From an uncultured Bacteroidales bacterium (lineage in GTDB: Bacteria; Bacteroidota; Bacteroidia; Bacteroidales; UBA932): DNA of 64,000 bases. Position numbers and translations under genes: made by a program. Below, piece by piece: positions 1 to 64,000 of the stretch. Below the pieces are notes generated by a model, which saw only the letters and a program-made list of their open reading frames with translations, made no database searches and had not been told where the DNA came from. Location: contig ONJB01000007.1 of assembly GCA_900318015.1 (NCBI GenBank), positions 62,001 through 126,000 on the forward strand, given 5' to 3'. Every line of letters starts with the position of its first letter. Within the stretch, counting starts at the first letter, position 1.

Positions 1-1742
1 AATCCGCCGGCGTCGAAGGTCCACCAGGGCAGGCCGGAGGCCATTTGGCCGAGGCCGCCCGCGATCTGCCGCCGCAGCGTCCCGAAGTCGTTGCCCACGT
101 CGCCGGACCAGGTCACGACGCCGTAGCGCTGGGCGCCCGGGAAGGCGCTCCGGGTCAGGATGACGGAGGAGAGCCCTTCGGCGGTCAGCGCCTCGTACAT
201 CGTCCGGTTGACCATCAGCGGATACACGTTCCGGTACCATTCGCCCGGAATCTGGTCCTTGCCGATGCGCCGGCCCGCAAGGTCGTCGTTCTCCGGTTCC
301 GTCGCATCGAACCACCAGGCGTCGATGCCGTACGGCCGCGCAAGGCTGTCCACGAAGTTCCGGGCGTAGAACGCGGCGACATCCGGATTGAAGAAGTCGA
401 TCCAGTCAGTCCCCTCGATGTAGCTGCCCCGCTCTTCCAGCCGTTTTCCGAGGTTCGAATTCTTGTCTACCTTGGACCAGACGGAAATCATGAAACGCGT
501 GCCCTGGTCATGCAGGGTGTCGGTCAGCGCCTTGGGATCGGGATAGTGCTCCTTGTCGAACTCCATCGAGTTCCAGCCCGTGGGACCCCACCACTGCCAG
601 TCCTGGACGATGACGTCCAGCGGCAGGCCGCGCTCCTTGAACTCGCGGGCGTTGGCGATGATTTCCTCCGACGAGTGGTAGCGCTCGCGGCAGTGGATGT
701 AGCCGAACATCCAGTCCGGCATCTCGGGGACGGGCCCCGTCAGGGTGCGGTACGCGCCGATGGCCTCGTCGGCCTTGCCGGCGAACACCGTGTAGTCAAG
801 CGCCGCGGCGACGGGGGAACGGAAGGTGGTCGCGTCCTCGACCTTCTTCCAATAGAGGACCGGGTTGTCGGTGCGGACGCCCTCGACCGCAAGGGTATGC
901 GTGCCGGCGGTCAGGGGAACAAGCGCCGAGGTGGTCGGCGGCAGCCAGGTGTTGGATACATCCACCACGGGCTCCCCGTCGATGGCAAGGTAGTGCCGGC
1001 GCGACATCTTCTGGCCCACGTCCAGCAGGAGGGAATAGGTCCCGTCCTCGGGAATGTCGATGCTGCCGGCGAAGGACCGGGAGAAGCGGCGTTCCCGCCG
1101 GTTGCCAGCGGTGCCGGTGGCGTTCACCGTCTGGCCCTCGCCGTCCTCGCCCGCCACGGCCAGCGCGACGGACTGGTCCGCCGGATTGAAGTCCGTGAGA
1201 CCGTAGTTGTTCCAGAGCAGGCCGTAACCCTTGTTGGACAGGATGAACGGCAGGGCGATCTGCGTGTTCACCTGCGTCAGCCGCCGCGTGACGCCCCGGA
1301 CGTTCAGGAAGCCGTCCTGGAACTGGCCGGTGCCGTAGAGGAATTCATCCTCGGGGGAGGCGAGCCGCAGGGTGGCGCAGTAGGTGGGCTCTCCCTGGAC
1401 GGTCGACTGGACGAGGCTGTGACCGTCCTCCCGGAGGATCACGTTGCCATCGGCATCGAAGAAGGTCAGGGCGCCGTTCTCGTAGCGGGCACACATCTTG
1501 GCGGTACGCACTTCGACGACCCCGTCTTTCTTGGTGACGTCGAATTGGGGTGTGGCGACCTTTTCCGTGTAAACCAGTTCGGGGAGCGGTTGATAATCGG
1601 CCGGTTCCAGGCGGACCCGGATGGCATTGTCAAGCAGGGGCTGCAGGACCAGCGTTCCGTCCTCGGTCGGAATGCGGACTTCTTTCTGCGAACAACCGGC
1701 GAGCAGCAGGAGGCCCGCCAACAGGATCAGTATCTTTTTCAT
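1..1742 (-). CDS. GH31 alpha-glycosidase lipoprotein (alpha-xylosidase-like), C-terminus cut by window edge
   Basis: The start is at 1742, two bases after the stop of the GH51 gene, so the two are co-transcribed. About 580 residues are visible and the gene runs off the left edge. A lipoprotein signal (MKKILILLAGLLLLAGC) implies an outer-membrane or periplasmic lipoprotein. The N-terminal GH31 beta-sandwich is followed by a PA14-like insert at about residues 195-305 (motif GTYSLLLDVGQ...TAGTHTLAVEG). The GH31 barrel then begins near residue 345 (MFGYIHCRERYHS). The nucleophile motif WWFDATEPE lies near residue 476. A PA14 insert in GH31 is known from Bacteroides alpha-xylosidases acting on xyloglucan, so alpha-xylosidase is the best guess; alpha-glucosidase is possible. 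Family call strong, substrate inferred. Confidence 0.88.
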   Translation of the reverse strand, partial: MKKILILLAGLLLLAGCSQKEVRIPTEDGTLVLQPLLDNAIRVRLEPADYQPLPELVYTEKVATPQFDVTKKDGVVEVRTAKMCARYENGALTFFDADGNVILREDGHSLVQSTVQGEPTYCATLRLASPEDEFLYGTGQFQDGFLNVRGVTRRLTQVNTQIALPFILSNKGYGLLWNNYGLTDFNPADQSVALAVAGEDGEGQTVNATGTAGNRRERRFSRSFAGSIDIPEDGTYSLLLDVGQKMSRRHYLAIDGEPVVDVSNTWLPPTTSALVPLTAGTHTLAVEGVRTDNPVLYWKKVEDATTFRSPVAAALDYTVFAGKADEAIGAYRTLTGPVPEMPDWMFGYIHCRERYHSSEEIIANAREFKERGLPLDVIVQDWQWWGPTGWNSMEFDKEHYPDPKALTDTLHDQGTRFMISVWSKVDKNSNLGKRLEERGSYIEGTDWIDFFNPDVAAFYARNFVDSLARPYGIDAWWFDATEPENDDLAGRRIGKDQIPGEWYRNVYPLMVNRTMYEALTAEGLSSVILTRSAFPGAQRYGVVTWSGDVGNDFGTLRRQIAGGLGQMASGLPWWTFDAGG

Positions 1743-1744
1743 GG

Positions 1745-4270
1745 TCAGAAGGTTTTCGTAATGGTCAGGACGCCGGCGGAGAGAGGCTCGACGTGAAGGG
1801 TTACCGCGTTGTCGCGGAAGACGGGCGTCGCCTGCTTCCGCGCGACGGCGTGCTTGTCCGCCATGCTGTTCGCGGCGGTCAGGGAACCAGGGGCATAATA
1901 ATCGTAGTCCGTGCCGGCGATGCCTTTCCAGTCGCCGGAGACCGTCAGGTCGCAGGCGTTCTCAGTGGGGTTCACCACCTTCACGATGACATCGCGGCCG
2001 TTCTCGGACAGGGTGGTGACGACGCTTAGGTCGCCGGTATTCCCTTCGTAATCAAGCCGATACCGGGAGAAGTGGTCGTACCAGAGTTCGGTCACCTGGT
2101 AGTTCGGGGCCACGAACAGGTCCTTGTAGTCGAAGTTGATGAAGGCGTTGTTCCAATCCGGGGCGTCGGTGCGGCGGATGAACAGGGCGGCGGCGCCCAT
2201 CGCGACGACGTCGCGGGCCTCGCACGTGTTCAGGAAGCCGCCGGCGAAGAGGCCGGTGCGCCAGTCGGTGCTGTTCAGGTTCCATTCGGAGATGAACAGC
2301 TTCACGTTCGGGTTCGGGCAGGCGGCGATCATCTTCGCGTAGCGGTCGTACTGCTCGCCGAGGCGCTTCGGCCCAGTGGCGTAGCCGCCGGCCTGCTCGT
2401 AGTGGTGGAGGCTCAGGTAGTCGAAGTAGTTCGCCGACCGCTGGAGGAATTCCTCGTCCTCGCGGAAACCGCCGCAGGCGATGATCTTGATGGAAGGATC
2501 CACCTCCCGCATGGCCACGGAGAACTCCCGGACGCATTTTTCGTAGCGGTCGATGCCCATCTCCCACATCTCGTTGTCGATCTCCCAGTATTTCACGTTA
2601 TAAGGCTCCGGGTGGCCGTTGGCGGCGCGCTTGGCGCCCCATTCGTCCGTGGCGGGAGCGTTACAGTAGCGCACCCAGTTCACGGCGTCGGCCAGGATGG
2701 ATTCGTACTCCTCGGCCGGGCGCTCGAAATGGACGGACACCACGATCACGGGCTCCGTGTTCACTTCCCGGCAGAACTTGATGAACTCGTCCGTTCCGAA
2801 GCAGTTCTGGTCATAGTCCATCCACATCCAGTGCGGCCAGCGGTAGCGCTGCTCCTGCGGGCCGATGCCCCACTGCCAGTAGTACTGGGCCACGTAACCG
2901 CCGCCCGGCCAGCGCAGGCAGGTCGGGTGCAGGTCCTTCACGGCCTGTAGGATGTCCGGCCGGAAACCGCCGTTCGCCTGCCCCGTGGCCGTGGAAAGCG
3001 TCACCTGGTCCACCAGCAGCGTGCCGCCGGCCGCCAGGATGGCGAAATCGGCGTCGCCGGACAGTTCGCCCGCCGGCAGGGAGATGTCGAACTTCTTCCA
3101 CGCGGCGCCCGGGACGCCGAGCGCCTGCTCCCGCAGGATGCGCCCGTCCCGGACCAGCGCGACGGAGAGCCGGGCGTCGCCCTTGGCATAGACCGAGCCC
3201 ACGAACGTCTCGCCGGGCACCACGTTCTGCGGTCCCTGGGCGATGCCCGCGGCCTTCGCCCCGGCGGAGATCTCCTGGGCATAGTCCATATTGATGGCGT
3301 CGCCCTTCACGAGGCGGTATCTGCCTTCACCGAAAGCCGCCCATTCCGGGGCGACGTCGGGAATCCGGACATCCTCCGGCAGGCCTTCGAACAGGACCTT
3401 CTTCCCGTCGGCGGAAGTCACACGGATATTCTTATAAAGGGCTTCCGTATAATTCTCCCACAGGGTAATCGTATTCTGCGGACGGCTGTCGGGGACCTTG
3501 CAGGAAAGCACCTGCTTTCCGTCCCACCACACGCGCACGCGTTGTCCGCGGCAGCTGATTTTCAGATGATGCCAGGCCTCCTGGTCCAGCTGGACGGGCT
3601 GCGCCGCCTTCGCGGCCAGCGGCTCCAGCGTGACGACCTTCCGGGTCCGGGGGCCGAAAGCCACTTCCTTCTCCTGCCGGACAGAAAGGGCGAACTGGGC
3701 GCCGTCCACGGCCTTCTGCGCCTTGGCGAGCGCCTTCGCCTGGTTGTCGGCCTCGATCTGGGCCTGGGTCTGCGCCAGGGCGAACCGCTGTCCTTCGTAG
3801 GCCGGGTCATAGAGGCGCAGGTAGTAGGAATCCGATCCGTCCGCCAGGTCCTTGAAGGCGAAGCGCAGGTCCAGCAGGCCGCCGCTCCAGCGCCGGCCGG
3901 GGAGGAGGTACGCCCGCCATTTCACGTCCATCTCCAGGTCGTAGCTGTCCGTGTCCAGGGCGGCCAGGCGGATGGGCTGCTCATAGCGTGTGGGGGAGTG
4001 CAGCACCGCGTCGTCGTCGGCGAACCACCCGTCGAAATACCCGTCCCGCGGCGGGATACCGGGATAGTGCTCCGGTTCGAAGGACCGGCCGTACATCAGC
4101 TCCTGCCAGACTCCGTTGTTCGCGGAAAAGTAGATGTGTTCGAACAGCTGCCCGTACAGCATCGGGTCGATGGTTCCCGCCGGCTTCCCGGACTTCACCT
4201 GGATGCTCGCCTGCCCGAAGGCCATCATGCTCACGGTGACCGTAACGACGAATGAGAGAAAGCGTTTCAT
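1745..4270 (-). CDS. GH51 alpha-L-arabinofuranosidase with inserted LamG/DUF1080-like domain
   Basis: 841 residues with a type I signal peptide (MKRFLSFVVTVTVSMMAFGQA), so exported. The GH51 start motif GTIDPMLYGQLFEHIYFS follows directly. Residues about 105-300 hold an inserted beta-sandwich (LamG/DUF1080-like, WHHLKISCRGQRVRVWWDG) and a second carbohydrate-binding-like sandwich follows before the barrel resumes at CLRWPGGGYV. The acid/base glutamate is in KYWEIDNEMWEMG and the nucleophile is in LFISEWNLN, so the enzyme should be active on arabinose side chains of arabinoxylan or arabinan. An Ala/Gln-rich stretch (about residues 172-205) interrupts the LamG-like domain. First gene of a two-gene operon with the GH31 gene; a -7 box lies at 4289-4296. 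Confidence 0.9.
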   Translation of the reverse strand: MKRFLSFVVTVTVSMMAFGQASIQVKSGKPAGTIDPMLYGQLFEHIYFSANNGVWQELMYGRSFEPEHYPGIPPRDGYFDGWFADDDAVLHSPTRYEQPIRLAALDTDSYDLEMDVKWRAYLLPGRRWSGGLLDLRFAFKDLADGSDSYYLRLYDPAYEGQRFALAQTQAQIEADNQAKALAKAQKAVDGAQFALSVRQEKEVAFGPRTRKVVTLEPLAAKAAQPVQLDQEAWHHLKISCRGQRVRVWWDGKQVLSCKVPDSRPQNTITLWENYTEALYKNIRVTSADGKKVLFEGLPEDVRIPDVAPEWAAFGEGRYRLVKGDAINMDYAQEISAGAKAAGIAQGPQNVVPGETFVGSVYAKGDARLSVALVRDGRILREQALGVPGAAWKKFDISLPAGELSGDADFAILAAGGTLLVDQVTLSTATGQANGGFRPDILQAVKDLHPTCLRWPGGGYVAQYYWQWGIGPQEQRYRWPHWMWMDYDQNCFGTDEFIKFCREVNTEPVIVVSVHFERPAEEYESILADAVNWVRYCNAPATDEWGAKRAANGHPEPYNVKYWEIDNEMWEMGIDRYEKCVREFSVAMREVDPSIKIIACGGFREDEEFLQRSANYFDYLSLHHYEQAGGYATGPKRLGEQYDRYAKMIAACPNPNVKLFISEWNLNSTDWRTGLFAGGFLNTCEARDVVAMGAAALFIRRTDAPDWNNAFINFDYKDLFVAPNYQVTELWYDHFSRYRLDYEGNTGDLSVVTTLSENGRDVIVKVVNPTENACDLTVSGDWKGIAGTDYDYYAPGSLTAANSMADKHAVARKQATPVFRDNAVTLHVEPLSAGVLTITKTF

Positions 4271-4288
4271 GCGTTTTAGTACTTTTCA

Positions 4289-4296
4289 CAAATATA
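4289..4296 (-). promoter_or_regulatory. -7 box for GH51-GH31 operon
   Basis: On the minus strand this reads TATATTTG, an exact match to the Bacteroidetes -7 consensus TAnnTTTG, 18 bases before the GH51 start. No clear -33 element was seen. Confidence 0.6.
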
Positions 4297-4340
4297 GTGA
4301 TTTCTTGGCATTCCGGACCTTTTTTCGTACCTTGCAACGT

Positions 4341-5570
4341 ATGAGCAAGTTTTCTTCCCTTCTGAAGAAGTGGTCCGACAGCTCGCTGGTGCTGCGGATC
4401 CTCGTCGGTCTCGCGATCGGTGCCGTGCTGGGGTTCCTGTGCCCGCAGTGGACGGGAATCGGTATCCTGGGGCAGGTTTTCGTCAGCGCGTTGAAGGCCA
4501 TCGCGCCGGTGCTGGTGGCCCTCCTTGTGGCCTCGTCCATCGCCAAGGCGAAGGGCGGCCTGGGTCCCCGCTTCCGCACGGTCATCATCCTGTACCTGGT
4601 GTCCACGCTCTGCGCCGCGATCTTCGCGGTGGTGGCCAGTTTCCTGTTCCCGGTGACGATTGCGCTGCAGGGGACCGAGGCCGGCGGCAGCGCGCCCGGC
4701 GGCCTGTCGGACGTGTTCCTGACGCTCCTCACGAACATGGTGATGAATCCCGTCCAGGCGCTGGCGCAGGCCAATTACATCGGCATCCTGTTCTGGGCCA
4801 TCATCCTGGGCTTCGCCCTGAAGCTGCTGGCTTCGGAGCGGACCATCGGGGTCTTCAGCGACCTGGCGGACGTGGTCTCGCAGATTGTCCGCTGGGTCAT
4901 CCAGTTCGCGCCCTTCGGCATCCTGGGCCTCGTGTTCTCCTCGGTTTCCGAGAGCGGCCTGGAAATCTTCACGGACTACGGGAAACTCCTGCTCCTGCTG
5001 GTCGGCTGCATGTGCTGCACCGCTTTTGTCGTGAATCCCTTCATCGCCTGGCTGCATATCCGGAAGAACCCGTACCCGCTATACTGGAAGTGTCTGAAGG
5101 AGAGCGGCCTGAACGCGTTCTTCACGCGTTCCTCCGCCGCGAACATCCCCATCAACATGGACCTCTGCAAGCGGCTCGGCCTGGATGAGGAGTTCTACAG
5201 CGTGAGCATTCCGCTGGGATCGACGGTCAATATGAACGGCGCGGCCGTGACCATCACGGTCCTTTCCCTCGCCGTGGCGCATACGGTGGGCGTGGAGGTA
5301 AGCTTTGCCTCGGCGCTCTTCCTGTCGCTGATCGCCACCCTCGGCGCCTGCGGCGCCTCCGGGGTGGCCGGCGGTTCCCTCCTCCTCGTCCCGATGGCCT
5401 GCTCCTTCTTCGGGATCGGCAACGACATCGCCATGCAGGCGGTCGCCGTCGGCTTCATCATCGGCGTCGTCCAGGACTCCGTCGAGACCGCCCTCAACTC
5501 CTCCTCCGACGCCTTCTTCACCGCCGTCGCCGAATATCACGACCGGCGGAAAAACGAAAACCGGCGGTAA
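4341..5570 (+). CDS. sstT: Sodium:serine/threonine symporter SstT
   Basis: 409 residues from the ATG at 4341, close to the E. coli SstT length. The reading frame stays open upstream, but the extension lies over the divergent promoter region and the GH51 gene, and family alignment favours this start (MSKFSSLLKKW...LRILVGLAIGAVLGF). It is an inner-membrane dicarboxylate/amino-acid:cation symporter with eight or more hydrophobic segments. Diagnostic motifs are SSAANIPINMDLCKRLG, GSTVNMNGAAVTITVLSL and GIVQD-like GVVQDSVETALNSSSDAFFTA. It imports serine and threonine with Na+. Monocistronic; divergent from the GH51 operon. TACCTTGC at 4328-4335 is a possible degenerate -7 box only five bases before the start. 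Confidence 0.93.
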   Translation: MSKFSSLLKKWSDSSLVLRILVGLAIGAVLGFLCPQWTGIGILGQVFVSALKAIAPVLVALLVASSIAKAKGGLGPRFRTVIILYLVSTLCAAIFAVVASFLFPVTIALQGTEAGGSAPGGLSDVFLTLLTNMVMNPVQALAQANYIGILFWAIILGFALKLLASERTIGVFSDLADVVSQIVRWVIQFAPFGILGLVFSSVSESGLEIFTDYGKLLLLLVGCMCCTAFVVNPFIAWLHIRKNPYPLYWKCLKESGLNAFFTRSSAANIPINMDLCKRLGLDEEFYSVSIPLGSTVNMNGAAVTITVLSLAVAHTVGVEVSFASALFLSLIATLGACGASGVAGGSLLLVPMACSFFGIGNDIAMQAVAVGFIIGVVQDSVETALNSSSDAFFTAVAEYHDRRKNENRR

Positions 5571-5583
5571 GCTACCGCCGGTT
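5559..5583 (-). terminator. Rho-independent terminator of the lemA-DUF2207 operon, inside the 3' end of sstT
   Basis: A perfect 11-bp stem (AACCGGCGGTA / TACCGCCGGTT) with a 3-base loop. On the minus strand it is followed by a T-rich run (TTTTCGTTTTT). It overlaps the last codons and the stop of the convergent sstT gene. Confidence 0.75.
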
Positions 5584-5602
5584 CTGGGATAAAGGCTGCC
5601 GT

Positions 5603-7267
5603 CTATCGGCCGCCGCCACCGAAGCCGCCGCCGGAGAAGCCGCCGCCTCCGCCGAAGGAGGTGTGGCCGCCGGTGCCCTTGATGCTTCCGGCCTGGTACT
5701 TGCTCGTGGCGCGGTTCATCGCGGAGGTGGTCGTCATGTTGTTCATGTGGATGGTCCGCTGCATCACGCTCGGGTCCACGCCCACGGACTGGGACAGCTC
5801 CTGGAACTCCTTCGGATACAGCTTCTGGAACTGCTCGGCCACCTTGTCGGCGATGCCGTACAGCTGGGCGAACACAAGGTAGTCCTTCCACAGGCCCACT
5901 TCCACGGCGCCGCGCTCCTTGGACAGGGTGAAGTCCTTCAGGAAGTTCATGAATTCAACCACGCGGCAGGCCTGTTCCTGGCCGTCCTTGTTGGTGGTGG
6001 AGGTGTGCTGCAGGTAGTTCTTTTCGTGGAGATAGCTCCGGCCGCGGGCCTTCGCCCGGTCGGGCCAGGCGAGGAACTGCTTGTAGTGCCTCTCGGACCA
6101 TTTCTCGAACTCGCCGGACTCCAGCAGGAGGTTCCCGCCGCTGGCCTCGACGGCCATGTTGTACAGGGCGCCTTCCACGTCGTCGTCGAACGCGAGCCCC
6201 GGGGTGAACGCCAGGTTCACGCGCTTGGGCTTGTCCGGGTCCTGCATGACTTTCACCTTTCCGTCCAGGATCCAGCGCAGGAAGAGCGCGCCGATCAGGT
6301 TCTTGGAAGAGGCAGGGCCGGCGAACCGCCAGCCGTTGTCCAGCACGTAGCTGGAGGCGAACAGGTTGCCGCCCATGGGGGCTTCACGGAACCACTCGGT
6401 GATCTTGGTCTTGCCGTACATGGACTTCTTGTACTTGTAGCCCAGGGCCTGAAGGACCGCGGCGCGGATGGCGGCGAGCAGGGTGCCGCCGAACAGGATG
6501 GCCATCAGCCACTTGAAGAAGGTTTCTTCTTTGTCATTCTCTCCGTAGGAGCTGCCGTCCAGGGCTTTCTCCTTGAGCTCTTCGAAGGTCATGTCGCGCT
6601 CGATTCCGGGCTGGAAGAGCCCTTTCTCGAAGCGGACCAGTTCGATCACTTTTGAGTCGTAGGAGAACGGTTCGGAAGACTCGTAAACGATGGAGCCATC
6701 GTCCATCACGTTGATGTCGCCGTAGGAGCCGAAGCCCCAGACGCGGGTGTTGTCATAGGTCCACTGGGGGCCTCCGGTCCCATTGACCAAGGTCACCTTC
6801 ACATGTTGGGCAGGGGCGTCGAATCCCGGATTCACGAACATGAAATTGAAGCCGTCGGCGTCCGTGAAGGATTGCACAAGGCCGGTAATCGTATATTCGA
6901 TCGTCCATACGTGGTCCCCGTAGGAGGTCTTTCCCCAGCACAGTTCCACCCCATTGCGCTTTTCGATGATGCCGCAGCGTCCCGCCTTTTCGGACAGGGA
7001 GCGGTCCGTGTCCCAGCGGCGGCCTTCGTTGTGGTAGGCCAGCCCTTTTTCGCTGACGGTCAGGTCATCCACCGTCATCTCGCCCAGGTTGGTGATGGGG
7101 ATGTACATTTCCGTGCCATCCACGACCGTGGCGTCATAGACCTGGGTGATCCGGGCGGAACCGTCCGCCTGCAGGACCGCCCGGATGTCAATGTCGCGGA
7201 GGGACTGCGCATAAACGCCAAAAGTGCCGGCGAGGACCGCCAGCACGGTGAGGAGCTGTCGCTTCAT
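5603..7267 (-). CDS. DUF2207 membrane protein
   Basis: 554 residues: signal peptide (MKRQLLTVLAVLAGTFGVYAQ), an extracytoplasmic DUF2207 beta domain (DIDIRAVLQADGSARITQVYDATV), a transmembrane segment near residue 255 (WLMAILFGGTLLAAIRAAVLQAL), a cytoplasmic-type region and a Gly/Ser-rich tail ending in repeated GGG. This architecture is the usual partner of LemA; the pair is widespread in bacteria with no settled function. The gene starts three bases after the lemA stop, so it is the second gene of a two-gene operon. Confidence 0.88.
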   Translation of the reverse strand: MKRQLLTVLAVLAGTFGVYAQSLRDIDIRAVLQADGSARITQVYDATVVDGTEMYIPITNLGEMTVDDLTVSEKGLAYHNEGRRWDTDRSLSEKAGRCGIIEKRNGVELCWGKTSYGDHVWTIEYTITGLVQSFTDADGFNFMFVNPGFDAPAQHVKVTLVNGTGGPQWTYDNTRVWGFGSYGDINVMDDGSIVYESSEPFSYDSKVIELVRFEKGLFQPGIERDMTFEELKEKALDGSSYGENDKEETFFKWLMAILFGGTLLAAIRAAVLQALGYKYKKSMYGKTKITEWFREAPMGGNLFASSYVLDNGWRFAGPASSKNLIGALFLRWILDGKVKVMQDPDKPKRVNLAFTPGLAFDDDVEGALYNMAVEASGGNLLLESGEFEKWSERHYKQFLAWPDRAKARGRSYLHEKNYLQHTSTTNKDGQEQACRVVEFMNFLKDFTLSKERGAVEVGLWKDYLVFAQLYGIADKVAEQFQKLYPKEFQELSQSVGVDPSVMQRTIHMNNMTTTSAMNRATSKYQAGSIKGTGGHTSFGGGGGFSGGGFGGGGR

Positions 7268-7270
7268 CGC

Positions 7271-7825
7271 TTAGATGATGTCCGGATAGTCCTTCTTGGC
7301 GGGTTCGTCGGCGAGGTAGTCGCGCTTGGCGAAGCCGAGGATGCCGGCCACCACGGAGCCCGGGAACATGCGGACCTGGTTGTTGTACTTCGTGACGGTG
7401 TCGTTGAAGGTCATGCGGGACAGGCGGACGTTCTCTTCGTACTGCTTGATGTCGTTCATGACCTGCTGGTAGTTCTGGTTCGCCTTGAGGTCGGGATACT
7501 GCTCGGCGATGGCGATGAGTTTCGCGCTCATGGCCTGGAGGGCGGCCTCGTTGGCGTTGATGTCGTCCACAGACGGGTTCGCCGCGGCTGTGATCTTCCG
7601 CTGGGCGATCACCTTCTCGAGGGTCTCGCTCTCATAGGTGGCATACTCGCGGGTCAGCTTGACGAGGGCCTTGAGGGCGTCGTACCGGCTCACCTGCTGG
7701 ACGTTGATCTGCTTCAGGGCGTTGTTGCAGAGTTCGTCGCTCTGGACGAGCTGGTTCTGCACCTTGATGCCCCAGAGGACAAGGACGGCCGCAACGGCCA
7801 GGACAATAATGAGTGTAGCAGACAT
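7271..7825 (-). CDS. lemA: LemA family protein
   Basis: 184 residues with one N-terminal transmembrane helix (MSATLIIVLAVAAVLVLWGI) followed by the LemA helical domain (VQSDELCNNALKQINVQQVSRYDALKALVKLTREYATYE). The C-terminal motif RMTFNDTVTKYNNQVRMFPG is typical of the family. The function is not established; the domain faces the cytoplasm or periplasm depending on topology. First gene of the operon with the DUF2207 gene, from a TAAATTTG -7 box 32 bases upstream. Confidence 0.93.
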   Translation of the reverse strand: MSATLIIVLAVAAVLVLWGIKVQNQLVQSDELCNNALKQINVQQVSRYDALKALVKLTREYATYESETLEKVIAQRKITAAANPSVDDINANEAALQAMSAKLIAIAEQYPDLKANQNYQQVMNDIKQYEENVRLSRMTFNDTVTKYNNQVRMFPGSVVAGILGFAKRDYLADEPAKKDYPDII

Positions 7826-7857
7826 GGTATTAAGGGTTTAATGGTTTGTCTATCGAA

Positions 7858-7865
7858 CAAATTTA
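7858..7865 (-). promoter_or_regulatory. -7 box for lemA operon
   Basis: Reads TAAATTTG on the minus strand. It is 12 bases from the oppositely oriented -7 box at 7878-7885, so the two divergent promoters overlap. Confidence 0.55.
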
Positions 7866-7877
7866 CAAAAAAATATG

Positions 7878-7885
7878 TAGTTTTG
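7878..7885 (+). promoter_or_regulatory. -7 box almost touching the start of the DUF4465 gene
   Basis: TAGTTTTG, only four bases before the ATG at 7890, which predicts a transcript with no leader. Confidence 0.55.
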
Positions 7886-7889
7886 CAGC

Positions 7890-8663
7890 ATGAAGCAAAA
7901 AATGATACGGTGCGCCCTCCTGGGCGCCGTGGCCCTGCTGGCAGCATCCTGCCTGGGCAAGGGCGATTACAAGAACGAGTACAACACGCACATCATCGTC
8001 CGCTTCGAGCCGGACGCTGATTATCAGTGGGAGGATTTTGTCGATGCTTTCTTCGACGGCGGCAAGGACACCGTCGCCTTCGCCAAGAGCATTTCCATCG
8101 GGCCGGTGTACCATTTCGCCAACCTGGACGACGCCGAGAATTTCCTGGGCGGCTTCGCCCTTGCGCGGGGCAAGGATGCCGATGCCTCGGCAGACCGGAA
8201 GCCTTCCCGGTTCGCCGTTTACGACGAGAACGGGGGCAACCTGAAGTCCAAGGCCTATGCGGTCTTCCATGACACGACCGCGACGCTGATGCCGGAGCAC
8301 TCCGTCCAGATCCAGATTCCCAATGTCGATTCCTCCTGCAGCGCCGAAGGAATGTTCGTCCACAACGTGCAGGCCGCCGTGCAGGCCGCCGTGCATGGCA
8401 CGGGCCTGGCGGGCGGTCCCTTCCAGGCCGGAGACTTCCTCCTCCTGACCGTTACCGGCTCGCTGAAAGGCAAGGTGACCAAGTCGAAGGAAGTGAAGTT
8501 GATCGACGGCACCAGCTATCTGAAGGAATGGACGCAGGTGGACCTGACTTCCCTGGGCCAGATCGACGCGGTCGACCTGCATCTCTCCTCCAGCCGCGCG
8601 GATTTCCCGCTGTACTGCTGCCTGGACGACATGGGCTACCATTACATCGAAATCTATCAGTAA
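7890..8663 (+). CDS. DUF4465 lipoprotein
   Basis: 257 residues with a clear lipobox (LLAASC, residues 17-22), so an envelope lipoprotein. The body resembles DUF4465: FADLDDAENFLGGFALARG-like core, YAVFHDTTATLMP, GMFVHNVQAAVQAA, and a C-terminal DLTSLGQIDAVDLHLSSS that matches the family's 'calculated with respect to' jelly-roll strand pattern. DUF4465 proteins are Bacteroidetes surface or secreted proteins of unknown role, often found with TonB/BtuB genes; no such gene is next to it here. An internal duplication (QAAVQAAVHGTG) is visible. First gene of a run with the DUF975 and GH20 genes. Confidence 0.7.
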   Translation: MKQKMIRCALLGAVALLAASCLGKGDYKNEYNTHIIVRFEPDADYQWEDFVDAFFDGGKDTVAFAKSISIGPVYHFANLDDAENFLGGFALARGKDADASADRKPSRFAVYDENGGNLKSKAYAVFHDTTATLMPEHSVQIQIPNVDSSCSAEGMFVHNVQAAVQAAVHGTGLAGGPFQAGDFLLLTVTGSLKGKVTKSKEVKLIDGTSYLKEWTQVDLTSLGQIDAVDLHLSSSRADFPLYCCLDDMGYHYIEIYQ

Positions 8664-8674
8664 ACCCTCCCCCT

Positions 8675-9445
8675 ATGAAACGGAACACCGACTACAAGAA
8701 CGCTGCCCTCGCGGCCCTGAAGGGCAACTGGGGCAAGGCCGTGCTCGCCACGGTCATCTTCATGGCCGTCATGTACCTGACCATCGGCCCGTATGTGTAC
8801 AATACGGTCAAGCTGCAATCCTATGTCCGCGAAAGCTTGCCGCAGGTGAGCACCTCCGTCAGCTTCAGCACGGCCATCCGCCAGTCGATGGAAGCGTCCC
8901 TCTCGCTGGCGCAGGATCCCGAATACATCGCCATGCAGTCGAAGGCGAGCGGAACGATGGGCCTGTACTACCTGCTGCTCTTCTTCGTCGTCCTGCCGCT
9001 TTCCGTAGGTTTCATCAATGCATTCCTCAAGCTGCTGGTGCAGGGAGACAACGCCATCTCGGGCAATATGTTCAAGATTGCGAAGACGGGCTACTGGCAC
9101 AAAGTCTGGGGTATGTTCCTGATGAATCTGTTCATCGCCCTGTGGTCCCTGCTTTTCATCATCCCGGGTATCATCAAGGCTTTCTCCTATGCGATGACCC
9201 CCTTCATCCTGGAAGAGCATCCGGAACTCAGCGCGAACGAGGCCATCGACCACAGCCGCGCGATGATGAAGGGCCACAAGTTTGACCTGTTCTGGCTGAT
9301 ACTCAGCTTCATCGGCTGGGGTTTCCTGTGCCTGTTCACCTTCGGCATCGGCTACCTCTGGCTGACCCCGTACATGGAGACATCCGTCGCCGCTTTCTAC
9401 GAGGACGTCAAGGCCGACTATGAAGTGAACGGAGGCCTGATCTGA
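8675..9445 (+). CDS. DUF975 integral membrane protein
   Basis: 256 residues from the ATG at 8675, 11 bases after the preceding stop. The frame is open further upstream but that overlaps the DUF4465 gene. Four to five hydrophobic segments are visible (VLATVIFMAVMYLTIGPYV; YYLLLFFVVLPLSVGFINAFL; MFLMNLFIALWSLLFIIPGIIKAFSY; FWLILSFIGWGFLCLFTFGIGYLWL). The motif SYAMTPFILEEHPELSANEAIDHSRAMMKGHK is the signature of the DUF975 family. Function unknown. Its stop overlaps the GH20 start by one base (TGATG), indicating translational coupling. Confidence 0.82.
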   Translation: MKRNTDYKNAALAALKGNWGKAVLATVIFMAVMYLTIGPYVYNTVKLQSYVRESLPQVSTSVSFSTAIRQSMEASLSLAQDPEYIAMQSKASGTMGLYYLLLFFVVLPLSVGFINAFLKLLVQGDNAISGNMFKIAKTGYWHKVWGMFLMNLFIALWSLLFIIPGIIKAFSYAMTPFILEEHPELSANEAIDHSRAMMKGHKFDLFWLILSFIGWGFLCLFTFGIGYLWLTPYMETSVAAFYEDVKADYEVNGGLI

Positions 9446-11304
9446 TGAAGGCCCTCCTTACTTTGATCGTGGCGCTTGGGATTCTCCCGGCGCCCGTTTC
9501 GTTCGAGCGGGCCGATGGCACATCGACCACGAAGGACGTGGAGGTGGTTGTGGGCAAACGCCCTTTCACACGCTGGTGCGCGTCCCTTCCTGACTTTGCG
9601 AAGAAAGAAGCATACCGGCTGACCATCACTCCCAAGCGTATCCGGATCGAGGCGAATACGCCCGAAGGCGTGTATCGCGCCGAGACGACGCTCGGACAGC
9701 TGGAATATCCGTACCCCTGCGGCGTGATCGTTGACTATCCCCGATTCCCCTGGCGGGGCATCATGCTGGACATCTCCCGGCATTTCCGGGACAAGGAGTT
9801 CATCCTCAAGCAGATCGACGCGCTTTCGGAGGTCAAGCTCAATGTGCTGCACCTCCATCTGACCGATGCCGCCGGCTGGCGGCTGGAGGTCAAGTCGCAC
9901 CCCGAGCTCACGGCGAAGGCCGCCTGGCGGGTGGGGGATACCTGGCGGGAGTGGGACACGACCGGCAAGAGATATGAAGGCTCCTACGGCGGTTTCCTGT
10001 CCCAGGAGGACGTCCGCGAAATCGTCGCCTATGCGGCCAGGCACCACATGACTGTCGTCCCGGAGATCGAGATGCCCGGCCATTCCCGCGAAACGGTGTA
10101 TGCCATTCCCGGCGTAGGCTGTCGGGAATTCTCGGATGACCTGTGCCCCGGCAAGGAAGCGACGTTCCAACTGCTGGAAGAAGTGCTGGCCGAAGTCATG
10201 GACCTGTTCCCTTCGGAGTACATCCATATCGGTGGCGACGAGGCCGGGAAGCGCCATTGGCACGACTGCCCGGACTGTCAGCGCCGGATGCAGGAAGAAG
10301 GGCTGAAAAACGTGGAAGAGCTCCAGAGCTACCTGGTGCGCCGCATCGAGCGGTTCCTGAACGCCCACGGACGCCGGCTCATCGGCTGGGACGAGATCCT
10401 GGAAGGCGGCCTGTCCCCGAACGCCACGGTCATGTCGTGGCGGGGGACCGAGGGCGGCCTCGAGGCCATCCGGCAGGGGCACGACGCCGTGATGACACCG
10501 GGCAACCGCTGCTACCTGGACAAAGTCCAGGACGCGCCGGTTCGCGAGCCGGAAGGATGGGGCGGCTACCTGCCCATCGACAGCATCTATGTCTATGACC
10601 CGGCGGCAGGCATTCCTGAGGCCTCCTTGGGACATCTGCTGGGCGTGCAGGGCAATCTCTGGCACGAACTCATCCCGCAGCCGTCCCATACGGAATACAT
10701 GCTGTATCCGCGCGCATTTGCCATCGCGGAAATCGGCTGGAGTCCGCTGGAAGTGAAGGATGCGGACGACTTCCGTGAGCGGGCGACGGCCCATGCCGCG
10801 GCGCTCCGCGAGCGCGGATACACCACGTTCAAGTTGGAAGAGGAGGTGGGCAACCGCCCTGCCTCCCGGGAGGCGGAGAACCATCTCGGCCGCGGGGCGA
10901 AAGTCGCTTATGCCCGGCCTTGGCACCGGAATTATCCCGCCGCCCGCGCGGCCACCCTCACGGACGGCAACCTAGGCGGCTGGTCCTATGGTGACGGCCG
11001 CTGGCAGGGCTTCCTGAGCGACGTGGACGTGACCATCGACCTGGGAAGCGAAAAGCCGGTGCACTATGTCACCGCCACCTTCCTGGCGGCCCCGGGCGCG
11101 GGGGTCTATCTGCCCGACCGCGTGACCGTGGAGTATTCCGTGGACGGGGAGCATTACCTTCTCGCCGGCGAACTCTTGAACGAGAATCCGGACGGGAAAT
11201 ACATTCCTTTCGGCGTCTCCGTGGGCAAGGATGCCCGTTACATCCGTTACCACGCCTTCCGGACGAAGGAATGGCTGTTCACAGATGAAATCCTGATTTA
11301 TTGA
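9445..11304 (+). CDS. GH20 beta-N-acetylhexosaminidase with C-terminal F5/8 type C-like domain
   Basis: 619 residues with an N-terminal signal (MKALLTLIVALGILPAP). The small GH20b domain is followed by the catalytic barrel, starting at PRFPWRGIMLDISRHF (about residue 99). The catalytic Asp-Glu pair is in HIGGDEAGKRHW (about residue 262). Other barrel motifs are LHLHLTDAAGWRLE, PEIEMPGHS and GWDEILEGG. The last 150 residues form a discoidin-like beta-sandwich (TDGNLGGWSYGDGRWQGFL...RYIRYHAF). It removes terminal GlcNAc or GalNAc from glycans in the periplasm or at the surface, fitting host-glycan or peptidoglycan recycling. Coupled to the DUF975 gene by a one-base overlap. Confidence 0.92.
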   Translation: MKALLTLIVALGILPAPVSFERADGTSTTKDVEVVVGKRPFTRWCASLPDFAKKEAYRLTITPKRIRIEANTPEGVYRAETTLGQLEYPYPCGVIVDYPRFPWRGIMLDISRHFRDKEFILKQIDALSEVKLNVLHLHLTDAAGWRLEVKSHPELTAKAAWRVGDTWREWDTTGKRYEGSYGGFLSQEDVREIVAYAARHHMTVVPEIEMPGHSRETVYAIPGVGCREFSDDLCPGKEATFQLLEEVLAEVMDLFPSEYIHIGGDEAGKRHWHDCPDCQRRMQEEGLKNVEELQSYLVRRIERFLNAHGRRLIGWDEILEGGLSPNATVMSWRGTEGGLEAIRQGHDAVMTPGNRCYLDKVQDAPVREPEGWGGYLPIDSIYVYDPAAGIPEASLGHLLGVQGNLWHELIPQPSHTEYMLYPRAFAIAEIGWSPLEVKDADDFRERATAHAAALRERGYTTFKLEEEVGNRPASREAENHLGRGAKVAYARPWHRNYPAARAATLTDGNLGGWSYGDGRWQGFLSDVDVTIDLGSEKPVHYVTATFLAAPGAGVYLPDRVTVEYSVDGEHYLLAGELLNENPDGKYIPFGVSVGKDARYIRYHAFRTKEWLFTDEILIY

Positions 11305-11326
11305 GAAAGCTATTAACCCTTTGTAT

Positions 11327-12727
11327 ATGAAACGGATAACTTCTCTTCTTCTCCTCGCTCTGCTCGTGATGGGCTGCTCCTCCGAGCCCCAGGTCAAGTA
11401 TGTGTTCTATTTCATCGGGGACGGCATGGGCGTCAACGAGGTCATCGGCACGAATCTCTACAACCAGGCCAATGGTCAGGAAAACGTGAATTTCACCGGA
11501 TTCCCGGTGGTGAACTTCATCACGACGGTTTCTGCGAATTCCCTGGTCACCGACTCTTCCGCCGCCGGCACCGCGCTGGCTACGGGTGTCAAGATTAACA
11601 ACAGCGTCCTGGGCGTGGACCCGGACGGAAACGCGACCCCGAACCTGACGGAATGGGCCCATGCGGCCGGTTATGGCACGGGCGTCGCCACCAGCGTGGG
11701 CGTGAACCACGCCACGCCGGCGAGCTTCGTGGCGCACTCTTCGAGCCGCAACGGCTATGAGGAGATTTCGCTCCAGATGATCGATTCTCCCGTGGACTTC
11801 ATGGCCGGATCGACCTTCCTCACGAACCGGGGTTCCGGCCACGACGCGGCCTATTTCGAGCACAAGGCCGATTCCGCCGGCATCGCCATCTTCAAGGGCC
11901 CCGGCGCTATCGCGAACATCGACCTCAAAGCTCCGCGCGTCCTGTGCCTGAGCGCCAAGGCGGAGGATTCCATCCCGTACGCCATCGACCGCAAGGAGGA
12001 TGACACCCGGCTGGCCGACTTCACCGACGCCGGCATCCGCTACCTGGAGGCCCGCTACGGCAAGAAGGGCTTCTTCTTCATGATCGAAGGCGGCAAGATC
12101 GACTACGCCGGCCACGGCAACGACGCCGCGACCTGTTTCCAGGAGGTGAACGACATGGCCCAGTCCGTGGACCTCGCCCTGACGTTCCTCGCCCGCTATC
12201 CGAAGGAAACCCTCATCGTGATTACGGCCGACCACGAGACCGGCGGCCTGATGTTGGGCAGCGGTCGCTATGAGATGCATCCTGACCGGCTCCTCCGCCA
12301 GCACGCCTCCGTGGACGCTCTGACGGACCAGTTCCGCGCGACGTTCTTCCCGGAGGGCCAGCCGTTCAAGACCCCGACCTGGGACGCCGTCAAGGCATTC
12401 TTCGCCGAGGAAACGGGTATGTGGGGGGATGTCCAGGTGAGCGAGCGCGTCGAGAAGGAACTGAAGGACGTCTATGACCAGACCTTCGGCAAGGGCGGCG
12501 ACCGTAACCTGAGCGAGTCCAACCTGTACTCCGTGAACTTCCAGATCGTCGCCGACGTGGTCCGCGCGCTGGACCGCGCCGCCGGCTACCAGTGGAGCTT
12601 CGGCTCCCACTCCGGTTCTCCGGTGGGGCTGTACGTGAAGGGAGCCTGTGCCGAGCAGTTCAACACAGTCAAGGACAACGCGGAAATCGCTCCGCTGATT
12701 GCGAAGCTGGCCGGTTATACGAAGTAA
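11327..12727 (+). CDS. Alkaline phosphatase lipoprotein
   Basis: 466 residues from the ATG at 11327; a TTG two codons upstream is a weaker alternative. The lipobox is LLVMGC (residues 11-16). The metal-binding FIGDGMGVNE, the active-site serine motif TDSSAAGTALATG and the C-terminal metal motif TADHETGG show a PhoA-superfamily enzyme. It would hydrolyse phosphate monoesters in the periplasm. It is 22 bases after the GH20 gene, probably in the same transcript, which suggests phosphate removal from glycan fragments or general phosphate scavenging. A terminator follows at 12749-12784. Confidence 0.92.
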   Translation: MKRITSLLLLALLVMGCSSEPQVKYVFYFIGDGMGVNEVIGTNLYNQANGQENVNFTGFPVVNFITTVSANSLVTDSSAAGTALATGVKINNSVLGVDPDGNATPNLTEWAHAAGYGTGVATSVGVNHATPASFVAHSSSRNGYEEISLQMIDSPVDFMAGSTFLTNRGSGHDAAYFEHKADSAGIAIFKGPGAIANIDLKAPRVLCLSAKAEDSIPYAIDRKEDDTRLADFTDAGIRYLEARYGKKGFFFMIEGGKIDYAGHGNDAATCFQEVNDMAQSVDLALTFLARYPKETLIVITADHETGGLMLGSGRYEMHPDRLLRQHASVDALTDQFRATFFPEGQPFKTPTWDAVKAFFAEETGMWGDVQVSERVEKELKDVYDQTFGKGGDRNLSESNLYSVNFQIVADVVRALDRAAGYQWSFGSHSGSPVGLYVKGACAEQFNTVKDNAEIAPLIAKLAGYTK

Positions 12728-12736
12728 TCTGTTGAT

Positions 12737-13222
12737 TTACAAATCGAGAAGGCCTTCCGGAATCTCCATCCGGAGGGCTTTTTCCGTTTCGTCCACGTCC
12801 AGGACGAGCTCTTCCCGGAGGGGGAGGAGGCATTCGCCGTGGCCGGTCTCCACCCAGATGCAGGGGTTGCCGGGAATGTCTTCGTGGGCCGATACGGTGC
12901 CGACTTTCGTCCCGTCCGCATGCAGGACGGTCCAGCCGGTCAGGTCTTCTTCCTCGTCTTCGTAGAGGTCGTCCTCGGCGTAGAGGACGGCGCCGGCGAG
13001 TTCGTCGGCATCCGTGAGGTTGTGTACGCCGGTCAGACGGACGAGGGCGCGGGAGTTGCCCCGCTGGGTGAATGCTTCAAAATAAAAGGGAACCGGCAGT
13101 CCATCGAATTCGATGAACACCGGTTCCTCAAGGTCGATATCCTCGGGCGCGATCCCGGAGAAGCTCACGAGGAGCTCGCCGTCCCGGCCGTTGGATTTCA
13201 GTACCTGCCCGATCCGCTGCAT
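12737..13222 (-). CDS. rimM: Ribosome maturation factor RimM
   Basis: 161 residues, typical length. The N-terminal RimM domain (RIGQVLKSNGRDGELLVSF; VRLTGVHNLTDADELAGAVLY) is followed by a PRC-barrel domain (LTGWTVLHADGTKVGTVSAHEDIPGNPCIWVE...LLPLREELVLDVD). It binds S19 and helps mature the 30S subunit. The start codon overlaps the rpsP stop by one base (TAATG), the usual rpsP-rimM coupling. Its 3' end carries the terminator of the convergent phosphatase gene. Confidence 0.92.
   Translation of the reverse strand: MQRIGQVLKSNGRDGELLVSFSGIAPEDIDLEEPVFIEFDGLPVPFYFEAFTQRGNSRALVRLTGVHNLTDADELAGAVLYAEDDLYEDEEEDLTGWTVLHADGTKVGTVSAHEDIPGNPCIWVETGHGECLLPLREELVLDVDETEKALRMEIPEGLLDL
12749..12784 (+). 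terminator. Terminator of the alkaline phosphatase transcript, inside the rimM 3' end
   Basis: Imperfect hairpin (AAGGCCTTCCGGA / TCCGGAGGGCTT, 7-base loop) followed by a T run on the plus strand. It lies within the last codons of rimM. Confidence 0.65.
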
Positions 13223-13761
13223 TATTCAGCAGGGGTCTCGACGGCCTCGGCGGCCTCGGCGGCAGCCTCTTCGGCGGCCTTGCGGGCGGCTTCCTCAGCC
13301 TCGGCCTTCTTCTTGGCGATGGCTTCGGCGCGGGCCTCGTTGACCTTGGCCTCGGCGGCCTTGGCTTCCTTCGCCTTGGCGATGGCCTCGTTCTTCAGAC
13401 CGGCCTTCTTGTCGGCGATCTTCTGATCCTGGCCAGCCTTCCAGGCGGCGAACTTCTCGTCGGCCTGGGCCTGGGTGAGGGCACCCTTGGCGACACCTTC
13501 CTGGAGGTGCTTGCGAAGCAGGACACCTTCGTAGGAGAGGATACGGCGGGCCGTCAGCGTGGGCTGGGCACCGACGTTGAGCCACTTCAGGGCCTTGTCG
13601 CTGTCAAGGACGATGGTGGCGGGGTTGGTGTTCGGGTTGTAGGAGCCGAGCTGCTCGATGAAACGTCCGTCACGCGGGGAACGGGAATCGGCCACAACAA
13701 TGTGGAAGAATGCGAAATTCTGTGAATCTGTTTTTGTTTTGTTAATAAATGCGTTATGCAA
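13222..13761 (-). CDS. rpsP: 30S ribosomal protein S16, non-ATG start, atypical N-terminus
   Basis: The core is clear: [64 protein letters not shown], then the long Ala/Glu/Lys tail (about 75 residues) common in Bacteroidetes S16. What is missing is the usual opening (MATKIRLQRHGRK-like, 13-15 residues). Upstream of NFAFFHIVV the frame has no ATG until far into the opposite-strand lolD gene. In-frame candidates are TTG at 13761 (chosen; AAGG lies directly before it) and ATT at 13746. A -7 box TATCTTTG at 13783-13790 fixes the promoter and rules out a far-upstream start. Either the gene is truncated, uses an unusual start, or the sequence here is damaged. Stop overlaps rimM start. Confidence 0.8.
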
Positions 13762-13782
13762 CCTTCTCGAGATTGCGGACGG

Positions 13783-13790
13783 CAAAGATA
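13783..13790 (-). promoter_or_regulatory. -7 box for rpsP-rimM
   Basis: TATCTTTG on the minus strand, 21 bases before the TTG candidate start of rpsP. Confidence 0.6.
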
Positions 13791-13801
13791 CGACTTTTTT
13801 T

Positions 13802-13825
13802 CCGAATCCCACACCGATTCGGTGT
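13802..13825. promoter_or_regulatory. Overlapping dyad symmetries between rpsP and lolD promoters
   Basis: Two overlapping inverted repeats: CCGAATC/GATTCGG with a 7-base spacer (13802-13822) and ACACCGA/TCGGTGT around one central base (13811-13825). They lie between the divergent -7 boxes. An operator is possible; no regulator is identified. Confidence 0.35.
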
Positions 13826-13833
13826 TTTTTCCT

Positions 13834-13841
13834 TAATTTTG
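13834..13841 (+). promoter_or_regulatory. -7 box almost touching the lolD start
   Basis: TAATTTTG, four bases before the ATG at 13846; predicts a leaderless transcript. Confidence 0.55.
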
Positions 13842-13845
13842 CGAC

Positions 13846-14508
13846 ATGATTATCGAAGCAAAAGGAATTGAGAAGAGTTTCGGCACGCTCAAAGTGCTGA
13901 AAGGAGTCGATTTCCAGGCCGAACGCGGCGAGGTCGTGGCTATCATGGGCGCGTCCGGCGCGGGGAAGTCCACCCTCCTGCAGATCCTGGGAACCCTGTC
14001 CACGCCGGATGCGGGCACCCTCACGGTGGACGGGACGGATGTCCTCCACCTGGGCCAGCGGGAGCTGTCGGCCTTCCGGAACCGCCGGATCGGCTTTGTC
14101 TTCCAGGCGCATCACCTTCTTCCGGAGTTCGACGCCTTGGAGAACGTGACCATCCCGGCTCTCATCGGCGGCATCCCGATGCGCGCGGCGCGGGAGAAAG
14201 CCACGCGCCTGCTGGGCGAAGTGGGCCTTTCCGCGCGGCTTACGCACAAACCTTCGGAACTCTCCGGCGGTGAGCAGCAGCGCGTCGCCATCGCCCGCGC
14301 CCTCGTGAACGATCCCGCCATCCTCTTTGCCGACGAGCCCTCCGGCAACCTGGACAGCAAGACCAAGGAGGAAATCCACCACCTGTTCTTCGACCTCCGT
14401 GACCGTCTGGGCCAGACCGTCGTCATCGTCACCCACGATCCGTCCCTTGCGGCCCTCTGCGACCGCACCCTCGTGATGCGGGACGGTCAGTTCGTCGACG
14501 CGCAGTAG
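13846..14508 (+). CDS. lolD: LolD-type ABC transporter ATP-binding protein
   Basis: 220 residues, a stand-alone nucleotide-binding domain. Walker A is GASGAGKST (about residues 36-44), the signature is [15 protein letters not shown], Walker B is [13 protein letters not shown] and the H-loop is VIVTHD. The MacB/LolD/FtsE subgroup is indicated by [21 protein letters not shown]. It would energise lipoprotein release from the inner membrane or a MacB-like export pump; the permease is not adjacent, so the exact partner is uncertain. Monocistronic, ending at a strong bidirectional terminator. Confidence 0.85.
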
Positions 14509-14511
14509 CAT

Positions 14512-14550
14512 AAAAAACAGCCTGGTGAGTGACTCATCAGGCTGTTTTTT
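14512..14550. terminator. Bidirectional Rho-independent terminator
   Basis: Near-perfect hairpin AAAAAACAGCCTGgTGAGT paired with its complement (one G-U), flanked by an A run and a T run. It serves both lolD (plus) and the convergent sigma-factor operon (minus). Confidence 0.9.
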
Positions 14551-14581
14551 CTAACCAACTATCAATCAACGTCTCCAGGGA

Positions 14582-15157
14582 CTAATTTTCCTTCTTCTGG
14601 CCTTGGCCGGTCCAGTTGCGGAACTGTTCCTTCATCTGTTCGCCGCGTTCCTTCCACTGCTGCCGCTGTTCTTCGCTCATGCGAAGGTTGGGGAAGTTGC
14701 CGTTCCCGAGGCGGCCGATCTGCTGGTGGCGGAACTTCTCCTCGGCCACGTAGTAGCGGGCGACCTTCTCGGCGGGGAGGACCTTCAGGAGCTTGTTCAG
14801 GTACTTGGTCTCGATGCCTTCGTTCTTTTCCTTGGCGTCGATGTAGGCCTTGACCAGTTTCTCCATTTCCTTGCTGCTCTTCTTCTCCTCGACACCCTTG
14901 GCCATGGCGTCGTAGGCGTTCTTCACGGCTTCGAAGCCGTCGCGCTGGGCTTTCTGGATTTCGTTGTAAATGGGCCAGAAGACCTGGGCCTCGCTTTCGG
15001 TGAGGTCGATCTCCTCGGTCAGGAAAGCGACCTTCTCGGCCCGGACGCGTTCGCGCCAACCGTTGTCGGCGCCCCGGCGCGGTCCCTGGGGACCCTGGGC
15101 GAAAGCGCCTATGGACAGGACCATGAGGGCGCACAGTACACTAAAAACCTTCTTCAT
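14582..15157 (-). CDS. Spy/CpxP-like periplasmic protein, probable sensor partner of the ECF sigma factor
   Basis: 191 residues with a signal peptide (MKKVFSVLCALMVLSIGAFAQ) and a short Gly/Pro/Arg stretch (GPQGPRRGADNG). The rest is charged and helical, with LTEEIDLTESEAQVFWPIYNEIQ and LLKVLPAEKVARYYVAEEKFRHQQIGRL, a pattern seen in Spy/CpxP-type and 'sensor of ECF sigma factor' proteins of Bacteroidetes. It would sit in the periplasm as a soluble helical protein, perhaps a chaperone-like stress sensor. Its start overlaps the anti-sigma gene by 17 bases. Family similarity is by pattern only. Confidence 0.6.
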   Translation of the reverse strand: MKKVFSVLCALMVLSIGAFAQGPQGPRRGADNGWRERVRAEKVAFLTEEIDLTESEAQVFWPIYNEIQKAQRDGFEAVKNAYDAMAKGVEEKKSSKEMEKLVKAYIDAKEKNEGIETKYLNKLLKVLPAEKVARYYVAEEKFRHQQIGRLGNGNFPNLRMSEEQRQQWKERGEQMKEQFRNWTGQGQKKEN

Positions 15158-15539
15158 AGCTGAGATAATTCAAGTGTTCGACAGAAATGCCGTCTGCGAG
15201 CAGGTAGTTGACGATGTCCTCGGCGGAAAGCCCCTGCTGTTCCTCTTCTTCCCCATAATAGTCATAAAGGTCCATCATGGCGACGCCATCGGGATCCAGG
15301 GCGTCGGCGAGGTAGGACACATAGGTCCAGGTGTCGTCCTCGGCGGGAGCGGGGGCCGTATGGCGGAGGATGGAGTTGCCCAGCAACACGGCCACCAGGA
15401 AACTGGCGGCGATGGCGGCGTACGGCGCCAGGCGGTGGACCGTGCTGACGCGGACGGGGCGGGCGGGAATCTCCGAGAGCCGCTGCTGCAGGTTCTCAAA
15501 GTAGCCTTCCGGCGTGGTTATGTCGTTTCTTTTGCTCAT
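15141..15539 (-). CDS. Probable membrane anti-sigma factor
   Basis: 132 residues from the ATG at 15539; the longer open frame upstream overlaps the sigma gene and is rejected. A short cytoplasmic part (MSKRNDITTPEGYFENLQQRL) resembles the N-terminus of Bacteroidetes anti-sigma proteins. One transmembrane helix follows at about residues 40-60 (YAAIAASFLVAVLLGNSIL). The C-terminal part is acidic (LYDYYGEEEEQQGLSAED) and periplasmic. Position directly after the ECF sigma gene supports the role. No zinc-binding ZAS motif (HxxxCxxC) is present, so the binding mode would differ from the classical type. Confidence 0.65.
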   Translation of the reverse strand: MSKRNDITTPEGYFENLQQRLSEIPARPVRVSTVHRLAPYAAIAASFLVAVLLGNSILRHTAPAPAEDDTWTYVSYLADALDPDGVAMMDLYDYYGEEEEQQGLSAEDIVNYLLADGISVEHLNYLSYEEGF

Positions 15540-15574
15540 AGACAGTGGTTTAGACACGGGCTTTTTCAGAAGGT

Positions 15575-16096
15575 TTAATCCGATCCGATGAAAATATCTC
15601 TTCCCAGCGCGGACCGGACTTTTTCCTGCGCGATATGATAGGAGGCTTTGAGCGCGCCGACGGACGTCTCCAGCACTTCCGACATCTGCTCGTAGGGCAT
15701 CTCGTCGTAGTACCGGAGAATGAAGACCTGGCGCTGTTTTTCCGGGAGCTTCGCCACGGCCTTGGAAAGGGCGCGGTCCGCGGCGTCCCCGTCGAAGAAA
15801 GGGTCGCTGTCGATGCGCCGCTCCATTTCCGCGTCGATGGAGGTGAAGCGGAGGGCGGACCGGACCTTCTCGCGGCGGAGCCAGTTCAGGGTCTCGTTCG
15901 TGGCGATGCGGTACACCCAGGTAAAGAGCTGCGCTTCCCCCCGGAACGAGGGAAGCGCAGTCCATATCTTCAGGAAGATTTCCTGGACAAGGTCGTCGGC
16001 GTCTTCGTGATTGTTCACGAACCGGCGGACGTGCCAGTAGACACGTTCGCTGTATTCCTTTACAATCTCATTGAAGAGCCGCTCGGCATTGTCCAT
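15575..16096 (-). CDS. ECF-type RNA polymerase sigma factor
   Basis: 173 residues with region 2 (DADDLVQEIFLKIWTALPSFRGEAQLFTWVYRIATNETLNWLRR) and region 4 (LSKAVAKLPEKQRQVFILRYYDEMPYEQMSEVLETSVGALKASYHIAQEKVR). This is the usual sigma-70 ECF layout. It likely directs a small envelope-stress regulon together with the anti-sigma and Spy-like genes that follow. It starts on the stop codon of the transketolase C-terminal gene (TAATG overlap), so its synthesis appears tied to that of central carbon metabolism genes. Confidence 0.92.
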   Translation of the reverse strand: MDNAERLFNEIVKEYSERVYWHVRRFVNNHEDADDLVQEIFLKIWTALPSFRGEAQLFTWVYRIATNETLNWLRREKVRSALRFTSIDAEMERRIDSDPFFDGDAADRALSKAVAKLPEKQRQVFILRYYDEMPYEQMSEVLETSVGALKASYHIAQEKVRSALGRDIFIGSD

Positions 16097-17049
16097 TATT
16101 TCCGTGCGATGACCTTCTTGGCGGCTTCAGCGACATGCTGGGCGTCGAGGCCATATTGCGCCATCAATGCAGAAGGCGTGCCACTCTGGCCGAACAGGTC
16201 CTTGCCGTTGATGAATTCGACGGGGGTGGGGACAGTGCGGGCGAGCAGGCCGGCCACAGCCTCGCCGAGACCGCCGGCCATGTTGTGCTCCTCGGCCACG
16301 ACGATGGCCTTGGTCTTCGCGGCGGAGGTGAGGATGGCTTTCTCGTCCAGCGGCTTGACGGTGGCCATGTTGATGACTTCGGCGCTGATGCCTTCGGCCT
16401 CGAGGGCCTCGGCGGCCTGGAGGGCCTCCCACACGAGGTGGCCGCAGGCGATGATGGTGACGTCCTTGCCCTCGTTGAGGATCTGGGCCTTGCCGATCAC
16501 GAACTCCTCGTTCTCCGGGGTGAAGTTCGGGACGCTCGGACGGCCGAAACGCAGGTACACGGGGCCGACGTACTTCGCGGCGGCGATGGTGGCGTTCTTG
16601 GTCTGGTTGAAGTCGCAGGGGTTGATCACGACCATTTCCGGGAGGGCGCGCATGAGGGCCATGTCCTCCATGGTCTGGTGCGTGGCGCCGTCCTCGCCGA
16701 GGGTGATGCCCGCGTGGGAGGAGGCGATCTTCACGTTGGCCTTGCCGTAGGAGACTTCCTGGCGGACCTGGTCATAGACACGGCCGGTCACGAACTCCGC
16801 GAAGGAGCCGATGAAGGGAATCTTGCCGGTGATGGCGAGACCGGCGGCGGCGCCGACCATGTTGGCCTCGGCGATGCCGCACTGGATGAAACGCTCCGGG
16901 AACTCCGCGGCGAAGGCGTCCATCTTGAGGGAGCCCTTGAGGTCCGCGGTGAGGGCGACGACGCGGCTGTCCGCGCGGCCCGCTTCGAGAAGACCCACGC
17001 CGAATCCGCTGCGGGTGTCCTTCTTGCCTGTATCGATATACTTTTTCAT
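16096..17049 (-). CDS. Transketolase, C-terminal subunit
   Basis: 317 residues carrying the pyrimidine-binding and C-terminal transketolase domains (GVGLLEAGRADSRVVALTADLKGS; FIQCGIAEANMVGAAAGLA; GITLGEDGATHQTMEDMALMRALP). It pairs with the N-terminal subunit encoded just upstream to give a complete thiamine-diphosphate enzyme of the non-oxidative pentose phosphate pathway. The split form is common in Bacteroidetes, Firmicutes and archaea. Gap to the upstream gene is 12 bases; its stop overlaps the sigma-factor start. Confidence 0.93.
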   Translation of the reverse strand: MKKYIDTGKKDTRSGFGVGLLEAGRADSRVVALTADLKGSLKMDAFAAEFPERFIQCGIAEANMVGAAAGLAITGKIPFIGSFAEFVTGRVYDQVRQEVSYGKANVKIASSHAGITLGEDGATHQTMEDMALMRALPEMVVINPCDFNQTKNATIAAAKYVGPVYLRFGRPSVPNFTPENEEFVIGKAQILNEGKDVTIIACGHLVWEALQAAEALEAEGISAEVINMATVKPLDEKAILTSAAKTKAIVVAEEHNMAGGLGEAVAGLLARTVPTPVEFINGKDLFGQSGTPSALMAQYGLDAQHVAEAAKKVIARK

Positions 17050-17061
17050 GATGTCAATGGT

Positions 17062-17910
17062 TTAAAAGTCTCCCAGGGAGGTTTCACCTAACTGCTTGAG
17101 CGCGTCCTCGAGCTGCTCGGGCTTCGGGACGGAACCGTGCCACTTGTGGGTGCCGGCCATGAAGTCCACGCCGTGGCCCATCTCGGTCTTGAAGAGGATC
17201 ATCGTGGGCTTGCCGCTGCCCTTGCCGGCCTTGGCGAGCTCGAAGGCCTTGGCGATGGAATCGAAATCGTGGCCTTCGGCGACGATGGTGTTCCAGCCCC
17301 AGGCTTCCCACTTCTCGGAGAGGTCGCCTTCACCGGAAACCTCGGAGACGGGACCGTCGATCTGCTTGCCGTTCCAGTCGGTCATCGCGATGAGGTTGTC
17401 CAGCTTGTGGAACACGGCGAACATGCCGGCTTCCCAGATCTGGCCCTCCTCGGATTCGCCGTCACCGCACAGGCAGAAGACGAAGTTGTCGTCCTTGTCC
17501 AGCTTCTTGCCGAGGGCGAGGCCGCACGCGGCGGAGAGGCCCTGGCCGAGGGAACCGGAGGCCTGGAAGATGCCCGGGAGGCCCTTGCGGATGGACGGGT
17601 GACCCTGCAGACGGGCGCCGAAGGTACGGAAGGTCGCGAGCTCAGACACCGGGAAGTAACCGGCGCGGGCCAGGACGGAGTAGTACACGGGCGTCATGTG
17701 GCCGGCGGAGAGGATGAACATGTCCTGTCCCTTGCCGTCGCGGGACCACGTGGCTGGATCCTGCTTCATCACATTGAAATACAGGGTTGTGAGGATGTCG
17801 GTCGATGACATCGATCCGCCCGGATGCCCGGACTTCGCGCTGCACACCATCCTCAGGATGTCCCGCCGCACCTGCGTCGAGATCTCTTGGAGTTGCTTGT
17901 TGTCGTACAT
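17062..17910 (-). CDS. Transketolase, N-terminal subunit
   Basis: 282 residues with the thiamine-diphosphate binding half: SGHPGGSMSSTDILTTLYF, GSLGQGLSAACGLALG, and the ThDP motif GDGESEEGQIWEAGMFA...NLIAMTDWN. It transfers two-carbon ketol units between sugar phosphates in the cytoplasm. First gene of the five-gene minus-strand operon. A TATCTTTG -7 box lies 32 bases upstream with a TTTG-like -33 element about 20 bases before it. Confidence 0.93.
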   Translation of the reverse strand: MYDNKQLQEISTQVRRDILRMVCSAKSGHPGGSMSSTDILTTLYFNVMKQDPATWSRDGKGQDMFILSAGHMTPVYYSVLARAGYFPVSELATFRTFGARLQGHPSIRKGLPGIFQASGSLGQGLSAACGLALGKKLDKDDNFVFCLCGDGESEEGQIWEAGMFAVFHKLDNLIAMTDWNGKQIDGPVSEVSGEGDLSEKWEAWGWNTIVAEGHDFDSIAKAFELAKAGKGSGKPTMILFKTEMGHGVDFMAGTHKWHGSVPKPEQLEDALKQLGETSLGDF

Positions 17911-17942
17911 ATCTGAGGTAACCTAATAATTTCGCGATTATG

Positions 17943-17950
17943 CAAAGATA
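17943..17950 (-). promoter_or_regulatory. -7 box for transketolase/ECF operon
   Basis: TATCTTTG on the minus strand; a TTTTTG -33 candidate lies 20 bases further upstream, which matches Bacteroidetes promoter spacing. Confidence 0.65.
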
Positions 17951-17983
17951 ACATTTATTTGTGTTTTTTACAAAAACAAGCCC

Positions 17984-17991
17984 TATCTTTG
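17984..17991 (+). promoter_or_regulatory. -7 box for MATE gene
   Basis: TATCTTTG, nine bases before the ATG at 18001. With 17943-17950 it forms back-to-back promoters. Confidence 0.6.
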
Positions 17992-18000
17992 CACCTCTTT

Positions 18001-19332
18001 ATGGAAATCGCCCTGCAAGGACATTATGGGTACCGGAGACTGGCCGTATCCTCCATTCCGAGCATTCTGATGATGCTCGTGGGGAGCATATACAGCGTGG
18101 TGGACGGCCTGTTCGTGTCCAATTTCGTGGGGACGTCGGCCTTCGCGGCGCTGAACATCATCTGGCCGGCGGTGATGCTGGTGGGGTCACTGGGACTGAT
18201 GCTCGGAACGGGCGGGTCGGCCTTGGTTTCCAAGACGATGGGGGAAGGGGATTACTACCGGGCGAGCCAGATCTTCACGATGATCATCCGGTTCACCATC
18301 CTCCTGGCCTTCGTGTTCATGGTCCCGCTCCTGGTGTTCATGGAACCCCTGGCCCGGCTGCTCGGGGCGGAAGGAGAGACGGCGCGCCTGTGTGTGGTGT
18401 ACGGAAGCATCTGCACCGTCGGCCTTCCCGCCTTCATGCTGCAGATGTGCTTCCAGTCGTTCTACATGACGGCGGAACGGCCCCAGCTCGGGACGGTGAT
18501 GTCCATCATCTGCGCCGTCACGAACATGGTGCTGGACGCCCTGTTCATCGCGGTTTTTCACTGGGGTCTCGCCGGTGCAGCGGCTGCGTCGATGCTTGCG
18601 TGCTGCGTGGGCGGTTTCTTCCCGCTGTGGTATTTCTCCAGCCATCGGAACAAGAGTTCCCTCCGGCTCCTGCGGACGAAACTCGAGCGGGAGCCGCTCC
18701 TCCAGGCCTCCAGCAACGGACTTTCCGAGTACGTGGGCAACATCTCCTGGAATGTCCTGGCGATGAGCTACAACCTCCAGCTCCTACGAATGATGGGGGA
18801 GAACGGCGTCGCGGCCTATTCGGTCCTGCTGTACTACGGATACATTTTCGCCGCGGTCTTCTTCGGCTTCAACATCGCGGTCACGCCGGTGATCGGCTAC
18901 AATTACGGAGCGGGGGACAAGGTGGAACTGAAGAGCCTGCTGCGGCATTCGGTGATTCTCCTGCTGGTGCTGGGTGCCTTGATGACACTGGTGTCGGAAC
19001 TCACGGCGGGCCCTGCCGCCCGGCTCTTCGTGGGTTATGACCCGGAACTGTCGGCTCTCACGAAGCACGCCATCCGGTTGTACATGATCAGCTTCTTCAT
19101 CGCGGGCATTAACCTCTTCGCTTCGGCCTGGTTCACCGGCCTCGGCAACGGCAAAGTGTCGGCCGTGCTCTCCTTCATCCGGAATCTGGTCTTCGAACTG
19201 GGCTTCGTCTTCCTGCTGCCCGTTGTCCTGGGGCCCGACGGCATCTGGCTCGCCGTCGACGCCGCCGACTTCTGCTGTCTCATCCTCTCCGTCGCCCTGA
19301 TTCTCGCCTACCGCAAGCGGTACGGGTATTGA
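18001..19332 (+). CDS. MATE family multidrug/sodium antiporter
   Basis: 443 residues from the ATG at 18001, chosen because the promoter lies just before it. Twelve hydrophobic segments in two MatE halves. Characteristic stretches are RRLAVSSIPSILMMLVGSIYSVVDGLFVSNFVG and LMLGTGGSALVSKTMGEGDYYRA in the first half, and NISWNVLAMSYNLQLLRMMGENGVAAYSVLLY in the second. It exports cationic drugs or metabolites using Na+ or H+. Single gene; its stop lies four bases from the convergent menA stop. Confidence 0.9.
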   Translation: MEIALQGHYGYRRLAVSSIPSILMMLVGSIYSVVDGLFVSNFVGTSAFAALNIIWPAVMLVGSLGLMLGTGGSALVSKTMGEGDYYRASQIFTMIIRFTILLAFVFMVPLLVFMEPLARLLGAEGETARLCVVYGSICTVGLPAFMLQMCFQSFYMTAERPQLGTVMSIICAVTNMVLDALFIAVFHWGLAGAAAASMLACCVGGFFPLWYFSSHRNKSSLRLLRTKLEREPLLQASSNGLSEYVGNISWNVLAMSYNLQLLRMMGENGVAAYSVLLYYGYIFAAVFFGFNIAVTPVIGYNYGAGDKVELKSLLRHSVILLLVLGALMTLVSELTAGPAARLFVGYDPELSALTKHAIRLYMISFFIAGINLFASAWFTGLGNGKVSAVLSFIRNLVFELGFVFLLPVVLGPDGIWLAVDAADFCCLILSVALILAYRKRYGY

Positions 19333-19336
19333 GCCA

Positions 19337-20242
19337 CTAGAACAGATGCGCGCAGAAGCCGAGGCCGGCGAGAAAGCAGAAGAGGAAGGTGCTGATCACC
19401 AGGAGGGGCAGCATTGGGTCGAGAGCTTTGCCCGTGCGCTGCCAGACGCCGCGGAGGTGCAGGACGTACAGCGGGAGGGTAACCACGAACAGGTAGTGCC
19501 ACCAGGAGAACATCCGCAGTTGACAATAAGCTAGCATCAGGATCCAGCCTAAGACAATCAGGATGGTCTGGTAGATTTTCGCACGTTTTTCGCCTAGGCG
19601 GATGGCGGTGGTGACGCGGTTCGGCGCGTCGGTCTCCATGTCACGTATATTATTGACATTCAGCACTCCTACGGAGAAGCAACCCACGGCGGCGCCAGGC
19701 AGGAGGAGACGCCAGAAGAGGGTGTGGCTGGCCACGAAATAACCGCCCATCACGGCCACCAGTCCGAAGAACAGGAACACGTACACGTCACCCAGTCCGC
19801 GGTACCCATAAGGGTTGCGGCCGAGGGTGTATTTCATCGCGCCCATGATCGCGCCGGCGCCCATCAACAGGACGAGGATCGGCGTCAGTTCCAGCAGGGT
19901 GCCGAAGGAGCGGAGCGTCATCATCGTGCCGAAGAGGATGCACAGGCCCACGAAGATGCCGATCAGGACCTTCATCTCCCCGATCGTGAGCACGCCGCCG
20001 TTCAGGCCGTACTGCGGCCCCTTCCGGTCCGCCGTGTCGGTGCCGTGGAGGACGTCGCCGAGCTCGTTCGAGAGGTTGGACAGGATCTGGAGGCAAACGG
20101 TGGTGAGGACGATGAGGACGGCCACCCACACGTCGACCTTGAAGTCGGCCGTGGCAAGGAGGATGCCCAGGAGGACGCCGCCCGTGGAGAGCGGCAGGGT
20201 GCGGAGCCGCATGGATGCGACGGCGGCACGGAACTTATTCAT
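19337..20242 (-). CDS. menA: 1,4-dihydroxy-2-naphthoate polyprenyltransferase
   Basis: 301 residues, UbiA-superfamily membrane prenyltransferase. The Asp-rich motif NLSNELGDVLHGTDTADRKG and the second motif NNIRDMETDAPNRVTTAIRLG are MenA-like. About eight or nine transmembrane segments. It attaches the polyprenyl chain to DHNA in menaquinone synthesis, as expected in an anaerobe with fumarate respiration. Last gene of the lepA-GT2-menA run; start overlaps the GT2 gene end by 8 bases. Confidence 0.9.
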   Translation of the reverse strand: MNKFRAAVASMRLRTLPLSTGGVLLGILLATADFKVDVWVAVLIVLTTVCLQILSNLSNELGDVLHGTDTADRKGPQYGLNGGVLTIGEMKVLIGIFVGLCILFGTMMTLRSFGTLLELTPILVLLMGAGAIMGAMKYTLGRNPYGYRGLGDVYVFLFFGLVAVMGGYFVASHTLFWRLLLPGAAVGCFSVGVLNVNNIRDMETDAPNRVTTAIRLGEKRAKIYQTILIVLGWILMLAYCQLRMFSWWHYLFVVTLPLYVLHLRGVWQRTGKALDPMLPLLVISTFLFCFLAGLGFCAHLF

Positions 20243-20897
20243 AGATAGACAAGTTATGGATCACGAACCGCCGGAAGGCGGAACGGAGGAAGTACCAGAT
20301 GGCCGAAAACAGCCCCTTGGTCCGGAAGTCCAGGACGAAATCCGAGGCCAGGGTGCGGTCCGGGTCCGGACGCACCGGGCAGGTGCAGGCGATCCCCGGC
20401 GCGATGACGCTGGGATAGCCGGCCTTGCGGGCCCGCATGCAGTAGTCAAAGCCGGCGAGCTGGCCGCGGTAACGGCCGCCGAGTACGCCGATGCGCTTGT
20501 ACACGGCCTGCGGCACGAGGGCGAACAGGCCGTCGAACATCCGGCAGGCGACGGGAATCACCGGGTCCGGCTGCATCAGGCGCCGGCTCCGGCTGAAGCC
20601 GCCGCTGACGATGCGGCCTTCCCCATCCTGGACCGTCCCCACAAGGAGGGCCCGGTCGCCGAGGAAGGACGAGTTGTCCAGCAGGCTGTAGAGGGCGCCT
20701 TCGACCGGGGTCACCAGGCCGTGGAGCCAGATGTAGAAATCCCGCTCCCCGGCGGCGCGCCACGCCTCGTCCAGGTCGGGATTGACAAAGAGTTCGAAGG
20801 TGTATTCGTCGGCCGGGATCAGGTCGATCTGCCGCCGGCATTCGGCGACGGTGGATTCGAGGGCCTCGGCGTATATGAGGACGGCGACGGTTTTCAT
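20235..20897 (-). CDS. Short GT2-like glycosyltransferase
   Basis: 220 residues without signal peptide. The C-terminal half contains LFALVPQAVYKRIGVLGGRYRG and GFDYCMRARKAGYPSVIAPG, a pattern found in GT2 rhamnosyltransferase-like proteins (acceptor/catalytic region). The N-terminal nucleotide-binding half is divergent and short (MKTVAVLIYAEALESTV), and a classical DxD is not evident, though DRD-like and NPDLD residues exist. Substrate unknown. Its ATG is directly next to the lepA stop, so it is co-transcribed with lepA and menA. It could be inactive or specialised. Confidence 0.6.
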   Translation of the reverse strand: MKTVAVLIYAEALESTVAECRRQIDLIPADEYTFELFVNPDLDEAWRAAGERDFYIWLHGLVTPVEGALYSLLDNSSFLGDRALLVGTVQDGEGRIVSGGFSRSRRLMQPDPVIPVACRMFDGLFALVPQAVYKRIGVLGGRYRGQLAGFDYCMRARKAGYPSVIAPGIACTCPVRPDPDRTLASDFVLDFRTKGLFSAIWYFLRSAFRRFVIHNLSIYE

Positions 20898-22685
20898 CTA
20901 GTCGAGTTTCAGGACCGCCATGAACGCGCTCTGGGGCACCTGGACGGTGCCGATCTGGCGCATCCGCTTCTTGCCTTCCTTCTGCTTCTCGAGGAGCTTG
21001 CGCTTGCGCGTGACGTCGCCGCCGTAGCACTTCGCCGTCACGTCCTTGCGGACCTGGCGCACCGTCTCGCGGGCGATGATCTTCGCGCCGATGGCCGCCT
21101 GGACGGCGATGTCGAACTGTTGGCGCGGGATGAGTTCCTTGAGCTTCAGGCAGATCTTCCGCCCGAAATCGTAGGCGTGGTCCTCATGGATGAGGGTCGA
21201 AAGGGCGTCGGCCGGGTCGCCGTTCAGCAGGATGTCCAGCTTCACCAGACGGGCGGGCCGGAAGTCCGTCACGTGATAGTCGAAGGAGGCGTAGCCCTTG
21301 GAGATGGACTTGAGCTTGTCATAGAAGTCGAAGACCACCTCGGACAGCGGCAGGTCGTAGTTCAGCTCCACCCGGTCGGTCGTGATGTAGTGCTGGCCGA
21401 TGAGGGTGCCGCGCTTGTCCATGCACAGCTTCATGATGGGCCCGTAGAAATCGGACTTGGAGATGATCTGGGCGCGGATGTAGGGTTCCTCGATATGGTC
21501 GATGAGCGTCTGCGGCGGGAGGCCGGACGGGTTGTGGACGTCGATGACCTCGCCCTTGGTGGTGAACACCTTGTAGGACACGTTCGGAACGGTGGTGATC
21601 ACATCCATGTTGAACTCGCGGAACAACCGCTCCTGGACGATCTCCAGGTGCAGCAGGCCCAGGAAGCCGCAGCGGAAACCGAAGCCCAGGGCCAGCGAGC
21701 TCTCGGGCTCATAAACGAAGGACGCGTCGTTCAGCTGGAACTTCTCCAGCGTGGCACGGAGTTCCTCGAACTTGGAAGCATCGACCGGATACAGGCCTGC
21801 GAAGACCATCGGCTTCACCTCCTCGAATCCCGCAATCGCCTGGGAACAAGGGTTGTCCACATGCGTGATGGTGTCGCCCACCTTCACTTCCACGGCCGCC
21901 TTGATGCCGGAGATGATATAGCCCACGTCGCCGGTGCGCACCTCGCCCGTGGGATTCAGCTTGAGCTTGAGATTGCCGATTTCCTCGGCCTCGTATTCCT
22001 TGCCGGTATTGAAGAACTTCACCTTGTCGCCCTTCCGGATGCTGCCGTTCACCACCTTGAAATAGGCGATGATGCCGCGGAAGGAATTGAACACCGAGTC
22101 GAAGATGAGCGCCTGCAGCGGCGCGTCGGGGTCGCCCTTCGGCGCGGGAACCTTGTCCACGATGGCGTCCAGCACCGCCGGCACGCCTTCGCCCGTGCGG
22201 GCCGACACCCGGTACACATCCTCCGGATCGCAGCCCAGCAGGTCGCACACCTGGTCCGTCACCAGCTCCGGCTGCGCGGAATCCATGTCGATCTTGTTCA
22301 GCACGGGGATTATCTCCAGCCCGTGGTCGATGGCCTGGTACAGGTTGGAGATAGTCTGCGCCTGGATGCCCTGGGAGGCGTCCACCACCAGGAGCGCGCC
22401 CTCGCAGGAAGCGATGGACCGCGACACCTCATAGCTGAAGTCCACGTGGCCGGGGGTGTCGATCAGGTTCAGCCTGTACGTCTCCCCGCCCCGCGTGTAC
22501 TCCATCTGGATCGCGTGGCTCTTGATCGTGATGCCCTTCTCCCGCTCCAGGTCCATGTCATCCAGCACCTGGTTCTCCATCTCCCGGTCGCTCAGCGTAC
22601 GCGTGAGCTCCAGCAGCCGGTCCGCCAGGGTGCTCTTCCCATGGTCGATATGCGCGATGATGCAAAAGTTGCGGATGTTCTTCAT
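20898..22685 (-). CDS. lepA: Elongation factor 4 (LepA)
   Basis: 595 residues from the ATG at 22685; a TTG three codons upstream lies inside the promoter and is rejected. GTPase motifs: G1 [17 protein letters not shown]3 [18 protein letters not shown]4 VLNKIDMD. The LepA C-terminal domain is present ([26 protein letters not shown]...[16 protein letters not shown]). It acts on stalled ribosomes and back-translocation. First gene of an operon with GT2 and menA. The -7 box is six bases before the start. Confidence 0.97.
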
Positions 22686-22691
22686 AACTTG

Positions 22692-22699
22692 CAAAGATA
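22692..22699 (-). promoter_or_regulatory. -7 box almost touching the lepA start
   Basis: TATCTTTG on the minus strand with six bases to the ATG; predicts a leaderless or very short leader transcript. Confidence 0.6.
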
Positions 22700-22750
22700 C
22701 GCATTTTCTCGCAGAAACTGCGCAACCTGCCTATGGACACCCGCGCTTCA

Positions 22751-23098
22751 TTACAGCCGCGGCTTCTTGACGATCCGGACGATCAGGGAGATTAGGTAGA
22801 TGATGACGCCGTAGAAGACCGGAATCAGGCCGATTCGCATCCCGCCGAAGAGAACATCGGGGGAGATTAGGTCGAATATGCCGCTGACCCCTTCTCCCAG
22901 GTTAGAGGCAACCTGTTGCAAAGCTTGGAACATCTGATACAGGCCGATGAGGTACGTTAGGAATCCGAACACCAGCGCAAAGGTTCCTATTTCCTTGATC
23001 CAACGGGGGGCTTTCCAGGCGGCGAAAAAGATGGCGACCAGAAGGACGGTGAGGATGGTCATGAAGCCGGCTCCTCCCTGCATGAAGATTTTGAACAT
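22751..23098 (-). CDS. Small membrane protein resembling MotA/TolQ/ExbB family
   Basis: 115 residues with three hydrophobic segments (GFMTILTVLLVAIFFAAW; IGTFALVFGFLTYLIGLYQMF; IGLIPVFYGVIIYLISLIVRIV). The middle part GTFALVFGFLTYLIGLYQMFQALQQ...LFGGMRIGLIPVFYGVI resembles the proton-channel core of ExbB/TolQ-like proteins, but it is much shorter and no ExbD/TolR partner is adjacent. Function unknown; annotated by resemblance only. Own promoter (TACCTTTG at 23134-23141), divergent from the LytTR gene. Confidence 0.5.
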   Translation of the reverse strand: MFKIFMQGGAGFMTILTVLLVAIFFAAWKAPRWIKEIGTFALVFGFLTYLIGLYQMFQALQQVASNLGEGVSGIFDLISPDVLFGGMRIGLIPVFYGVIIYLISLIVRIVKKPRL

Positions 23099-23133
23099 GG
23101 GACTGTTGTTTTAATGGGTTTGACTTTCTGGGA

Positions 23134-23141
23134 CAAAGGTA
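23134..23141 (-). promoter_or_regulatory. -7 box for the ExbB-like gene
   Basis: TACCTTTG on the minus strand, 35 bases before the start. Confidence 0.5.
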
Positions 23142-23237
23142 AGGGTTGACCGTCCTTTTCCAAAGCCGAATCCCCACGATGAAATGTCGAATCCCCCTTT
23201 TTGCACCCGAACCGCGCTGGAAATGCGTATTTTATGC

Positions 23238-23245
23238 TATTTTTG
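23238..23245 (+). promoter_or_regulatory. -7 box for LytTR gene
   Basis: TATTTTTG, ten bases before the ATG at 23256. Confidence 0.5.
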
Positions 23246-23255
23246 CATCAGACCG

Positions 23256-23954
23256 ATGAAACGTTTTCTGGTCATATCCTTTTGGGTAGTTTCCATCCTG
23301 CTGGTGGCGATTGTGCTCACCAGCCTGGGATACCGGTTTCTGGAGGCGCTGTTCATCGGGTCGATGTTCCTTCCCGGCGCCCTGGCGGCCAAGTACTTTT
23401 TCCCGAAAGTGAGAGGTGTCAAGGACACGGTGTTCGTCACGTTGGGAATCCTGGCCGGGGAAATGCTGCTGTTCCTGATCGCCCACTTCACAATCCTCAC
23501 TTTCCGGCAGGACCTCCCTGGCGCGGTCATGGAATGGCCGGACATTCCCCACATCCTGACCAATCCCGTTTTCATTGCCATCATCCTGACCGCACTGGCG
23601 GCGGGTAGCTATTTCTTCGAATCTTGGCTGGACCGGACGCGCCCCTCCCGACCGGCCCCCATCACGTTCACATCGGACCGGAAGCCTGTAACGCTCTCGG
23701 TGGAAGAAATCCTGTACGTGGAATCCAACGACGACATCACCACCGTCATCGCGACAGGCGACCGCCGCTTCCGGAACAAGACCCCGATTTCCCAATGGGA
23801 GGGCATCCTCAATCCCCATTTCCTCCGGATCCATCGGTCCTACCTCGTCAACAAAGAGGCAATCACCCGTGTCGATGGGGACCTTCTCTATGTCAATGAC
23901 ATCGAGCTTCCCATCTCCCGGAAGTACAAGGATGCGGTCGTGAACTGTCTTTAG
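23256..23954 (+). CDS. Membrane-anchored LytTR transcription regulator
   Basis: 232 residues from the ATG at 23256; a longer open frame upstream crosses the promoter and is rejected. The first 130 residues contain four hydrophobic segments (FLVISFWVVSILLVAIVLTSLGY; ALFIGSMFLPGALAAKYFF; TVFVTLGILAGEMLLFLIAHFTIL; PVFIAIILTALAAGSYFFESWL). A LytTR DNA-binding domain follows (about 138-232: VTLSVEEILYVESNDDITTVIA...HFLRIHRSYLVNKEAITRVDGD). It is a one-component regulator with a membrane sensor part, no receiver domain. Convergent with the two-component pair; stops are only four bases apart, so joint function is plausible but unproven. Confidence 0.85.
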   Translation: MKRFLVISFWVVSILLVAIVLTSLGYRFLEALFIGSMFLPGALAAKYFFPKVRGVKDTVFVTLGILAGEMLLFLIAHFTILTFRQDLPGAVMEWPDIPHILTNPVFIAIILTALAAGSYFFESWLDRTRPSRPAPITFTSDRKPVTLSVEEILYVESNDDITTVIATGDRRFRNKTPISQWEGILNPHFLRIHRSYLVNKEAITRVDGDLLYVNDIELPISRKYKDAVVNCL

Positions 23955-23957
23955 TTT

Positions 23958-24704
23958 CTATCCCTCCAACCACTCCAAGAAGGCGTCGGCGCGGGCGCGG
24001 GAGACGGTGAGGTCCGTGGCGGCGGGGATGCCGTTCGCCAAGGTGAGCCGTAAGCGGCCGCCGAGGAGTTTGGAGGCGCTGTCGATGACGTTTTCGGCGA
24101 TGATGGCACCGCGGGAGATGCGGAAGAAGGCTTTCGGGTCCAGTCCGGACTCAATCGCGTCCAGTGAGTCGTCCAGGACGTAGTTCTTGCCGTTGCGGGT
24201 AACGATGAAGGTGCTCTTCGCTTCCGAATAAAAATAGGCGATGTCTCGTACGCTCACCGGGACGATGCGGTCGTTGAGCCGGATAAGGAACTTCTCCCGG
24301 GGCCGGAAGGCGTCCCGTACGGCATCAAAGTCGATTCGAGGCCCGCCGGCGGCCATCCGCTGCGCGACGCGGGAGACGGCCCGCTTCAGTTCTTCGATGT
24401 CCACCGGCTTGAGCAGGTAGTCTACCGAATTGACCTCGAAGGCCTTGACGGCGTAGTTGTCATAGGCCGTGGTCATCACGACCTGGGCGTCGACGGACGT
24501 CTGCGCGAAGATGTCGAAGCAGGTGCCGTCGGCAAGTTCCACGTCCATGAAGATGACGTCGGGCCGGTTCCCGGCGAGCCAGTCGACGGTTTCCTTCACC
24601 GAGGCGGTGCGGCCGACGACTTCCACTTCGGGGAAATTCGCCTTCAGGAGGTTCTCGAGGGCCCGCTGGGCGCGGGGTTCGTCTTCTACGATCAGGGCTT
24701 TCAT
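23958..24704 (-). CDS. LytTR-family response regulator
   Basis: 248 residues: receiver domain (1-120; acidic pocket in ALIVEDEPRAQ, phosphoacceptor Asp in PDVIFMDVELADG, Lys in YLLKPVD) and C-terminal LytTR domain (about 145-248: KFLIRLNDRIVPVSVRDIAYFYSEAKSTFIVT...RISRGAIIAENVID). It should be phosphorylated by the LytS-like kinase encoded 21 bases upstream in the same operon. Target genes are not evident from the sequence. Confidence 0.92.
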   Translation of the reverse strand: MKALIVEDEPRAQRALENLLKANFPEVEVVGRTASVKETVDWLAGNRPDVIFMDVELADGTCFDIFAQTSVDAQVVMTTAYDNYAVKAFEVNSVDYLLKPVDIEELKRAVSRVAQRMAAGGPRIDFDAVRDAFRPREKFLIRLNDRIVPVSVRDIAYFYSEAKSTFIVTRNGKNYVLDDSLDAIESGLDPKAFFRISRGAIIAENVIDSASKLLGGRLRLTLANGIPAATDLTVSRARADAFLEWLEG

Positions 24705-24725
24705 ATGCGTTTGGGTCGAGGTGCG

Positions 24726-26090
24726 TTACAAGAGGGGGATGCGGACCCGGAAGGTGTCGTCCGTCTGCTCGACTAGGATCTCCTTGCCGGAAATGTCCAT
24801 GTATTGTTTCCGGAGATAGGGGAGGCCGAGGCCCGTGGAAACGGGGGCCGAAGCCCGCGGGATGCGGGTGTTCTCCATGGTAAAGAACTCTCCATCCGTA
24901 CTGACGCGGACAAGGAGGGGTTTCTCGGCAGAAATTGCGTTGTGCTTGGTCACGTTTTCCAGGAGAAGCTGCAGGGTGCAGGGGACGACCTTCCGGGAGA
25001 GGTCTTTGTCGCGGACTTTCTGGTCCACGGAAAAGCCCTCGGGGAAGCGCACCCGGAGCAAGTCCGCGTACATCGTCACGAAGGTGACCTCCTCGCCCAG
25101 GGTGACGAGTTTCTGGCTGTCGTGCTGGAGCATGTAGCGGTAGATGCCGGCGAGCTTGTGGATGTACAGGCTGGCCTCTTCCTTCTCACCTTCCTGCACG
25201 ATGGCGTCCAGGATGTTCAGCGAGTTGAACAGGAAATGCGGGTTCACCTGGTTCTTGAGGGCCATGTAGCGGTACTCGGCCAAGTGCCGGCGCTCGCGCT
25301 GAGTACCCAGCTCGCGCCGGATGTTCACGGCGTACTCCACCAGGTACGTGAGGCCGAAGAGGGTCATCTCCACCAGGAGGGCGACGACGATGTTCCGGGT
25401 AAGGGCGGCCGGGTCCAGCGGGAAGGTCCAGTGGAAGGGGAGGCCGAAGGAATGCAGCAGGGCGCCCAGGACGGCGGTCAAGCCGATGAACAGGGTCGTG
25501 CCGATGGTGGCGACGTCCAGGCTGTAGTGCTTGTCGTGCCCGGTCCGGATGAAGAAGAGCGTGCCGACGAACATCGCCAGGACCACTAGGGAATTCCCCA
25601 GGAAGGACCGGAAGGCGCCGAAAATGTCCACGCCCTTGAACGGCGCGCCCCGGAAGATGAACAGTTCGATGAACAGGCGGAGGGCGAACACCGCGATGAC
25701 GGCGAACACCAGCCAGCCGATGTTCTCCTTCCACGATCCCCGGGTCCCGACGGGCACGGACCAGGTGCGGGCGAACAGGTCCAACGCCCAGCCGATGAGC
25801 TCGGTGGTAAGGATGGTGGCCAGGACGTTGTTGACCATTTCCGGGGTGAAATTGAAGAGCTCGGCGCCCACGTGCCCCAGCAGGTAGCCCAGGATGTTCA
25901 CGAGGACGACGCACACGGCGGTGAACTCCACCGTGAGGTTCCGCCGCAGGCAGATGACGACGGTCATGAACATCGTCAGGGCAGTCAGCAGCAGGGAATC
26001 CGGCCAGCCGAGGAGGGCGCAAACGACAACCACCGCGACGTGCAGCGCCGCGAAACCATGGATGATCCAGCCGGTTCCGATTCTTTTCAT
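24726..26090 (-). CDS. LytS/YehU-type sensor histidine kinase
   Basis: 454 residues. About eight hydrophobic segments occupy residues 1-255. A His_kinase domain follows with the phosphoacceptor His in NQVNPHFLFNSLNILDAIV (about residue 282), then a HATPase region (VVPCTLQLLLENVTKHNAISAEKPL, GLGLPYLRKQY). The last part is short, as usual in this family. Stimulus unknown; the multispan domain suggests membrane or small-molecule sensing. First gene of the kinase-regulator operon. Confidence 0.9.
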   Translation of the reverse strand: MKRIGTGWIIHGFAALHVAVVVVCALLGWPDSLLLTALTMFMTVVICLRRNLTVEFTAVCVVLVNILGYLLGHVGAELFNFTPEMVNNVLATILTTELIGWALDLFARTWSVPVGTRGSWKENIGWLVFAVIAVFALRLFIELFIFRGAPFKGVDIFGAFRSFLGNSLVVLAMFVGTLFFIRTGHDKHYSLDVATIGTTLFIGLTAVLGALLHSFGLPFHWTFPLDPAALTRNIVVALLVEMTLFGLTYLVEYAVNIRRELGTQRERRHLAEYRYMALKNQVNPHFLFNSLNILDAIVQEGEKEEASLYIHKLAGIYRYMLQHDSQKLVTLGEEVTFVTMYADLLRVRFPEGFSVDQKVRDKDLSRKVVPCTLQLLLENVTKHNAISAEKPLLVRVSTDGEFFTMENTRIPRASAPVSTGLGLPYLRKQYMDISGKEILVEQTDDTFRVRIPLL

Positions 26091-26193
26091 TAAGCACCGC
26101 CAAATTACGAAAAATGCCGTTCAAAAGCAAACGGCCTCCTCCGTTCGTCCCCAAAAACGAGCCACCCGTCCTACAAAAACGGGGGGTTGGTTT

Positions 26194-26208
26194 ATTCCCG
26201 TAGGGAAT
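26194..26208. repeat. Short inverted repeat upstream of the MFS-SusC operon
   Basis: ATTCCC/GGGAAT with a 3-base spacer, 17 bases before the -7 box at 26225. It could be an operator, but such a short dyad can occur by chance. Confidence 0.25.
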
Positions 26209-26224
26209 TGCGGGGAAAAGATTT

Positions 26225-26232
26225 TATTTTTG
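26225..26232 (+). promoter_or_regulatory. -7 box for starch locus A
   Basis: TATTTTTG, 28 bases before the ATG of the MFS gene at 26261. No further promoter is obvious before SusC, so MFS to SusG may be one transcript. Confidence 0.5.
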
Positions 26233-26260
26233 CCTTGCAAGAAACCGCAAATTAGTAACC

Positions 26261-27634
26261 ATGGCAACCCAACGTGACTTGACATTCCGGCAGATGGTGG
26301 ACCTGAGCTTCGGCTTCCTCGGGGTCCAGATCGCTTATGCCCTGCAGAGCGCGAACATCAGCCGCATCTTCGCCACCCTCGGCGCGGATCCCCACCAGCT
26401 TTCGTTCTTCTGGATCCTGCCCCCGCTGATGGGCATGATCGTCCAGCCCCTCATCGGCAAGTGGTCCGACCGTACGTGGACCCGGATGGGCCGGCGCAAG
26501 CCGTACCTCATCGTCGGCGCCGTCATCGCCGTCCTGGTAATGCTGTTCCTGCCGAATGCGGGCTCCCTGCATTTCTCCACCCGGGTGCTCCTGGGCCTGA
26601 ACATGGCCATGTGGTTCGGCCTGTTCTCCCTGATCTTCCTGGACACCTCCATCAATGTGGCGATGCAGCCCTTCAAGATGATGGTGGGTGACATGGTCAA
26701 CGAGAAGCAGAAGACCACCGCCTACAGCATCCAAAGCTTCCTGTGCAACGCGGGTTCCCTTCTCGGCTACCTCTTCCCGATCTTCTTCACCTGGATCGGC
26801 ATCGCGAACGAGGCGCCCGAAGGCGTCGTCCCCGACAGCGTCGTGTACTCCTTCTATGTAGGCGCCGCCATCCTCATCCTGTGCGTCCTTTATACGTTCC
26901 TGCGCGTGAAGGAGATGCCGCCGAAGGAGTATGCCGAGTTCCACGGCATCAAGATGGCCGATCAGGTCGGCCATGACGGAGAAGACGTCATGCCCGGCCA
27001 CGACCGGGCATCTGAAAAGGGCCTGTTCAAGCTGCTTGTTGACGCTCCGAAGACCTTCTGGACCGTGGGCCTGGTGCAGTTCTTCTGCTGGGCCGCGTTC
27101 CTGTACATGTGGAACTACACGAACGGCGCCATCGCCGTGAACTGCTGGGGCGTGGACATGGCCGTGGAAGGCGCCGCCGCCTCGGCCGGCTTCCAGGCCG
27201 CCGGCAACTGGGTGGGCGTCCTGTTCGCCATCCAGGCCGTGGGCTCCATCCTGTGGGCCACGGTGCTGCCGCGCTTCAAGAACGTGAAGACCGGCTACGT
27301 GGTGAGCCTTCTCATCGGCGCCGTCGGTTTCGCTTCGGTGATGTTCCTGCATAACCAGTATGCCCTGTTCGTGAGCTACTTCCTCATCGGCTTCGCCTGG
27401 GCCGCGATGCTCGCCCTGCCGTTCACCCTGCTCACGAACGCCCTGGAAGGCAGCCCGTACATGGGCAGCTACCTGGGCCTCTTCAACTGCACCATCTGCC
27501 TGCCGCAGATCGTTGCGGCGGCCACGGGCGGACTGGTGCTGCGCCTGGTGGGCGACAGCCAGCCGGCGATGCTCCTGATGGCGGGCATCTACCTGGTGGT
27601 CGGCGCCGTCTGCGTGCGCTTCATCAAGAAATAG
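26261..27634 (+). CDS. MFS sugar transporter (GPH/SLC45-like), probable maltose or glucose importer
   Basis: 457 residues with twelve transmembrane segments. The loop motif PLMGMIVQPLIGKWSDRTWTRMGRRKPYL matches sugar:H+ symporters of the MFS/GPH group found in Bacteroidetes starch loci. The last part (LVLRLVGDSQPAMLLMAGIYLVVGAVCVRF) completes the second six-helix half. It would carry the periplasmic end products of locus A across the inner membrane. It lies 33 bases before SusC, in the same direction, which makes it the first gene of locus A. Substrate is inferred from context. Confidence 0.85.
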   Translation: MATQRDLTFRQMVDLSFGFLGVQIAYALQSANISRIFATLGADPHQLSFFWILPPLMGMIVQPLIGKWSDRTWTRMGRRKPYLIVGAVIAVLVMLFLPNAGSLHFSTRVLLGLNMAMWFGLFSLIFLDTSINVAMQPFKMMVGDMVNEKQKTTAYSIQSFLCNAGSLLGYLFPIFFTWIGIANEAPEGVVPDSVVYSFYVGAAILILCVLYTFLRVKEMPPKEYAEFHGIKMADQVGHDGEDVMPGHDRASEKGLFKLLVDAPKTFWTVGLVQFFCWAAFLYMWNYTNGAIAVNCWGVDMAVEGAAASAGFQAAGNWVGVLFAIQAVGSILWATVLPRFKNVKTGYVVSLLIGAVGFASVMFLHNQYALFVSYFLIGFAWAAMLALPFTLLTNALEGSPYMGSYLGLFNCTICLPQIVAAATGGLVLRLVGDSQPAMLLMAGIYLVVGAVCVRFIKK

Positions 27635-27667
27635 AACCAATCCAATACAAAAACTAACTACACTCTA

Positions 27668-30652
27668 ATGAAAAGGATTCTAATTGCTGTGTTTGTCCTG
27701 CTGGCCAGCCTGACAAGCACGACGGTACTCGCCCAAGGCGGGTATCAGGTCAAAGGAGTCGTAGTCGACGCCCTGGGACCCGTGATCGGGGCCGCCGTCG
27801 TGCAGCAAGGCACGACGAACGGCACGTCCACGGGCATGGACGGCGACTTCGTGCTCAATGTCCCGAACGGCGACGTCCTGATCGAGATCAGCTGCATCGG
27901 CTATGCGACGCAGGTCTTCAAGGCGTCCGAGGTTCCGGGAACCATCACCCTTTCCGAGGACACGCACTTCCTGGACGAGGTCGTGGTCATCGGCTACGGT
28001 ACCGTGAAGAAGAGCGACCTCACCGGTTCCGTCTCGACGGTCAAGGCCGATGAGATCAACAAGGGCGTCATCTCGTCCCCGGCCGACATGCTCCGCGGCA
28101 AGAGCGCGGGCGTGGTCGTGACCGCCGGTGACGGTATGCCGGGCTCCGCCGCGACCGTCCGCATCCGTGGCGGCTCCTCCATCAACGCCTCCAACACGCC
28201 GCTGTACGTCATCGACGGCCTGCCCGTCTCCAATGACGGCATCTCCGGCATGTCCGACCCGATGGCTTCCATCAACCCGGAGGACATCGAGAGCTTCACC
28301 GTCCTGAAGGATGCGTCCGCGACCGCCATCTACGGTTCCCGCGCTTCCAACGGCGTTATCGTGATCACCACCAAGAAGGGTTCCAAGACGGCGACGGCCC
28401 TGCCGAAGGTGGCCGTGGACTTCACGACTTCCGTGAACACCATCGCCAAGTACAACAGCCTGCTGGATGCCGACGGCATCGTCAAGATCATCCGGGACTT
28501 CTACGGCGCCAATTCCGCCGCCGAGCAGCACCTGGGAATCAACGGCAAGCTGTACAGCACCGACTGGCAGAAGGAGATCTACCAGGTCGCCCCGACCTAT
28601 GACGGCAACATCAGCCTGAACGGCCGCGCGGGCTTCCTCCCGTACCGTGTTTCCGGCGGCTTCATGAGCCAGAGCGGTACCCTCAAGGGTTCCAAGATGA
28701 ACCGCGGCACCCTCTCCCTCAACCTGTCCCCGACCTTCTTCGACCGGCACCTGACGGTGAACGTCAACGGGAAGGGCACCTATGCGAAGAACTGGTATGC
28801 CAACCAGGGCGCGATCGGCGCCGCGAACCATTACGACCCGACCAAGCCGGTGCACAGCAACGAACCCGGATATTCCCTCAACGGCTACACGACCTGGTAT
28901 GACGCTTCCGGCAACATCAACACGATGGCGACGATGAACCCGGTCGCCCTCCTGAATGACCGGATCGACACCGCCGACGCCTACCGTTTCATCGGCAATA
29001 CGCAGTTCGACTACAAGGTCCACGGTTTCGAGGACCTGCGCCTGAACCTCAACCTGGGTCTGGACTGGGCCAAGTCCAAGGGCTTGACGGAAGTCGCCAA
29101 GGGATCCGAGGCCTCCTACCACAACACGAACCAGTCCGGCGGCGGCTCCCATACCGACTATGACTACAGCCGCATGAACACCACGCTGGAGTTCTACGCC
29201 GACTACAACAAGACCTTCGCCGAAAAGCACAATGTGGACCTGATGGCGGGTTATTCCTGGCAGCGGTTCTACAACGAGAACAACAGCAAGACGTTCCGCA
29301 TCTCCGACAAGAGTTCCCTCGGCGAGTCCGTGGGCAAGGGCGAGCTCTTCCTGATCTCCTTCTTCGGACGTGCGAACTACGCGTTTGACGACAAGTACCT
29401 CCTGACCGCCACGCTCCGTGCCGACGGTACCTCCCGGTTCCAGAACCACAAGTGGGGTATCTTCCCGTCCGTGGCTTTCGGCTGGAACATCCTCAAGGAA
29501 AGCTTCATGCCGGACAGCGACAAGCTGAGCACCCTCAAGCTCCGTCTCTCCTGGGGTGAGACCGGCCAGCAGGAAGTGGGCGGCTACTACGACACCTTCG
29601 CCCAGTTCCTCACCACCCAGCTCGGTTCGTACTACTTCACCACGCCGGGCGGCTACACGAACCCGATCGCGGCCCTCGGCTACAGCGCCGACCTCCGCTG
29701 GGAGACCACGACGACCTACAACGTCGGTATGGACTTCGGCTTCTGGAACGACCGCCTCACCGCCGCCGTCGACGTGTACAAGCGTGACACCCGGGACATC
29801 CTCAACTACATCCCGGTCCCGGCCCTGTCCAACCTGACGAACTACCTGAACACCAACATCGGTTCCATGACGAACCAGGGTGTCGAGGTGGACCTGAACG
29901 CCATCCTCGTCGAAACCCGCGACGCCAGCTGGTCCGTGGGCTTCAACGCCGCGTACAACAAGAACAAGATCACCAAGCTGACCGTTTCCGACGACGACGC
30001 CACGGGTGTCGAGACCGGCGGTATCTCCGGTGGTACCGGCAACAACGTGCAGATGTTCCAGGTGGGCTATCCGATGCGCACCTTCAACCTGTACCAGCAG
30101 GTGTATGACACCGCCGGCAACCCCGTGAACGGTGTCTATGTGGACCGCAACAACGACGGCCAGATCAACGCCGACGACAAGTATCTCGGCCACCACGCCG
30201 ATCCGGACTGGACCTTCGGCTTCAACACCAGCTTCTCCTGGAAGAACTGGACGGCCGCCCTCTCCGGTCACGCCTCCCTGGGCAACTGGGTGTACAACAA
30301 CGTCGCTTCCGACACGGAGATGCTCGCCGACCTGTGGACGAACCAGTTCATCTCGAACCGCGTCTCCGGCGCCACGAAGTCGATGTTCTCCCAGGCCCAG
30401 TACCTTTCCGACTACTATCTGCAGGATGGCTCCTACCTGAAGCTCGACAACTTCACGCTGGGCTATACCTTCCCGAAACTGTTCAACGTCACGGCCGACC
30501 GTCCGTTCTCCCTGAACATCTTCGGCACCGTGCAGAACATCTGCTGCCTGACCCGGTACACGGGCATCGACCCTGAAATCTATGGCGGTATCGACGGCAC
30601 GGTCTATCCCCGTCCGAGGACTTTCGTCGCCGGCGTGAAACTCAACTTCTAG
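27668..30652 (+). CDS. susC: SusC-type TonB-dependent outer-membrane receptor, locus A
   Basis: 994 residues: signal peptide (1-22), carboxypeptidase-regulatory-like beta domain (25-105: YQVKGVVVDALGPVIGAAVVQQG), TonB-box-like region (DEVVVIGYGTVKKSDLTGSV), plug (VRIRGGSSINASNTPLYVIDGLPV; MSDPMASINPEDIESFTVLKDASATAIYG) and a 22-strand barrel ending in FVAGVKLNF. It imports malto-oligosaccharides across the outer membrane with SusD as its lid. No anti-sigma-interacting N-terminal extension is present, so it is not a transducer. The N-terminal domain is strikingly like that of the SusC at 39338. Confidence 0.95.
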   Translation: MKRILIAVFVLLASLTSTTVLAQGGYQVKGVVVDALGPVIGAAVVQQGTTNGTSTGMDGDFVLNVPNGDVLIEISCIGYATQVFKASEVPGTITLSEDTHFLDEVVVIGYGTVKKSDLTGSVSTVKADEINKGVISSPADMLRGKSAGVVVTAGDGMPGSAATVRIRGGSSINASNTPLYVIDGLPVSNDGISGMSDPMASINPEDIESFTVLKDASATAIYGSRASNGVIVITTKKGSKTATALPKVAVDFTTSVNTIAKYNSLLDADGIVKIIRDFYGANSAAEQHLGINGKLYSTDWQKEIYQVAPTYDGNISLNGRAGFLPYRVSGGFMSQSGTLKGSKMNRGTLSLNLSPTFFDRHLTVNVNGKGTYAKNWYANQGAIGAANHYDPTKPVHSNEPGYSLNGYTTWYDASGNINTMATMNPVALLNDRIDTADAYRFIGNTQFDYKVHGFEDLRLNLNLGLDWAKSKGLTEVAKGSEASYHNTNQSGGGSHTDYDYSRMNTTLEFYADYNKTFAEKHNVDLMAGYSWQRFYNENNSKTFRISDKSSLGESVGKGELFLISFFGRANYAFDDKYLLTATLRADGTSRFQNHKWGIFPSVAFGWNILKESFMPDSDKLSTLKLRLSWGETGQQEVGGYYDTFAQFLTTQLGSYYFTTPGGYTNPIAALGYSADLRWETTTTYNVGMDFGFWNDRLTAAVDVYKRDTRDILNYIPVPALSNLTNYLNTNIGSMTNQGVEVDLNAILVETRDASWSVGFNAAYNKNKITKLTVSDDDATGVETGGISGGTGNNVQMFQVGYPMRTFNLYQQVYDTAGNPVNGVYVDRNNDGQINADDKYLGHHADPDWTFGFNTSFSWKNWTAALSGHASLGNWVYNNVASDTEMLADLWTNQFISNRVSGATKSMFSQAQYLSDYYLQDGSYLKLDNFTLGYTFPKLFNVTADRPFSLNIFGTVQNICCLTRYTGIDPEIYGGIDGTVYPRPRTFVAGVKLNF

Positions 30653-30669
30653 TTCAAAGGGCACAACAT

Positions 30670-32232
30670 ATGAAAAAGATCAATTATATCCTCGGTGTCC
30701 TCGTGGCCTTCCTGACGGTGAATTCCTGCGTCGGGGACCTCAACGTGACTCCGATCGACCCCAATGCCAATACGGCTGACAAGGCCCTCGTAAACGAGGC
30801 CGCTTTCGAGCAGTTCCTGTCCGGCGTCTATCTGGGATTCGCCACCTCCGGCTACTACGGTGCCAACGGCAGCGCTTCCATTTCCGGCCTGGACGGCGGC
30901 GCCTCCCAATACATCCGCGGTCTGTACCACCACAGCGAACTCACGACCGATGAGAGCGTCTGCGGCTGGAACGACCAGACTATCAAGAACTTCCACTGGA
31001 TGAACTGGACCACGGACGACACCTTCATCTACGCGTTCTACTCCCGCATCTTCATGCAGGTGGGCATGGCGAACGAGTTCATCCGCGAGGCCAAGGCCTC
31101 CGACGTGGACTTCGCCAAGAAGCAGCAGTACATCGACGAGGCCCGCGTCCTCCGCGCCCTCGCTTACTACCACGCCATCGACAACTTCGGCAACGTGCCG
31201 TTCGCTGACGAGACCGCCGTCGTGGGCGTGAACCCCGACCAGATCTCCCGGGCCGACCTGTACGCCTGGCTGGAAGAGGAACTGAAGGACCTCGTGTCCA
31301 ACAGCGCCCTTCCCGACAAGGCCGGTACCACGTACGGCCATGTGAACAAGAGCGTCGCGAAGTTCCTCCTGGCGAAGCTCTACCTGAACGCCGAGGTCTA
31401 CACCGGCACGGCCGCCTACGACAAGTGCGCGAACGTCCTCGCCGACCTGATGGACGACGGGTATTCCCTCCACACGACTTCCGCCGGCACGTACAGCGCC
31501 TACCAGGAGCTGTTCCTCGCGGACAACGACCGCTGCACCGACGAGATCATCTTCGCGGTGGAGCAGGACGGCGTGAACACCACCAGCTACGGTGCGACGA
31601 ACTACCTGATCTTCGCCTCCACGGGCGGTGCGATGGATCCGGACGAGATGGGTATCTCCTCCGGTTGGGGCGGTCTCCGCATGACGCCGGAATTCTACGG
31701 CAAGTTCTCTTCCGACGATGCCCGCGCCCTCTTCTACACTGACACCCAGAATGCGGACATCGACGATATCGGCGAGTTCTCCAACGGCATGGCCTTCCGC
31801 AAGTTCCGCAACCGCACCAGCGACGGCGGCTACGGCAAGGAGTCCGGCTTCGTGGATACCGATTTCCCGATGATGCGCTATGCCGACGTCCTCCTGATGG
31901 CGGCCGAGTGCCAGGTCCGCGGCGCTGCCGTGAGCGGTGCCATCACCGGCTTCAACGAGGTGCGCGCCCGCGCCGGCGTCGCCCGGATTGCGAACCCGAC
32001 CCTCCAGGACATCCTGGACGAGCGTGCCCGCGAACTCTATCAGGAGTGCTGGCGCCGCAGCGACCTCATCCGTTTCGGCAAGTTCACCTCCGGTTATAAC
32101 TGGCAGTGGAAGGGCAATGTCAAGGAAGGAACGGATGTGGACGCCTACCGGGCCCTCTTCCCGATTCCGGACAGCGACCGTCTCGCCAATACCAAGCTTC
32201 AGCAGAACCCCGGTTACGGGACCAACAAGTAA
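30670..32232 (+). CDS. susD: SusD/RagB lipoprotein, locus A
   Basis: 520 residues with a lipobox (LTVNSC). SusD motifs: DEARVLRALAYYHAIDNFGNVPFADE (TPR-like region) and the C-terminal RYADVLLMAAECQVRG...FNEVRARAG, DERARELYQECWRRSDLIRFG, with the final PIPDSDRLANTKLQQNPGY. It is a surface glycan-binding lid for the SusC encoded 17 bases upstream. The neighbouring amylase genes make starch the expected ligand. Confidence 0.95.
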   Translation: MKKINYILGVLVAFLTVNSCVGDLNVTPIDPNANTADKALVNEAAFEQFLSGVYLGFATSGYYGANGSASISGLDGGASQYIRGLYHHSELTTDESVCGWNDQTIKNFHWMNWTTDDTFIYAFYSRIFMQVGMANEFIREAKASDVDFAKKQQYIDEARVLRALAYYHAIDNFGNVPFADETAVVGVNPDQISRADLYAWLEEELKDLVSNSALPDKAGTTYGHVNKSVAKFLLAKLYLNAEVYTGTAAYDKCANVLADLMDDGYSLHTTSAGTYSAYQELFLADNDRCTDEIIFAVEQDGVNTTSYGATNYLIFASTGGAMDPDEMGISSGWGGLRMTPEFYGKFSSDDARALFYTDTQNADIDDIGEFSNGMAFRKFRNRTSDGGYGKESGFVDTDFPMMRYADVLLMAAECQVRGAAVSGAITGFNEVRARAGVARIANPTLQDILDERARELYQECWRRSDLIRFGKFTSGYNWQWKGNVKEGTDVDAYRALFPIPDSDRLANTKLQQNPGYGTNK

Positions 32233-32237
32233 GCCCT

Positions 32238-35159
32238 ATGAAGAAGATATTGACCATTATGGCAGGCGTGCTCGCCCTCGCGGCCACGTCCTGCGTCAAG
32301 GAAAGCCATACCGTGTTCGATGCGTCGAAGGCGACAGCCCCTGTGCTCAACTCCTACAGCATCGAAAGCGACGATGTCATCACGGCTACCTATACCCCTG
32401 CCGTGTTCAAGCAGGGTTTCAATGAAAAAATGGCTCCCAACCACTCGTTCGCCCTGGTTTCCCTGGACGGCAAGGCGGTGAGCAAGACTCTCACGACGTC
32501 CGACAAGGACGGTGTCCTCACCCTGAAGAAGGTGAATCTCGCCAAGGCCCTGATGACCCTCGGCGCCACCGAAGGCTCCACGGTTTCCGTGGAACTGGCG
32601 GTCCGCGCCTCCGTGCAGGATCCTTCCAAGGACAACGGCCGTAACGGCTTCGTCGATTCCGACGGCCACATCTCCATCGCTTCCTTCGAGGTCGTGATTC
32701 CGGAGGTGGTCGGCAGCCCGTACATCGATTACACCGAGGCCAGCGACTGGAGCGTGATCGGCGCCCTGTCCCAGTATGAGATCAGCTGGGACGGCGACCT
32801 GAACATGTGGACCGACGGCGAGGGCAACCATGTGGCTGCCCACGTGAAACTCGCCGCAGGCGACGAATTCAAGTTCCGTCAGGGCCAGGATTGGGCCGTG
32901 AACATGGGCGGTGATTTCGGTGGCATCGACACCGAGTTCGCCGTGAGCCAGGACGGTCCGAACATCATTGTCGGCGCCGACGGCGTCTATGACCTGTATG
33001 TGAACCCGGACCAGGGTATCGCTTGGATTACCGCGGCTTACGACCCGTTCCCGGACTACACCGAGGCCAGCACCTGGTCCGTCATCGGCGCCCTGTCGCT
33101 GGAAGGCATCAGCTGGGACGGTGACATCGCGATGGTTACCGACGGGACCTGGCATGTGGCCCTGGGTGTCAACCTCGCGGACGCCGACGAGTTCAAGTTC
33201 CGCAAGGATGCCGACTGGGCCGTGAACATGGGCGGCGATTTCGGCGGCCTGGACAACGAGTTCGCGGTGAGCCAGGACGGTCCGAACATCATCGTCGGTG
33301 CGGCCGGTTCCTACGACCTGTACGTGAACCCGGATGCCGGTCTCGCCAAGGTGACCGAGGCTTCCGGCGCGAAGGTCAGCGCCAAGATCGGCGGCGGCGA
33401 CGAGCCGCAGCCGGAGCCTGTCACGGGCTGGAACATCATCGGCCTGAACGGCGACTGGGACAATGACATCCGCGCAACCGAGGATAACGGCGTCTGGACG
33501 GCGTACATCACCGCCGAAGGCGACACGGAGTTCAAGTGGCGCAAGGACGGCGGCTGGGACGAGAACTACGGCGGCGTCTTCGCGGCCCTCGGTGAGCCGT
33601 TCGCAGCCGTCGCAGGCGGCGACAACATCAAGGTCGGCGCCGGCTTCTGGAAGGTCGTCCTCGATACCAACAACCTCACCATCACGGTCTCCAACGGCCA
33701 GGTGTGGTCCCTCATCGGCGACTTCAACGAGTGGGCCGGCGATGTGGACATGACCCTGACGGACGGCAAGTGGGTGAGCCCCGTGACGAAGATCAGCGGC
33801 GGCTTCAAGCTCCGCGAGAATCATGGCTGGGACAACAACCGCGGTGGTGTGTTCGTGGCTGTGGGCGAGCCGTTCGCGGCAGTCGCCGGCGGTGACAACA
33901 TCTCCGTCGAGGAAGGCAATTACATCGTCACCTATGATCCGGAGGCCGAGACCATCGTCATCGACGAGACCGGCTGGGGTGTCGTGGGTACCATCAACGG
34001 CTGGGGCAGCACCCCGGACATCATCCTCAAGGAAGAAGGCCTGTTCCTCGTCGCGAAGAACGTCACCCTCACCGAAAGCGATGAGATCAAGATCCGCTAC
34101 AAGAGCAGCTGGGACGAGAACCGTGGCGCCCGCACCGCCGTCGGTCATGCTGTCAAGGCCGTCCCTGGCGGGGATAACATCAAGCCGGGCGTCGCGGGCA
34201 ACTACGACATCTGGTACCGTCCCGAAAGCGAAGTCCTCTTCGTGATGCCTGCGGGTACCGAACTTTCCTACTGGGGTGTCGTGGGCACCATCAACGGATG
34301 GGCCGCTCCGGACCGCATCATGTACGAGAACGAGAACGGCCAGTTCGTCTATGAAGATCTGGAAGTCACGGCGACCGACGAGATCAAGATCCGCCTGAAT
34401 GAAGACTGGGCCGAGAACCGCGGCGGCACTTTCGCCGAACTGGGCGAAGCCTTTGCCGTGGAGAACGGCGGCGCGAACATCAAGGTGGGCCGTGACGCGA
34501 AGGTGACCGTCACCTATGACCCTGCGGCGGAGACCATCACCCTCGCCGGCGAGTACAGCGGCGATGCCCCGAGCCTCCCCGAGAACATGTATATGGTGGG
34601 TGCCGCGTTCGGCAGCTGGGACTGGTCTTCCGACGGAATCGTGGAGCTGACCCCGGTGAACGGCAAGGCGGGCCAGTTCTGGACCATCCGCTACATCGAG
34701 GCGGAATCCCCGTTCAAGTTCTGCCCGGTCCGTGACTGGGCGGGTGACTTCACCGGCCTGGGCGAGGACACCGGTTATACCGTGAATGGCGGCAACTGCA
34801 TCGTTGCCGAGAGCGGCGTCTACATGATCTATGTCGATGTCGAGAACAAGAAGCTGTGCGTCGAGCCGGCCAAGGTGTACGGTATCGGCGACTGCTTCGG
34901 CGGCTGGGACCAGGGCATGGAAGGCGCTTTGTTTGCCAACGCGGACGGCAAGGTTTCCGCCACGGTCGCCGCGGACGGTGAGCTGCGCATGTACGCGGCT
35001 TCCTCCATCGCCACTTCCGACTGGTGGACCCGCGAGTTCATCGTCCTGGACGGCAAGATCGCCTACCGTGGCAACGGTGGCGACCAGGAGCGCGTCAGCG
35101 TCAAGGCCGGCCAGAAAGTGACCCTCGACTTCAACGCCGGCATCGGCGTGATCGAATAG
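32238..35159 (+). CDS. Multi-module SusE/SusF-like surface starch-binding lipoprotein
   Basis: 973 residues from the ATG at 32238, five bases after the SusD stop (the open frame continues upstream over susD and is rejected). Lipobox LAATSC. An N-terminal SusE-type domain (about 25-160) is followed by eight tandem modules of 90-110 residues starting near 164, 273, 397, 489, 580, 679, 783 and 880. Modules 1-6 share W-x-V-I/V-G, a WDGD or NGW turn, EFKFR/EIKIR and GGxNI. Modules 7-8 (MYMVGAAFGSWDW; VYGIGDCFGGWDQ) look like the C-terminal domains of B. theta SusE/SusF. Those proteins have two or three such modules; eight is an expansion. Surface binding of starch is inferred. Confidence 0.85.
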   Translation: MKKILTIMAGVLALAATSCVKESHTVFDASKATAPVLNSYSIESDDVITATYTPAVFKQGFNEKMAPNHSFALVSLDGKAVSKTLTTSDKDGVLTLKKVNLAKALMTLGATEGSTVSVELAVRASVQDPSKDNGRNGFVDSDGHISIASFEVVIPEVVGSPYIDYTEASDWSVIGALSQYEISWDGDLNMWTDGEGNHVAAHVKLAAGDEFKFRQGQDWAVNMGGDFGGIDTEFAVSQDGPNIIVGADGVYDLYVNPDQGIAWITAAYDPFPDYTEASTWSVIGALSLEGISWDGDIAMVTDGTWHVALGVNLADADEFKFRKDADWAVNMGGDFGGLDNEFAVSQDGPNIIVGAAGSYDLYVNPDAGLAKVTEASGAKVSAKIGGGDEPQPEPVTGWNIIGLNGDWDNDIRATEDNGVWTAYITAEGDTEFKWRKDGGWDENYGGVFAALGEPFAAVAGGDNIKVGAGFWKVVLDTNNLTITVSNGQVWSLIGDFNEWAGDVDMTLTDGKWVSPVTKISGGFKLRENHGWDNNRGGVFVAVGEPFAAVAGGDNISVEEGNYIVTYDPEAETIVIDETGWGVVGTINGWGSTPDIILKEEGLFLVAKNVTLTESDEIKIRYKSSWDENRGARTAVGHAVKAVPGGDNIKPGVAGNYDIWYRPESEVLFVMPAGTELSYWGVVGTINGWAAPDRIMYENENGQFVYEDLEVTATDEIKIRLNEDWAENRGGTFAELGEAFAVENGGANIKVGRDAKVTVTYDPAAETITLAGEYSGDAPSLPENMYMVGAAFGSWDWSSDGIVELTPVNGKAGQFWTIRYIEAESPFKFCPVRDWAGDFTGLGEDTGYTVNGGNCIVAESGVYMIYVDVENKKLCVEPAKVYGIGDCFGGWDQGMEGALFANADGKVSATVAADGELRMYAASSIATSDWWTREFIVLDGKIAYRGNGGDQERVSVKAGQKVTLDFNAGIGVIE

Positions 35160-35164
35160 TGTTT

Positions 35165-35203
35165 TTCGGGCCGGGGCCCCTGACCGGACCCCGGCCTGCC
35201 AAG
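35165..35203 (+). repeat. Intergenic hairpin repeat, copy 1 (after the SusE/F-like gene)
   Basis: 39-base element, 38/39 identical to 46513-46551. It contains a perfect 8-bp stem GGCCGGGG/CCCCGGCC (35169-35196) and ends in TGCCAAG. It lies six bases after the stop and before the amylase gene. No T run follows, so a simple terminator is unlikely; processing or partial attenuation is possible. Confidence 0.8.
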
Positions 35204-35211
35204 TAACCGTC

Positions 35212-35232
35212 ATTCCCGGCCTGACCGGGAAT
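35212..35232 (+). repeat. REP-like palindrome
   Basis: ATTCCCGG/CCGGGAAT around CCTGA, within CGTCATTCCCGG...CCGGGAATC. This shape is like the small palindromic intergenic repeats known from many bacterial genomes. The loop CCTGACCGG is shared with the neighbouring hairpin. Only one copy was noticed in the window. Confidence 0.6.
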
Positions 35233-35254
35233 CCCAAACACACTGAACTGGCTT

Positions 35255-37513
35255 ATGATCCGGAAACTGATCTCCCTCCTGCCCCTCATGGCGGTGTTTT
35301 TCCTGACCGTCTCCTGCGACCCGACCCAGGTCAAGCCGGAGGCCCAGGATACCTTGACGTTGAGCCCCACCTCGCTTGATTTCGAAGCCGAGGACGCCTC
35401 GACCAAGCTGGTGTACGTCACCACGGAAAAGGACTGGACGGCGACGCCTTCCGCCGCCTGGATCCACCTGGAGAAGACCTCCGGTACCGGCAAGGGAACC
35501 TTGGCGGTGACGGTCGATGCGAACCTGGGTGAAGACCGTTCAGGGTCGATTTCCGTCAAAGGCTCGAAGACAGAGACGGTTTCCGTGTCCCAGAAAGGCC
35601 GGAACATCATCACGGTCGTGGCGAATCCCGACAGCTTCGACGGCAACAAGCGCTCCTCCACGACCTACCAGCTGCTCATCTATTCCTTCGCCGACAGCAA
35701 CGGCGACGGGATCGGCGACTTCAAGGGCATCCAGAACAAGCTGGACTACCTGGACGGCCTGGGCGTGACGGCCCTTTGGTTGTCGCCGGCCCATCCGTCT
35801 GACAGCTACCATGCCTATGACGTGACCGACTATTACGCCGTGAACCCGCTGTACGGCACGGAACAGGATTTCAAGAGCCTGATCGACGCGGCCCATGCCA
35901 GGGGCATCAAGATCTACATGGACTATGTCCTGAACCACTCCGGAAAGGGCAACGACTGGTTCAAGCAGGCCCTGGCCGACCCGTCGTCCAAGTACCGCGA
36001 CTACTATTTCCTCACGCCGAACCCGAAGGCGGACTATTCCAAATTCCCGATGCTCAAGGGGACGACCTATCAGGCCGATGAATGGAAGCAGGCGGCGTCC
36101 GGTTCTCCCAAGATGACGGTGACCAAGACCACCGAGGCCCTGACCAACGGCAATTCCGACTGGAATCTTTGGCTCTGGCAGGACGGCGGGGAAGGGAAGA
36201 CCGTCCGTTTTACCTCCCAGGGCGACGGTTCTTACTATCTGGTCATGGACATCAATGGCAAGTGGGGGATGCTGGTGCGCAAGTACATGAACTGGGACCC
36301 AGGTTCCAAGTTCGGCGCTTCCGGGAACGGCACGGTCACGGAGGGCAAGGCGGTCGACCTGATGCCGGACGGCGGCGACATGACCTTCACGGGCTCGGGA
36401 CGCTACAGGATCGAGCTGACGAACGTGTCCACGGAAACCCTGTACTACATGGGCTGCTTCAGCGATTGGATGCCGGACCTGAACTACGGCGATCCCGCGG
36501 CGGCCGAGACCAATCCCACATTCATGGACATCGCCGCTTCGGCCGACAAGTGGATCAACCTGGGGGTCGACGGTTTCCGCCTGGATGCGGTCAAGCACAT
36601 CTGCGGAGGCATCAATTCCTACAACAACACGGCCAACCAGACCTTGTTGAAAAAGTGGTATGACCACTGCAATGCGACCTATCAGGCCGCCGGTCACAGC
36701 GATAATATCTTCATGGTCGGCGAGGCATGGGACAGTCACAATGTGGAGCAGAACTATTACAAGGGCCTCACGTCCTGTTTCGAGTTCGGCTATTGGCCTG
36801 TCCTTTACAAGGCTTTGGCGAATCAGAATGCATCGAGCTATGTTTCCACGGTCAGTGGATTCATCGAGGACCACAAGAAAGTCCGCTCCGATGCAATCAC
36901 CTCCTTCTTCATGACCAATCATGACCATTCCAGCCAGACCGGTGGCGGCGAGGTCCGTGCCGCCGATGACCTGGGGAAGGATCCGGCCAAGGAGAAGCAG
37001 GCCGCGGCCATGCTCCTGACCACGCCGGGGAAGCCCTTCGTCTATCAGGGCGAGGAACTGGGCTATTGGGGTAATTCCAAGGGGAAGGGGGACGAGTATC
37101 TCCGGGCCCCGATTCTCTGGGACAAGGCCGGCAAGCACTGCGCGAAGAAGGGCGTGAACAACAAGGTGGACAACGCGATGCTCACTTCCGCCATTTCCGT
37201 GGAGGCGCAGGACGCCGATGCGAACAGCCTCCTGAACGTCTACAAGACCTGGAGCCGTCTCCGCAACATTTACCCGGCCCTCGCCGAAGGCACGATGACC
37301 GATGCCTCCCTGGGGGGCGGCAATACCATCGCCGCCTGGTATATGACGGCCGGCAGCCAGAAGCTCCTTGTGATCCACAATACGGCGTCCAAGGAAAAGC
37401 CTGTCACCGTCAAGGACGATATGTCCCGTGCGGTCGGCCTCCTCGGCACCGCGACGATCGACCACGACGTCCTCACCCTGGGCCCGAACTCCTCGGTGGT
37501 GTTCAAGCTGTAG
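35255..37513 (+). CDS. susG: SusG-type GH13 alpha-amylase lipoprotein with BACON domain and CBM58-like insert
   Basis: 752 residues; lipobox FFLTVSC. An N-terminal BACON domain (about 31-118: LSPTSLDFEAEDASTKLVYV) acts as a spacer. The GH13 barrel begins near 128 (YQLLIYSFADSNGDGIGDFKGI). Domain B carries a 130-150-residue insert (about 260-400) at the same place as CBM58 in B. theta SusG, including WGMLVRKYMNWDPGSKFGAS. Catalytic residues: Asp in GFRLDAVKHI, Glu in MVGEAWDS, Asp in MTNHDHSS. It cuts starch at the cell surface for import by the upstream SusC/D. Last gene of locus A. Confidence 0.92.
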   Translation: MIRKLISLLPLMAVFFLTVSCDPTQVKPEAQDTLTLSPTSLDFEAEDASTKLVYVTTEKDWTATPSAAWIHLEKTSGTGKGTLAVTVDANLGEDRSGSISVKGSKTETVSVSQKGRNIITVVANPDSFDGNKRSSTTYQLLIYSFADSNGDGIGDFKGIQNKLDYLDGLGVTALWLSPAHPSDSYHAYDVTDYYAVNPLYGTEQDFKSLIDAAHARGIKIYMDYVLNHSGKGNDWFKQALADPSSKYRDYYFLTPNPKADYSKFPMLKGTTYQADEWKQAASGSPKMTVTKTTEALTNGNSDWNLWLWQDGGEGKTVRFTSQGDGSYYLVMDINGKWGMLVRKYMNWDPGSKFGASGNGTVTEGKAVDLMPDGGDMTFTGSGRYRIELTNVSTETLYYMGCFSDWMPDLNYGDPAAAETNPTFMDIAASADKWINLGVDGFRLDAVKHICGGINSYNNTANQTLLKKWYDHCNATYQAAGHSDNIFMVGEAWDSHNVEQNYYKGLTSCFEFGYWPVLYKALANQNASSYVSTVSGFIEDHKKVRSDAITSFFMTNHDHSSQTGGGEVRAADDLGKDPAKEKQAAAMLLTTPGKPFVYQGEELGYWGNSKGKGDEYLRAPILWDKAGKHCAKKGVNNKVDNAMLTSAISVEAQDADANSLLNVYKTWSRLRNIYPALAEGTMTDASLGGGNTIAAWYMTAGSQKLLVIHNTASKEKPVTVKDDMSRAVGLLGTATIDHDVLTLGPNSSVVFKL

Positions 37514-37567
37514 CGGAATCCCGGCAAGGGTTGCGCTTTTCCTTGAAAATAACTAACTTGCGGCGTA

Positions 37568-39160
37568 ATGAGGAAGATCCTTCATATCATTGCGCTGCTT
37601 TTTTTGGCGCTGGCCCCCTTGCAGGGGCGGGAAAGGGAGCCGTGGCTGGATGAACTGGATGCGGAGCTGGCGAAGAAGGAAGAGTATGACGCACGGAAGG
37701 AGGCCCGGATCGGGCAGCTGCGCGGGCGGCTCCGTTCCGCGCTGGATGACCGGGAGCGTTACGGCGTCACGCAGGAGCTGTACGAGGAATACCAGAGCTA
37801 CAAGTACGATTCGGCTTATGCGTACGCGCAGGAGATGGCCCGGCTGGCGGCCGTGGCGGATCTGCCGGATGCCCGTGTGGAGGCCGGCTGCGCCACGACG
37901 TTCTGCCTGATTTCCGCCGGCCTGTACAAGGAGGCGTTCGACGTGATGGACGGCCTGCGTACGGACGGTGTCTCGCCCAGGATCCTGCTGGAATACTACA
38001 AGATGCAGGTGCGGCTGAACTATTCGGCCCGCGGCTATTCCCAGACGCCCCCTTATTGGGACATCTATTCCCGGGCGGGGGAGGAATACAGCCGGAAAAT
38101 CCTGGAGATGGTTCCCGAGGGGTCTCCCACCTGGTGGGAATACCAGGCGAACTACCTGATGGAAAGCGCACAGTATGAGGAGGGCATCGCGGCGTTCAAC
38201 CGCCTGCTGGCCGACGAGAACCTCGACCTGCATTCCCGCGCCATCTTCGCGTCCTCGGTCGGCTGGCTCCAGCACTGCCTGGGCCGGGACGACGAGGCCA
38301 TCAAGTCGCTCTGCGAATCGGCCATCTTCGACCTCAAGTCCTCCACCAAGGAGACGACCGCGCTCCGGATGCTCGCCGAATACCTGACCCGCCGGGGCGA
38401 GGTGGAACGGCCGTCGCGCTATGTGCGGGAGTCCTTCGACGACGCCAACTTCTACAACGCCCGCCTCCGCAAACTGGAGGTCGGCGCGGTGCTGCCCCTG
38501 GTGGAGAAGAACCATTACGACAGTCTGCAGCGGGAGCGGAACCTGCTGGCGTGGGGACTTGCACTGCTCGCCCTGGTCATCCTGGCTGCCGTGTCCGCGC
38601 TCCTGTTCATCCGGCGCCAGAACCGCCGCCTGCACGAGGCGCGCGCGACCATCGAGGAGCGGAACGCCCAGCTGGAAGCCGCGAATGTGCAGCTCGCGGA
38701 GGCGAACGAAATCAAGTCGGAATACATCGGAAACTCCTTCTACATCAATTCCGAGTTCCTGGACAAGATGTCCCAGCTGTACAAGATGGTGGACCGGATG
38801 ATCGTCACCCGGCAGTACGACGAACTGCGCCGCTCCCTGAAGGAATCCACCATCGACAAGGAGCGGGACGAGATGTACGAGTCCTTCGACCATACCTTCC
38901 TCAAGATCTTCCCGACCTTCGTCAACGACTACAACGCCCTGTTCCCGGAAACGGAGCAGCGGTTCCCCGCGGAAGGCCTCACGCCGGAGATGCGGATCTT
39001 CGCCCTCATCCGCCTCGGAATCTCCGAGACGGATCGCATCGCCAAGTTCCTGGACTACTCCGTCCATACCATCAACACGTACAAAACGCGCGTGAAGAAC
39101 AAGTCCTGGGTGGAAAACGAGCAGTTCGAGGCCGAAATCATGAAGATCGGGGCCCGGTAA
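37568..39160 (+). CDS. SusR-like membrane regulator (TPR, transmembrane helix, DUF6377, LuxR-like HTH)
   Basis: 530 residues, close to the length of SusR. Signal/anchor at residues 1-20, helical TPR-like repeats in the periplasmic half (GLYKEAFDVMDGL; ESAQYEEGIAAFNRLL), a transmembrane helix near 320-340 (LLAWGLALLALVILAAVSALLF), a coiled coil (EARATIEERNAQLEAANVQLAEANEIKSE) and a C-terminal HTH-like part (GLTPEMRIFALIRLGISETDRIAKFLDYSVHTINTYKTRVKNK). DUF6377 proteins regulate polysaccharide loci in Bacteroidetes; SusR senses maltose. Position between the two starch loci suggests control of one or both. Confidence 0.78.
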   Translation: MRKILHIIALLFLALAPLQGREREPWLDELDAELAKKEEYDARKEARIGQLRGRLRSALDDRERYGVTQELYEEYQSYKYDSAYAYAQEMARLAAVADLPDARVEAGCATTFCLISAGLYKEAFDVMDGLRTDGVSPRILLEYYKMQVRLNYSARGYSQTPPYWDIYSRAGEEYSRKILEMVPEGSPTWWEYQANYLMESAQYEEGIAAFNRLLADENLDLHSRAIFASSVGWLQHCLGRDDEAIKSLCESAIFDLKSSTKETTALRMLAEYLTRRGEVERPSRYVRESFDDANFYNARLRKLEVGAVLPLVEKNHYDSLQRERNLLAWGLALLALVILAAVSALLFIRRQNRRLHEARATIEERNAQLEAANVQLAEANEIKSEYIGNSFYINSEFLDKMSQLYKMVDRMIVTRQYDELRRSLKESTIDKERDEMYESFDHTFLKIFPTFVNDYNALFPETEQRFPAEGLTPEMRIFALIRLGISETDRIAKFLDYSVHTINTYKTRVKNKSWVENEQFEAEIMKIGAR

Positions 39161-39201
39161 GGCCAATACAACCGTTATATTTTTCTCCCGGAGAGAGGGG
39201 G

Positions 39202-39228
39202 TTAATACGCTGGTTCACAGCGTATTAA
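39202..39228. promoter_or_regulatory. Perfect 11-bp inverted repeat upstream of locus B SusC
   Basis: TTAATACGCTG / CAGCGTATTAA with a 5-base loop, 41 bases after the regulator stop and about 55 bases before the SusC -7 box. It may be the regulator gene's terminator (no strong T run) or an operator. Confidence 0.5.
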
Positions 39229-39283
39229 AATGTTTTAGAATTATATTTTCCCTATTTATTTCGGACGCGCGTGAGAATCCCGG

Positions 39284-39291
39284 TAATTTTG
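39284..39291 (+). promoter_or_regulatory. -7 box for starch locus B
   Basis: TAATTTTG with an AT-rich block upstream (39229-39262). The leader before the SusC ATG at 39338 is about 40 bases, longer than most in this window. The rest of 39161-39337 holds no reading frame. Confidence 0.6.
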
Positions 39292-39337
39292 CGGTACACT
39301 GACAACAGTAACCCAAAATAACCAACTACCAACCCCC

Positions 39338-42268
39338 ATGAAAAGGATTCTTTCCGCAATGACCCTCCTGCTTGTCGCAGCGGGTATGGTATTCGCCCAG
39401 GGCGGATACCAGGTCAAGGGCGTGGTCGTTGACGCCCAGGGTCCGGTTATCGGAGCCACCGTCTTGCAGCAAGGCACGATGAATGGCACCACGACCGGTC
39501 TGGACGGAGACTACGTCCTCCGCGTGCCGGATGGTGATGCTCTGGTGGAAATCAGCTGCATCGGCTACGCCACGCAAGTTTTCAAGGCCTCCGAGGTGCC
39601 TGCCCAGGTCATCCTCTTCGAGGACACCGAGTTCCTCGACGAAGTCGTGGTCATCGGCTACGGTACCCTGTCCAAGAAAGAGGTATCCGCGTCCATCGTC
39701 CAGGTGGACAGCAAGGACTTCTTCCGCGGCACCACCAACAACCCGATGACGATGCTCACCGGTAAGGTGGCCGGCCTGAACGTCGTGACCAGCCAGGGCT
39801 CCAACCCGAACTCCGGTTCCGACTATCAGATCCGCGGCGCCACCTCCCTGCAGGCCGGCAACGGCCCGCTCGTGGTGATCGACGGCGTGCCGGGCGGCGA
39901 CATCCGCTCCCTCGCCCCGCAGGACATCGAGTCCATGACCGTCCTGAAGGATGCGGCTTCCGCTTCCATCTACGGTACGGCCGGCGCGAACGGCGTCATC
40001 CTCGTGACCACCAAGAAGGGTTCCAAGGACGAGGCCGGTACGGCCCATGTCACCTATGACGGCGCATTCAACGCGAACTTCGTGAAGGCCCCGATCGCCG
40101 TCCTGACTCCGGAAGAGTGGGTCCGTTCCCGCCGCGGCACCGACTACGGCGCCCGTACGGACTGGTACAACGCGCTCCTGCGCGACTTCTCCTATGGACA
40201 CTCGCATTACGTGGGCGTGGACGGCAGCACCGCCAAGGGCTCCTACAACGCTTCCGTATCCTACAAGAACTCCCTCGGTGTGGACCTCGTGGACGCCCGT
40301 GAGGAATTCGGCGCCCGCGCCGCCGTGGAGCAGCGCCTCATCAAGGACATCCTCCAGCTGAACATCAGCCTGAACGCCCGTCGCGTGAACGAGGAGTATG
40401 GCAATGACGGTTCCTTCGGCACCGCCCTCACCATCAACCCGACGTTCCCGATCTACAACGACGACGGCTCCTACTACCAGCCGACCGCTCCGACCGGCGC
40501 TACGAACCCGGTCGAGGCGATGCTCAACAAGACCGCTAACGGCCAGCGCCTCTACACCACCGGCGCCGTGTCCCTGAAGGCGAACTTCATCAAGACAGAC
40601 GTCCACAACCTGAGCTCCACGGTCACCTACTCCCTGGACTACAACGATTACAAGTCCAACAACTACACCCCCATCGAGTCCCATGACAAGTACTGGAACG
40701 GCTATGAGGGCACCGCTTCCCTGAGCTATTCCAAGAACTGGCGCAACCAGCTCGAGTGGCTGTTCAACTACTCCTTCCATCAGGGAGCCCACCATCTCAA
40801 TGCCGTGGCCGGCTATTCCTACCAGGACCACAACTCCGAGAGCATGAACATGACCAACCGGGGCTTCACCTATGATTCCCTCCTGTGGAACGACATCGGC
40901 GCCGGTACCGCCCGCACTGAGAATCCCGCCCAGACGGGCATGGGTTCCGGCAAGTCCCTCTCCAAGGTCATCGCCCTCCTGGGCCGTGTGAACTACAACT
41001 GGAACAACACCATCTTCGCTTCCCTGTCCCTCCGTCACGAAGGCGCCACCAACTTCGGCGCGAACCACAAGTGGGGTAACTTCCCCGCCGCCTCCATCGC
41101 CTGGGAAATGGCGAACATGGACTTCATGCGGGGCGCCCGCTGGATCAACAGCCTCAAGCCCCGTGTCTCCTACGGTGTCACCGGCCGTCGCGGCGGTTCC
41201 AACGTGTCCCGCCCGACCTACGGCAGCCATGGCCAGTACTTTATGGACGGTGAGTGGGTGAAGGGCTACCGCCCGGCCTCCAATGCGAATCCGGACCTGC
41301 GCTGGGAGAAGCTCGTGGCCGTGAACGTCGGTGTCGACTTCGTCTTCTTCGACAACCGCCTGCGCGGCAGCATCGACCTGTACGACCGCCGCAGCCCGGA
41401 CCTGCTGTACAACTATACCGCTCCGCAGCCGCCGTTCATCCACAGTTCCATCCTCGTGAACGTGGGTGAGACCCAGAACCTCGGCGCCGAGCTCGCCCTG
41501 GACGCTGACGTGGTGAAGACGAAGAATTTCACCTGGACCTCCGGCATCAACGCCTCCATCGGCTATTCCAAGATCAAGACCCTGTCCAACCAGATCTACG
41601 GCGCCTCCTACATTGACATGCTGGGCACCGGCGGCCTGGGACAGACCTCCTACTACTACCGCTACACCGAAGGAAGCCGCCTTGGTACCCTGTACGGCTA
41701 CCAGGCCGCGGGCGTGAACGAGTTCGGTGACATGATGGTGTACGACAACGACGGCAACGTGATCACCGCCGCTTCCGCCAACGCCGCCTTCAAGCGCTAC
41801 ATCGGCAACACCATCCCGAAGCTGTTCCTGTCCTGGAACAATACGTTCCGCTACAAGCACTGGGACCTGAACGTGTTCATGAACGGCGCCTTCGGCCACA
41901 TGATCTACAACAACCGCCGCGCCGGCAACCTCCAGAGCTCCGGTAACGCCAACGTCTTCCGTACGGCCTACACCCGCGACAAGGATGTCCGCGAATACGG
42001 CGGCGTCGTCACCTCCTACTTCCTGGAGCACGGCGACTTCATGAAGCTGCAGAACGTCTCCCTGGGCTACACCCTGAATCCGAAGAACACGGATATCATC
42101 CGGAGCCTCCGCATCTTCCTGACCGCGACCGACCTGTACACCTTCACCGGTTACACCGGCACCGATCCGGCCCTGCTTTCCACCAACGGACTGACTCCGG
42201 GCGTGGACAACGGCGTCGGCTATCCCGAGACCCGCGTTGTCACCCTGGGTGCGACCGTCACCTTCTAA
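39338..42268 (+). CDS. susC: SusC-type TonB-dependent receptor, locus B
   Basis: 976 residues: signal peptide (MKRILSAMTLLLVAAGMVFAQ), regulatory-like domain (YQVKGVVVDAQGPVIGATVLQQG), DEVVVIGYGTLSKKEVSASI, plug (YQIRGATSLQAGNGPLVVIDGVPGG; QDIESMTVLKDAASASIYGTAGANG) and barrel ending GATVTF. The substrate should be an alpha-glucan oligosaccharide given the downstream enzymes. Its first 108 residues closely match the other SusC, whereas the barrel differs, which points to paralogues specialised for different glucans. Confidence 0.95.
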   Translation: MKRILSAMTLLLVAAGMVFAQGGYQVKGVVVDAQGPVIGATVLQQGTMNGTTTGLDGDYVLRVPDGDALVEISCIGYATQVFKASEVPAQVILFEDTEFLDEVVVIGYGTLSKKEVSASIVQVDSKDFFRGTTNNPMTMLTGKVAGLNVVTSQGSNPNSGSDYQIRGATSLQAGNGPLVVIDGVPGGDIRSLAPQDIESMTVLKDAASASIYGTAGANGVILVTTKKGSKDEAGTAHVTYDGAFNANFVKAPIAVLTPEEWVRSRRGTDYGARTDWYNALLRDFSYGHSHYVGVDGSTAKGSYNASVSYKNSLGVDLVDAREEFGARAAVEQRLIKDILQLNISLNARRVNEEYGNDGSFGTALTINPTFPIYNDDGSYYQPTAPTGATNPVEAMLNKTANGQRLYTTGAVSLKANFIKTDVHNLSSTVTYSLDYNDYKSNNYTPIESHDKYWNGYEGTASLSYSKNWRNQLEWLFNYSFHQGAHHLNAVAGYSYQDHNSESMNMTNRGFTYDSLLWNDIGAGTARTENPAQTGMGSGKSLSKVIALLGRVNYNWNNTIFASLSLRHEGATNFGANHKWGNFPAASIAWEMANMDFMRGARWINSLKPRVSYGVTGRRGGSNVSRPTYGSHGQYFMDGEWVKGYRPASNANPDLRWEKLVAVNVGVDFVFFDNRLRGSIDLYDRRSPDLLYNYTAPQPPFIHSSILVNVGETQNLGAELALDADVVKTKNFTWTSGINASIGYSKIKTLSNQIYGASYIDMLGTGGLGQTSYYYRYTEGSRLGTLYGYQAAGVNEFGDMMVYDNDGNVITAASANAAFKRYIGNTIPKLFLSWNNTFRYKHWDLNVFMNGAFGHMIYNNRRAGNLQSSGNANVFRTAYTRDKDVREYGGVVTSYFLEHGDFMKLQNVSLGYTLNPKNTDIIRSLRIFLTATDLYTFTGYTGTDPALLSTNGLTPGVDNGVGYPETRVVTLGATVTF

Positions 42269-42280
42269 TCCGCGAGCGAC

Positions 42281-44086
42281 ATGAAAAAGATATTCAACAC
42301 CATCGCACTTGCAGCGGCCGCTCTCAGCCTGACCGCTTGCTTCGACCTCACCGAGCAGGCCTTCAACCGGATCGAAGCCGACAACTTCTACCAGAACGAA
42401 GGCAGCGTGAAGGGCGCCATCGCTTCCGTGTACTACACGGCGGAAGGCTCCTTCGGCGAGTATTTCTTCTACCTGAACGAGTTCTCCGCCGACCAGATCG
42501 CCTGGCGCGTGTGGAACGGCGGACAGTGGGGATGGGACAACGCCGAGAAGTTCGTCCTCTCCTCCCATACCTGGACTTCCCAGTCCTCCATCATCCAGAG
42601 CGCCTGGAACAACACCTGGGGCGCCATCGGCGAGGTCAACAGCATCATCCATGACCTGGAGACCATGGACCTCGAGGCCATCGGCGTCTCTCCGGAGCAC
42701 GCCGCCCAGTACATCGGCGAAATGCGGACCCTCCGCGCCTGGTGCTACTACAACCTCTTCGAGGTCTGGGGCGGCGCCCTGCCGCTCAACACCGAGGTGA
42801 CTTCCGAGGTCCCCGGTTCGGCCGATCCCGATTTCGACACCTCCTGCAAGAAGATCTATGACTTCCTGATGACGGAGCTGGACGAGAGCCTCGGCGACCT
42901 TCCGAAGAACAACGTGAACCGCATGAACCAGGCGACCAACCGCATGATCAAGGCCCGCCTGCTGCTGAATGCCCCCGTGTTCATCAAGGAGGACCACTTC
43001 TCCGAGTGCGCGACCCTGTGCCAGAGCATCATCAACGGTGAATTCGGCACGTACGCCCTCGCGGACGACTACCGGGACATCTACAACCCGGACAATGTCA
43101 ACTGCCCCGAGGTCGTGTTTGCGCTCGCTTACGAGTACGGCAAGTCCGCCGGCAACGCCTACAACATGCGCGACGTCACGTTCCTCCCGTACAACGCCTT
43201 CGGCGATCCGCTCTCCATCCTGGGCTCCAACAACGACCAGGGCCGTTGGAACTGCGTGATCATCGCCCCGTCCCACGACAACACCGGTACGGTCCTCCCG
43301 ACCGGCGGTACCGACACGGGCGGCAAGTCCTTCCTGTTCGACTATGGTGACAAGCTGGGCGCCGTGTACGATCGTTTCGACAACCGCGACATCCGCAAGA
43401 AGGCCTACCACGCCGACGAGAAAGGCAACTGGGAAGGTCTCTTCCTGATGGGCCCGCAGGTGGACTACTACACCGGCGCCGCCATGCCGGCCGACGCCGA
43501 CCGCGAAGGCCAGGATCTCGTGTACGTGGACCAGGTGGGTACCTTCCAGAACAAGGGCCGCGACCTGGCGCCCGTCATGTCCCCGCACTGGGGCGAGACG
43601 AACTCCGGTTTCCGCATGCTCCGCTACCCGATTCTCCCGGATGTCTGCGGCGTGGATTTCCGCGACACGGACGAGGTTGAATTCCGGCTGGCCGAGGTCT
43701 ATTACATGCTGGCCGAGTGCAAGCTCCGCGCGGGCGACGCCAACGGTGCCAAGGATCTCGTGAACCAGGTCCGCAGGCGCTACTTCAAGGCTTCCGACTG
43801 GACGTCCGTCCAGAATGAGCCGGGTCCGGGCTTCTCCGCCTTCGACCTCGACTGGATGCTCAACGAGTGGGGCAAGGAGTTCCTCTGCGAGGGACGCCGC
43901 CGCCGCACCGATCTCCGCCGTTATGACGTGTTCACCCAGGGCCAGTGGTGGTTCTTCGGCCGTGGCGAGGGTGACGACGCCTATCCCGCCAAGCGCGACC
44001 GCAAGTATGAGTGGTTCCCGCTGCCGGAGGCCGCCCTCACGGTGAACCCCGGCCTCGTGCAGAATCCTAACTATGTAGCTCAGTAA
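42281..44086 (+). CDS. susD: SusD/RagB lipoprotein, locus B
   Basis: 601 residues; lipobox LSLTAC. SusD motifs: GEMRTLRAWCYYNLFEVWGGALPLNTE and FRLAEVYYMLAECKLRAGDANGAKDLVNQVRRRYF, DLDWMLNEWGKEFLCEGRRRTDLRRYD-like region, LPEAALTVNPGLVQNPNY at the end. It caps the SusC encoded 12 bases upstream and binds incoming glycan. It is longer than the locus A SusD and only distantly similar. Its stop overlaps a possible start of the next gene at 44086. Confidence 0.95.
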   Translation: MKKIFNTIALAAAALSLTACFDLTEQAFNRIEADNFYQNEGSVKGAIASVYYTAEGSFGEYFFYLNEFSADQIAWRVWNGGQWGWDNAEKFVLSSHTWTSQSSIIQSAWNNTWGAIGEVNSIIHDLETMDLEAIGVSPEHAAQYIGEMRTLRAWCYYNLFEVWGGALPLNTEVTSEVPGSADPDFDTSCKKIYDFLMTELDESLGDLPKNNVNRMNQATNRMIKARLLLNAPVFIKEDHFSECATLCQSIINGEFGTYALADDYRDIYNPDNVNCPEVVFALAYEYGKSAGNAYNMRDVTFLPYNAFGDPLSILGSNNDQGRWNCVIIAPSHDNTGTVLPTGGTDTGGKSFLFDYGDKLGAVYDRFDNRDIRKKAYHADEKGNWEGLFLMGPQVDYYTGAAMPADADREGQDLVYVDQVGTFQNKGRDLAPVMSPHWGETNSGFRMLRYPILPDVCGVDFRDTDEVEFRLAEVYYMLAECKLRAGDANGAKDLVNQVRRRYFKASDWTSVQNEPGPGFSAFDLDWMLNEWGKEFLCEGRRRRTDLRRYDVFTQGQWWFFGRGEGDDAYPAKRDRKYEWFPLPEAALTVNPGLVQNPNYVAQ

Positions 44087-44091
44087 TGACC

Positions 44092-46506
44092 ATGAAAAGA
44101 ATCTTATCCTATCTGACGATACCGGCCCTTTTCCTCGCCGCAGCTGCCTGCGCGCCGAAGGAAGAGATCAAATTCGCCCATGAGGAGCAGGCCTTCGACA
44201 CCCGGAGCGACCGTATCCTGGTGGAGGCCATCCTCCCGCAGGCGACCGCGGCCGACGATGAGGTATATATCATCGGCGCTTTCAACGGCGGCGAGGCCGC
44301 CGTGGGCAACAGCGCCTACCGGCTCACCCGTTCGGCGGCCATCCCCGCCAAGTGGGGTGTCTATGTGGATCCCTCGGCGTTCCAGGGCGGCAAGACCCTC
44401 GCCGACGGTTTCACCTTCTTCAATGTCCAGCAGGGTATCGAACGCGGTCCCAAGAACGAGGACGTCACGCACAAGCTGACCATCGGCCTGGGCGAATGGG
44501 CCAATGTCTATGCCGACAAGTGGGCCAAGTACTTCGAGCCGCCGGTGACCCCGGATACGCCTACGCTGCCCGAACATGACGGTGTGCGCGTGTACATCAT
44601 TGACCAGACCGGCTGGGATGCCATCGCCCTGTACCAGTGGGGTGACGTGAACAACTTCGGCGGCGACTGGCCGGGCGCTCAGGTGACCGGTACGTGGACC
44701 TTCAACGGCCAGGAGTACAAGTACTTCGAATATGGCGAAGACATCTTCGGCCTGGGTCAGAACCTGATCTTCAACAACAATAACAACGGGACGCAGCTCG
44801 CGGACTACAATGTCCGGTTCGAGGACGGTGTGCAGGACTACTTCTTCCTGGTGACCGCCGACGGCGTGTCCGAGGCTCCGAACCCGGTCGACGGCGCTTC
44901 CGCCGATCCGCGCGCGGCCATGACCGAGACCAGCCCTTGGGGCGTGATCGGTTCCATCGCCAGCACCGGCAACAGCTGGGGCGCGGACGAGCCGATGGTC
45001 ACCGACGGCACCTGGCATGCGTGCCTGGGCCTGACCCTTTCCGCCGCCGACGAGTTCAAGTTCCGCAAGGACGCCGACTGGGGTGTCAACTTCGGCGGTG
45101 ACTTCGTCGCGCTGGGCGAGTCCTTCGAGGTGAAGCAGGACGGCGCCAACATCAAGGGCCTTGAAGACGGTACCTACGACCTCTTCCTGAACCCGGATGC
45201 CGCCATCGTCATCATCGTGAACGCCGGCGATCCGGTCACCCTGCCTTCCGGCGAAGGCGGTGACACCCCGGAACCTCCGGTGGAGGAGACCAAGGCTCCC
45301 GTGACGATCTATGTCCAGGACGCCTCCGGCTGGGAGAACCTGTACCTCTATATGTGGGGTGACAAGGAACTCTGCGGCGGCTGGCCCGGCACGGCCGTGA
45401 CCGAAACCGAGAAGTTCGGGTCCGTCTTCTACAAGAAGATCGTCGTCGATGACGCGGAAGGCCGCGCCGAGAACCTCATCTTCAACAACAACGCCGGTAC
45501 GCAGACCGAGAGCTTCGCCGTCACCCTGTCCGGAGAGCTGTTCGTCTCCCTGGATGCGGACGGTGTCATCACGCCCATCGACCCGCGCAACCCGGACATC
45601 CGGATCTACATCCAGAACCAGACCAACTGGGACGCCATCGCCCTGTATGCCTGGGGTGACGCCGAAGCCTTCGGCGGCTGGCCGGGCGCTACGCCGGTGA
45701 ATACCGAGACCGTCGGGGATGTGGAATACCTGGTGTTCGGTCTCCCGGCGGACATGGCCGGCAAGAAGCTGAACCTCATCGTGAACAACAACGGCGGCGG
45801 CAAGCAGCTCGACGAGCTCGCCATCACCGTTCCGGAGGAGGAGATGTTCCTGGTGATCAATGCCAGCTACTCCCTCGGCGTCGTGGACGGCAACCCGCGC
45901 GGCGCGGACAAGAAGCGCGTGGCCGTGTTCGTGGACGACCAGACCGGCTGGGACGGCTTCGCCCTGTACCAGTGGGGTGATGTGAACAACCTTGGCGGCG
46001 GCTGGCCCGGCGCCCAGGTGGGTGCCACGGTCACCATCGGCGGGAAAGACTGGAAGGTGTTCTTCTTCGAGGACGCCCTGGGTCTCAACCAGCACCTGAT
46101 CTTCAACAACAACGGCGGCGGCACCCAGCTCCCCGACTACGACCTCAAGTTCGAGAAGAACGAGTACTTCCTGACGGTCACGGCTGACGGCGTCACGGCT
46201 GTCGATGCGCCCGAGACGGTCGTTGTCTTCGTGGACGACCAGACCGGTTGGGATACGATCACCCTGTACATGTGGGGTGACGTGAACAACCTCGGCGGCG
46301 GCTGGCCCGGCGTGGCCGTGGGCGGCGAAGCCACCGTGAACGGCATCGCCACCAAGATGTTCGTCATCGACGAGGCCTTCGGCAAGGCCGAGAACCTCAT
46401 CTTCAACAATGGCGGCAACGGCACCCAGCTCGGGGACTATGCCCTCAAGTATGAGCGCAATGCCTACTACCTGAAGGTGACGGCTTCCGGCGTCTCCGTC
46501 TTCTGA
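44092..46506 (+). CDS. Surface starch-binding lipoprotein with five CBM26-like modules and one SusE/F module
   Basis: 804 residues from the ATG at 44092 (an ATG two codons earlier overlaps the SusD stop and is an alternative). Lipobox AAAAC. An N-terminal domain of unknown family (about 20-150) is followed by CBM26-like modules near 165, 403, 503, 610 and 709 and one SusE/F-like module near 282. The CBM26 pattern is clear in each: aromatic-rich opening (DQTGWDAIALYQWGD), GGxWPG, and NLIFNNNxGGTQL. CBM26 binds starch in Gram-positive amylases. Five in one binding protein without a catalytic domain is unusual. It takes the SusE/F position in locus B. Starch binding is inferred from the modules. 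Confidence 0.85.
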   Translation: MKRILSYLTIPALFLAAAACAPKEEIKFAHEEQAFDTRSDRILVEAILPQATAADDEVYIIGAFNGGEAAVGNSAYRLTRSAAIPAKWGVYVDPSAFQGGKTLADGFTFFNVQQGIERGPKNEDVTHKLTIGLGEWANVYADKWAKYFEPPVTPDTPTLPEHDGVRVYIIDQTGWDAIALYQWGDVNNFGGDWPGAQVTGTWTFNGQEYKYFEYGEDIFGLGQNLIFNNNNNGTQLADYNVRFEDGVQDYFFLVTADGVSEAPNPVDGASADPRAAMTETSPWGVIGSIASTGNSWGADEPMVTDGTWHACLGLTLSAADEFKFRKDADWGVNFGGDFVALGESFEVKQDGANIKGLEDGTYDLFLNPDAAIVIIVNAGDPVTLPSGEGGDTPEPPVEETKAPVTIYVQDASGWENLYLYMWGDKELCGGWPGTAVTETEKFGSVFYKKIVVDDAEGRAENLIFNNNAGTQTESFAVTLSGELFVSLDADGVITPIDPRNPDIRIYIQNQTNWDAIALYAWGDAEAFGGWPGATPVNTETVGDVEYLVFGLPADMAGKKLNLIVNNNGGGKQLDELAITVPEEEMFLVINASYSLGVVDGNPRGADKKRVAVFVDDQTGWDGFALYQWGDVNNLGGGWPGAQVGATVTIGGKDWKVFFFEDALGLNQHLIFNNNGGGTQLPDYDLKFEKNEYFLTVTADGVTAVDAPETVVVFVDDQTGWDTITLYMWGDVNNLGGGWPGVAVGGEATVNGIATKMFVIDEAFGKAENLIFNNGGNGTQLGDYALKYERNAYYLKVTASGVSVF

Positions 46507-46512
46507 TCCTGA

Positions 46513-46551
46513 TTCGGGCCGGGGCCCCTGACCGGACCCCGGCTTGCCAAG
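46513..46551 (+). repeat. Intergenic hairpin repeat, copy 2 (after the CBM26 protein gene)
   Basis: 38/39 identical to 35165-35203 with the same GGCCGGGG/CCCCGGCC stem. It again lies just after a binding-protein stop and before a GH13 lipoprotein gene. Confidence 0.8.
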
Positions 46552-46565
46552 AAACCTGTAACGAA

Positions 46566-47948
46566 ATGAGAAAGACAGTATTCCTGACAGCGGCCCTGCT
46601 CGTTCTCGCCGCCTGTGGCTGCGGGAAGCCGCAGACGCTGCCCATCATCCCCTCCGGCCAGGAGACCGGTCCCGGCGGGAAGGAGACCATCCCGGAACCC
46701 GGCATTACCTATGCCACGGAAGTGCTCACGCTGCCGGCGACGGCCCGTGACCATTACCAGATCTACCAGGTGAACCTGAAACTGTACGGCAACTCCGGCG
46801 CCTTCGGCAAGGTGCAGGCGCGGCTGGACGAGATCAAAGCCCTGGGTACGGACATCCTGTACCTGATGCCGGTGTATGCCGAAGGGAAGGACGTCCTGCC
46901 GGGACTGCCCGGAAACAAGCCTTTCGGGTCTCCCTACTGCATCAGGAATTACAAGGAGGTAAACAGCCTGTACGGCACGCTGGATGAACTGAAAGCCCTG
47001 GTGAACGCCGCCAAGGCCAAGGGAATGAAAGTGATGTTCGACTGGGTGGCCAACCACACCTCCTGGGACAACGTGTGGCTTTCCGAGCATCCCGAGTGGT
47101 ATGAGCACAAGGCCGACGGCAGCATTGCCTGGCCCACCAAGGACGGAGAGTGGAAGGACGTGGCCCAGCTGGACTTTGGCAAGAAGGAACTGTGGGCTGC
47201 GATGGAAGACGCCCTGGAATACTGGGTGACGGAAGTGGGCATCGACGGCTACCGCTGCGACTATGCCCATGGCGTGCGCGATGACTTCTGGAAGGAGGCC
47301 ATCGGCAAGCTGAAGGCCCTCAAGCCCGGTTTCATCATGCTGGCGGAGAGCGATTTCACCCGGATGTTCGACGACGGTTTCGACATCATCTTCGACCGGA
47401 AGATGAAGAGCGAGATGCGGAAAGTCATCGGCAGTACCGCCTCCACCAAGAATTTCTTTACCTGGTACAAGAGTGACCAGGACGCAGCGCCGGCCCCCAA
47501 GACCAAGCTCTTCTTCGTGACGAACCACGACGACGCCACCGAGGCGGCGCCGGCTACCCAGTTCAAGTCCAACGAAGGCGCCCTGGCCGCCTATGTGCTG
47601 ATGGCCGCCCTCAACGGATCCTCCATGCTGTACGGCAGCCAGGAGGTCGGTTTCAACAAGACCATCAATTTCTTCAACACCCAGACGATGGACTGGACGG
47701 CCAATGCCGCCCTGAAGACCAGATATCAGGAAGCCCTGCAGGCTCTCGCCAAGGTGGACCGCAGCGGCGCGATGGTCGCCAGCGAGTCCGAAGGGGTGGT
47801 CTATGTGGCCTATCCGAAGGCCCTCGTGGGCGTGAACGTGAGCGGCAAGGCCTGCAAGGCTTCCCTCCCGAAGGCCAATGCCGGCAAGAACGGCGTGCCT
47901 ACCTCGCAGGAATTCGGTGCGTATGAATTCAAAATCTGGACTTTCTAG
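46566..47948 (+). CDS. GH13 alpha-amylase-family lipoprotein
   Basis: 460 residues; lipobox-like LVLAACGCG places it on the outer membrane. Single GH13 barrel plus short C-terminal beta domain; compact compared with SusG. Conserved motifs: IYQVNLKLYGNSGAF, MFDWVANHTSWDN (region I), GYRCDYAHGV (Asp nucleophile), IMLAESD (Glu), FFVTNHDD (Asp). Region II has Cys rather than the usual Leu/Met before the Asp. It should cut alpha-1,4 links in starch at the surface and so plays the SusG role in locus B. It starts 59 bases after the binding-protein gene, beyond hairpin copy 2. Confidence 0.9.
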   Translation: MRKTVFLTAALLVLAACGCGKPQTLPIIPSGQETGPGGKETIPEPGITYATEVLTLPATARDHYQIYQVNLKLYGNSGAFGKVQARLDEIKALGTDILYLMPVYAEGKDVLPGLPGNKPFGSPYCIRNYKEVNSLYGTLDELKALVNAAKAKGMKVMFDWVANHTSWDNVWLSEHPEWYEHKADGSIAWPTKDGEWKDVAQLDFGKKELWAAMEDALEYWVTEVGIDGYRCDYAHGVRDDFWKEAIGKLKALKPGFIMLAESDFTRMFDDGFDIIFDRKMKSEMRKVIGSTASTKNFFTWYKSDQDAAPAPKTKLFFVTNHDDATEAAPATQFKSNEGALAAYVLMAALNGSSMLYGSQEVGFNKTINFFNTQTMDWTANAALKTRYQEALQALAKVDRSGAMVASESEGVVYVAYPKALVGVNVSGKACKASLPKANAGKNGVPTSQEFGAYEFKIWTF

Positions 47949-47951
47949 CGT

Positions 47952-49859
47952 ATGAAACGTTTCCTGACCCTGGCCGCCGGTCTTTTGGTGGCGGCCTCCC
48001 TGCTGGCGGGCGAAGTGACCCGCGTGGAACCCCTGTCCTGGTGGACCGGGATGAAGACCGACCTGCAGCTCCTCGTGCAGGGGCCGGGCATCGGCGCCTA
48101 TACCGTCTCCGTCGAAGGCAAGGGCCTGAAGATCAAGGAGGTCCATCAGGCCGACAACCCGAACTTCCTGTTCGTGGACGTGGAGGTGAGCCCGAAGGCG
48201 AAGCCCGGAACTTACACGCTCGTGTTCAAGAAGGGGAATGATGTCGTCCGCTATCCTTATGAGATCGCGGCCCGGAAACCGGGTTCCGCCGACCGGGAAA
48301 GCTTCACGACGTCCGACCTCATCTACCTGATCGTCCCGGACCGGTTCGCCAACGGCGACCCGTCCAACGATTCCGTGGACAATGCCACGGAGAAGGCGAA
48401 CCGCGGCGAGCCTTTCGGCCGCCACGGCGGCGACCTGCAGGGTGTCATCGACCACCTGGACTACATCGCCGACCTGGGTGCGACGGCCCTGTGGAGCACG
48501 CCGCTGCTGGGCGACAACGCCCCGCGCGGCTCCTATCACGGCTACGCCTGCTCGGACTACTACCACATCGACCCGCGCTACGGTTCCAACGAGTTGTACC
48601 GGGAGATGGTCGCGAAGGCCCATGAAAAGGGCATCAAGGTCATCCTGGACGTGGTGACGAACCACTCCAGCACCGAGCACTGGTGGATGCAGGACATGCC
48701 GTTCAAGGACTGGGTCCACATGAACGACCCGTATGTGAACTCGAACCACCAGATGGGCCTGGCCCTGGACCCGAACGCTTCGAAAGCGGACCTCGCCATC
48801 ATGGAGGAAGGCTGGTTCGTGCGGAACATGCCGGACATGAACCTGGACAACCCCTATATGCTGAAATACTTCCAGCAGTGGGCCGTGTGGTGGATCGAGT
48901 ATTCGGGCCTGGACGGCTTCCGCGTGGACACCTGGTTCTACAACGAGAAGGTGCCGATGTCGCAGTGGGCGAAGGCGGTGACCGACGAGTATCCGAACTT
49001 CAACATCGTGGGCGAGGTATGGCAGGCCAATCCCGACTTCGTCGCCTACTGGCAGAAAGACAACCCCAACTCCGACGGGTTCAATTCCTACCTGCCGTCC
49101 ATCATGGACTTCCCGCTGCAGGCGGCCATGACCGGCGCGCTGACGGCGCCGATCCCGGGCCGGGAGGAGCAGCGGCAGGGCCCGCCCCAGGGCCGCGGCC
49201 GCCGCGGGGGACCGGACATCTCCGCTGTGTACAATGCCCTGTCGCACGATTTCATCTATCACGACCTGAGCCACATGCTCATCTTCCTGTCGAACCACGA
49301 CATCGCCCGCATCGGCGACACCTTCGGCCATGATCCGCGCCGGATGAAGCTCGCCTTCGTGATGCTCGCGACTCTCCGGGGCATCCCGCAGCTCTTCTAC
49401 GGCGACGAGATGATGTTCGTCACGGGGAATCCGCAGCGGGACGACGGCCGTCTCCGGATGGACTTCCCGGGCGGCTGGGCCGGCGATCCGGTGAATCTCT
49501 TCACCGCCGAAGGCCGGGCGAAGGCCGACGGATCCTGGGCTCATGCGGCCGACCTGCACGATTACGCCCGCACCCTCTTCCAGTGGCGCAAGGGCTCGTC
49601 GGCCGTCCAGCACGGCAAGACCCTGCATTTCATCCCCGAAAACAATACATACGGCTATTTCCGGTATGACGACCGGGAAGTGGTGTTCGTGTTCCTCAAT
49701 AATTCCGACCAGACCGTGAAAGTCCCGTGGACCCGTTTCCGCGAGATCTCCGCCGGTCTCGGCGAGGGTGTCGATGTCCTGACGGGGAAGCGGGTGACCG
49801 TTTCCGACGCGACGGAGGTCGCTCCGTTTACCGCCCTGGTCGTGGACTATCGGCGATAG
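47952..49859 (+). CDS. susA: GH13 cyclomaltodextrinase/neopullulanase, SusA-like
   Basis: 635 residues with a type I signal (MKRFLTLAAGLLVAASLLAG), so periplasmic. N-terminal cyclomaltodextrinase N-domain (VTRVEPLSWWTGMKTDLQLLVQG), barrel from DLIYLIVPDRFANGDPSNDS, catalytic Asp in GFRVDTWFYNEKVP, Glu in IVGEVWQANP, Asp in IFLSNHDIARIGD, and a C-terminal beta domain. It hydrolyses imported malto-oligosaccharides. An Arg/Gln/Gly/Pro-rich loop (EEQRQGPPQGRGRRGGPD, about residues 403-420) is inserted in the barrel. Gap to the upstream gene is three bases. Confidence 0.9.
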   Translation: MKRFLTLAAGLLVAASLLAGEVTRVEPLSWWTGMKTDLQLLVQGPGIGAYTVSVEGKGLKIKEVHQADNPNFLFVDVEVSPKAKPGTYTLVFKKGNDVVRYPYEIAARKPGSADRESFTTSDLIYLIVPDRFANGDPSNDSVDNATEKANRGEPFGRHGGDLQGVIDHLDYIADLGATALWSTPLLGDNAPRGSYHGYACSDYYHIDPRYGSNELYREMVAKAHEKGIKVILDVVTNHSSTEHWWMQDMPFKDWVHMNDPYVNSNHQMGLALDPNASKADLAIMEEGWFVRNMPDMNLDNPYMLKYFQQWAVWWIEYSGLDGFRVDTWFYNEKVPMSQWAKAVTDEYPNFNIVGEVWQANPDFVAYWQKDNPNSDGFNSYLPSIMDFPLQAAMTGALTAPIPGREEQRQGPPQGRGRRGGPDISAVYNALSHDFIYHDLSHMLIFLSNHDIARIGDTFGHDPRRMKLAFVMLATLRGIPQLFYGDEMMFVTGNPQRDDGRLRMDFPGGWAGDPVNLFTAEGRAKADGSWAHAADLHDYARTLFQWRKGSSAVQHGKTLHFIPENNTYGYFRYDDREVVFVFLNNSDQTVKVPWTRFREISAGLGEGVDVLTGKRVTVSDATEVAPFTALVVDYRR

Positions 49860-49938
49860 TCCCCCTTCTTTGAAAAGTTAGTTGATTTGGTTGAAACTTG
49901 TCCTTTCCATAGAGTGTAGTTAGTTAATGGGTAGGACT

Positions 49939-49968
49939 GGTCCGGGGCCTTTGGCCGGGCCCCGGGCC
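49939..49968 (+). repeat. GC-rich intergenic hairpin before the GH97 gene
   Basis: Stem CCGGGGCC/GGCCCCGG with an 8-base loop, extendable to 11 bp with one G-U. It resembles the 35165 and 46513 elements in composition but not in exact sequence. It lies in the 128-base gap 49860-49987, which otherwise holds no gene. Confidence 0.7.
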
Positions 49969-49987
49969 GCAAATAAAACACATTCCG

Positions 49988-52018
49988 ATGAAAAAGACCG
50001 TTCTCGCGGCCGTGGCGATCCTTCTCGCGGCCTGCTCCCCGAAGACCTCCGTCTCTTCGCCGGACGGCCGGATTTCCGTCCGGTTCGAACTGACCCCTTC
50101 CGGTGTTCCCACCTATGCCGTGGAAGTGGATGGGCAGCCGTTGCTGGAACCCTCTGCCATGGGCCTGGTTTCCGAAGACGTGGTCCTGGACCAGGGATTT
50201 GCGCTCAAGTCCTCCAAGGTCAGCAGTTTCCGGGAGACCTGGCACCAGCCTTGGGGCGAGAACAAGGAGGTGGAAGACAACCACCGGGAGCTTTCCTTGA
50301 AGCTGAAGAATGACGCAGGCGTCGGCCTGGAGGTCGTGTTCCGCGTGTTCGACGACGGATTCGGTTTCCAGTACGCCTATGCGGCGCCAGGCGTCGATAC
50401 GCTCCGGATCAGCGGCGAGCGGACGCAGTTCGCCTTCGCCGCCGACGCGGACACCTGGTCCATCCCGGGGGATTTCAATTCCTACGAACACCTGTACCGC
50501 AAGATGCGGCTGTCGGAACTCCCGGATGCCAATACGCCGCTGACGCTCAAGTTCTCCGACGGTCTGTATGCCGCGGTCCACGAGGCCGCGCTGGTCGATT
50601 TCCCCGAGATGGTGCTTCGCCATGCGGACGGCCTGTCTTTCCAGGCTTCGTTGGCTCCGCTCCGGCAGCAGCGCCGCCGTCGGGGGCAGCCCGTCGAAGA
50701 AACCAATGACGTGAAGGCCGTCGTCCCGGGCTCTTTCCAGACCCCCTGGCGGACGGTCCAGATTGCCCATTCCGCCGTGGGCCTCATCAATTCTTCCCTC
50801 ATCCTGAACCTCAACGAGCCCTGCGCCCTCACGGACGTCTCCTGGATCAAACCGATGAAATACATCGGCGTGTGGTGGAGCCTGCACCTGGGCGTTGAGT
50901 CCTGGGGCGGGGAAGGCCACGGCGCGACGACGGAGAATGCGATGCGCTACATCGACTTTGCCGCCGCCAACAACATCCAGGGCGTCCTGTTCGAAGGCTG
51001 GAACGACGCCTGGCACAATTCCGATGCCATGCCCGAGTTTGACTTCACGAGCCCGGCGCCGGACTATGACGTGGCGAAAGTGGCCGCGTACGCCCGCGAG
51101 AAGGGCATTTACCTGATTACCCACAATGAGACCGGCGGCAATTATCTCCGCTTTGAGGACCAGCTGGAGCGCGCCCTGGACTGGGACGCCTCGCTGGGCA
51201 TCCATGCGATGAAGACCGGCTATGCCGGCGGCGGTCTGTCAGGCGGCGCCCCGCGCCACAGCCAGACCGGCGTCCGCCACTTCCAGAAGGTGGTGGAAGA
51301 AGCCGCCGAGCGGCAGATCATGGTGGACGGCCACGAAGTCATCAAGGAGACGGGCCTGCGCCGCACCTGGCCCAATTTCATGACCCGGGAATGCGTCCGG
51401 GGCATGGAATACAACGGCTGGGGCCCGGGCAATCCGCCGTCCCATACGGTCATCCTCCCGTACACGCGTCTGCTGAGCGGTCCGGTGGACTATACGCCGG
51501 GCGTGTTCGACATCAAGTACACATGCGTCCAGGGCAAGCCGCAGCTCCGCACCTGGGGCCGGCCGAGCTCCGACTTCAGCGAGCACACCACCTTGGCGAA
51601 ACAGATGGCCAACTGGGTGATTCTCTACTCGCCGATGCAGATGGCCTGCGACCTGCTGGAGAACTACGAGGGACATCCCGCCTTCCAGTTCTTCCGCGAC
51701 TTCGATGCCGATTGTGATGCCTCCGAGGCCCTCCAGGGCGAGGTGGGCGAGTGGATCAGCGTTGTCCGCCGCGCCGGCGACCGCTTCTTCCTGGGCGCTT
51801 CCACCGACGAGACCGGCCGCACCTTCGACCAGCCGCTGACCTTCCTGCGCCCCGGCGTCCGCTACACCGCCACCGTCTATGGCGACGCCGCCGACGCGCA
51901 CTGGGATACGAATCCCACCGCCTACGAGATCACCACTTGCAGCGTGACTTCCGAAGATACCCTCACCCTCCGTCTCGCCCCCGGCGGCGGCGCTGCGGTG
52001 ACTTTCCTGCCCGAATAG
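49988..52018 (+). CDS. susB: GH97 alpha-glucosidase, SusB-like lipoprotein
   Basis: 676 residues; lipobox ILLAAC. GH97 N-domain (VSSPDGRISVRFELTPSGVPTYAVEVDG), barrel with KYIGVWWSLHLGVESWG and the three glutamate sites expected for the inverting SusB type: NETGGNYLRFED, VDGHEVIKETGLRRTWPN and TRECVRGMEYNGWG. C-terminal beta domain present. It releases glucose from imported oligosaccharides in the periplasm. An Arg-rich loop (RQQRRRRGQPVEE, about residues 225-238) interrupts the N-domain. Lipid anchoring, rather than a soluble form, is predicted. Confidence 0.92.
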   Translation: MKKTVLAAVAILLAACSPKTSVSSPDGRISVRFELTPSGVPTYAVEVDGQPLLEPSAMGLVSEDVVLDQGFALKSSKVSSFRETWHQPWGENKEVEDNHRELSLKLKNDAGVGLEVVFRVFDDGFGFQYAYAAPGVDTLRISGERTQFAFAADADTWSIPGDFNSYEHLYRKMRLSELPDANTPLTLKFSDGLYAAVHEAALVDFPEMVLRHADGLSFQASLAPLRQQRRRRGQPVEETNDVKAVVPGSFQTPWRTVQIAHSAVGLINSSLILNLNEPCALTDVSWIKPMKYIGVWWSLHLGVESWGGEGHGATTENAMRYIDFAAANNIQGVLFEGWNDAWHNSDAMPEFDFTSPAPDYDVAKVAAYAREKGIYLITHNETGGNYLRFEDQLERALDWDASLGIHAMKTGYAGGGLSGGAPRHSQTGVRHFQKVVEEAAERQIMVDGHEVIKETGLRRTWPNFMTRECVRGMEYNGWGPGNPPSHTVILPYTRLLSGPVDYTPGVFDIKYTCVQGKPQLRTWGRPSSDFSEHTTLAKQMANWVILYSPMQMACDLLENYEGHPAFQFFRDFDADCDASEALQGEVGEWISVVRRAGDRFFLGASTDETGRTFDQPLTFLRPGVRYTATVYGDAADAHWDTNPTAYEITTCSVTSEDTLTLRLAPGGGAAVTFLPE

Positions 52019-52030
52019 GCCCATCGACTT

Positions 52031-55000
52031 ATGAAACAACACGGACTCCTTTCTTTGCTCGCCGCCCTGTTCCTCGCGGTGGGCGCGCATGCCGCGGACA
52101 TCCAGCGCATGGATCCTCCCTTCTGGTATGCCGGTATGAAGAACCACGAACTCCAGGTGATGTTCTATGGAAAGGACATCGCCCAGGCGGAGTTCTCCCT
52201 GAAATCCTATCCGGGCGTCCAGGTCAAGGAGGTTGCGAAGGTCAAGAACCCGAACTACCTGATCGTATATCTGGATGTCACGGAGAAGGCCCGTCCCGGC
52301 ACGATGACTTTCCGCTTCAAGGAGGGTCGTAAGGTCACCGAGAAGGCCTTCGAACTCCGTCCGCGCAACACGAAGACAGGCGCGCAGGGCTTCTCCACAA
52401 AGGATGTGCTGTACCTGATCATGCCGGACCGTTTCGCCAACGGCAATCCTGCCAATGACGACTGGGAGCAGTTCAAGGCCGACCGCCGGAACGGGGGCGG
52501 CCACCATGGCGGCGACCTGCAGGGCATCCGGGACCACCTGGGCTACATCGATTCGCTCGGGGTCACGGCCGTCTGGCTCAATCCGGTCCAGTACAACCGG
52601 AGCAATGCCTCGCACGGCTATGCGATTTCGGACTTCTACCTGATCGACCCGCGGCTTGGGACCAACGAGGAGTACTGCGGCCTGGTCGACGCCGCCCACG
52701 GACGGAACATCAAGGTGGTAATGGACATGATCTTCAACCATTCGGGGAGCACCCATTGGTGGATCGAGGATATCCCGGACGATGACTGGTTCAACCAGGA
52801 CGCCTATGCGAAGAAGCTGTCGGAGCGGCAGCGGCAGGGACCGCCGGAGGGCGGATTCCGCCGCGGACCGCGCGGGAACGACGGGTTGACGACCACGACC
52901 CACTACAAGTGGGTGCTCATGGACCCGCACGCGCCCCAGTCCGAGAAGGACGTCCTCCTGGACGGCTGGTTCTCGGGCGGTATGCCGGACCTGAACCAGC
53001 GCAACCGTCACCTGGCTACCTACCTGATCCAGAACAGCGTCTGGTGGATCGAGTATGCGCGTATCGACGGTATCCGCATGGACACCTATCCCTATGCCGA
53101 CTATGATTTCATGACCCGCTGGTGTCGGGAGATCGAGGATGAGTATCCCGATTTCAATATCGTGGGCGAGGGCTGGTACCCCCGCAATTCCGCCGCCGGC
53201 TGGTGGCAGCGCGGATCGGCCCTGAACCCGTCCGACACGCACCTGAAGACGGTCATGGACTTTGACCTGACCTTTACGATCCAGCGCGAGATTCTCCAGG
53301 AAAGCAATACCAGCGAAGGCTCCGAGGCCGGTCTGTTCAAGGTTTATGAGACCGTCGCGCAGGACTTCCTGATTCCCGATCCGGACCATGTACTCACCTT
53401 CCTGGACAACCATGACATCAGCCGCTTCATGCAGCCGGGCGATCCCGTCTGGAAGTTCAAGCAGGGCCTCGCGTTCCTCGTGACTTCCCGCGGCATCCCG
53501 CAGATCTACTATGGGACGGAGATCGCGATGGCGGGTCCCGACCAGCTCCGCGGCGATTTCCCGGGCGGCTGGAAGGAGGACCCGGCGAGCGCCTTCACGG
53601 CGGCCGGCCGCAACCCCGTCCAGAACGAGTGCTGGGATTTCGCGAGCAGGCTCCTGAACTGGCGCCGGACCTCGAAAGCGGTCACAGAAGGCCGCCTGGT
53701 CCACTATACCCCTGATAACCAGACCAAGTGCTATGTTTATGCCCGCATCGCCGGCGACGACACCGTTCTCGTGATCCTGAACGGTTCCGACACCGAGCGC
53801 GAGCTGAACATGACCCGTTTTGCCGATGTCATCGGAATGCATACCTTCGGGGTCGATGTCGTGACCGGCGAACTGGTCAATTTGACTTCGACTGTCCGGA
53901 TGGCGCCCCGTGGCGTGCATGTGCTGGAACTTCGGTCCGCCGAGGTACCGGCGCCGCCGTACGCCGTTTTCTCCGAAGGCCTGATCGACCGGATCCAGCC
54001 CGAAGGCTGGCTGAAGGAAATCCTCCAGCGGCAGCGCGACGGATTGACCGGCCATCCCGAGGCGATGGCTTATCCTTATAATTCCGTCCTCTGGGCCGGT
54101 ACGCTGGAGCGGGACTCGGAGTCCCGCGGCGCGGACTGGTGGCGCTTCGAACAGACCGCCTATTATCTGGACGGCCTCACCCGCCTGGGTTTCCTGCTGG
54201 ATGACAAGCATTTCCTGGATGTCTGGCAGGAGAACATCGACTATGTCCTTGCCCATCCGCTGCCTTTCAAGGCCGGTCTGACACCCGAAGAGCTGGCGGC
54301 CCGGGATGCCGGGCGTCCGCGACGGAACTTCGATGCGGAGGTCTCGGCCGATCCGCGGGCCCGTGCGCGGGCCGCCCAGATGCAGGCACGACGGGAACGC
54401 GAGAACCGCATCGCCGCCACCGACCGGCCCGAAGGTCGCCTCGGCCCGGAAACGGGCTCGATGGCCTGGCCGTGGGCCGTTTTCTTCCGGGCGGTGAAGG
54501 CGTATTATGAGGCGACCGGCGATCCGCGGATTCCGGCCGCCCTGGAAAAGAACTATCTGTCCTATTCCGTTCCGGAACTGGCGATGAACCGGTTCGTGGT
54601 GAACGTGGAGGGGATGCTATGGACCTATTCGCTGACCGGGGACCGCCGGCTCCTGGACCACGCCGTCGCGGCCTGGGAGGAGGGCGCTTCCGAACTCACG
54701 CAGGCCAGCGCCCTGGATGACAGCGAATTCCACATGCACGGGGTGACAATGAACGAGCTGCTCAAGATCCCGATGCTCCTCTATTCCTATACCGGAGAAC
54801 GGAAATATCTCGACGCGGCCCTGCATGCGATGCAGAAGATGGAGGGGCCGAATCTGCTCGTGGACGGCATCAATTCCTCCTCCGAGGCCTTGGCCGGGAA
54901 CGACCCGCTCGCCAGTCACGAGACGTGCGACGTGTCCGACTATACCTGGACCCTGGGCTATTACCTGATGGCCACCGGGGACGGCCAGTGGGCGGACCGG

Positions 55001-55957
55001 ATCGAGAAAGGCATCTTCAACGGCGGCCTGGGGTCGATTACCAAGGACTTCAAGTCCATGCAGTATTTCTCCTGCCCGAACCAGGTCATCGCCACCGGTA
55101 ATTCCAACCACAACGGCTTCAAGCACGGCCTGACCTGGATGGCCTATCGGCCCATCCATGAGACGGAGTGCTGCATCGGCAACCTGCATCGTTTCCTGCC
55201 GAACTATGTGGCCCGGATGTGGCTGAAAGACAAGAAAGGACATCCCGTCGCCGCCCTGTATGGTCCTTCCTCCGTGGAATATGACCTGGGAGGAGGAAGG
55301 GCTGTGCGCATCGTGGAAGAAACCGGCTATCCGTTTGAAGAGCAGGTGCGCTTCCGCTTCACTTTCCTGCAGGATGGCAAGGAGACGGACTGGCCCGTCG
55401 AGATGGACTTCACCTACCGGATTCCGGCCTGGTGCAAGGCGGGCAACCCCGGATTCAAGACGGTCAGCAAGACCTGGAAGACCGGCGATGTCCTGACGGT
55501 CGACCTGCCGATGGACATTGAAATTGTCGACAATCCCGGGTCGGGAACAGCCGTCCAGCGGGGCCCGATCCTGTATGCCTTCCCGGTTCCGGCGAAGGTC
55601 GAAGAGGATCCGAAGGTCTATGAGAACCTGGCCGGGAAGGTATCGGCCAACCCGGATTTCAAGAGCTGGAGCATGAAGCCGGCAGGCGCGTGGAACTACG
55701 CCCTGGTCCGGAACCGGCTGAACGGCCTCCGGGTCCAGGCGACCGGCGCGAAGGGCTTCCCGTTCGACCCGGAATCCGTTCCGATGAAAATCCGTGTTCC
55801 GGTCGTCGGGGTGAAGGGCTGGACGCTGCAGGAGGACCGGTACACCCCCGCCTTGCCCGAAACGATTGAAGCGGAAGGCCCCGTCAAATACATCGACCTG
55901 GTCCCTTACGGCAGCACGACCCTGCGTCTGACGCTGTTCCCGGAAATCAACCTGTAA
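52031..55957 (+). CDS. Fused GH13 cyclomaltodextrinase and GH127-type glycosidase
   Basis: 1308 residues in one uninterrupted frame; type I signal (MKQHGLLSLLAALFLAVGAHA). Residues 22-635 are a complete SusA-like GH13: N-domain, barrel from VLYLIMPDRFANGNPANDD, Asp in GIRMDTYPYADYD, Glu in IVGEGWYPRN, Asp in FLDNHDISRFM, C-terminal beta domain. Residues about 645-1308 form a GH127/DUF1680 unit: alpha/alpha toroid (WWRFEQTAYYLDGLTRLGFLLDD), acid/base candidate in NSSSEAL, zinc site HETCDVS and TECCIGNLHRFLPNY. GH127 founders are zinc-cysteine beta-L-arabinofuranosidases. Two basic loops are inserted (RQRQGPPEGGFRRGPRG; about residues 755-795). Last gene of locus B. Activity of the second half is unknown. 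Confidence 0.85.
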   Translation: MKQHGLLSLLAALFLAVGAHAADIQRMDPPFWYAGMKNHELQVMFYGKDIAQAEFSLKSYPGVQVKEVAKVKNPNYLIVYLDVTEKARPGTMTFRFKEGRKVTEKAFELRPRNTKTGAQGFSTKDVLYLIMPDRFANGNPANDDWEQFKADRRNGGGHHGGDLQGIRDHLGYIDSLGVTAVWLNPVQYNRSNASHGYAISDFYLIDPRLGTNEEYCGLVDAAHGRNIKVVMDMIFNHSGSTHWWIEDIPDDDWFNQDAYAKKLSERQRQGPPEGGFRRGPRGNDGLTTTTHYKWVLMDPHAPQSEKDVLLDGWFSGGMPDLNQRNRHLATYLIQNSVWWIEYARIDGIRMDTYPYADYDFMTRWCREIEDEYPDFNIVGEGWYPRNSAAGWWQRGSALNPSDTHLKTVMDFDLTFTIQREILQESNTSEGSEAGLFKVYETVAQDFLIPDPDHVLTFLDNHDISRFMQPGDPVWKFKQGLAFLVTSRGIPQIYYGTEIAMAGPDQLRGDFPGGWKEDPASAFTAAGRNPVQNECWDFASRLLNWRRTSKAVTEGRLVHYTPDNQTKCYVYARIAGDDTVLVILNGSDTERELNMTRFADVIGMHTFGVDVVTGELVNLTSTVRMAPRGVHVLELRSAEVPAPPYAVFSEGLIDRIQPEGWLKEILQRQRDGLTGHPEAMAYPYNSVLWAGTLERDSESRGADWWRFEQTAYYLDGLTRLGFLLDDKHFLDVWQENIDYVLAHPLPFKAGLTPEELAARDAGRPRRNFDAEVSADPRARARAAQMQARRERENRIAATDRPEGRLGPETGSMAWPWAVFFRAVKAYYEATGDPRIPAALEKNYLSYSVPELAMNRFVVNVEGMLWTYSLTGDRRLLDHAVAAWEEGASELTQASALDDSEFHMHGVTMNELLKIPMLLYSYTGERKYLDAALHAMQKMEGPNLLVDGINSSSEALAGNDPLASHETCDVSDYTWTLGYYLMATGDGQWADRIEKGIFNGGLGSITKDFKSMQYFSCPNQVIATGNSNHNGFKHGLTWMAYRPIHETECCIGNLHRFLPNYVARMWLKDKKGHPVAALYGPSSVEYDLGGGRAVRIVEETGYPFEEQVRFRFTFLQDGKETDWPVEMDFTYRIPAWCKAGNPGFKTVSKTWKTGDVLTVDLPMDIEIVDNPGSGTAVQRGPILYAFPVPAKVEEDPKVYENLAGKVSANPDFKSWSMKPAGAWNYALVRNRLNGLRVQATGAKGFPFDPESVPMKIRVPVVGVKGWTLQEDRYTPALPETIEAEGPVKYIDLVPYGSTTLRLTLFPEINL

Positions 55958-56010
55958 AGGTTTGTCCGCGCTGGAACCAGAATGAGGCGCACCTTTTTCC
56001 GAAAAAAGAT

Positions 56011-56018
56011 TATCTTTG
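56011..56018 (+). promoter_or_regulatory. -7 box for the small-peptide/fimbrillin operon
   Basis: TATCTTTG after an A-rich block. It separates this unit from starch locus B. A ten-codon reading frame begins two bases later (56021) and ends overlapping the 56050 start; it may be accidental. Confidence 0.6.
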
Positions 56019-56049
56019 CGATGTCAGTCAGTCTTAACAGGTTAGGAAA

Positions 56050-56193
56050 ATGAAACAGAAGCGCATGTACGAGGTTCCGGAAAGCGAACTGCTGGAACTG
56101 AAGTTGGAGGAAGGTCTCCTCTATGATACGCAAAGGGGTGCTGTGACAGTAGAGCCCTACAATCTGGATGCTGATCAATGGGACGAAAGATAA
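56050..56193 (+). CDS. 47-residue small protein of the Bacteroidales 'YExPxxE' type
   Basis: ATG at 56050, stop at 56191-56193. The peptide opens MKQKRMYEVPESELLELKLE and ends DADQWDER. Short acidic proteins with this opening pattern often precede lipoprotein or fimbrillin-like genes in Bacteroidales, as here (next start 11 bases on). No signal peptide or membrane segment. Function unknown. Reality is supported by its own promoter and by the fit to a recurring pattern. Confidence 0.6.
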   Translation: MKQKRMYEVPESELLELKLEEGLLYDTQRGAVTVEPYNLDADQWDER

Positions 56194-56203
56194 GGAGCAG
56201 GCT

Positions 56204-57751
56204 ATGAAAAGAATCGTTTACATCGCCGCAGCCCTGCTGCTGGCGGCCTGTTCCCAAGAGACCTTACCCGAGACAAGCGAAATCGAAATCGTAGAAACGC
56301 CTGAACCCAAGACCTATACGGTTTCTTTGCAGGCCACGTTCGCTCCGGAGACGAGGTTGTCTTTCGATACTTCCACCGGAAGTGGAACATGGGACGCGGA
56401 CGATCAGGTCGCTCTGTTTACGGAGAATGGGAATTTGGTCATCGGCGTTATCAAGGAGGGAGATCTCAATAATGGAGTGTCCCCGACATTTACCTTTACC
56501 ATTCAAGACGATGACAAGATTGTCGATGGCGCCACGGTCTATTATCCCGCATCTATCGCGGTCAAGGGCAGTCAGAACCAGATTGTCCTGCCTGCCAGTT
56601 ATGATGATCTGGAGGTCATGAAAAAGACCATCCCGATGAAAGCGACCGTCAGCGGGAAAAACATGGCTTTCCAGCACCTGGCGTCGATGGTATATGTCGA
56701 TGCTCCCACCTCTACTCCCAGTCATCCAAGCGACAGGTCACCTCAATATGTAGTCTTTTCCGTAGGTGAAGGTAATTCGCCCATTACAGGAACATTCACG
56801 GTCGGAGATGGAACATTGACCCCTGCGGGAGACAATGGGACCGCGATTCGAGCGAAGTGGACCGCAGGAGGAGGTTATTACTTTGTCATGCCGGCCACGA
56901 CTTATAGCGGGGGTTTTTCTCTCTCTATTATCTCTGACATTACCAATGTTGAGGGGAAAGAAGTGTATTTCACCTTTTATAGGAAAACACGTTCTTCTTC
57001 TTTTGTCGCCCAGCGGGCCCGCATGCTCAAAATGCCCGCTTTCGACCCTCAGTGCAAGGAGTTCTATCTGACGGGTACGGCAACAGGATGGTCGGACTCG
57101 AACACGAACGCCCGAATGATTCAAGCGGACGAGAATGTTTTTATCGGTGCGCTCTATAGCTTTGACAACAGTGGGCAAGGGTCCGACTATGGTTTCAAAA
57201 TCCTCCAGGGTTTTAACATTGGAACAAACTGGAACAACGCTATTGGTGTTTCTATCGGCTCCACCTCTGCTACCTATGGTAAAGTCGGGAATCTTCCTGC
57301 TCCGGATAACAGGGTCTATAGCGTCACCTTGACATTGGGAGAAGATTCTTGGACCGCGGAGTCCCGGAGAGTCCGTGATGAGTTCGGAGACTATGGTCAT
57401 GCCCATCTCTATCTGGTCTTTGGACCTTATTCTAGCAATTCTGTCGATTGGACAACACAAGTTGCATTGTCCCAGCCAGTCGGCCACAATTGGCAGGGTC
57501 AGGTGACCATCGGCGGCAGCTCCGGCATCCCGGCGGGCACGGAGTATGGGTGGATAATTACCGATGGGGAAATCCGCGACGGGAAGTGGTATGTCCAGTG
57601 GAATAAAGGCGATATTTCAGATGACACGCTTTATTCCAGCGTGGATTTCAATAACGCAAATATCCGCAACGGATCCCTTACGCTCTCCGCCGGCACGTAC
57701 GACGTCTTCTTCAACGACGCGATCGGCCGGATCATGTTCGAGAAGAAATAG
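56204..57751 (+). CDS. Fimbrillin-like lipoprotein with SusE/F-like C-terminal module
   Basis: 515 residues from the ATG at 56204; lipobox LLLAAC. Residues about 35-290 look like a fimbrillin-like domain: TRLSFDTSTGSGTWDADDQVALF, TVYYPASIAV, AFQHLASMVYVD, WTAGGGYYFVMPATTYSGG. The C-terminal part opens EFYLTGTATGWSDSNTNARM, like a SusE/F binding module, and ends in a beta-rich segment. It may be a minor pilus or surface adhesin component, or a glycan-binding lipoprotein. Base composition is markedly AT-richer (about 48% GC in sampled lines) until near 57480, then returns to the local level. Stop is four bases from the convergent ADH-ALDH gene. Confidence 0.7.
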   Translation: MKRIVYIAAALLLAACSQETLPETSEIEIVETPEPKTYTVSLQATFAPETRLSFDTSTGSGTWDADDQVALFTENGNLVIGVIKEGDLNNGVSPTFTFTIQDDDKIVDGATVYYPASIAVKGSQNQIVLPASYDDLEVMKKTIPMKATVSGKNMAFQHLASMVYVDAPTSTPSHPSDRSPQYVVFSVGEGNSPITGTFTVGDGTLTPAGDNGTAIRAKWTAGGGYYFVMPATTYSGGFSLSIISDITNVEGKEVYFTFYRKTRSSSFVAQRARMLKMPAFDPQCKEFYLTGTATGWSDSNTNARMIQADENVFIGALYSFDNSGQGSDYGFKILQGFNIGTNWNNAIGVSIGSTSATYGKVGNLPAPDNRVYSVTLTLGEDSWTAESRRVRDEFGDYGHAHLYLVFGPYSSNSVDWTTQVALSQPVGHNWQGQVTIGGSSGIPAGTEYGWIITDGEIRDGKWYVQWNKGDISDDTLYSSVDFNNANIRNGSLTLSAGTYDVFFNDAIGRIMFEKK

Positions 57752-57755
57752 GGTC

Positions 57756-60389
57756 TTACCGCTCGAATAATCGCAGCAGCTTCATCTTTGTCTCACCCGC
57801 TTTACCGCTGTAGGGGTGTTCCCTTAACGGCAGGTTGAAGCGGGTGCGGCCTTTGAGGACGGTCTGGGGATGGGTGAATTCCCGGAAGCCCCATTCGCCG
57901 TGGTAGGCGCCCATGCCGGAATGGCCGGTGCCATTGAACGGAACCCCCTTCACCATCATGTGGATGCACACCTCGTTGATGCAGCCGCCGCCGAACTGCT
58001 GCGTCTGCATGACGCGGTTCGCCCACCGCATGTCCTGGGTGAACAAGTACATGGCGAGGGGATGCTCGCGGCCGGCGATGGTCTCCATCAGCGCGTCCAC
58101 CTCCGCGTCCTTGAACGGGACGATGGGCAGCAGGGGACAGAACAGTTCATGCTGCACGATGTGCTCGTCGATGCCCACCGGGTAGATCATCGTGGGGGCG
58201 TAGCGGCGGGTTTCCGGGTTGCCGACACCGCCGAAGACGATGCGGTCGCGGTACTCGTCGGCCAGGCGGGCGCACTTGGCGTAGGCGCCGTCGGTAATGA
58301 GCTTGGGATACTCGGGATTCTCCTCGGCGTGTTCTCCGATCTGGGAGATGAAAGCCTGCTTGAGCTCCGCCAGGAACGGTTCCACCACCTCTTCGGCCAC
58401 CGCGATCTGGTTGATGTTGATGCAGATCTGGCCGGCGTTGGTAAGCTTGAAGAAGGCAATCTTCCGGGCGGCATCCTTCAGGTCGGCGTCCTTGCGGACC
58501 ACGCACCAGTTGCCGGTTTCGCCGCCGAGTTCCAGGGCGACGGGGGTAAGGTTCTTGGCGGCCTCGGCGAGGACGTGCTTGCCCACGGCCGGGGAGCCGG
58601 TGTAGAAGATTTTGTCGAAGCGCTGCGCCAGGCACAGGTCGGCGATGTCGTGCCCGCCGTCGATGAGGGTGACGTATTCCGGCGGAAAGACCTCGGCGAA
58701 GAACTTCTTGAGCGCCGCCGTCGACGCCGCGGACTTGCTGCTGGACTTGATGACCACGGTGTTTCCACCCGCCATCGCCGCCGCCACCACGCCGATGGTG
58801 AGGAGGATGGGGAAGTTGAAGGGGCTGATGACCAGGGAGACGCCATAGGGCATCTTGTAGACCTTCGTGACCATGCTGGGGAAGCACATGAGGCCGCTGA
58901 AATGGCACTCCGGGCGCGCCCAGCGGCGCAGGCCGGCGAGCATTTCGTTGATTTCGACGATGATGGGGCCGATGTCGCAGAGGTAGGCTTCCACGGCGCT
59001 GCGGCCGAGGTCTTCGGCCAGGGCGTCCTCGAACTCCTTCTCGTGGGCGAGGACGGCGGCCTTCAGCCGCTTGAGCTGCTTGATGCGCCAGCGGACGGGG
59101 AGCGTCTCCCCGCTGCGGAAGAACCGCCGCTGGGCTGCCACGATCTCCCGGATCTTGCCTTCGGTGTACGGGTCTACAGCCGTCTGCACCGTCGTTACGG
59201 TGTCGAGCACCTGCTTGATCTGGTCGTTGTTCAGGGTGACGGGGGAGGAATAGTTGATGGAATCGGCGGCGATCATCGGGATGAGTTCCTCGTGGTCGCA
59301 CAGGCGTACGGGCGATTCGATGCGGTCCAGGCCGCACTGCGCCAGCAGGTGCCGGACGGCCTCGAGGAAGCGCTCGGCGGCGTCCGCATCGGCCGTATCC
59401 TCGCCCGCCAGGGCGCAGTACCGCGCAATCTTCGCGTATTTCTCCAGGCAGGCCTCTTTCTGGAATTCCAGCACGGGCAGGAGCATCAGGGAGATGGCTT
59501 TCCCGTGGGGCAGGTGGTATTTCGCGCCGATGCTGTGGGCGAAGGCATGGACATACCCCGCCAATTGGGTGTTGATGGCGTTGCCGCCGTACATCGCCGC
59601 CCGGCACATACCCAGCCGCGCTTCGATGTCCTCCGGGGTGTCCAATACCGTGGGCAGGTGCTGGAGGATCAGCCGGATACCGTCCAGGGAAAGCTTCATG
59701 TCCTCCTCGTCCACCTCCGTGTCGCTGACGGCCCCTTCGATGCAATGGCTGAGGGCGTCCATGCCGCAGGCTGCCGTCACCTCCCGAGGCGCGTTCACGG
59801 TGAGTTCACTGTCGAGCACGACGTGGGGCACTTTCAGGCCGATCAGCACGGTGGAACCCTTCACGCCATGATCGTCCAGCACCACGGCGCCCACCGTCAC
59901 TTCGGCGCCGGTGCCGGCCGTCGAGGGTACCATGATCACGGGCAGCGTACCGCCCCGGACAGGCAGGAACTTCAGGAGCAGGGCCTTGACCGGCAGGTGG
60001 GGCATCTTCACGCCGGCCGCCACCATCTTGCAGGTGTCCATCACCGAGCCGCCGCCTAGGGCGACGATGCAGTCGGCGCCGCTCTCCAGCGCCAGCTTCC
60101 GTCCCGCCTCGATCGTGGGGATGGAGGGCTCGGAATGGATGTCGTCAAACACGGTGCAGCCCACGCCGGCCGCTTCCAGCGAAGCGACGACGGGCTTTTC
60201 GAAACCCAGCGCATGGAGCGTCCGGTCCGTGACCAGCAGCACCTGCTTATAGCCGTTTTCGCGGCAGATGCCGCCAATCTGCCGGCGCGCTCCGTGACCT
60301 TCCGTCACGTCCGGTTCCGGCAGGGGAATCGCGTGTATGACCTTTCCGGGCAGCTTGTGTATCTGTTTCCTGAAGCGATAGGTATCCAT
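57756..60389 (-). CDS. Fused iron-containing alcohol dehydrogenase (N) and aldehyde dehydrogenase (C)
   Basis: 877 residues, no signal, cytoplasmic. Residues 1-395 are an iron-type ADH: GGGSVMDTCKMVA (NAD site), STAGTGAEVT, metal ligands in GMDALSHCIEG and HAFAHSIGAKYHLPHG. Residues about 415-877 are an ALDH of the class-3 kind: ALAEDLGRSAVEAYLCDIGPIIVEI, SPFNFPILLTIGVVAAAMAGGNTVVIKSS, LELGGETGNW (Glu) and catalytic Cys in TNAGQICININ. AdhE has the opposite order and a CoA-acylating ALDH, so this is a different enzyme. It could channel an aldehyde between alcohol and acid, or disproportionate it. Own promoter; single gene. Confidence 0.85.
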   Translation of the reverse strand: MDTYRFRKQIHKLPGKVIHAIPLPEPDVTEGHGARRQIGGICRENGYKQVLLVTDRTLHALGFEKPVVASLEAAGVGCTVFDDIHSEPSIPTIEAGRKLALESGADCIVALGGGSVMDTCKMVAAGVKMPHLPVKALLLKFLPVRGGTLPVIMVPSTAGTGAEVTVGAVVLDDHGVKGSTVLIGLKVPHVVLDSELTVNAPREVTAACGMDALSHCIEGAVSDTEVDEEDMKLSLDGIRLILQHLPTVLDTPEDIEARLGMCRAAMYGGNAINTQLAGYVHAFAHSIGAKYHLPHGKAISLMLLPVLEFQKEACLEKYAKIARYCALAGEDTADADAAERFLEAVRHLLAQCGLDRIESPVRLCDHEELIPMIAADSINYSSPVTLNNDQIKQVLDTVTTVQTAVDPYTEGKIREIVAAQRRFFRSGETLPVRWRIKQLKRLKAAVLAHEKEFEDALAEDLGRSAVEAYLCDIGPIIVEINEMLAGLRRWARPECHFSGLMCFPSMVTKVYKMPYGVSLVISPFNFPILLTIGVVAAAMAGGNTVVIKSSSKSAASTAALKKFFAEVFPPEYVTLIDGGHDIADLCLAQRFDKIFYTGSPAVGKHVLAEAAKNLTPVALELGGETGNWCVVRKDADLKDAARKIAFFKLTNAGQICININQIAVAEEVVEPFLAELKQAFISQIGEHAEENPEYPKLITDGAYAKCARLADEYRDRIVFGGVGNPETRRYAPTMIYPVGIDEHIVQHELFCPLLPIVPFKDAEVDALMETIAGREHPLAMYLFTQDMRWANRVMQTQQFGGGCINEVCIHMMVKGVPFNGTGHSGMGAYHGEWGFREFTHPQTVLKGRTRFNLPLREHPYSGKAGETKMKLLRLFER

Positions 60390-60416
60390 AGTTCTCGTTT
60401 TTTGTGTACGGCATTA

Positions 60417-60424
60417 CAAAGGTA
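60417..60424 (-). promoter_or_regulatory. -7 box for the ADH-ALDH gene
   Basis: TACCTTTG on the minus strand, 27 bases before the ATG. Confidence 0.55.
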
Positions 60425-60428
60425 CGAT

Positions 60429-60461
60429 TATTTCTTCTTCCGCAGAAAACCCGTATCTTTG
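60429..60461 (+). repeat. 33-base promoter repeat, copy 1
   Basis: 32/33 identical to 63345-63377. It ends with the -7 box TATCTTTG (60454-60461), five bases before the ATG at 60467, so the promoter itself is the repeated unit. Confidence 0.75.
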
Positions 60462-60466
60462 TTTCT

Positions 60467-61738
60467 ATGAAAAGAAGGGCATTTTTGAAGGGCGTGGCGG
60501 CTGCCGGCGCGACGGCGCTGGTGCCGGCCGGCGCGGTCGGGACCGCGCTGACGGCCTGCGCGCCGCGCCGGGAGGCCGCGGAAGGCTGGGATTTCGATGA
60601 AGTCATCGACCGGACCGGCACCTGGAGCATCAAGTATGGACGGGCCACGGACGGGGAGATCCCGATGTGGATCGCCGACATGGAATTCCGGACGGACCCG
60701 TACGTGCGGGCTGCGCTCCAGAAGCGCCTGGACCGGGATGTCCTGGGCTATACGACCACGCCGGAGGCGTTCGTGGAGGCCGTGGCCGCCTGGGAGCGGC
60801 GGGCCCACGGGTACGCGCCGGACAAGGAATGGATCGCTTATGCCCCCGGCGTCATCACGTCCATCAACCAGGCCTATCTCACCTTCACCGACCCCGGCGA
60901 CAAGATTATCATCCAGCCGCCGGTCTATGACCATTTCCGCCTGTACATCGAGCGGCTCGGGCGGGTGGCCGCGGACAACCCCCTCCTCTTCGAGGACGGC
61001 CGCTACCGCATGGACTTCGAAGGATTGGAAAAACTCTTCGACGCGAAGACGAAGGCCCTGGTCCTGTGCAATCCGCACAACCCCATCGGCCTCCTCTGGG
61101 ACCGGGAAACCCTGGCGAAGCTGGCTGAAATCTGCGAGCGCCACGGGGTCATCGTCCTCTCCGACGAGATCCACGGCGACCTGGCTCTTTATGGCCGTCA
61201 GCATACCCCCTTCTGCAGCGTGAGCGAGGCTGCGGCACGCGTGGGCCTGATCTTCGCCGGCCCCACGAAAGCGTTCAACCTCGCCGGTCTTTCGGGGACG
61301 GCCTTCTGTATCATCCCCGACCGGGAGAAGCGGGAGAAGTATCTCGGCACGCTCCGGAATGCCAAACTGGACGAGGCTTCCATCCCCACCATCGAAGCCA
61401 TGCTGGCCGCCTATCGGGAAGATACCGCCTGGCTGGAGTCGCTGAAACGCTATATCGAAGGAAACATTGCCCGCGTGGAGCGGTTCTTTGCCGACAATGA
61501 CCTCGGTATCAAACCTTTACGGCCTGAGGCCTCCTTTCTGGTCTGGTTGGACTGCCGCGCCCTCGGCCTGCCGCAGGACAAACTCATGGACCTGTTCCGG
61601 ACCCGGGCGAAAATCATCCCCTCCAACGGCGCTTCCTACGGTCCCGGCGGCGAAGGCTTCGTCCGCCTGAACATCGGCTGCCCCGCCTCCGTCCTGGACG
61701 AAGCCCTCTCCCGCATCCGTAGGGCCTTGAGGGAGTAA
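60467..61738 (+). CDS. PatB/MalY-type PLP enzyme with Tat-lipoprotein signal (C-S lyase-like)
   Basis: 423 residues from the ATG at 60467. The N-terminus has a twin-arginine motif (KRRAFLKG), a hydrophobic stretch and a lipobox (TALTAC), predicting Tat export and lipid anchoring. The rest is an aminotransferase fold I enzyme of the PatB/MalY subgroup: WIADMEFRTDPYVRAAL, YTTTPEAFVEAVAAWERR, LCNPHNPIGLLWDRETL, SDEIHGDLALYG and PLP lysine in FAGPTKAFNLAGLSG (about K268). Such enzymes cleave cystathionine or cysteine conjugates in the cytoplasm. Tat export fits a cofactor-loaded, pre-folded enzyme. Envelope substrate unknown. Confidence 0.85.
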   Translation: MKRRAFLKGVAAAGATALVPAGAVGTALTACAPRREAAEGWDFDEVIDRTGTWSIKYGRATDGEIPMWIADMEFRTDPYVRAALQKRLDRDVLGYTTTPEAFVEAVAAWERRAHGYAPDKEWIAYAPGVITSINQAYLTFTDPGDKIIIQPPVYDHFRLYIERLGRVAADNPLLFEDGRYRMDFEGLEKLFDAKTKALVLCNPHNPIGLLWDRETLAKLAEICERHGVIVLSDEIHGDLALYGRQHTPFCSVSEAAARVGLIFAGPTKAFNLAGLSGTAFCIIPDREKREKYLGTLRNAKLDEASIPTIEAMLAAYREDTAWLESLKRYIEGNIARVERFFADNDLGIKPLRPEASFLVWLDCRALGLPQDKLMDLFRTRAKIIPSNGASYGPGGEGFVRLNIGCPASVLDEALSRIRRALRE

Positions 61739-61753
61739 AAATCCAAAGAGCCG

Positions 61754-62899
61754 CTAGCGCCGGATGCCCTCGAAGTGCTTCAAGAAGTCGACAATGCGGA
61801 CGAGTCGGCGCTGCTTCTTGCCTTCCGTGATCTGTTGACCGCCTTGAAAAGGGGTAGCCGCGGTTTCTTCCGTGCGGACGGGCGCTTGCCTGCCGTTCAT
61901 CCCGAAAGTCAGGGAGGCGCCGCTGGCAGTAACGTCCAAGGTCACGGGGGCGCCCATCACCAGGGGCAGGTTCACGTCGTCATGACCGGTGGGGAAGCCG
62001 CAGAGGACGGGAATGCCCTCCGGCACATAGGAGCAGATCATTTCCTCGACGCTGTCGAAGTCCAGGTTCGCCTTGCAGCCCGTGAACTCGCCAAGGACGA
62101 TGCCGCGGCACCGCTCGAATACCCCATTGAGGACCAGGGTGTTGATGAGGCGGTCGATGTGGCTCATGTCTTCCTCCACCTCTTCGATGAACAGGATGAT
62201 GTCCCGGCCCAGGGTGGCATCGGCCTGCGTGCCCAGGATGGGCGTGAAAGTGCATAGGTTGCCGCCCACCAGGATGCCGGCCGCGTGCCCGGTCCGGTTT
62301 TCAGGATGGGCAGGGACCTTGTAGGCCGGGACCTGCCCCATCAGGAGGTCGCGCAGCAGGGTGCTGGACGGGTCGTTGCCCCGGGTCTGGGCCAGGTGCG
62401 TGCCCATCGTCCCGTGGATGCTCATCACCCCGGCGCGGGTTTCCATCTCCAGCAGGGTGGTGATGTCGCTGTAGCCGACAAGCCACTTGGGATGGGCGGT
62501 CAGCTCCTCCAGCGGCAGCAAATCCACCAGCCGGATGGTGCCATAGCCGCCCCGGTTGCACAGGATCGCCTTGATGGACGGGTCCTTCAGGGCCCATTCG
62601 AGGTCGGAGACACGCGCTATGGGCTTGCTGGCATACTTGCCCCGGTACACCTCCCCGACATGGGCGCCGATCACCGGCTCGAAGCCCCAGCCGCGGAGCA
62701 CCGCGGCCGCCGCCTCCACATTTTCCATCGGAGTATGGTAGGACGGAGAAAGAAGCGCGATTTTGTCACCGGGCTGGAGGAAGGCTGGTTGCACGCAGGA
62801 CAGGGTCACCGTCCTCTCGCGGAGGTCCTGCGTATGCCTCGGCGAGCAGGCGGCGGCGAGGAGAAGCACCGCCAGGCAACGGAAAAAGGTCTTGGCCAT
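61754..62899 (-). CDS. LD-carboxypeptidase (peptidase S66) lipoprotein
   Basis: 381 residues from the ATG at 62899; the longer frame upstream crosses the promoter. Lipobox LLLAAAC. S66 motifs: LQPGDKIALLSPS, AILCNRGGYGTIRLVDLL, catalytic Ser in LVGYSDITTLLE (about S144), Glu in ILFIEEVEEDMSHIDRLI and His in GFPTGHDDVNLPLVMG. It trims the tetrapeptide of muropeptides during cell-wall recycling. LdcA is usually cytoplasmic; Bacteroidetes often have exported lipoprotein forms like this. Ends with a basic tail (KKQRRLVRIVDFLKHF). Convergent with the PLP-enzyme gene. Confidence 0.9.
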   Translation of the reverse strand: MAKTFFRCLAVLLLAAACSPRHTQDLRERTVTLSCVQPAFLQPGDKIALLSPSYHTPMENVEAAAAVLRGWGFEPVIGAHVGEVYRGKYASKPIARVSDLEWALKDPSIKAILCNRGGYGTIRLVDLLPLEELTAHPKWLVGYSDITTLLEMETRAGVMSIHGTMGTHLAQTRGNDPSSTLLRDLLMGQVPAYKVPAHPENRTGHAAGILVGGNLCTFTPILGTQADATLGRDIILFIEEVEEDMSHIDRLINTLVLNGVFERCRGIVLGEFTGCKANLDFDSVEEMICSYVPEGIPVLCGFPTGHDDVNLPLVMGAPVTLDVTASGASLTFGMNGRQAPVRTEETAATPFQGGQQITEGKKQRRLVRIVDFLKHFEGIRR

Positions 62900-62915
62900 C
62901 GTCTGTGATTTCCTG

Positions 62916-62923
62916 CAAAGATA
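62916..62923 (-). promoter_or_regulatory. -7 box for the LD-carboxypeptidase gene
   Basis: TATCTTTG on the minus strand, 16 bases before the ATG. Confidence 0.6.
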
Positions 62924-62957
62924 ACGTTTTTGGCCGGTATTTTGTAGCGAAAGAGGT

Positions 62958-63362
62958 ATGCGCAGAATCTTGACCCTCATCCTTCTCCTGGCCCTCGCGG
63001 CCGTGTCGGCTTCCGCCCAGATGGTGCAGGACGCCTCCTACCGGGTTGTCGCCCATATCAAGTCGGACGGGACCATCCAGGACGATTCGTACCGGATCAT
63101 CGGACACATCAAGTCCGACGGCACCGTCCAGGACGCTTCCTACCGGATCGTCGGTCACCTGAAGTCGGACGGAACGGTGCAGGATGCCTCGTACCGGATC
63201 GTCGGCCACATCAAATCCGACGGCACCGTCCAGGACTCCTCTTACCGGATCATCGGCCACGTCAAGTCCGACGGCACCGTGCAGGACGCGTCCTACCGGA
63301 TCATCGGCCATACGAAGGGAATCCCGATGCGCTGGGCCGCGCTCTATTTCTTCTTCCGCTGA
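62958..63362 (+). CDS. Repeat protein of the 5-fold beta-flower type
   Basis: 134 residues: signal peptide (MRRILTLILLLALAAVSASAQ), then five full and one partial copy of a 17-residue unit, VQDASYRIIGHIKSDGT, and a short hydrophobic tail ending in YFFFR. At the DNA level this is a 51-base tandem repeat (63021-63318) with third-position drift. Similar Bacteroidetes proteins have been called 5-fold beta-flower proteins, in which each unit forms one petal of a closed ring. No function is known. The C-terminal codons lie inside the 33-base promoter repeat of the next gene. Confidence 0.75.
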   Translation: MRRILTLILLLALAAVSASAQMVQDASYRVVAHIKSDGTIQDDSYRIIGHIKSDGTVQDASYRIVGHLKSDGTVQDASYRIVGHIKSDGTVQDSSYRIIGHVKSDGTVQDASYRIIGHTKGIPMRWAALYFFFR

Positions 63363-63377
63363 AAACCCGTATCTTTG
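63345..63377 (+). repeat. 33-base promoter repeat, copy 2
   Basis: 32/33 identical to 60429-60461. It covers the last codons and stop of the beta-flower gene and ends in the -7 box TATCTTTG (63370-63377), ten bases before the transporter start. Confidence 0.75.
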
Positions 63378-63387
63378 CGCCACTTTT

Positions 63388-64000
63388 ATGTGGTGGCTCC
63401 TTGCATTCGTATCGGCAGCGCTCCTGGGCTGCTATGATTCGGCGAAGAAAATCTCGCTGAAGGACAATGCCGTCATCCCGGTTCTTTTCCTGAACACGGT
63501 CCTGTCGGCCCTCATCTTCTCGCCTTTCCTGTTTGCCACCGGCTTCGGAGGCTGGGCGGTGCAGAAGTACATCCTCCTGAAGAGCGCCCTCGTGCTGTCT
63601 TCCTGGCTGGCGGGGTATTTCGCGATGAAGCATCTGCCGCTCACGATCGTGGGTCCGGTCAACGCCACCCGCCCGGTGCTGGTGCTCCTGGGCGCCATCT
63701 TCCTGTTCGGGGAGCGGCTGAACCTGCTGCAGTGGATCGGTGTGGGCCTCGCCGTCACAGCCTATGTGATGCTGCGCCTCTCGGGGAAGAAGGAAGGCAT
63801 TCGCACGGGCGACAAATGGCTTGTGTGCCTGATCCTCGCCGTCATTCTGGGCGCGGCCAGCGGGCTGTATGACAAGTACTTGATGTCGCCGGAGTACCTG
63901 GGCCTGGACCGCCGGCAGGTCCTCGGCTGGTACACCTTCTATCAGGCGCTGATGATGGCCGTCATGACGGGTTTCATGTGGTATCCGGTACGGAAGAAAA
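63388..64000 (+). CDS. EamA/DMT-family transporter, cut by window edge
   Basis: About 204 residues visible. Six hydrophobic segments so far (WWLLAFVSAALLGCYDSAKK; AVIPVLFLNTVLSALIFSPFLFA; ALVLSSWLAGYFAMKHLPL; IVGPVNATRPVLVLLGAIFLFGE; WIGVGLAVTAYVMLRL; WLVCLILAVILGAASGLYDKYLM). The half ending FGERLNLLQWIGVGLAVTAYV is the typical EamA repeat end. It would export metabolites; the substrate cannot be predicted. The 3' end lies beyond 64000. Confidence 0.85.
   Translation, partial: MWWLLAFVSAALLGCYDSAKKISLKDNAVIPVLFLNTVLSALIFSPFLFATGFGGWAVQKYILLKSALVLSSWLAGYFAMKHLPLTIVGPVNATRPVLVLLGAIFLFGERLNLLQWIGVGLAVTAYVMLRLSGKKEGIRTGDKWLVCLILAVILGAASGLYDKYLMSPEYLGLDRRQVLGWYTFYQALMMAVMTGFMWYPVRKK

Follow-up and report, generated by a model that had tools for sequence, protein, structure and literature searches.

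Described relatives of the two halves

Zinc-cysteine glycosidases are a rare catalytic type, and we know of no earlier clan GH-P enzyme of starch use. They include the GH127 β-L-arabinofuranosidases HypBA1 (3wkx), Ara127N (4qjy) and BT3674 (6ex6), the GH127 protein BT_1003 (5mqo), which we take to be an aceric acid hydrolase, and the GH146 enzymes BT0349 (5opj) and Bll3HypBA1 (8k7x). The portions of the literature consulted describe such enzymes for β-L-arabinofuranosides and, in GH127, for the release of 3,6-anhydrogalactose; the GH127 enzymes of Zobellia are exo-α-1,3-(3,6-anhydro)-D-galactosidases (PMC5698469; see also PMC10958521), so the premise of the initial annotation, that GH127 is a β-L-arabinofuranoside family, was too narrow. 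On the starch side, the nearest described enzymes are the SusA neopullulanase (PDB 9fyz) and the cyclomaltodextrinases 1h3g and 3edd. We report here a gene that joins an enzyme of this second kind to a divergent member of the first; in the texts our literature search reached we found no published description of such a GH13-GH127 pairing, in line with the initial annotation, which knew of none.

A Sus-type locus with a fused gene

The window (the whole stretch of 64,000 nucleotides analysed, from an uncultured gut bacterium of the Bacteroidales whose genus, like that of its congeners, is taken as Cryptobacteroides) carries a Sus-type polysaccharide utilization locus, with a SusC/SusD pair, a regulator, a starch-binding lipoprotein and α-glucan enzymes (table 1). 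It shares SusR, SusC, SusD, a starch-binding lipoprotein with CBM26 modules, GH13 enzymes and a GH97 enzyme with the Bacteroides-type Sus starch locus, which bears out the starch-locus setting first proposed for it, but differs from that locus in containing the GH13-GH127 fusion. At E 0.001, neither Pfam nor NCBIfam matches the lipoprotein encoded beyond the fusion.

Table 1. Genes of the locus and parts of the fusion gene, in window coordinates
Feature	Coordinates	Strand	Basis
SusR-type regulator, 530 aa	37568..39160	+	NCBIfam NF058541, 517.8 bits (cut-off 480)
SusC-type TonB-dependent transporter	39338..42268	+	TIGR04056, 632 bits (cut-off 368.25)
SusD-type lipoprotein	42281..44086	+	PF07980, 148.5 bits; NCBIfam SusD model 123.2 (cut-off 725)
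SusE-like lipoprotein, four CBM26 starch-binding modules	44086..46506	+	PF16738, 4 stretches, E 4.8e-34; SusE-like named by position
GH13 α-amylase-like lipoprotein	46566..47948	+	PF00128, E 1.2e-28; lipobox by eye
GH13 SusA-type neopullulanase/cyclomaltodextrinase	47952..49859	+	PF00128, PF09087, PF10438
GH97 α-glycosidase; 12 nt between its stop and the fusion gene	49988..52018	+	PF10566, PF14508, PF14509
GH13a-GH127 fusion gene, 1308 aa	52031..55957	+	ORF and Pfam; fused frames in 14 congeners
Type I signal peptide, residues ~1-22	52031..52096	+	by-eye call
GH13 unit, residues 26-633; catalytic D351, E380, D462	52106..53929	+	Pfam and alignment
Junction, residues 634-650	53930..53980	+	comparison with stand-alone GH127 homologues
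GH127-superfamily unit, residues ~651-1305; (α/α)6 barrel and β-sandwich domains	53981..55945	+	Pfam, profile, predicted fold
Close-clade insertion in GH127 unit, residues ~744-801	54260..54433	+	cousin alignments interrupted there
E952 (candidate acid/base) to HETC (E964, C966: two predicted Zn ligands)	54884..54928	+	alignment
E1046-C1047-C1048: nucleophile and Zn-ligand cysteines	55166..55174	+	homology to HypBA1 C417, C418
Lipoprotein, next same-strand gene past the fusion	56168..57751	+	lipobox by eye

By its sequence the GH13 half is a complete SusA/neopullulanase-type enzyme, and in all likelihood it is active on maltodextrins. The Cyc-maltodext_N, Alpha-amylase and Cyc-maltodext_C domains all exceed their Pfam cut-offs, and the catalytic Asp/Glu/Asp (D351, E380, D462) is kept in 40 of 40 aligned sequences. 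The match to SusA and the cyclomaltodextrinases is long and runs across the full domains of this half; N domain, GH13 barrel, C domain families and catalytic triad are held in common, as is, with SusA, the Sus-locus setting. The window protein differs from them in its additional 670-aa GH127 unit and in an insert rich in G, Q, P and R (residues 265-285).

The GH127 half

The second half likewise appears to be an intact, though divergent, GH127-superfamily zinc-cysteine glycosidase unit, and it is very probably catalytic. The Pfam GH127 catalytic domain scores 53.6 bits (cut-off 24.9), with the model aligned from position 181 onward only, and the GH127 middle domain 32.4 bits (cut-off 24.2), which settles in the affirmative whether a domain search would place this half in GH127. 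Structural comparison of the predicted model confirms an (α/α)6 barrel plus β-sandwich fold. The predicted zinc site of three Cys and one Glu (E964, C966, C1047, C1048), aligned to that of HypBA1, is present in 83 of 83 aligned rows. Thus one frame holds a complete GH13 and a complete GH127-superfamily unit, as the initial annotation had it. The candidate acid/base E952 is kept in 82 of 83 rows and lies in a loop with a 7-residue gap, where the profile alignment places HypBA1 E322 three residues later.

The clan GH-P fold and zinc site are common to this half and the GH146 enzymes, but the GH146 profile match is weaker (5opj, 3e-29, against 1.2e-70 for GH127 4qjy); GH127 chains outscore GH146 by both profile and Z, the two measures on which this comparison is based. 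Structural-alignment identity is 15–18% to the solved GH127 and GH146 enzymes and 16–18% to HypBA1, Ara127N and BT3674. Aceric acid hydrolase was considered and rejected as a name: at 49.5 bits the half falls far below the cut-off of 950 for that model (NCBIfam NF049879), and so apart from BT_1003. The likeness to Zobellia DagA is one of CAZy family name (GH127); DagA acts on an α-linked hexose, according to the part of PMC5698469 consulted, but it belongs to a carrageenan locus.

The half departs from HypBA1, Ara127N and BT3674 in being joined to GH13 and in its pocket. The arabinose-pocket residues of HypBA1 are H142, Y145, H194 and R273 (PMC10850190, consulted in part); in the alignment all four are changed in the window protein, to S810, W813, R854 and T906. 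Among 51 relatives, W is found in 50 at the W813 position, R in 49 at R854, and T in 36 and N in 12 at T906; the S810 position is variable (S 15, A 8, H 7, the last as in HypBA1). In L001, a GH127 of the same genome, R stands at the R273 position and H at the H194 position, but the H142/Y145 region is unaligned, so that it is a partial positive control; own-genome frames L003 and L004 were disregarded in this control since the frames picked held no GH127 motif. Because all the HypBA1 pocket residues are replaced, the name β-L-arabinofuranosidase is not warranted for this half, and the sugar it removes is unlikely to be a plain β-L-arabinofuranoside of the HypBA1 type. The new GH127 specificity envisaged in the initial annotation is to this extent supported, though not demonstrated. 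Another protein of the same genome, L002, looks GH146-like by eye.

Residues ~744–801 are missing from GH127 cousins of ~55% identity and lower, whose matches are interrupted there (query positions ~107–165), and within part of this insertion the pLDDT of the predicted structure is lower.

Recurrence and origin of the fusion

Fifteen GH13-GH127 fused frames were found including the window's, the others in 14 further species of the genus, so the search for the same architecture in other genomes that had been suggested was fruitful. They are of two types. The GH13a-GH127 type is that of the window, G728, G832, G763 and G768; the GH13b-GH127 type is found in 10 genomes, in seven of them next to other Sus-type GH13 genes, and no other Sus-type genes were found in the stretches examined around the fused genes of G420, G533 and G935. 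In G897 and G835, GH13b and a lipoprotein GH127 are unfused neighbours (gaps of 12 and 11 nt).

At the junction, VPAPPYAVFSEG resembles the segment that follows the lipobox Cys in stand-alone GH127 homologues; in the predicted fusion protein, the original lipoprotein signal of GH127 is lost and the GH13 signal peptide stands at the front. This signal peptide suggests a periplasmic location.

A single fusion origin is ruled out by AU tests on both halves: grouping of the fused sequences as one clade is rejected by the GH13 tree (p-AU 8e-9; computed without L100, a spurious ORF) and by the GH127 tree (p-AU 1e-33). Since two GH13 paralogues are attached to one GH127 clade, the fusion, on these trees, has had at least two origins or its partner has been swapped. 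The window type may be an independent event, or GH13b may have been lost from an array of GH13a and GH13b-GH127, the junctions favouring neither course. Purifying selection acts on the two halves to a similar degree (dN/dS in 7 pairs, 0.027–0.155 for GH127 and 0.028–0.154 for GH13).

Partners and stand-alone relatives

Of 39 congeners with a close GH127, 24 also carry GH13a or GH13b, against 0 of 20 that lack such a GH127 (Fisher p 1e-6, uncorrected for kinship). Detected GH13b is accompanied by a close GH127 in 16 of 17 congeners (three candidates scored per genome, so that the counts are lower bounds). Partners were re-checked with every candidate scored in the 18 GH127 carriers for which no partner was known and the 20 listed non-carriers, and both positive controls of the search, G000 and G768, were recovered. 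Sequence searches found neither GH13a nor GH13b in 15 of the 39, in one of which, G617, GH13b fragments persist. GH127 and GH13a lie on different contigs in G573, G916 and G770; the stand-alone GH127 of G573 adjoins genes for an M48 peptidase, PBP1C and α-2-macroglobulin. Several close stand-alone relatives have no starch-locus gene within the stretch examined, so action of the GH127 half on starch products is unproven.

In Parabacteroides distasonis An897, of a second bacterial family, one locus holds a GH127, a similar GH13, a hybrid two-component regulator and SusCD-type genes.

Possible function

We consider it rather probable that the substrate of the GH127 half is tied to α-glucan use. 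A divergent subfamily that has repeatedly been joined to SusA-type enzymes and maintained by selection amounts to a natural experiment tying that subfamily to α-glucan use. In the fuller proposal, to which we give about an even chance, the product is a protein of two enzymes, located in the periplasm, and its GH127 half strips α-glucan-linked oligosaccharides of a cap or side-chain sugar. The GH13 half would hydrolyse maltodextrins imported by SusCD; the GH127 half, with zinc on E964, C966, C1047 and C1048 and with C1047 as nucleophile, would take off, with retention, the terminal sugar that caps or decorates such oligosaccharides; and GH13 and GH97 enzymes, joined in relatives by GH31, could then finish the chain. 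More tentatively, and with slightly less than even confidence, we suggest an undescribed zinc-cysteine glycosidase subfamily that was recruited to starch metabolism, cuts an α-glucan-linked sugar (a cap, a branch or an α-glucosyl unit) and has become joined to two SusA-type GH13 enzymes; if so, this would point to an unrecognised modification of starch or α-glucan in herbivore guts. Should the GH127 half indeed work on material derived from starch, the clan would have acquired a starch specificity, or else rumen starch would bear an undescribed decoration.

The GH127 half could instead be an exo-glycosidase that acts directly on an α-linked glucosyl or related hexosyl unit of the GH13 products, and so be a zinc-cysteine enzyme of starch metabolism proper. 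GH127 members already cut an α-linked hexose, 3,6-anhydro-α-D-galactose (PMC5698469, PMC10958521, both consulted in part), the fusion is to two GH13 paralogues, mostly within starch loci, and the arabinose pocket is changed. GH97 or GH31 α-glucosidase-type genes are however already present in the loci, where an α-glucosidase-like GH127 half would be redundant, and GH146 enzymes also have changed pocket residues yet cleave β-L-Araf (according to the part of PMC10850190 consulted), so we regard this as rather unlikely.

It is in our view unlikely that the half is an ordinary β-L-arabinofuranosidase-like enzyme acting on glycans of plants (AGP, extensin, pectin side chains) and joined to GH13 only through co-expression with the starch enzymes in a plant-fed gut, although the closest folds are mostly β-L-arabinofuranosidases, 7 of the 14 named fused records are ruminant-derived by their titles, and a GH28-like (pectin-type) gene begins directly after SusA in L145, a type B locus. 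Other gene fusions in the genus, for example the GH13-SusA fusion of G605, suggest a tendency to fuse, so that the GH13-GH127 joining may mirror operon neighbourhood alone. Against such an enzyme, Pfam found no arabinan, AGP or pectin enzymes among the 9 window proteins scanned, the window protein retains none of the four HypBA1 pocket residues, and the linkage to GH13 recurs in the second bacterial family.

It is very improbable that the GH127 half lacks catalytic activity and serves for binding or as a scaffold: its low identity to the solved enzymes would allow this reading, but the near-invariant zinc/cysteine and acid/base positions and a dN/dS about as low as that of the GH13 half lead us to reject it. 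We found nothing to favour a frame or assembly artefact beyond the draft state of the genome (106 contigs), and its probability is negligible, as the fused frames in assemblies of 14 separate species, with comparable purifying selection on the halves, exclude both an assembly error and the missed stop near the junction that had been raised as a possible refutation.

Wider distribution

The locus context of distant GH127 cousins, whose neighbours include GH123, GH20, GH3, GH31, esterases and regulators, gives no clear hint of substrate; some of these cousins adjoin GH123/GH20 genes, and some are joined to GH3, GDSL, esterase or phosphatase domains. Across the order, SusA-type GH13 enzymes occur in at least 142 of 295 genomes (E ≤ 1e-150), and a GH127 of more than 50% identity is found, among the same number of genomes, only in the window's genome and in G008.

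The GH13-GH127 fusion and its locus

The initial annotation described a single frame that joins a GH13 enzyme to a GH127 unit. This frame is real: its translation gives 1308 uninterrupted amino acids from an ATG start, and fused frames are also present in 14 congeners (members of the same genus, taken as Cryptobacteroides). Pfam finds the Cyc-maltodext_N, Alpha-amylase and Cyc-maltodext_C domains in residues 26-633, and it places the second half in the GH127 superfamily as had been proposed, with the catalytic and middle domains in residues 858-1161; all of these score above their curated cut-offs. The nearest solved match of the GH13 half is the SusA neopullulanase 9fyz (E 2.2e-170), followed by cyclomaltodextrinases. 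The GH127 half, used as a single sequence, matches the solved GH127 enzymes only weakly (4qjy, E 6.7e-10). A profile built from 51 of its relatives matches most of the domain in 4qjy (1.2e-70), 6ex6 (1.4e-63), 5mqo (2.1e-59), the beta-L-arabinofuranosidase HypBA1 (about 5e-47) and the GH146 structure 5opj (3e-29).

Upstream of the fusion, on the same (+) strand, lie in order susR, susC, susD, a susE-like gene whose product carries four CBM26 modules, a GH13 gene, a SusA-type (neopullulanase/cyclomaltodextrinase) GH13 gene and a GH97 gene, whose stop is 12 nt from the fusion start. Judged by this gene content, the locus is a putative starch locus. The lipoprotein encoded next on the same strand has no Pfam or NCBIfam match. 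Farther along are a frame with an N-terminal iron alcohol dehydrogenase and a C-terminal aldehyde dehydrogenase, the opposite of the AdhE domain order, and a gene for a small protein that starts with a signal peptide (by eye), is built of near-identical units of some 16 amino acids and matches Pfam Bflower_2 (5-fold beta-flower). The GH13 unit of the window, here called GH13a, carries a low-complexity insert (residues 265-285) that reaches about 80 amino acids in the stand-alone GH13a of other species and is missing from the second GH13 paralogue (GH13b), SusA and relative stretch L150.

Positions of features in the window and in stretches of relatives' DNA (L numbers)
Sequence	Position	Strand	Feature
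Window	52031-55957	+	GH13-GH127 fusion
Window	52823-52885		G/Q/P/R-rich insert in the GH13a unit
Window	56168-57751	+	lipoprotein (by eye)
Window	57756-60389	-	877-aa two-dehydrogenase frame
Window	62958-63362	+	134-aa repeat protein
L145	13018-14517		alkaline phosphatase adjoining GH13b-GH127, type B starch locus
L151	8023-9561		alkaline phosphatase adjoining GH13b-GH127, type B starch locus
L094	6842-7345		GH13b pieces (G617)
L264	2674-5688		1004-aa double-GH13 frame (G605)
L111	7050-11276		distant GH127 cousin in fusion
L118	2748-5921		distant GH127 cousin in fusion
L122	7353-10466		distant GH127 cousin in fusion
L066	8700-11528		distant GH127 cousin in fusion
L112	8760-12986		distant GH127 cousin frame, listed with the fused cousins by its same length as L111

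Fused relatives and their loci

With the GH127 half as query, 398 family-level and 400 genus-level genomes were searched, and 80 stretches of at most 20 kb (20 of them from an order-wide search) were examined. This gave 86 GH127 rows, counting the window's own and several incomplete ones; 15 rows, from the window and the 14 congeners, are fused GH13-GH127 frames (by BLAST, and by Pfam for two). A contig scan that kept 80 of 146 relatives contains 14 fused frames, on the same 14 contigs judged by length, and the genus matches listed outside the examined stretches have open frames of less than 800 amino acids. Seven of the 14 fused records name a host, always a ruminant (goat, sheep twice, water buffalo twice, yak and cow); the other seven are without a named host.

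The fusions are of two types. Type A (GH13a-GH127) is present in the window, G728, G832, G763 and G768, and type B (GH13b-GH127) in 10 genomes; GH13b of type B shares 49-52% identity with the GH13 half of the window protein, and the GH127 joined to it 72-81% with that protein's GH127 half. In seven of the 10 type B genomes a stand-alone GH13a, 67-74% identical to the window's GH13 half (the G866 copy is cut by the contig end), lies directly upstream of the fusion with a SusA-type GH13 nearby. All seven of these loci have a GH31 near the fusion (BLAST; Pfam for one locus) and four have an alkaline phosphatase gene (BLAST; Pfam for L145), which possibly acts on phosphorylated starch. The G420, G533 and G935 fusions have no other Sus-type gene within the stretches examined.

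Unfused arrangements also occur. G897 and G835 carry GH13b (619 aa) and GH127 (702 aa) as two genes separated by 12 and 11 nt, respectively, and in G617 (Candidatus Cryptobacteroides avistercoris) GH13b is reduced to fragments, matching query positions 372-499 and 575-617, which are followed directly by an intact GH127 gene that stands alone and by susA. Eight stand-alone close GH127 genes (L085-L089, L154, L155 and L161) have no starch-locus gene nearby by BLAST; the one such neighbourhood scanned for domains, L087, contains M48 peptidase, PBP1C and alpha-2-macroglobulin genes.

Conservation and origin of the fusion

The GH13 residues D351, E380 and D462 are kept in 40 of 40 sequences, and the GH127 residues E964, C966, C1047 and C1048 in 83 of 83 (E952 in 82), three short rows having been left out. 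Across seven pairs of fused genes, GH127 has a dN/dS of 0.027-0.155 and GH13 one of 0.028-0.154, values that are rough for the several pairs with high dS (up to 1.6). In the close clade, most GH127 proteins that stand alone begin, as judged by eye, with a lipoprotein signal, after which comes a segment like VPAPxYAxFSEG; in the fused proteins GH13 stops at about its stand-alone end and a similar stretch follows, with neither signal nor lipobox cysteine. As read from these alignments, both catalytic sites are intact, the fusion is conserved and GH127's own export signal is gone.

A single fused clade was rejected in bootstrapped trees for both GH13 (p-AU 8e-9) and GH127 (p-AU 1e-33), the fused group having been set before these tests, though after quick trees had been looked at; there were thus at least two fusions, or one fusion plus partner exchange or splitting. 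In more distant cousins GH127 is joined to GH3, histidine phosphatase, GDSL lipase or esterase domains, and judging from such frames this GH127 subfamily is promiscuous in its choice of partner. Within the genus, the joining of starch-locus enzymes seems to be a recurrent event. In G605 a GH13 amylase-like unit and a SusA-type GH13 share one frame, and a dozen other congeners have open frames of about 1000-1070 amino acids around SusA-type matches, as listed by frame length.

Co-occurrence of the two enzymes

By hand count, 39 of 400 congeners have a GH127 of at least 57% identity and at least 17, apparently of the same 400, have GH13b at 65% or more (three candidates scored per genome). Sixteen of these 17 also have a close GH127 (Fisher 4e-17, the counts being lower bounds); the exception, G929, is a 66% complete genome. 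When the 18 of these 39 GH127 carriers that had no known partner were searched again with all candidates scored, three (G573, G916 and, partially, G770) had GH13a at 50-56% on another contig, and 15 had neither GH13a nor GH13b. One or the other is therefore present in 24 of the 39 (16 GH13b, five type A and three elsewhere), as against none of 20 non-carriers in the same search, whose best matches are SusA-like at 34-45% (Fisher p 1e-6, kinship ignored). G387, G605, G776 and G658 have GH13b and GH127 on separate contigs. A case from another genus is Parabacteroides distasonis An897 (L189, L247 and L248), with a 64% identical GH127 and a SusA-type GH13 58% identical to GH13b; there a putative SusD-like gene and susC on one strand, the GH127, an opposite-strand hybrid two-component regulator, the SusA-type GH13 and a SusC/SusD pair follow in that order. 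Frequencies in the order speak against a tight link: SusA-type GH13 genes are widespread there, in at least 142 of 295 genomes, whereas GH127 above 50% identity was found only in G000, the window's genome, and G008 among the 295 genomes of the order-wide search.

Possible function

The premise that GH127 enzymes act on beta-L-arabinofuranosides is too narrow, since exo-alpha-1,3-(3,6-anhydro)-D-galactosidases are reported in the family (PMC5698469, PMC10958521); an alpha-linked hexose substrate is thus within the family's reach. The former paper also describes a Bacteroides clade near DagA1 whose loci seem at first to have nothing to do with carrageenan and whose specificity has most likely changed. 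Literature without most subscription journals gave no description of the GH13-GH127 pairing at title and abstract level, and we rate the fusion as a new architecture of known enzyme kinds with a divergent, uncharacterised GH127 subfamily. The protein is probably periplasmic, and its GH13 half would act on maltodextrins. Judged by its homology to HypBA1, whose mechanism is described in PMC10728902, the GH127 half would be a retaining Zn-cysteine glycosidase; its candidate substrates are oligosaccharides linked to alpha-glucan, from which it may remove a capping or side-chain sugar.
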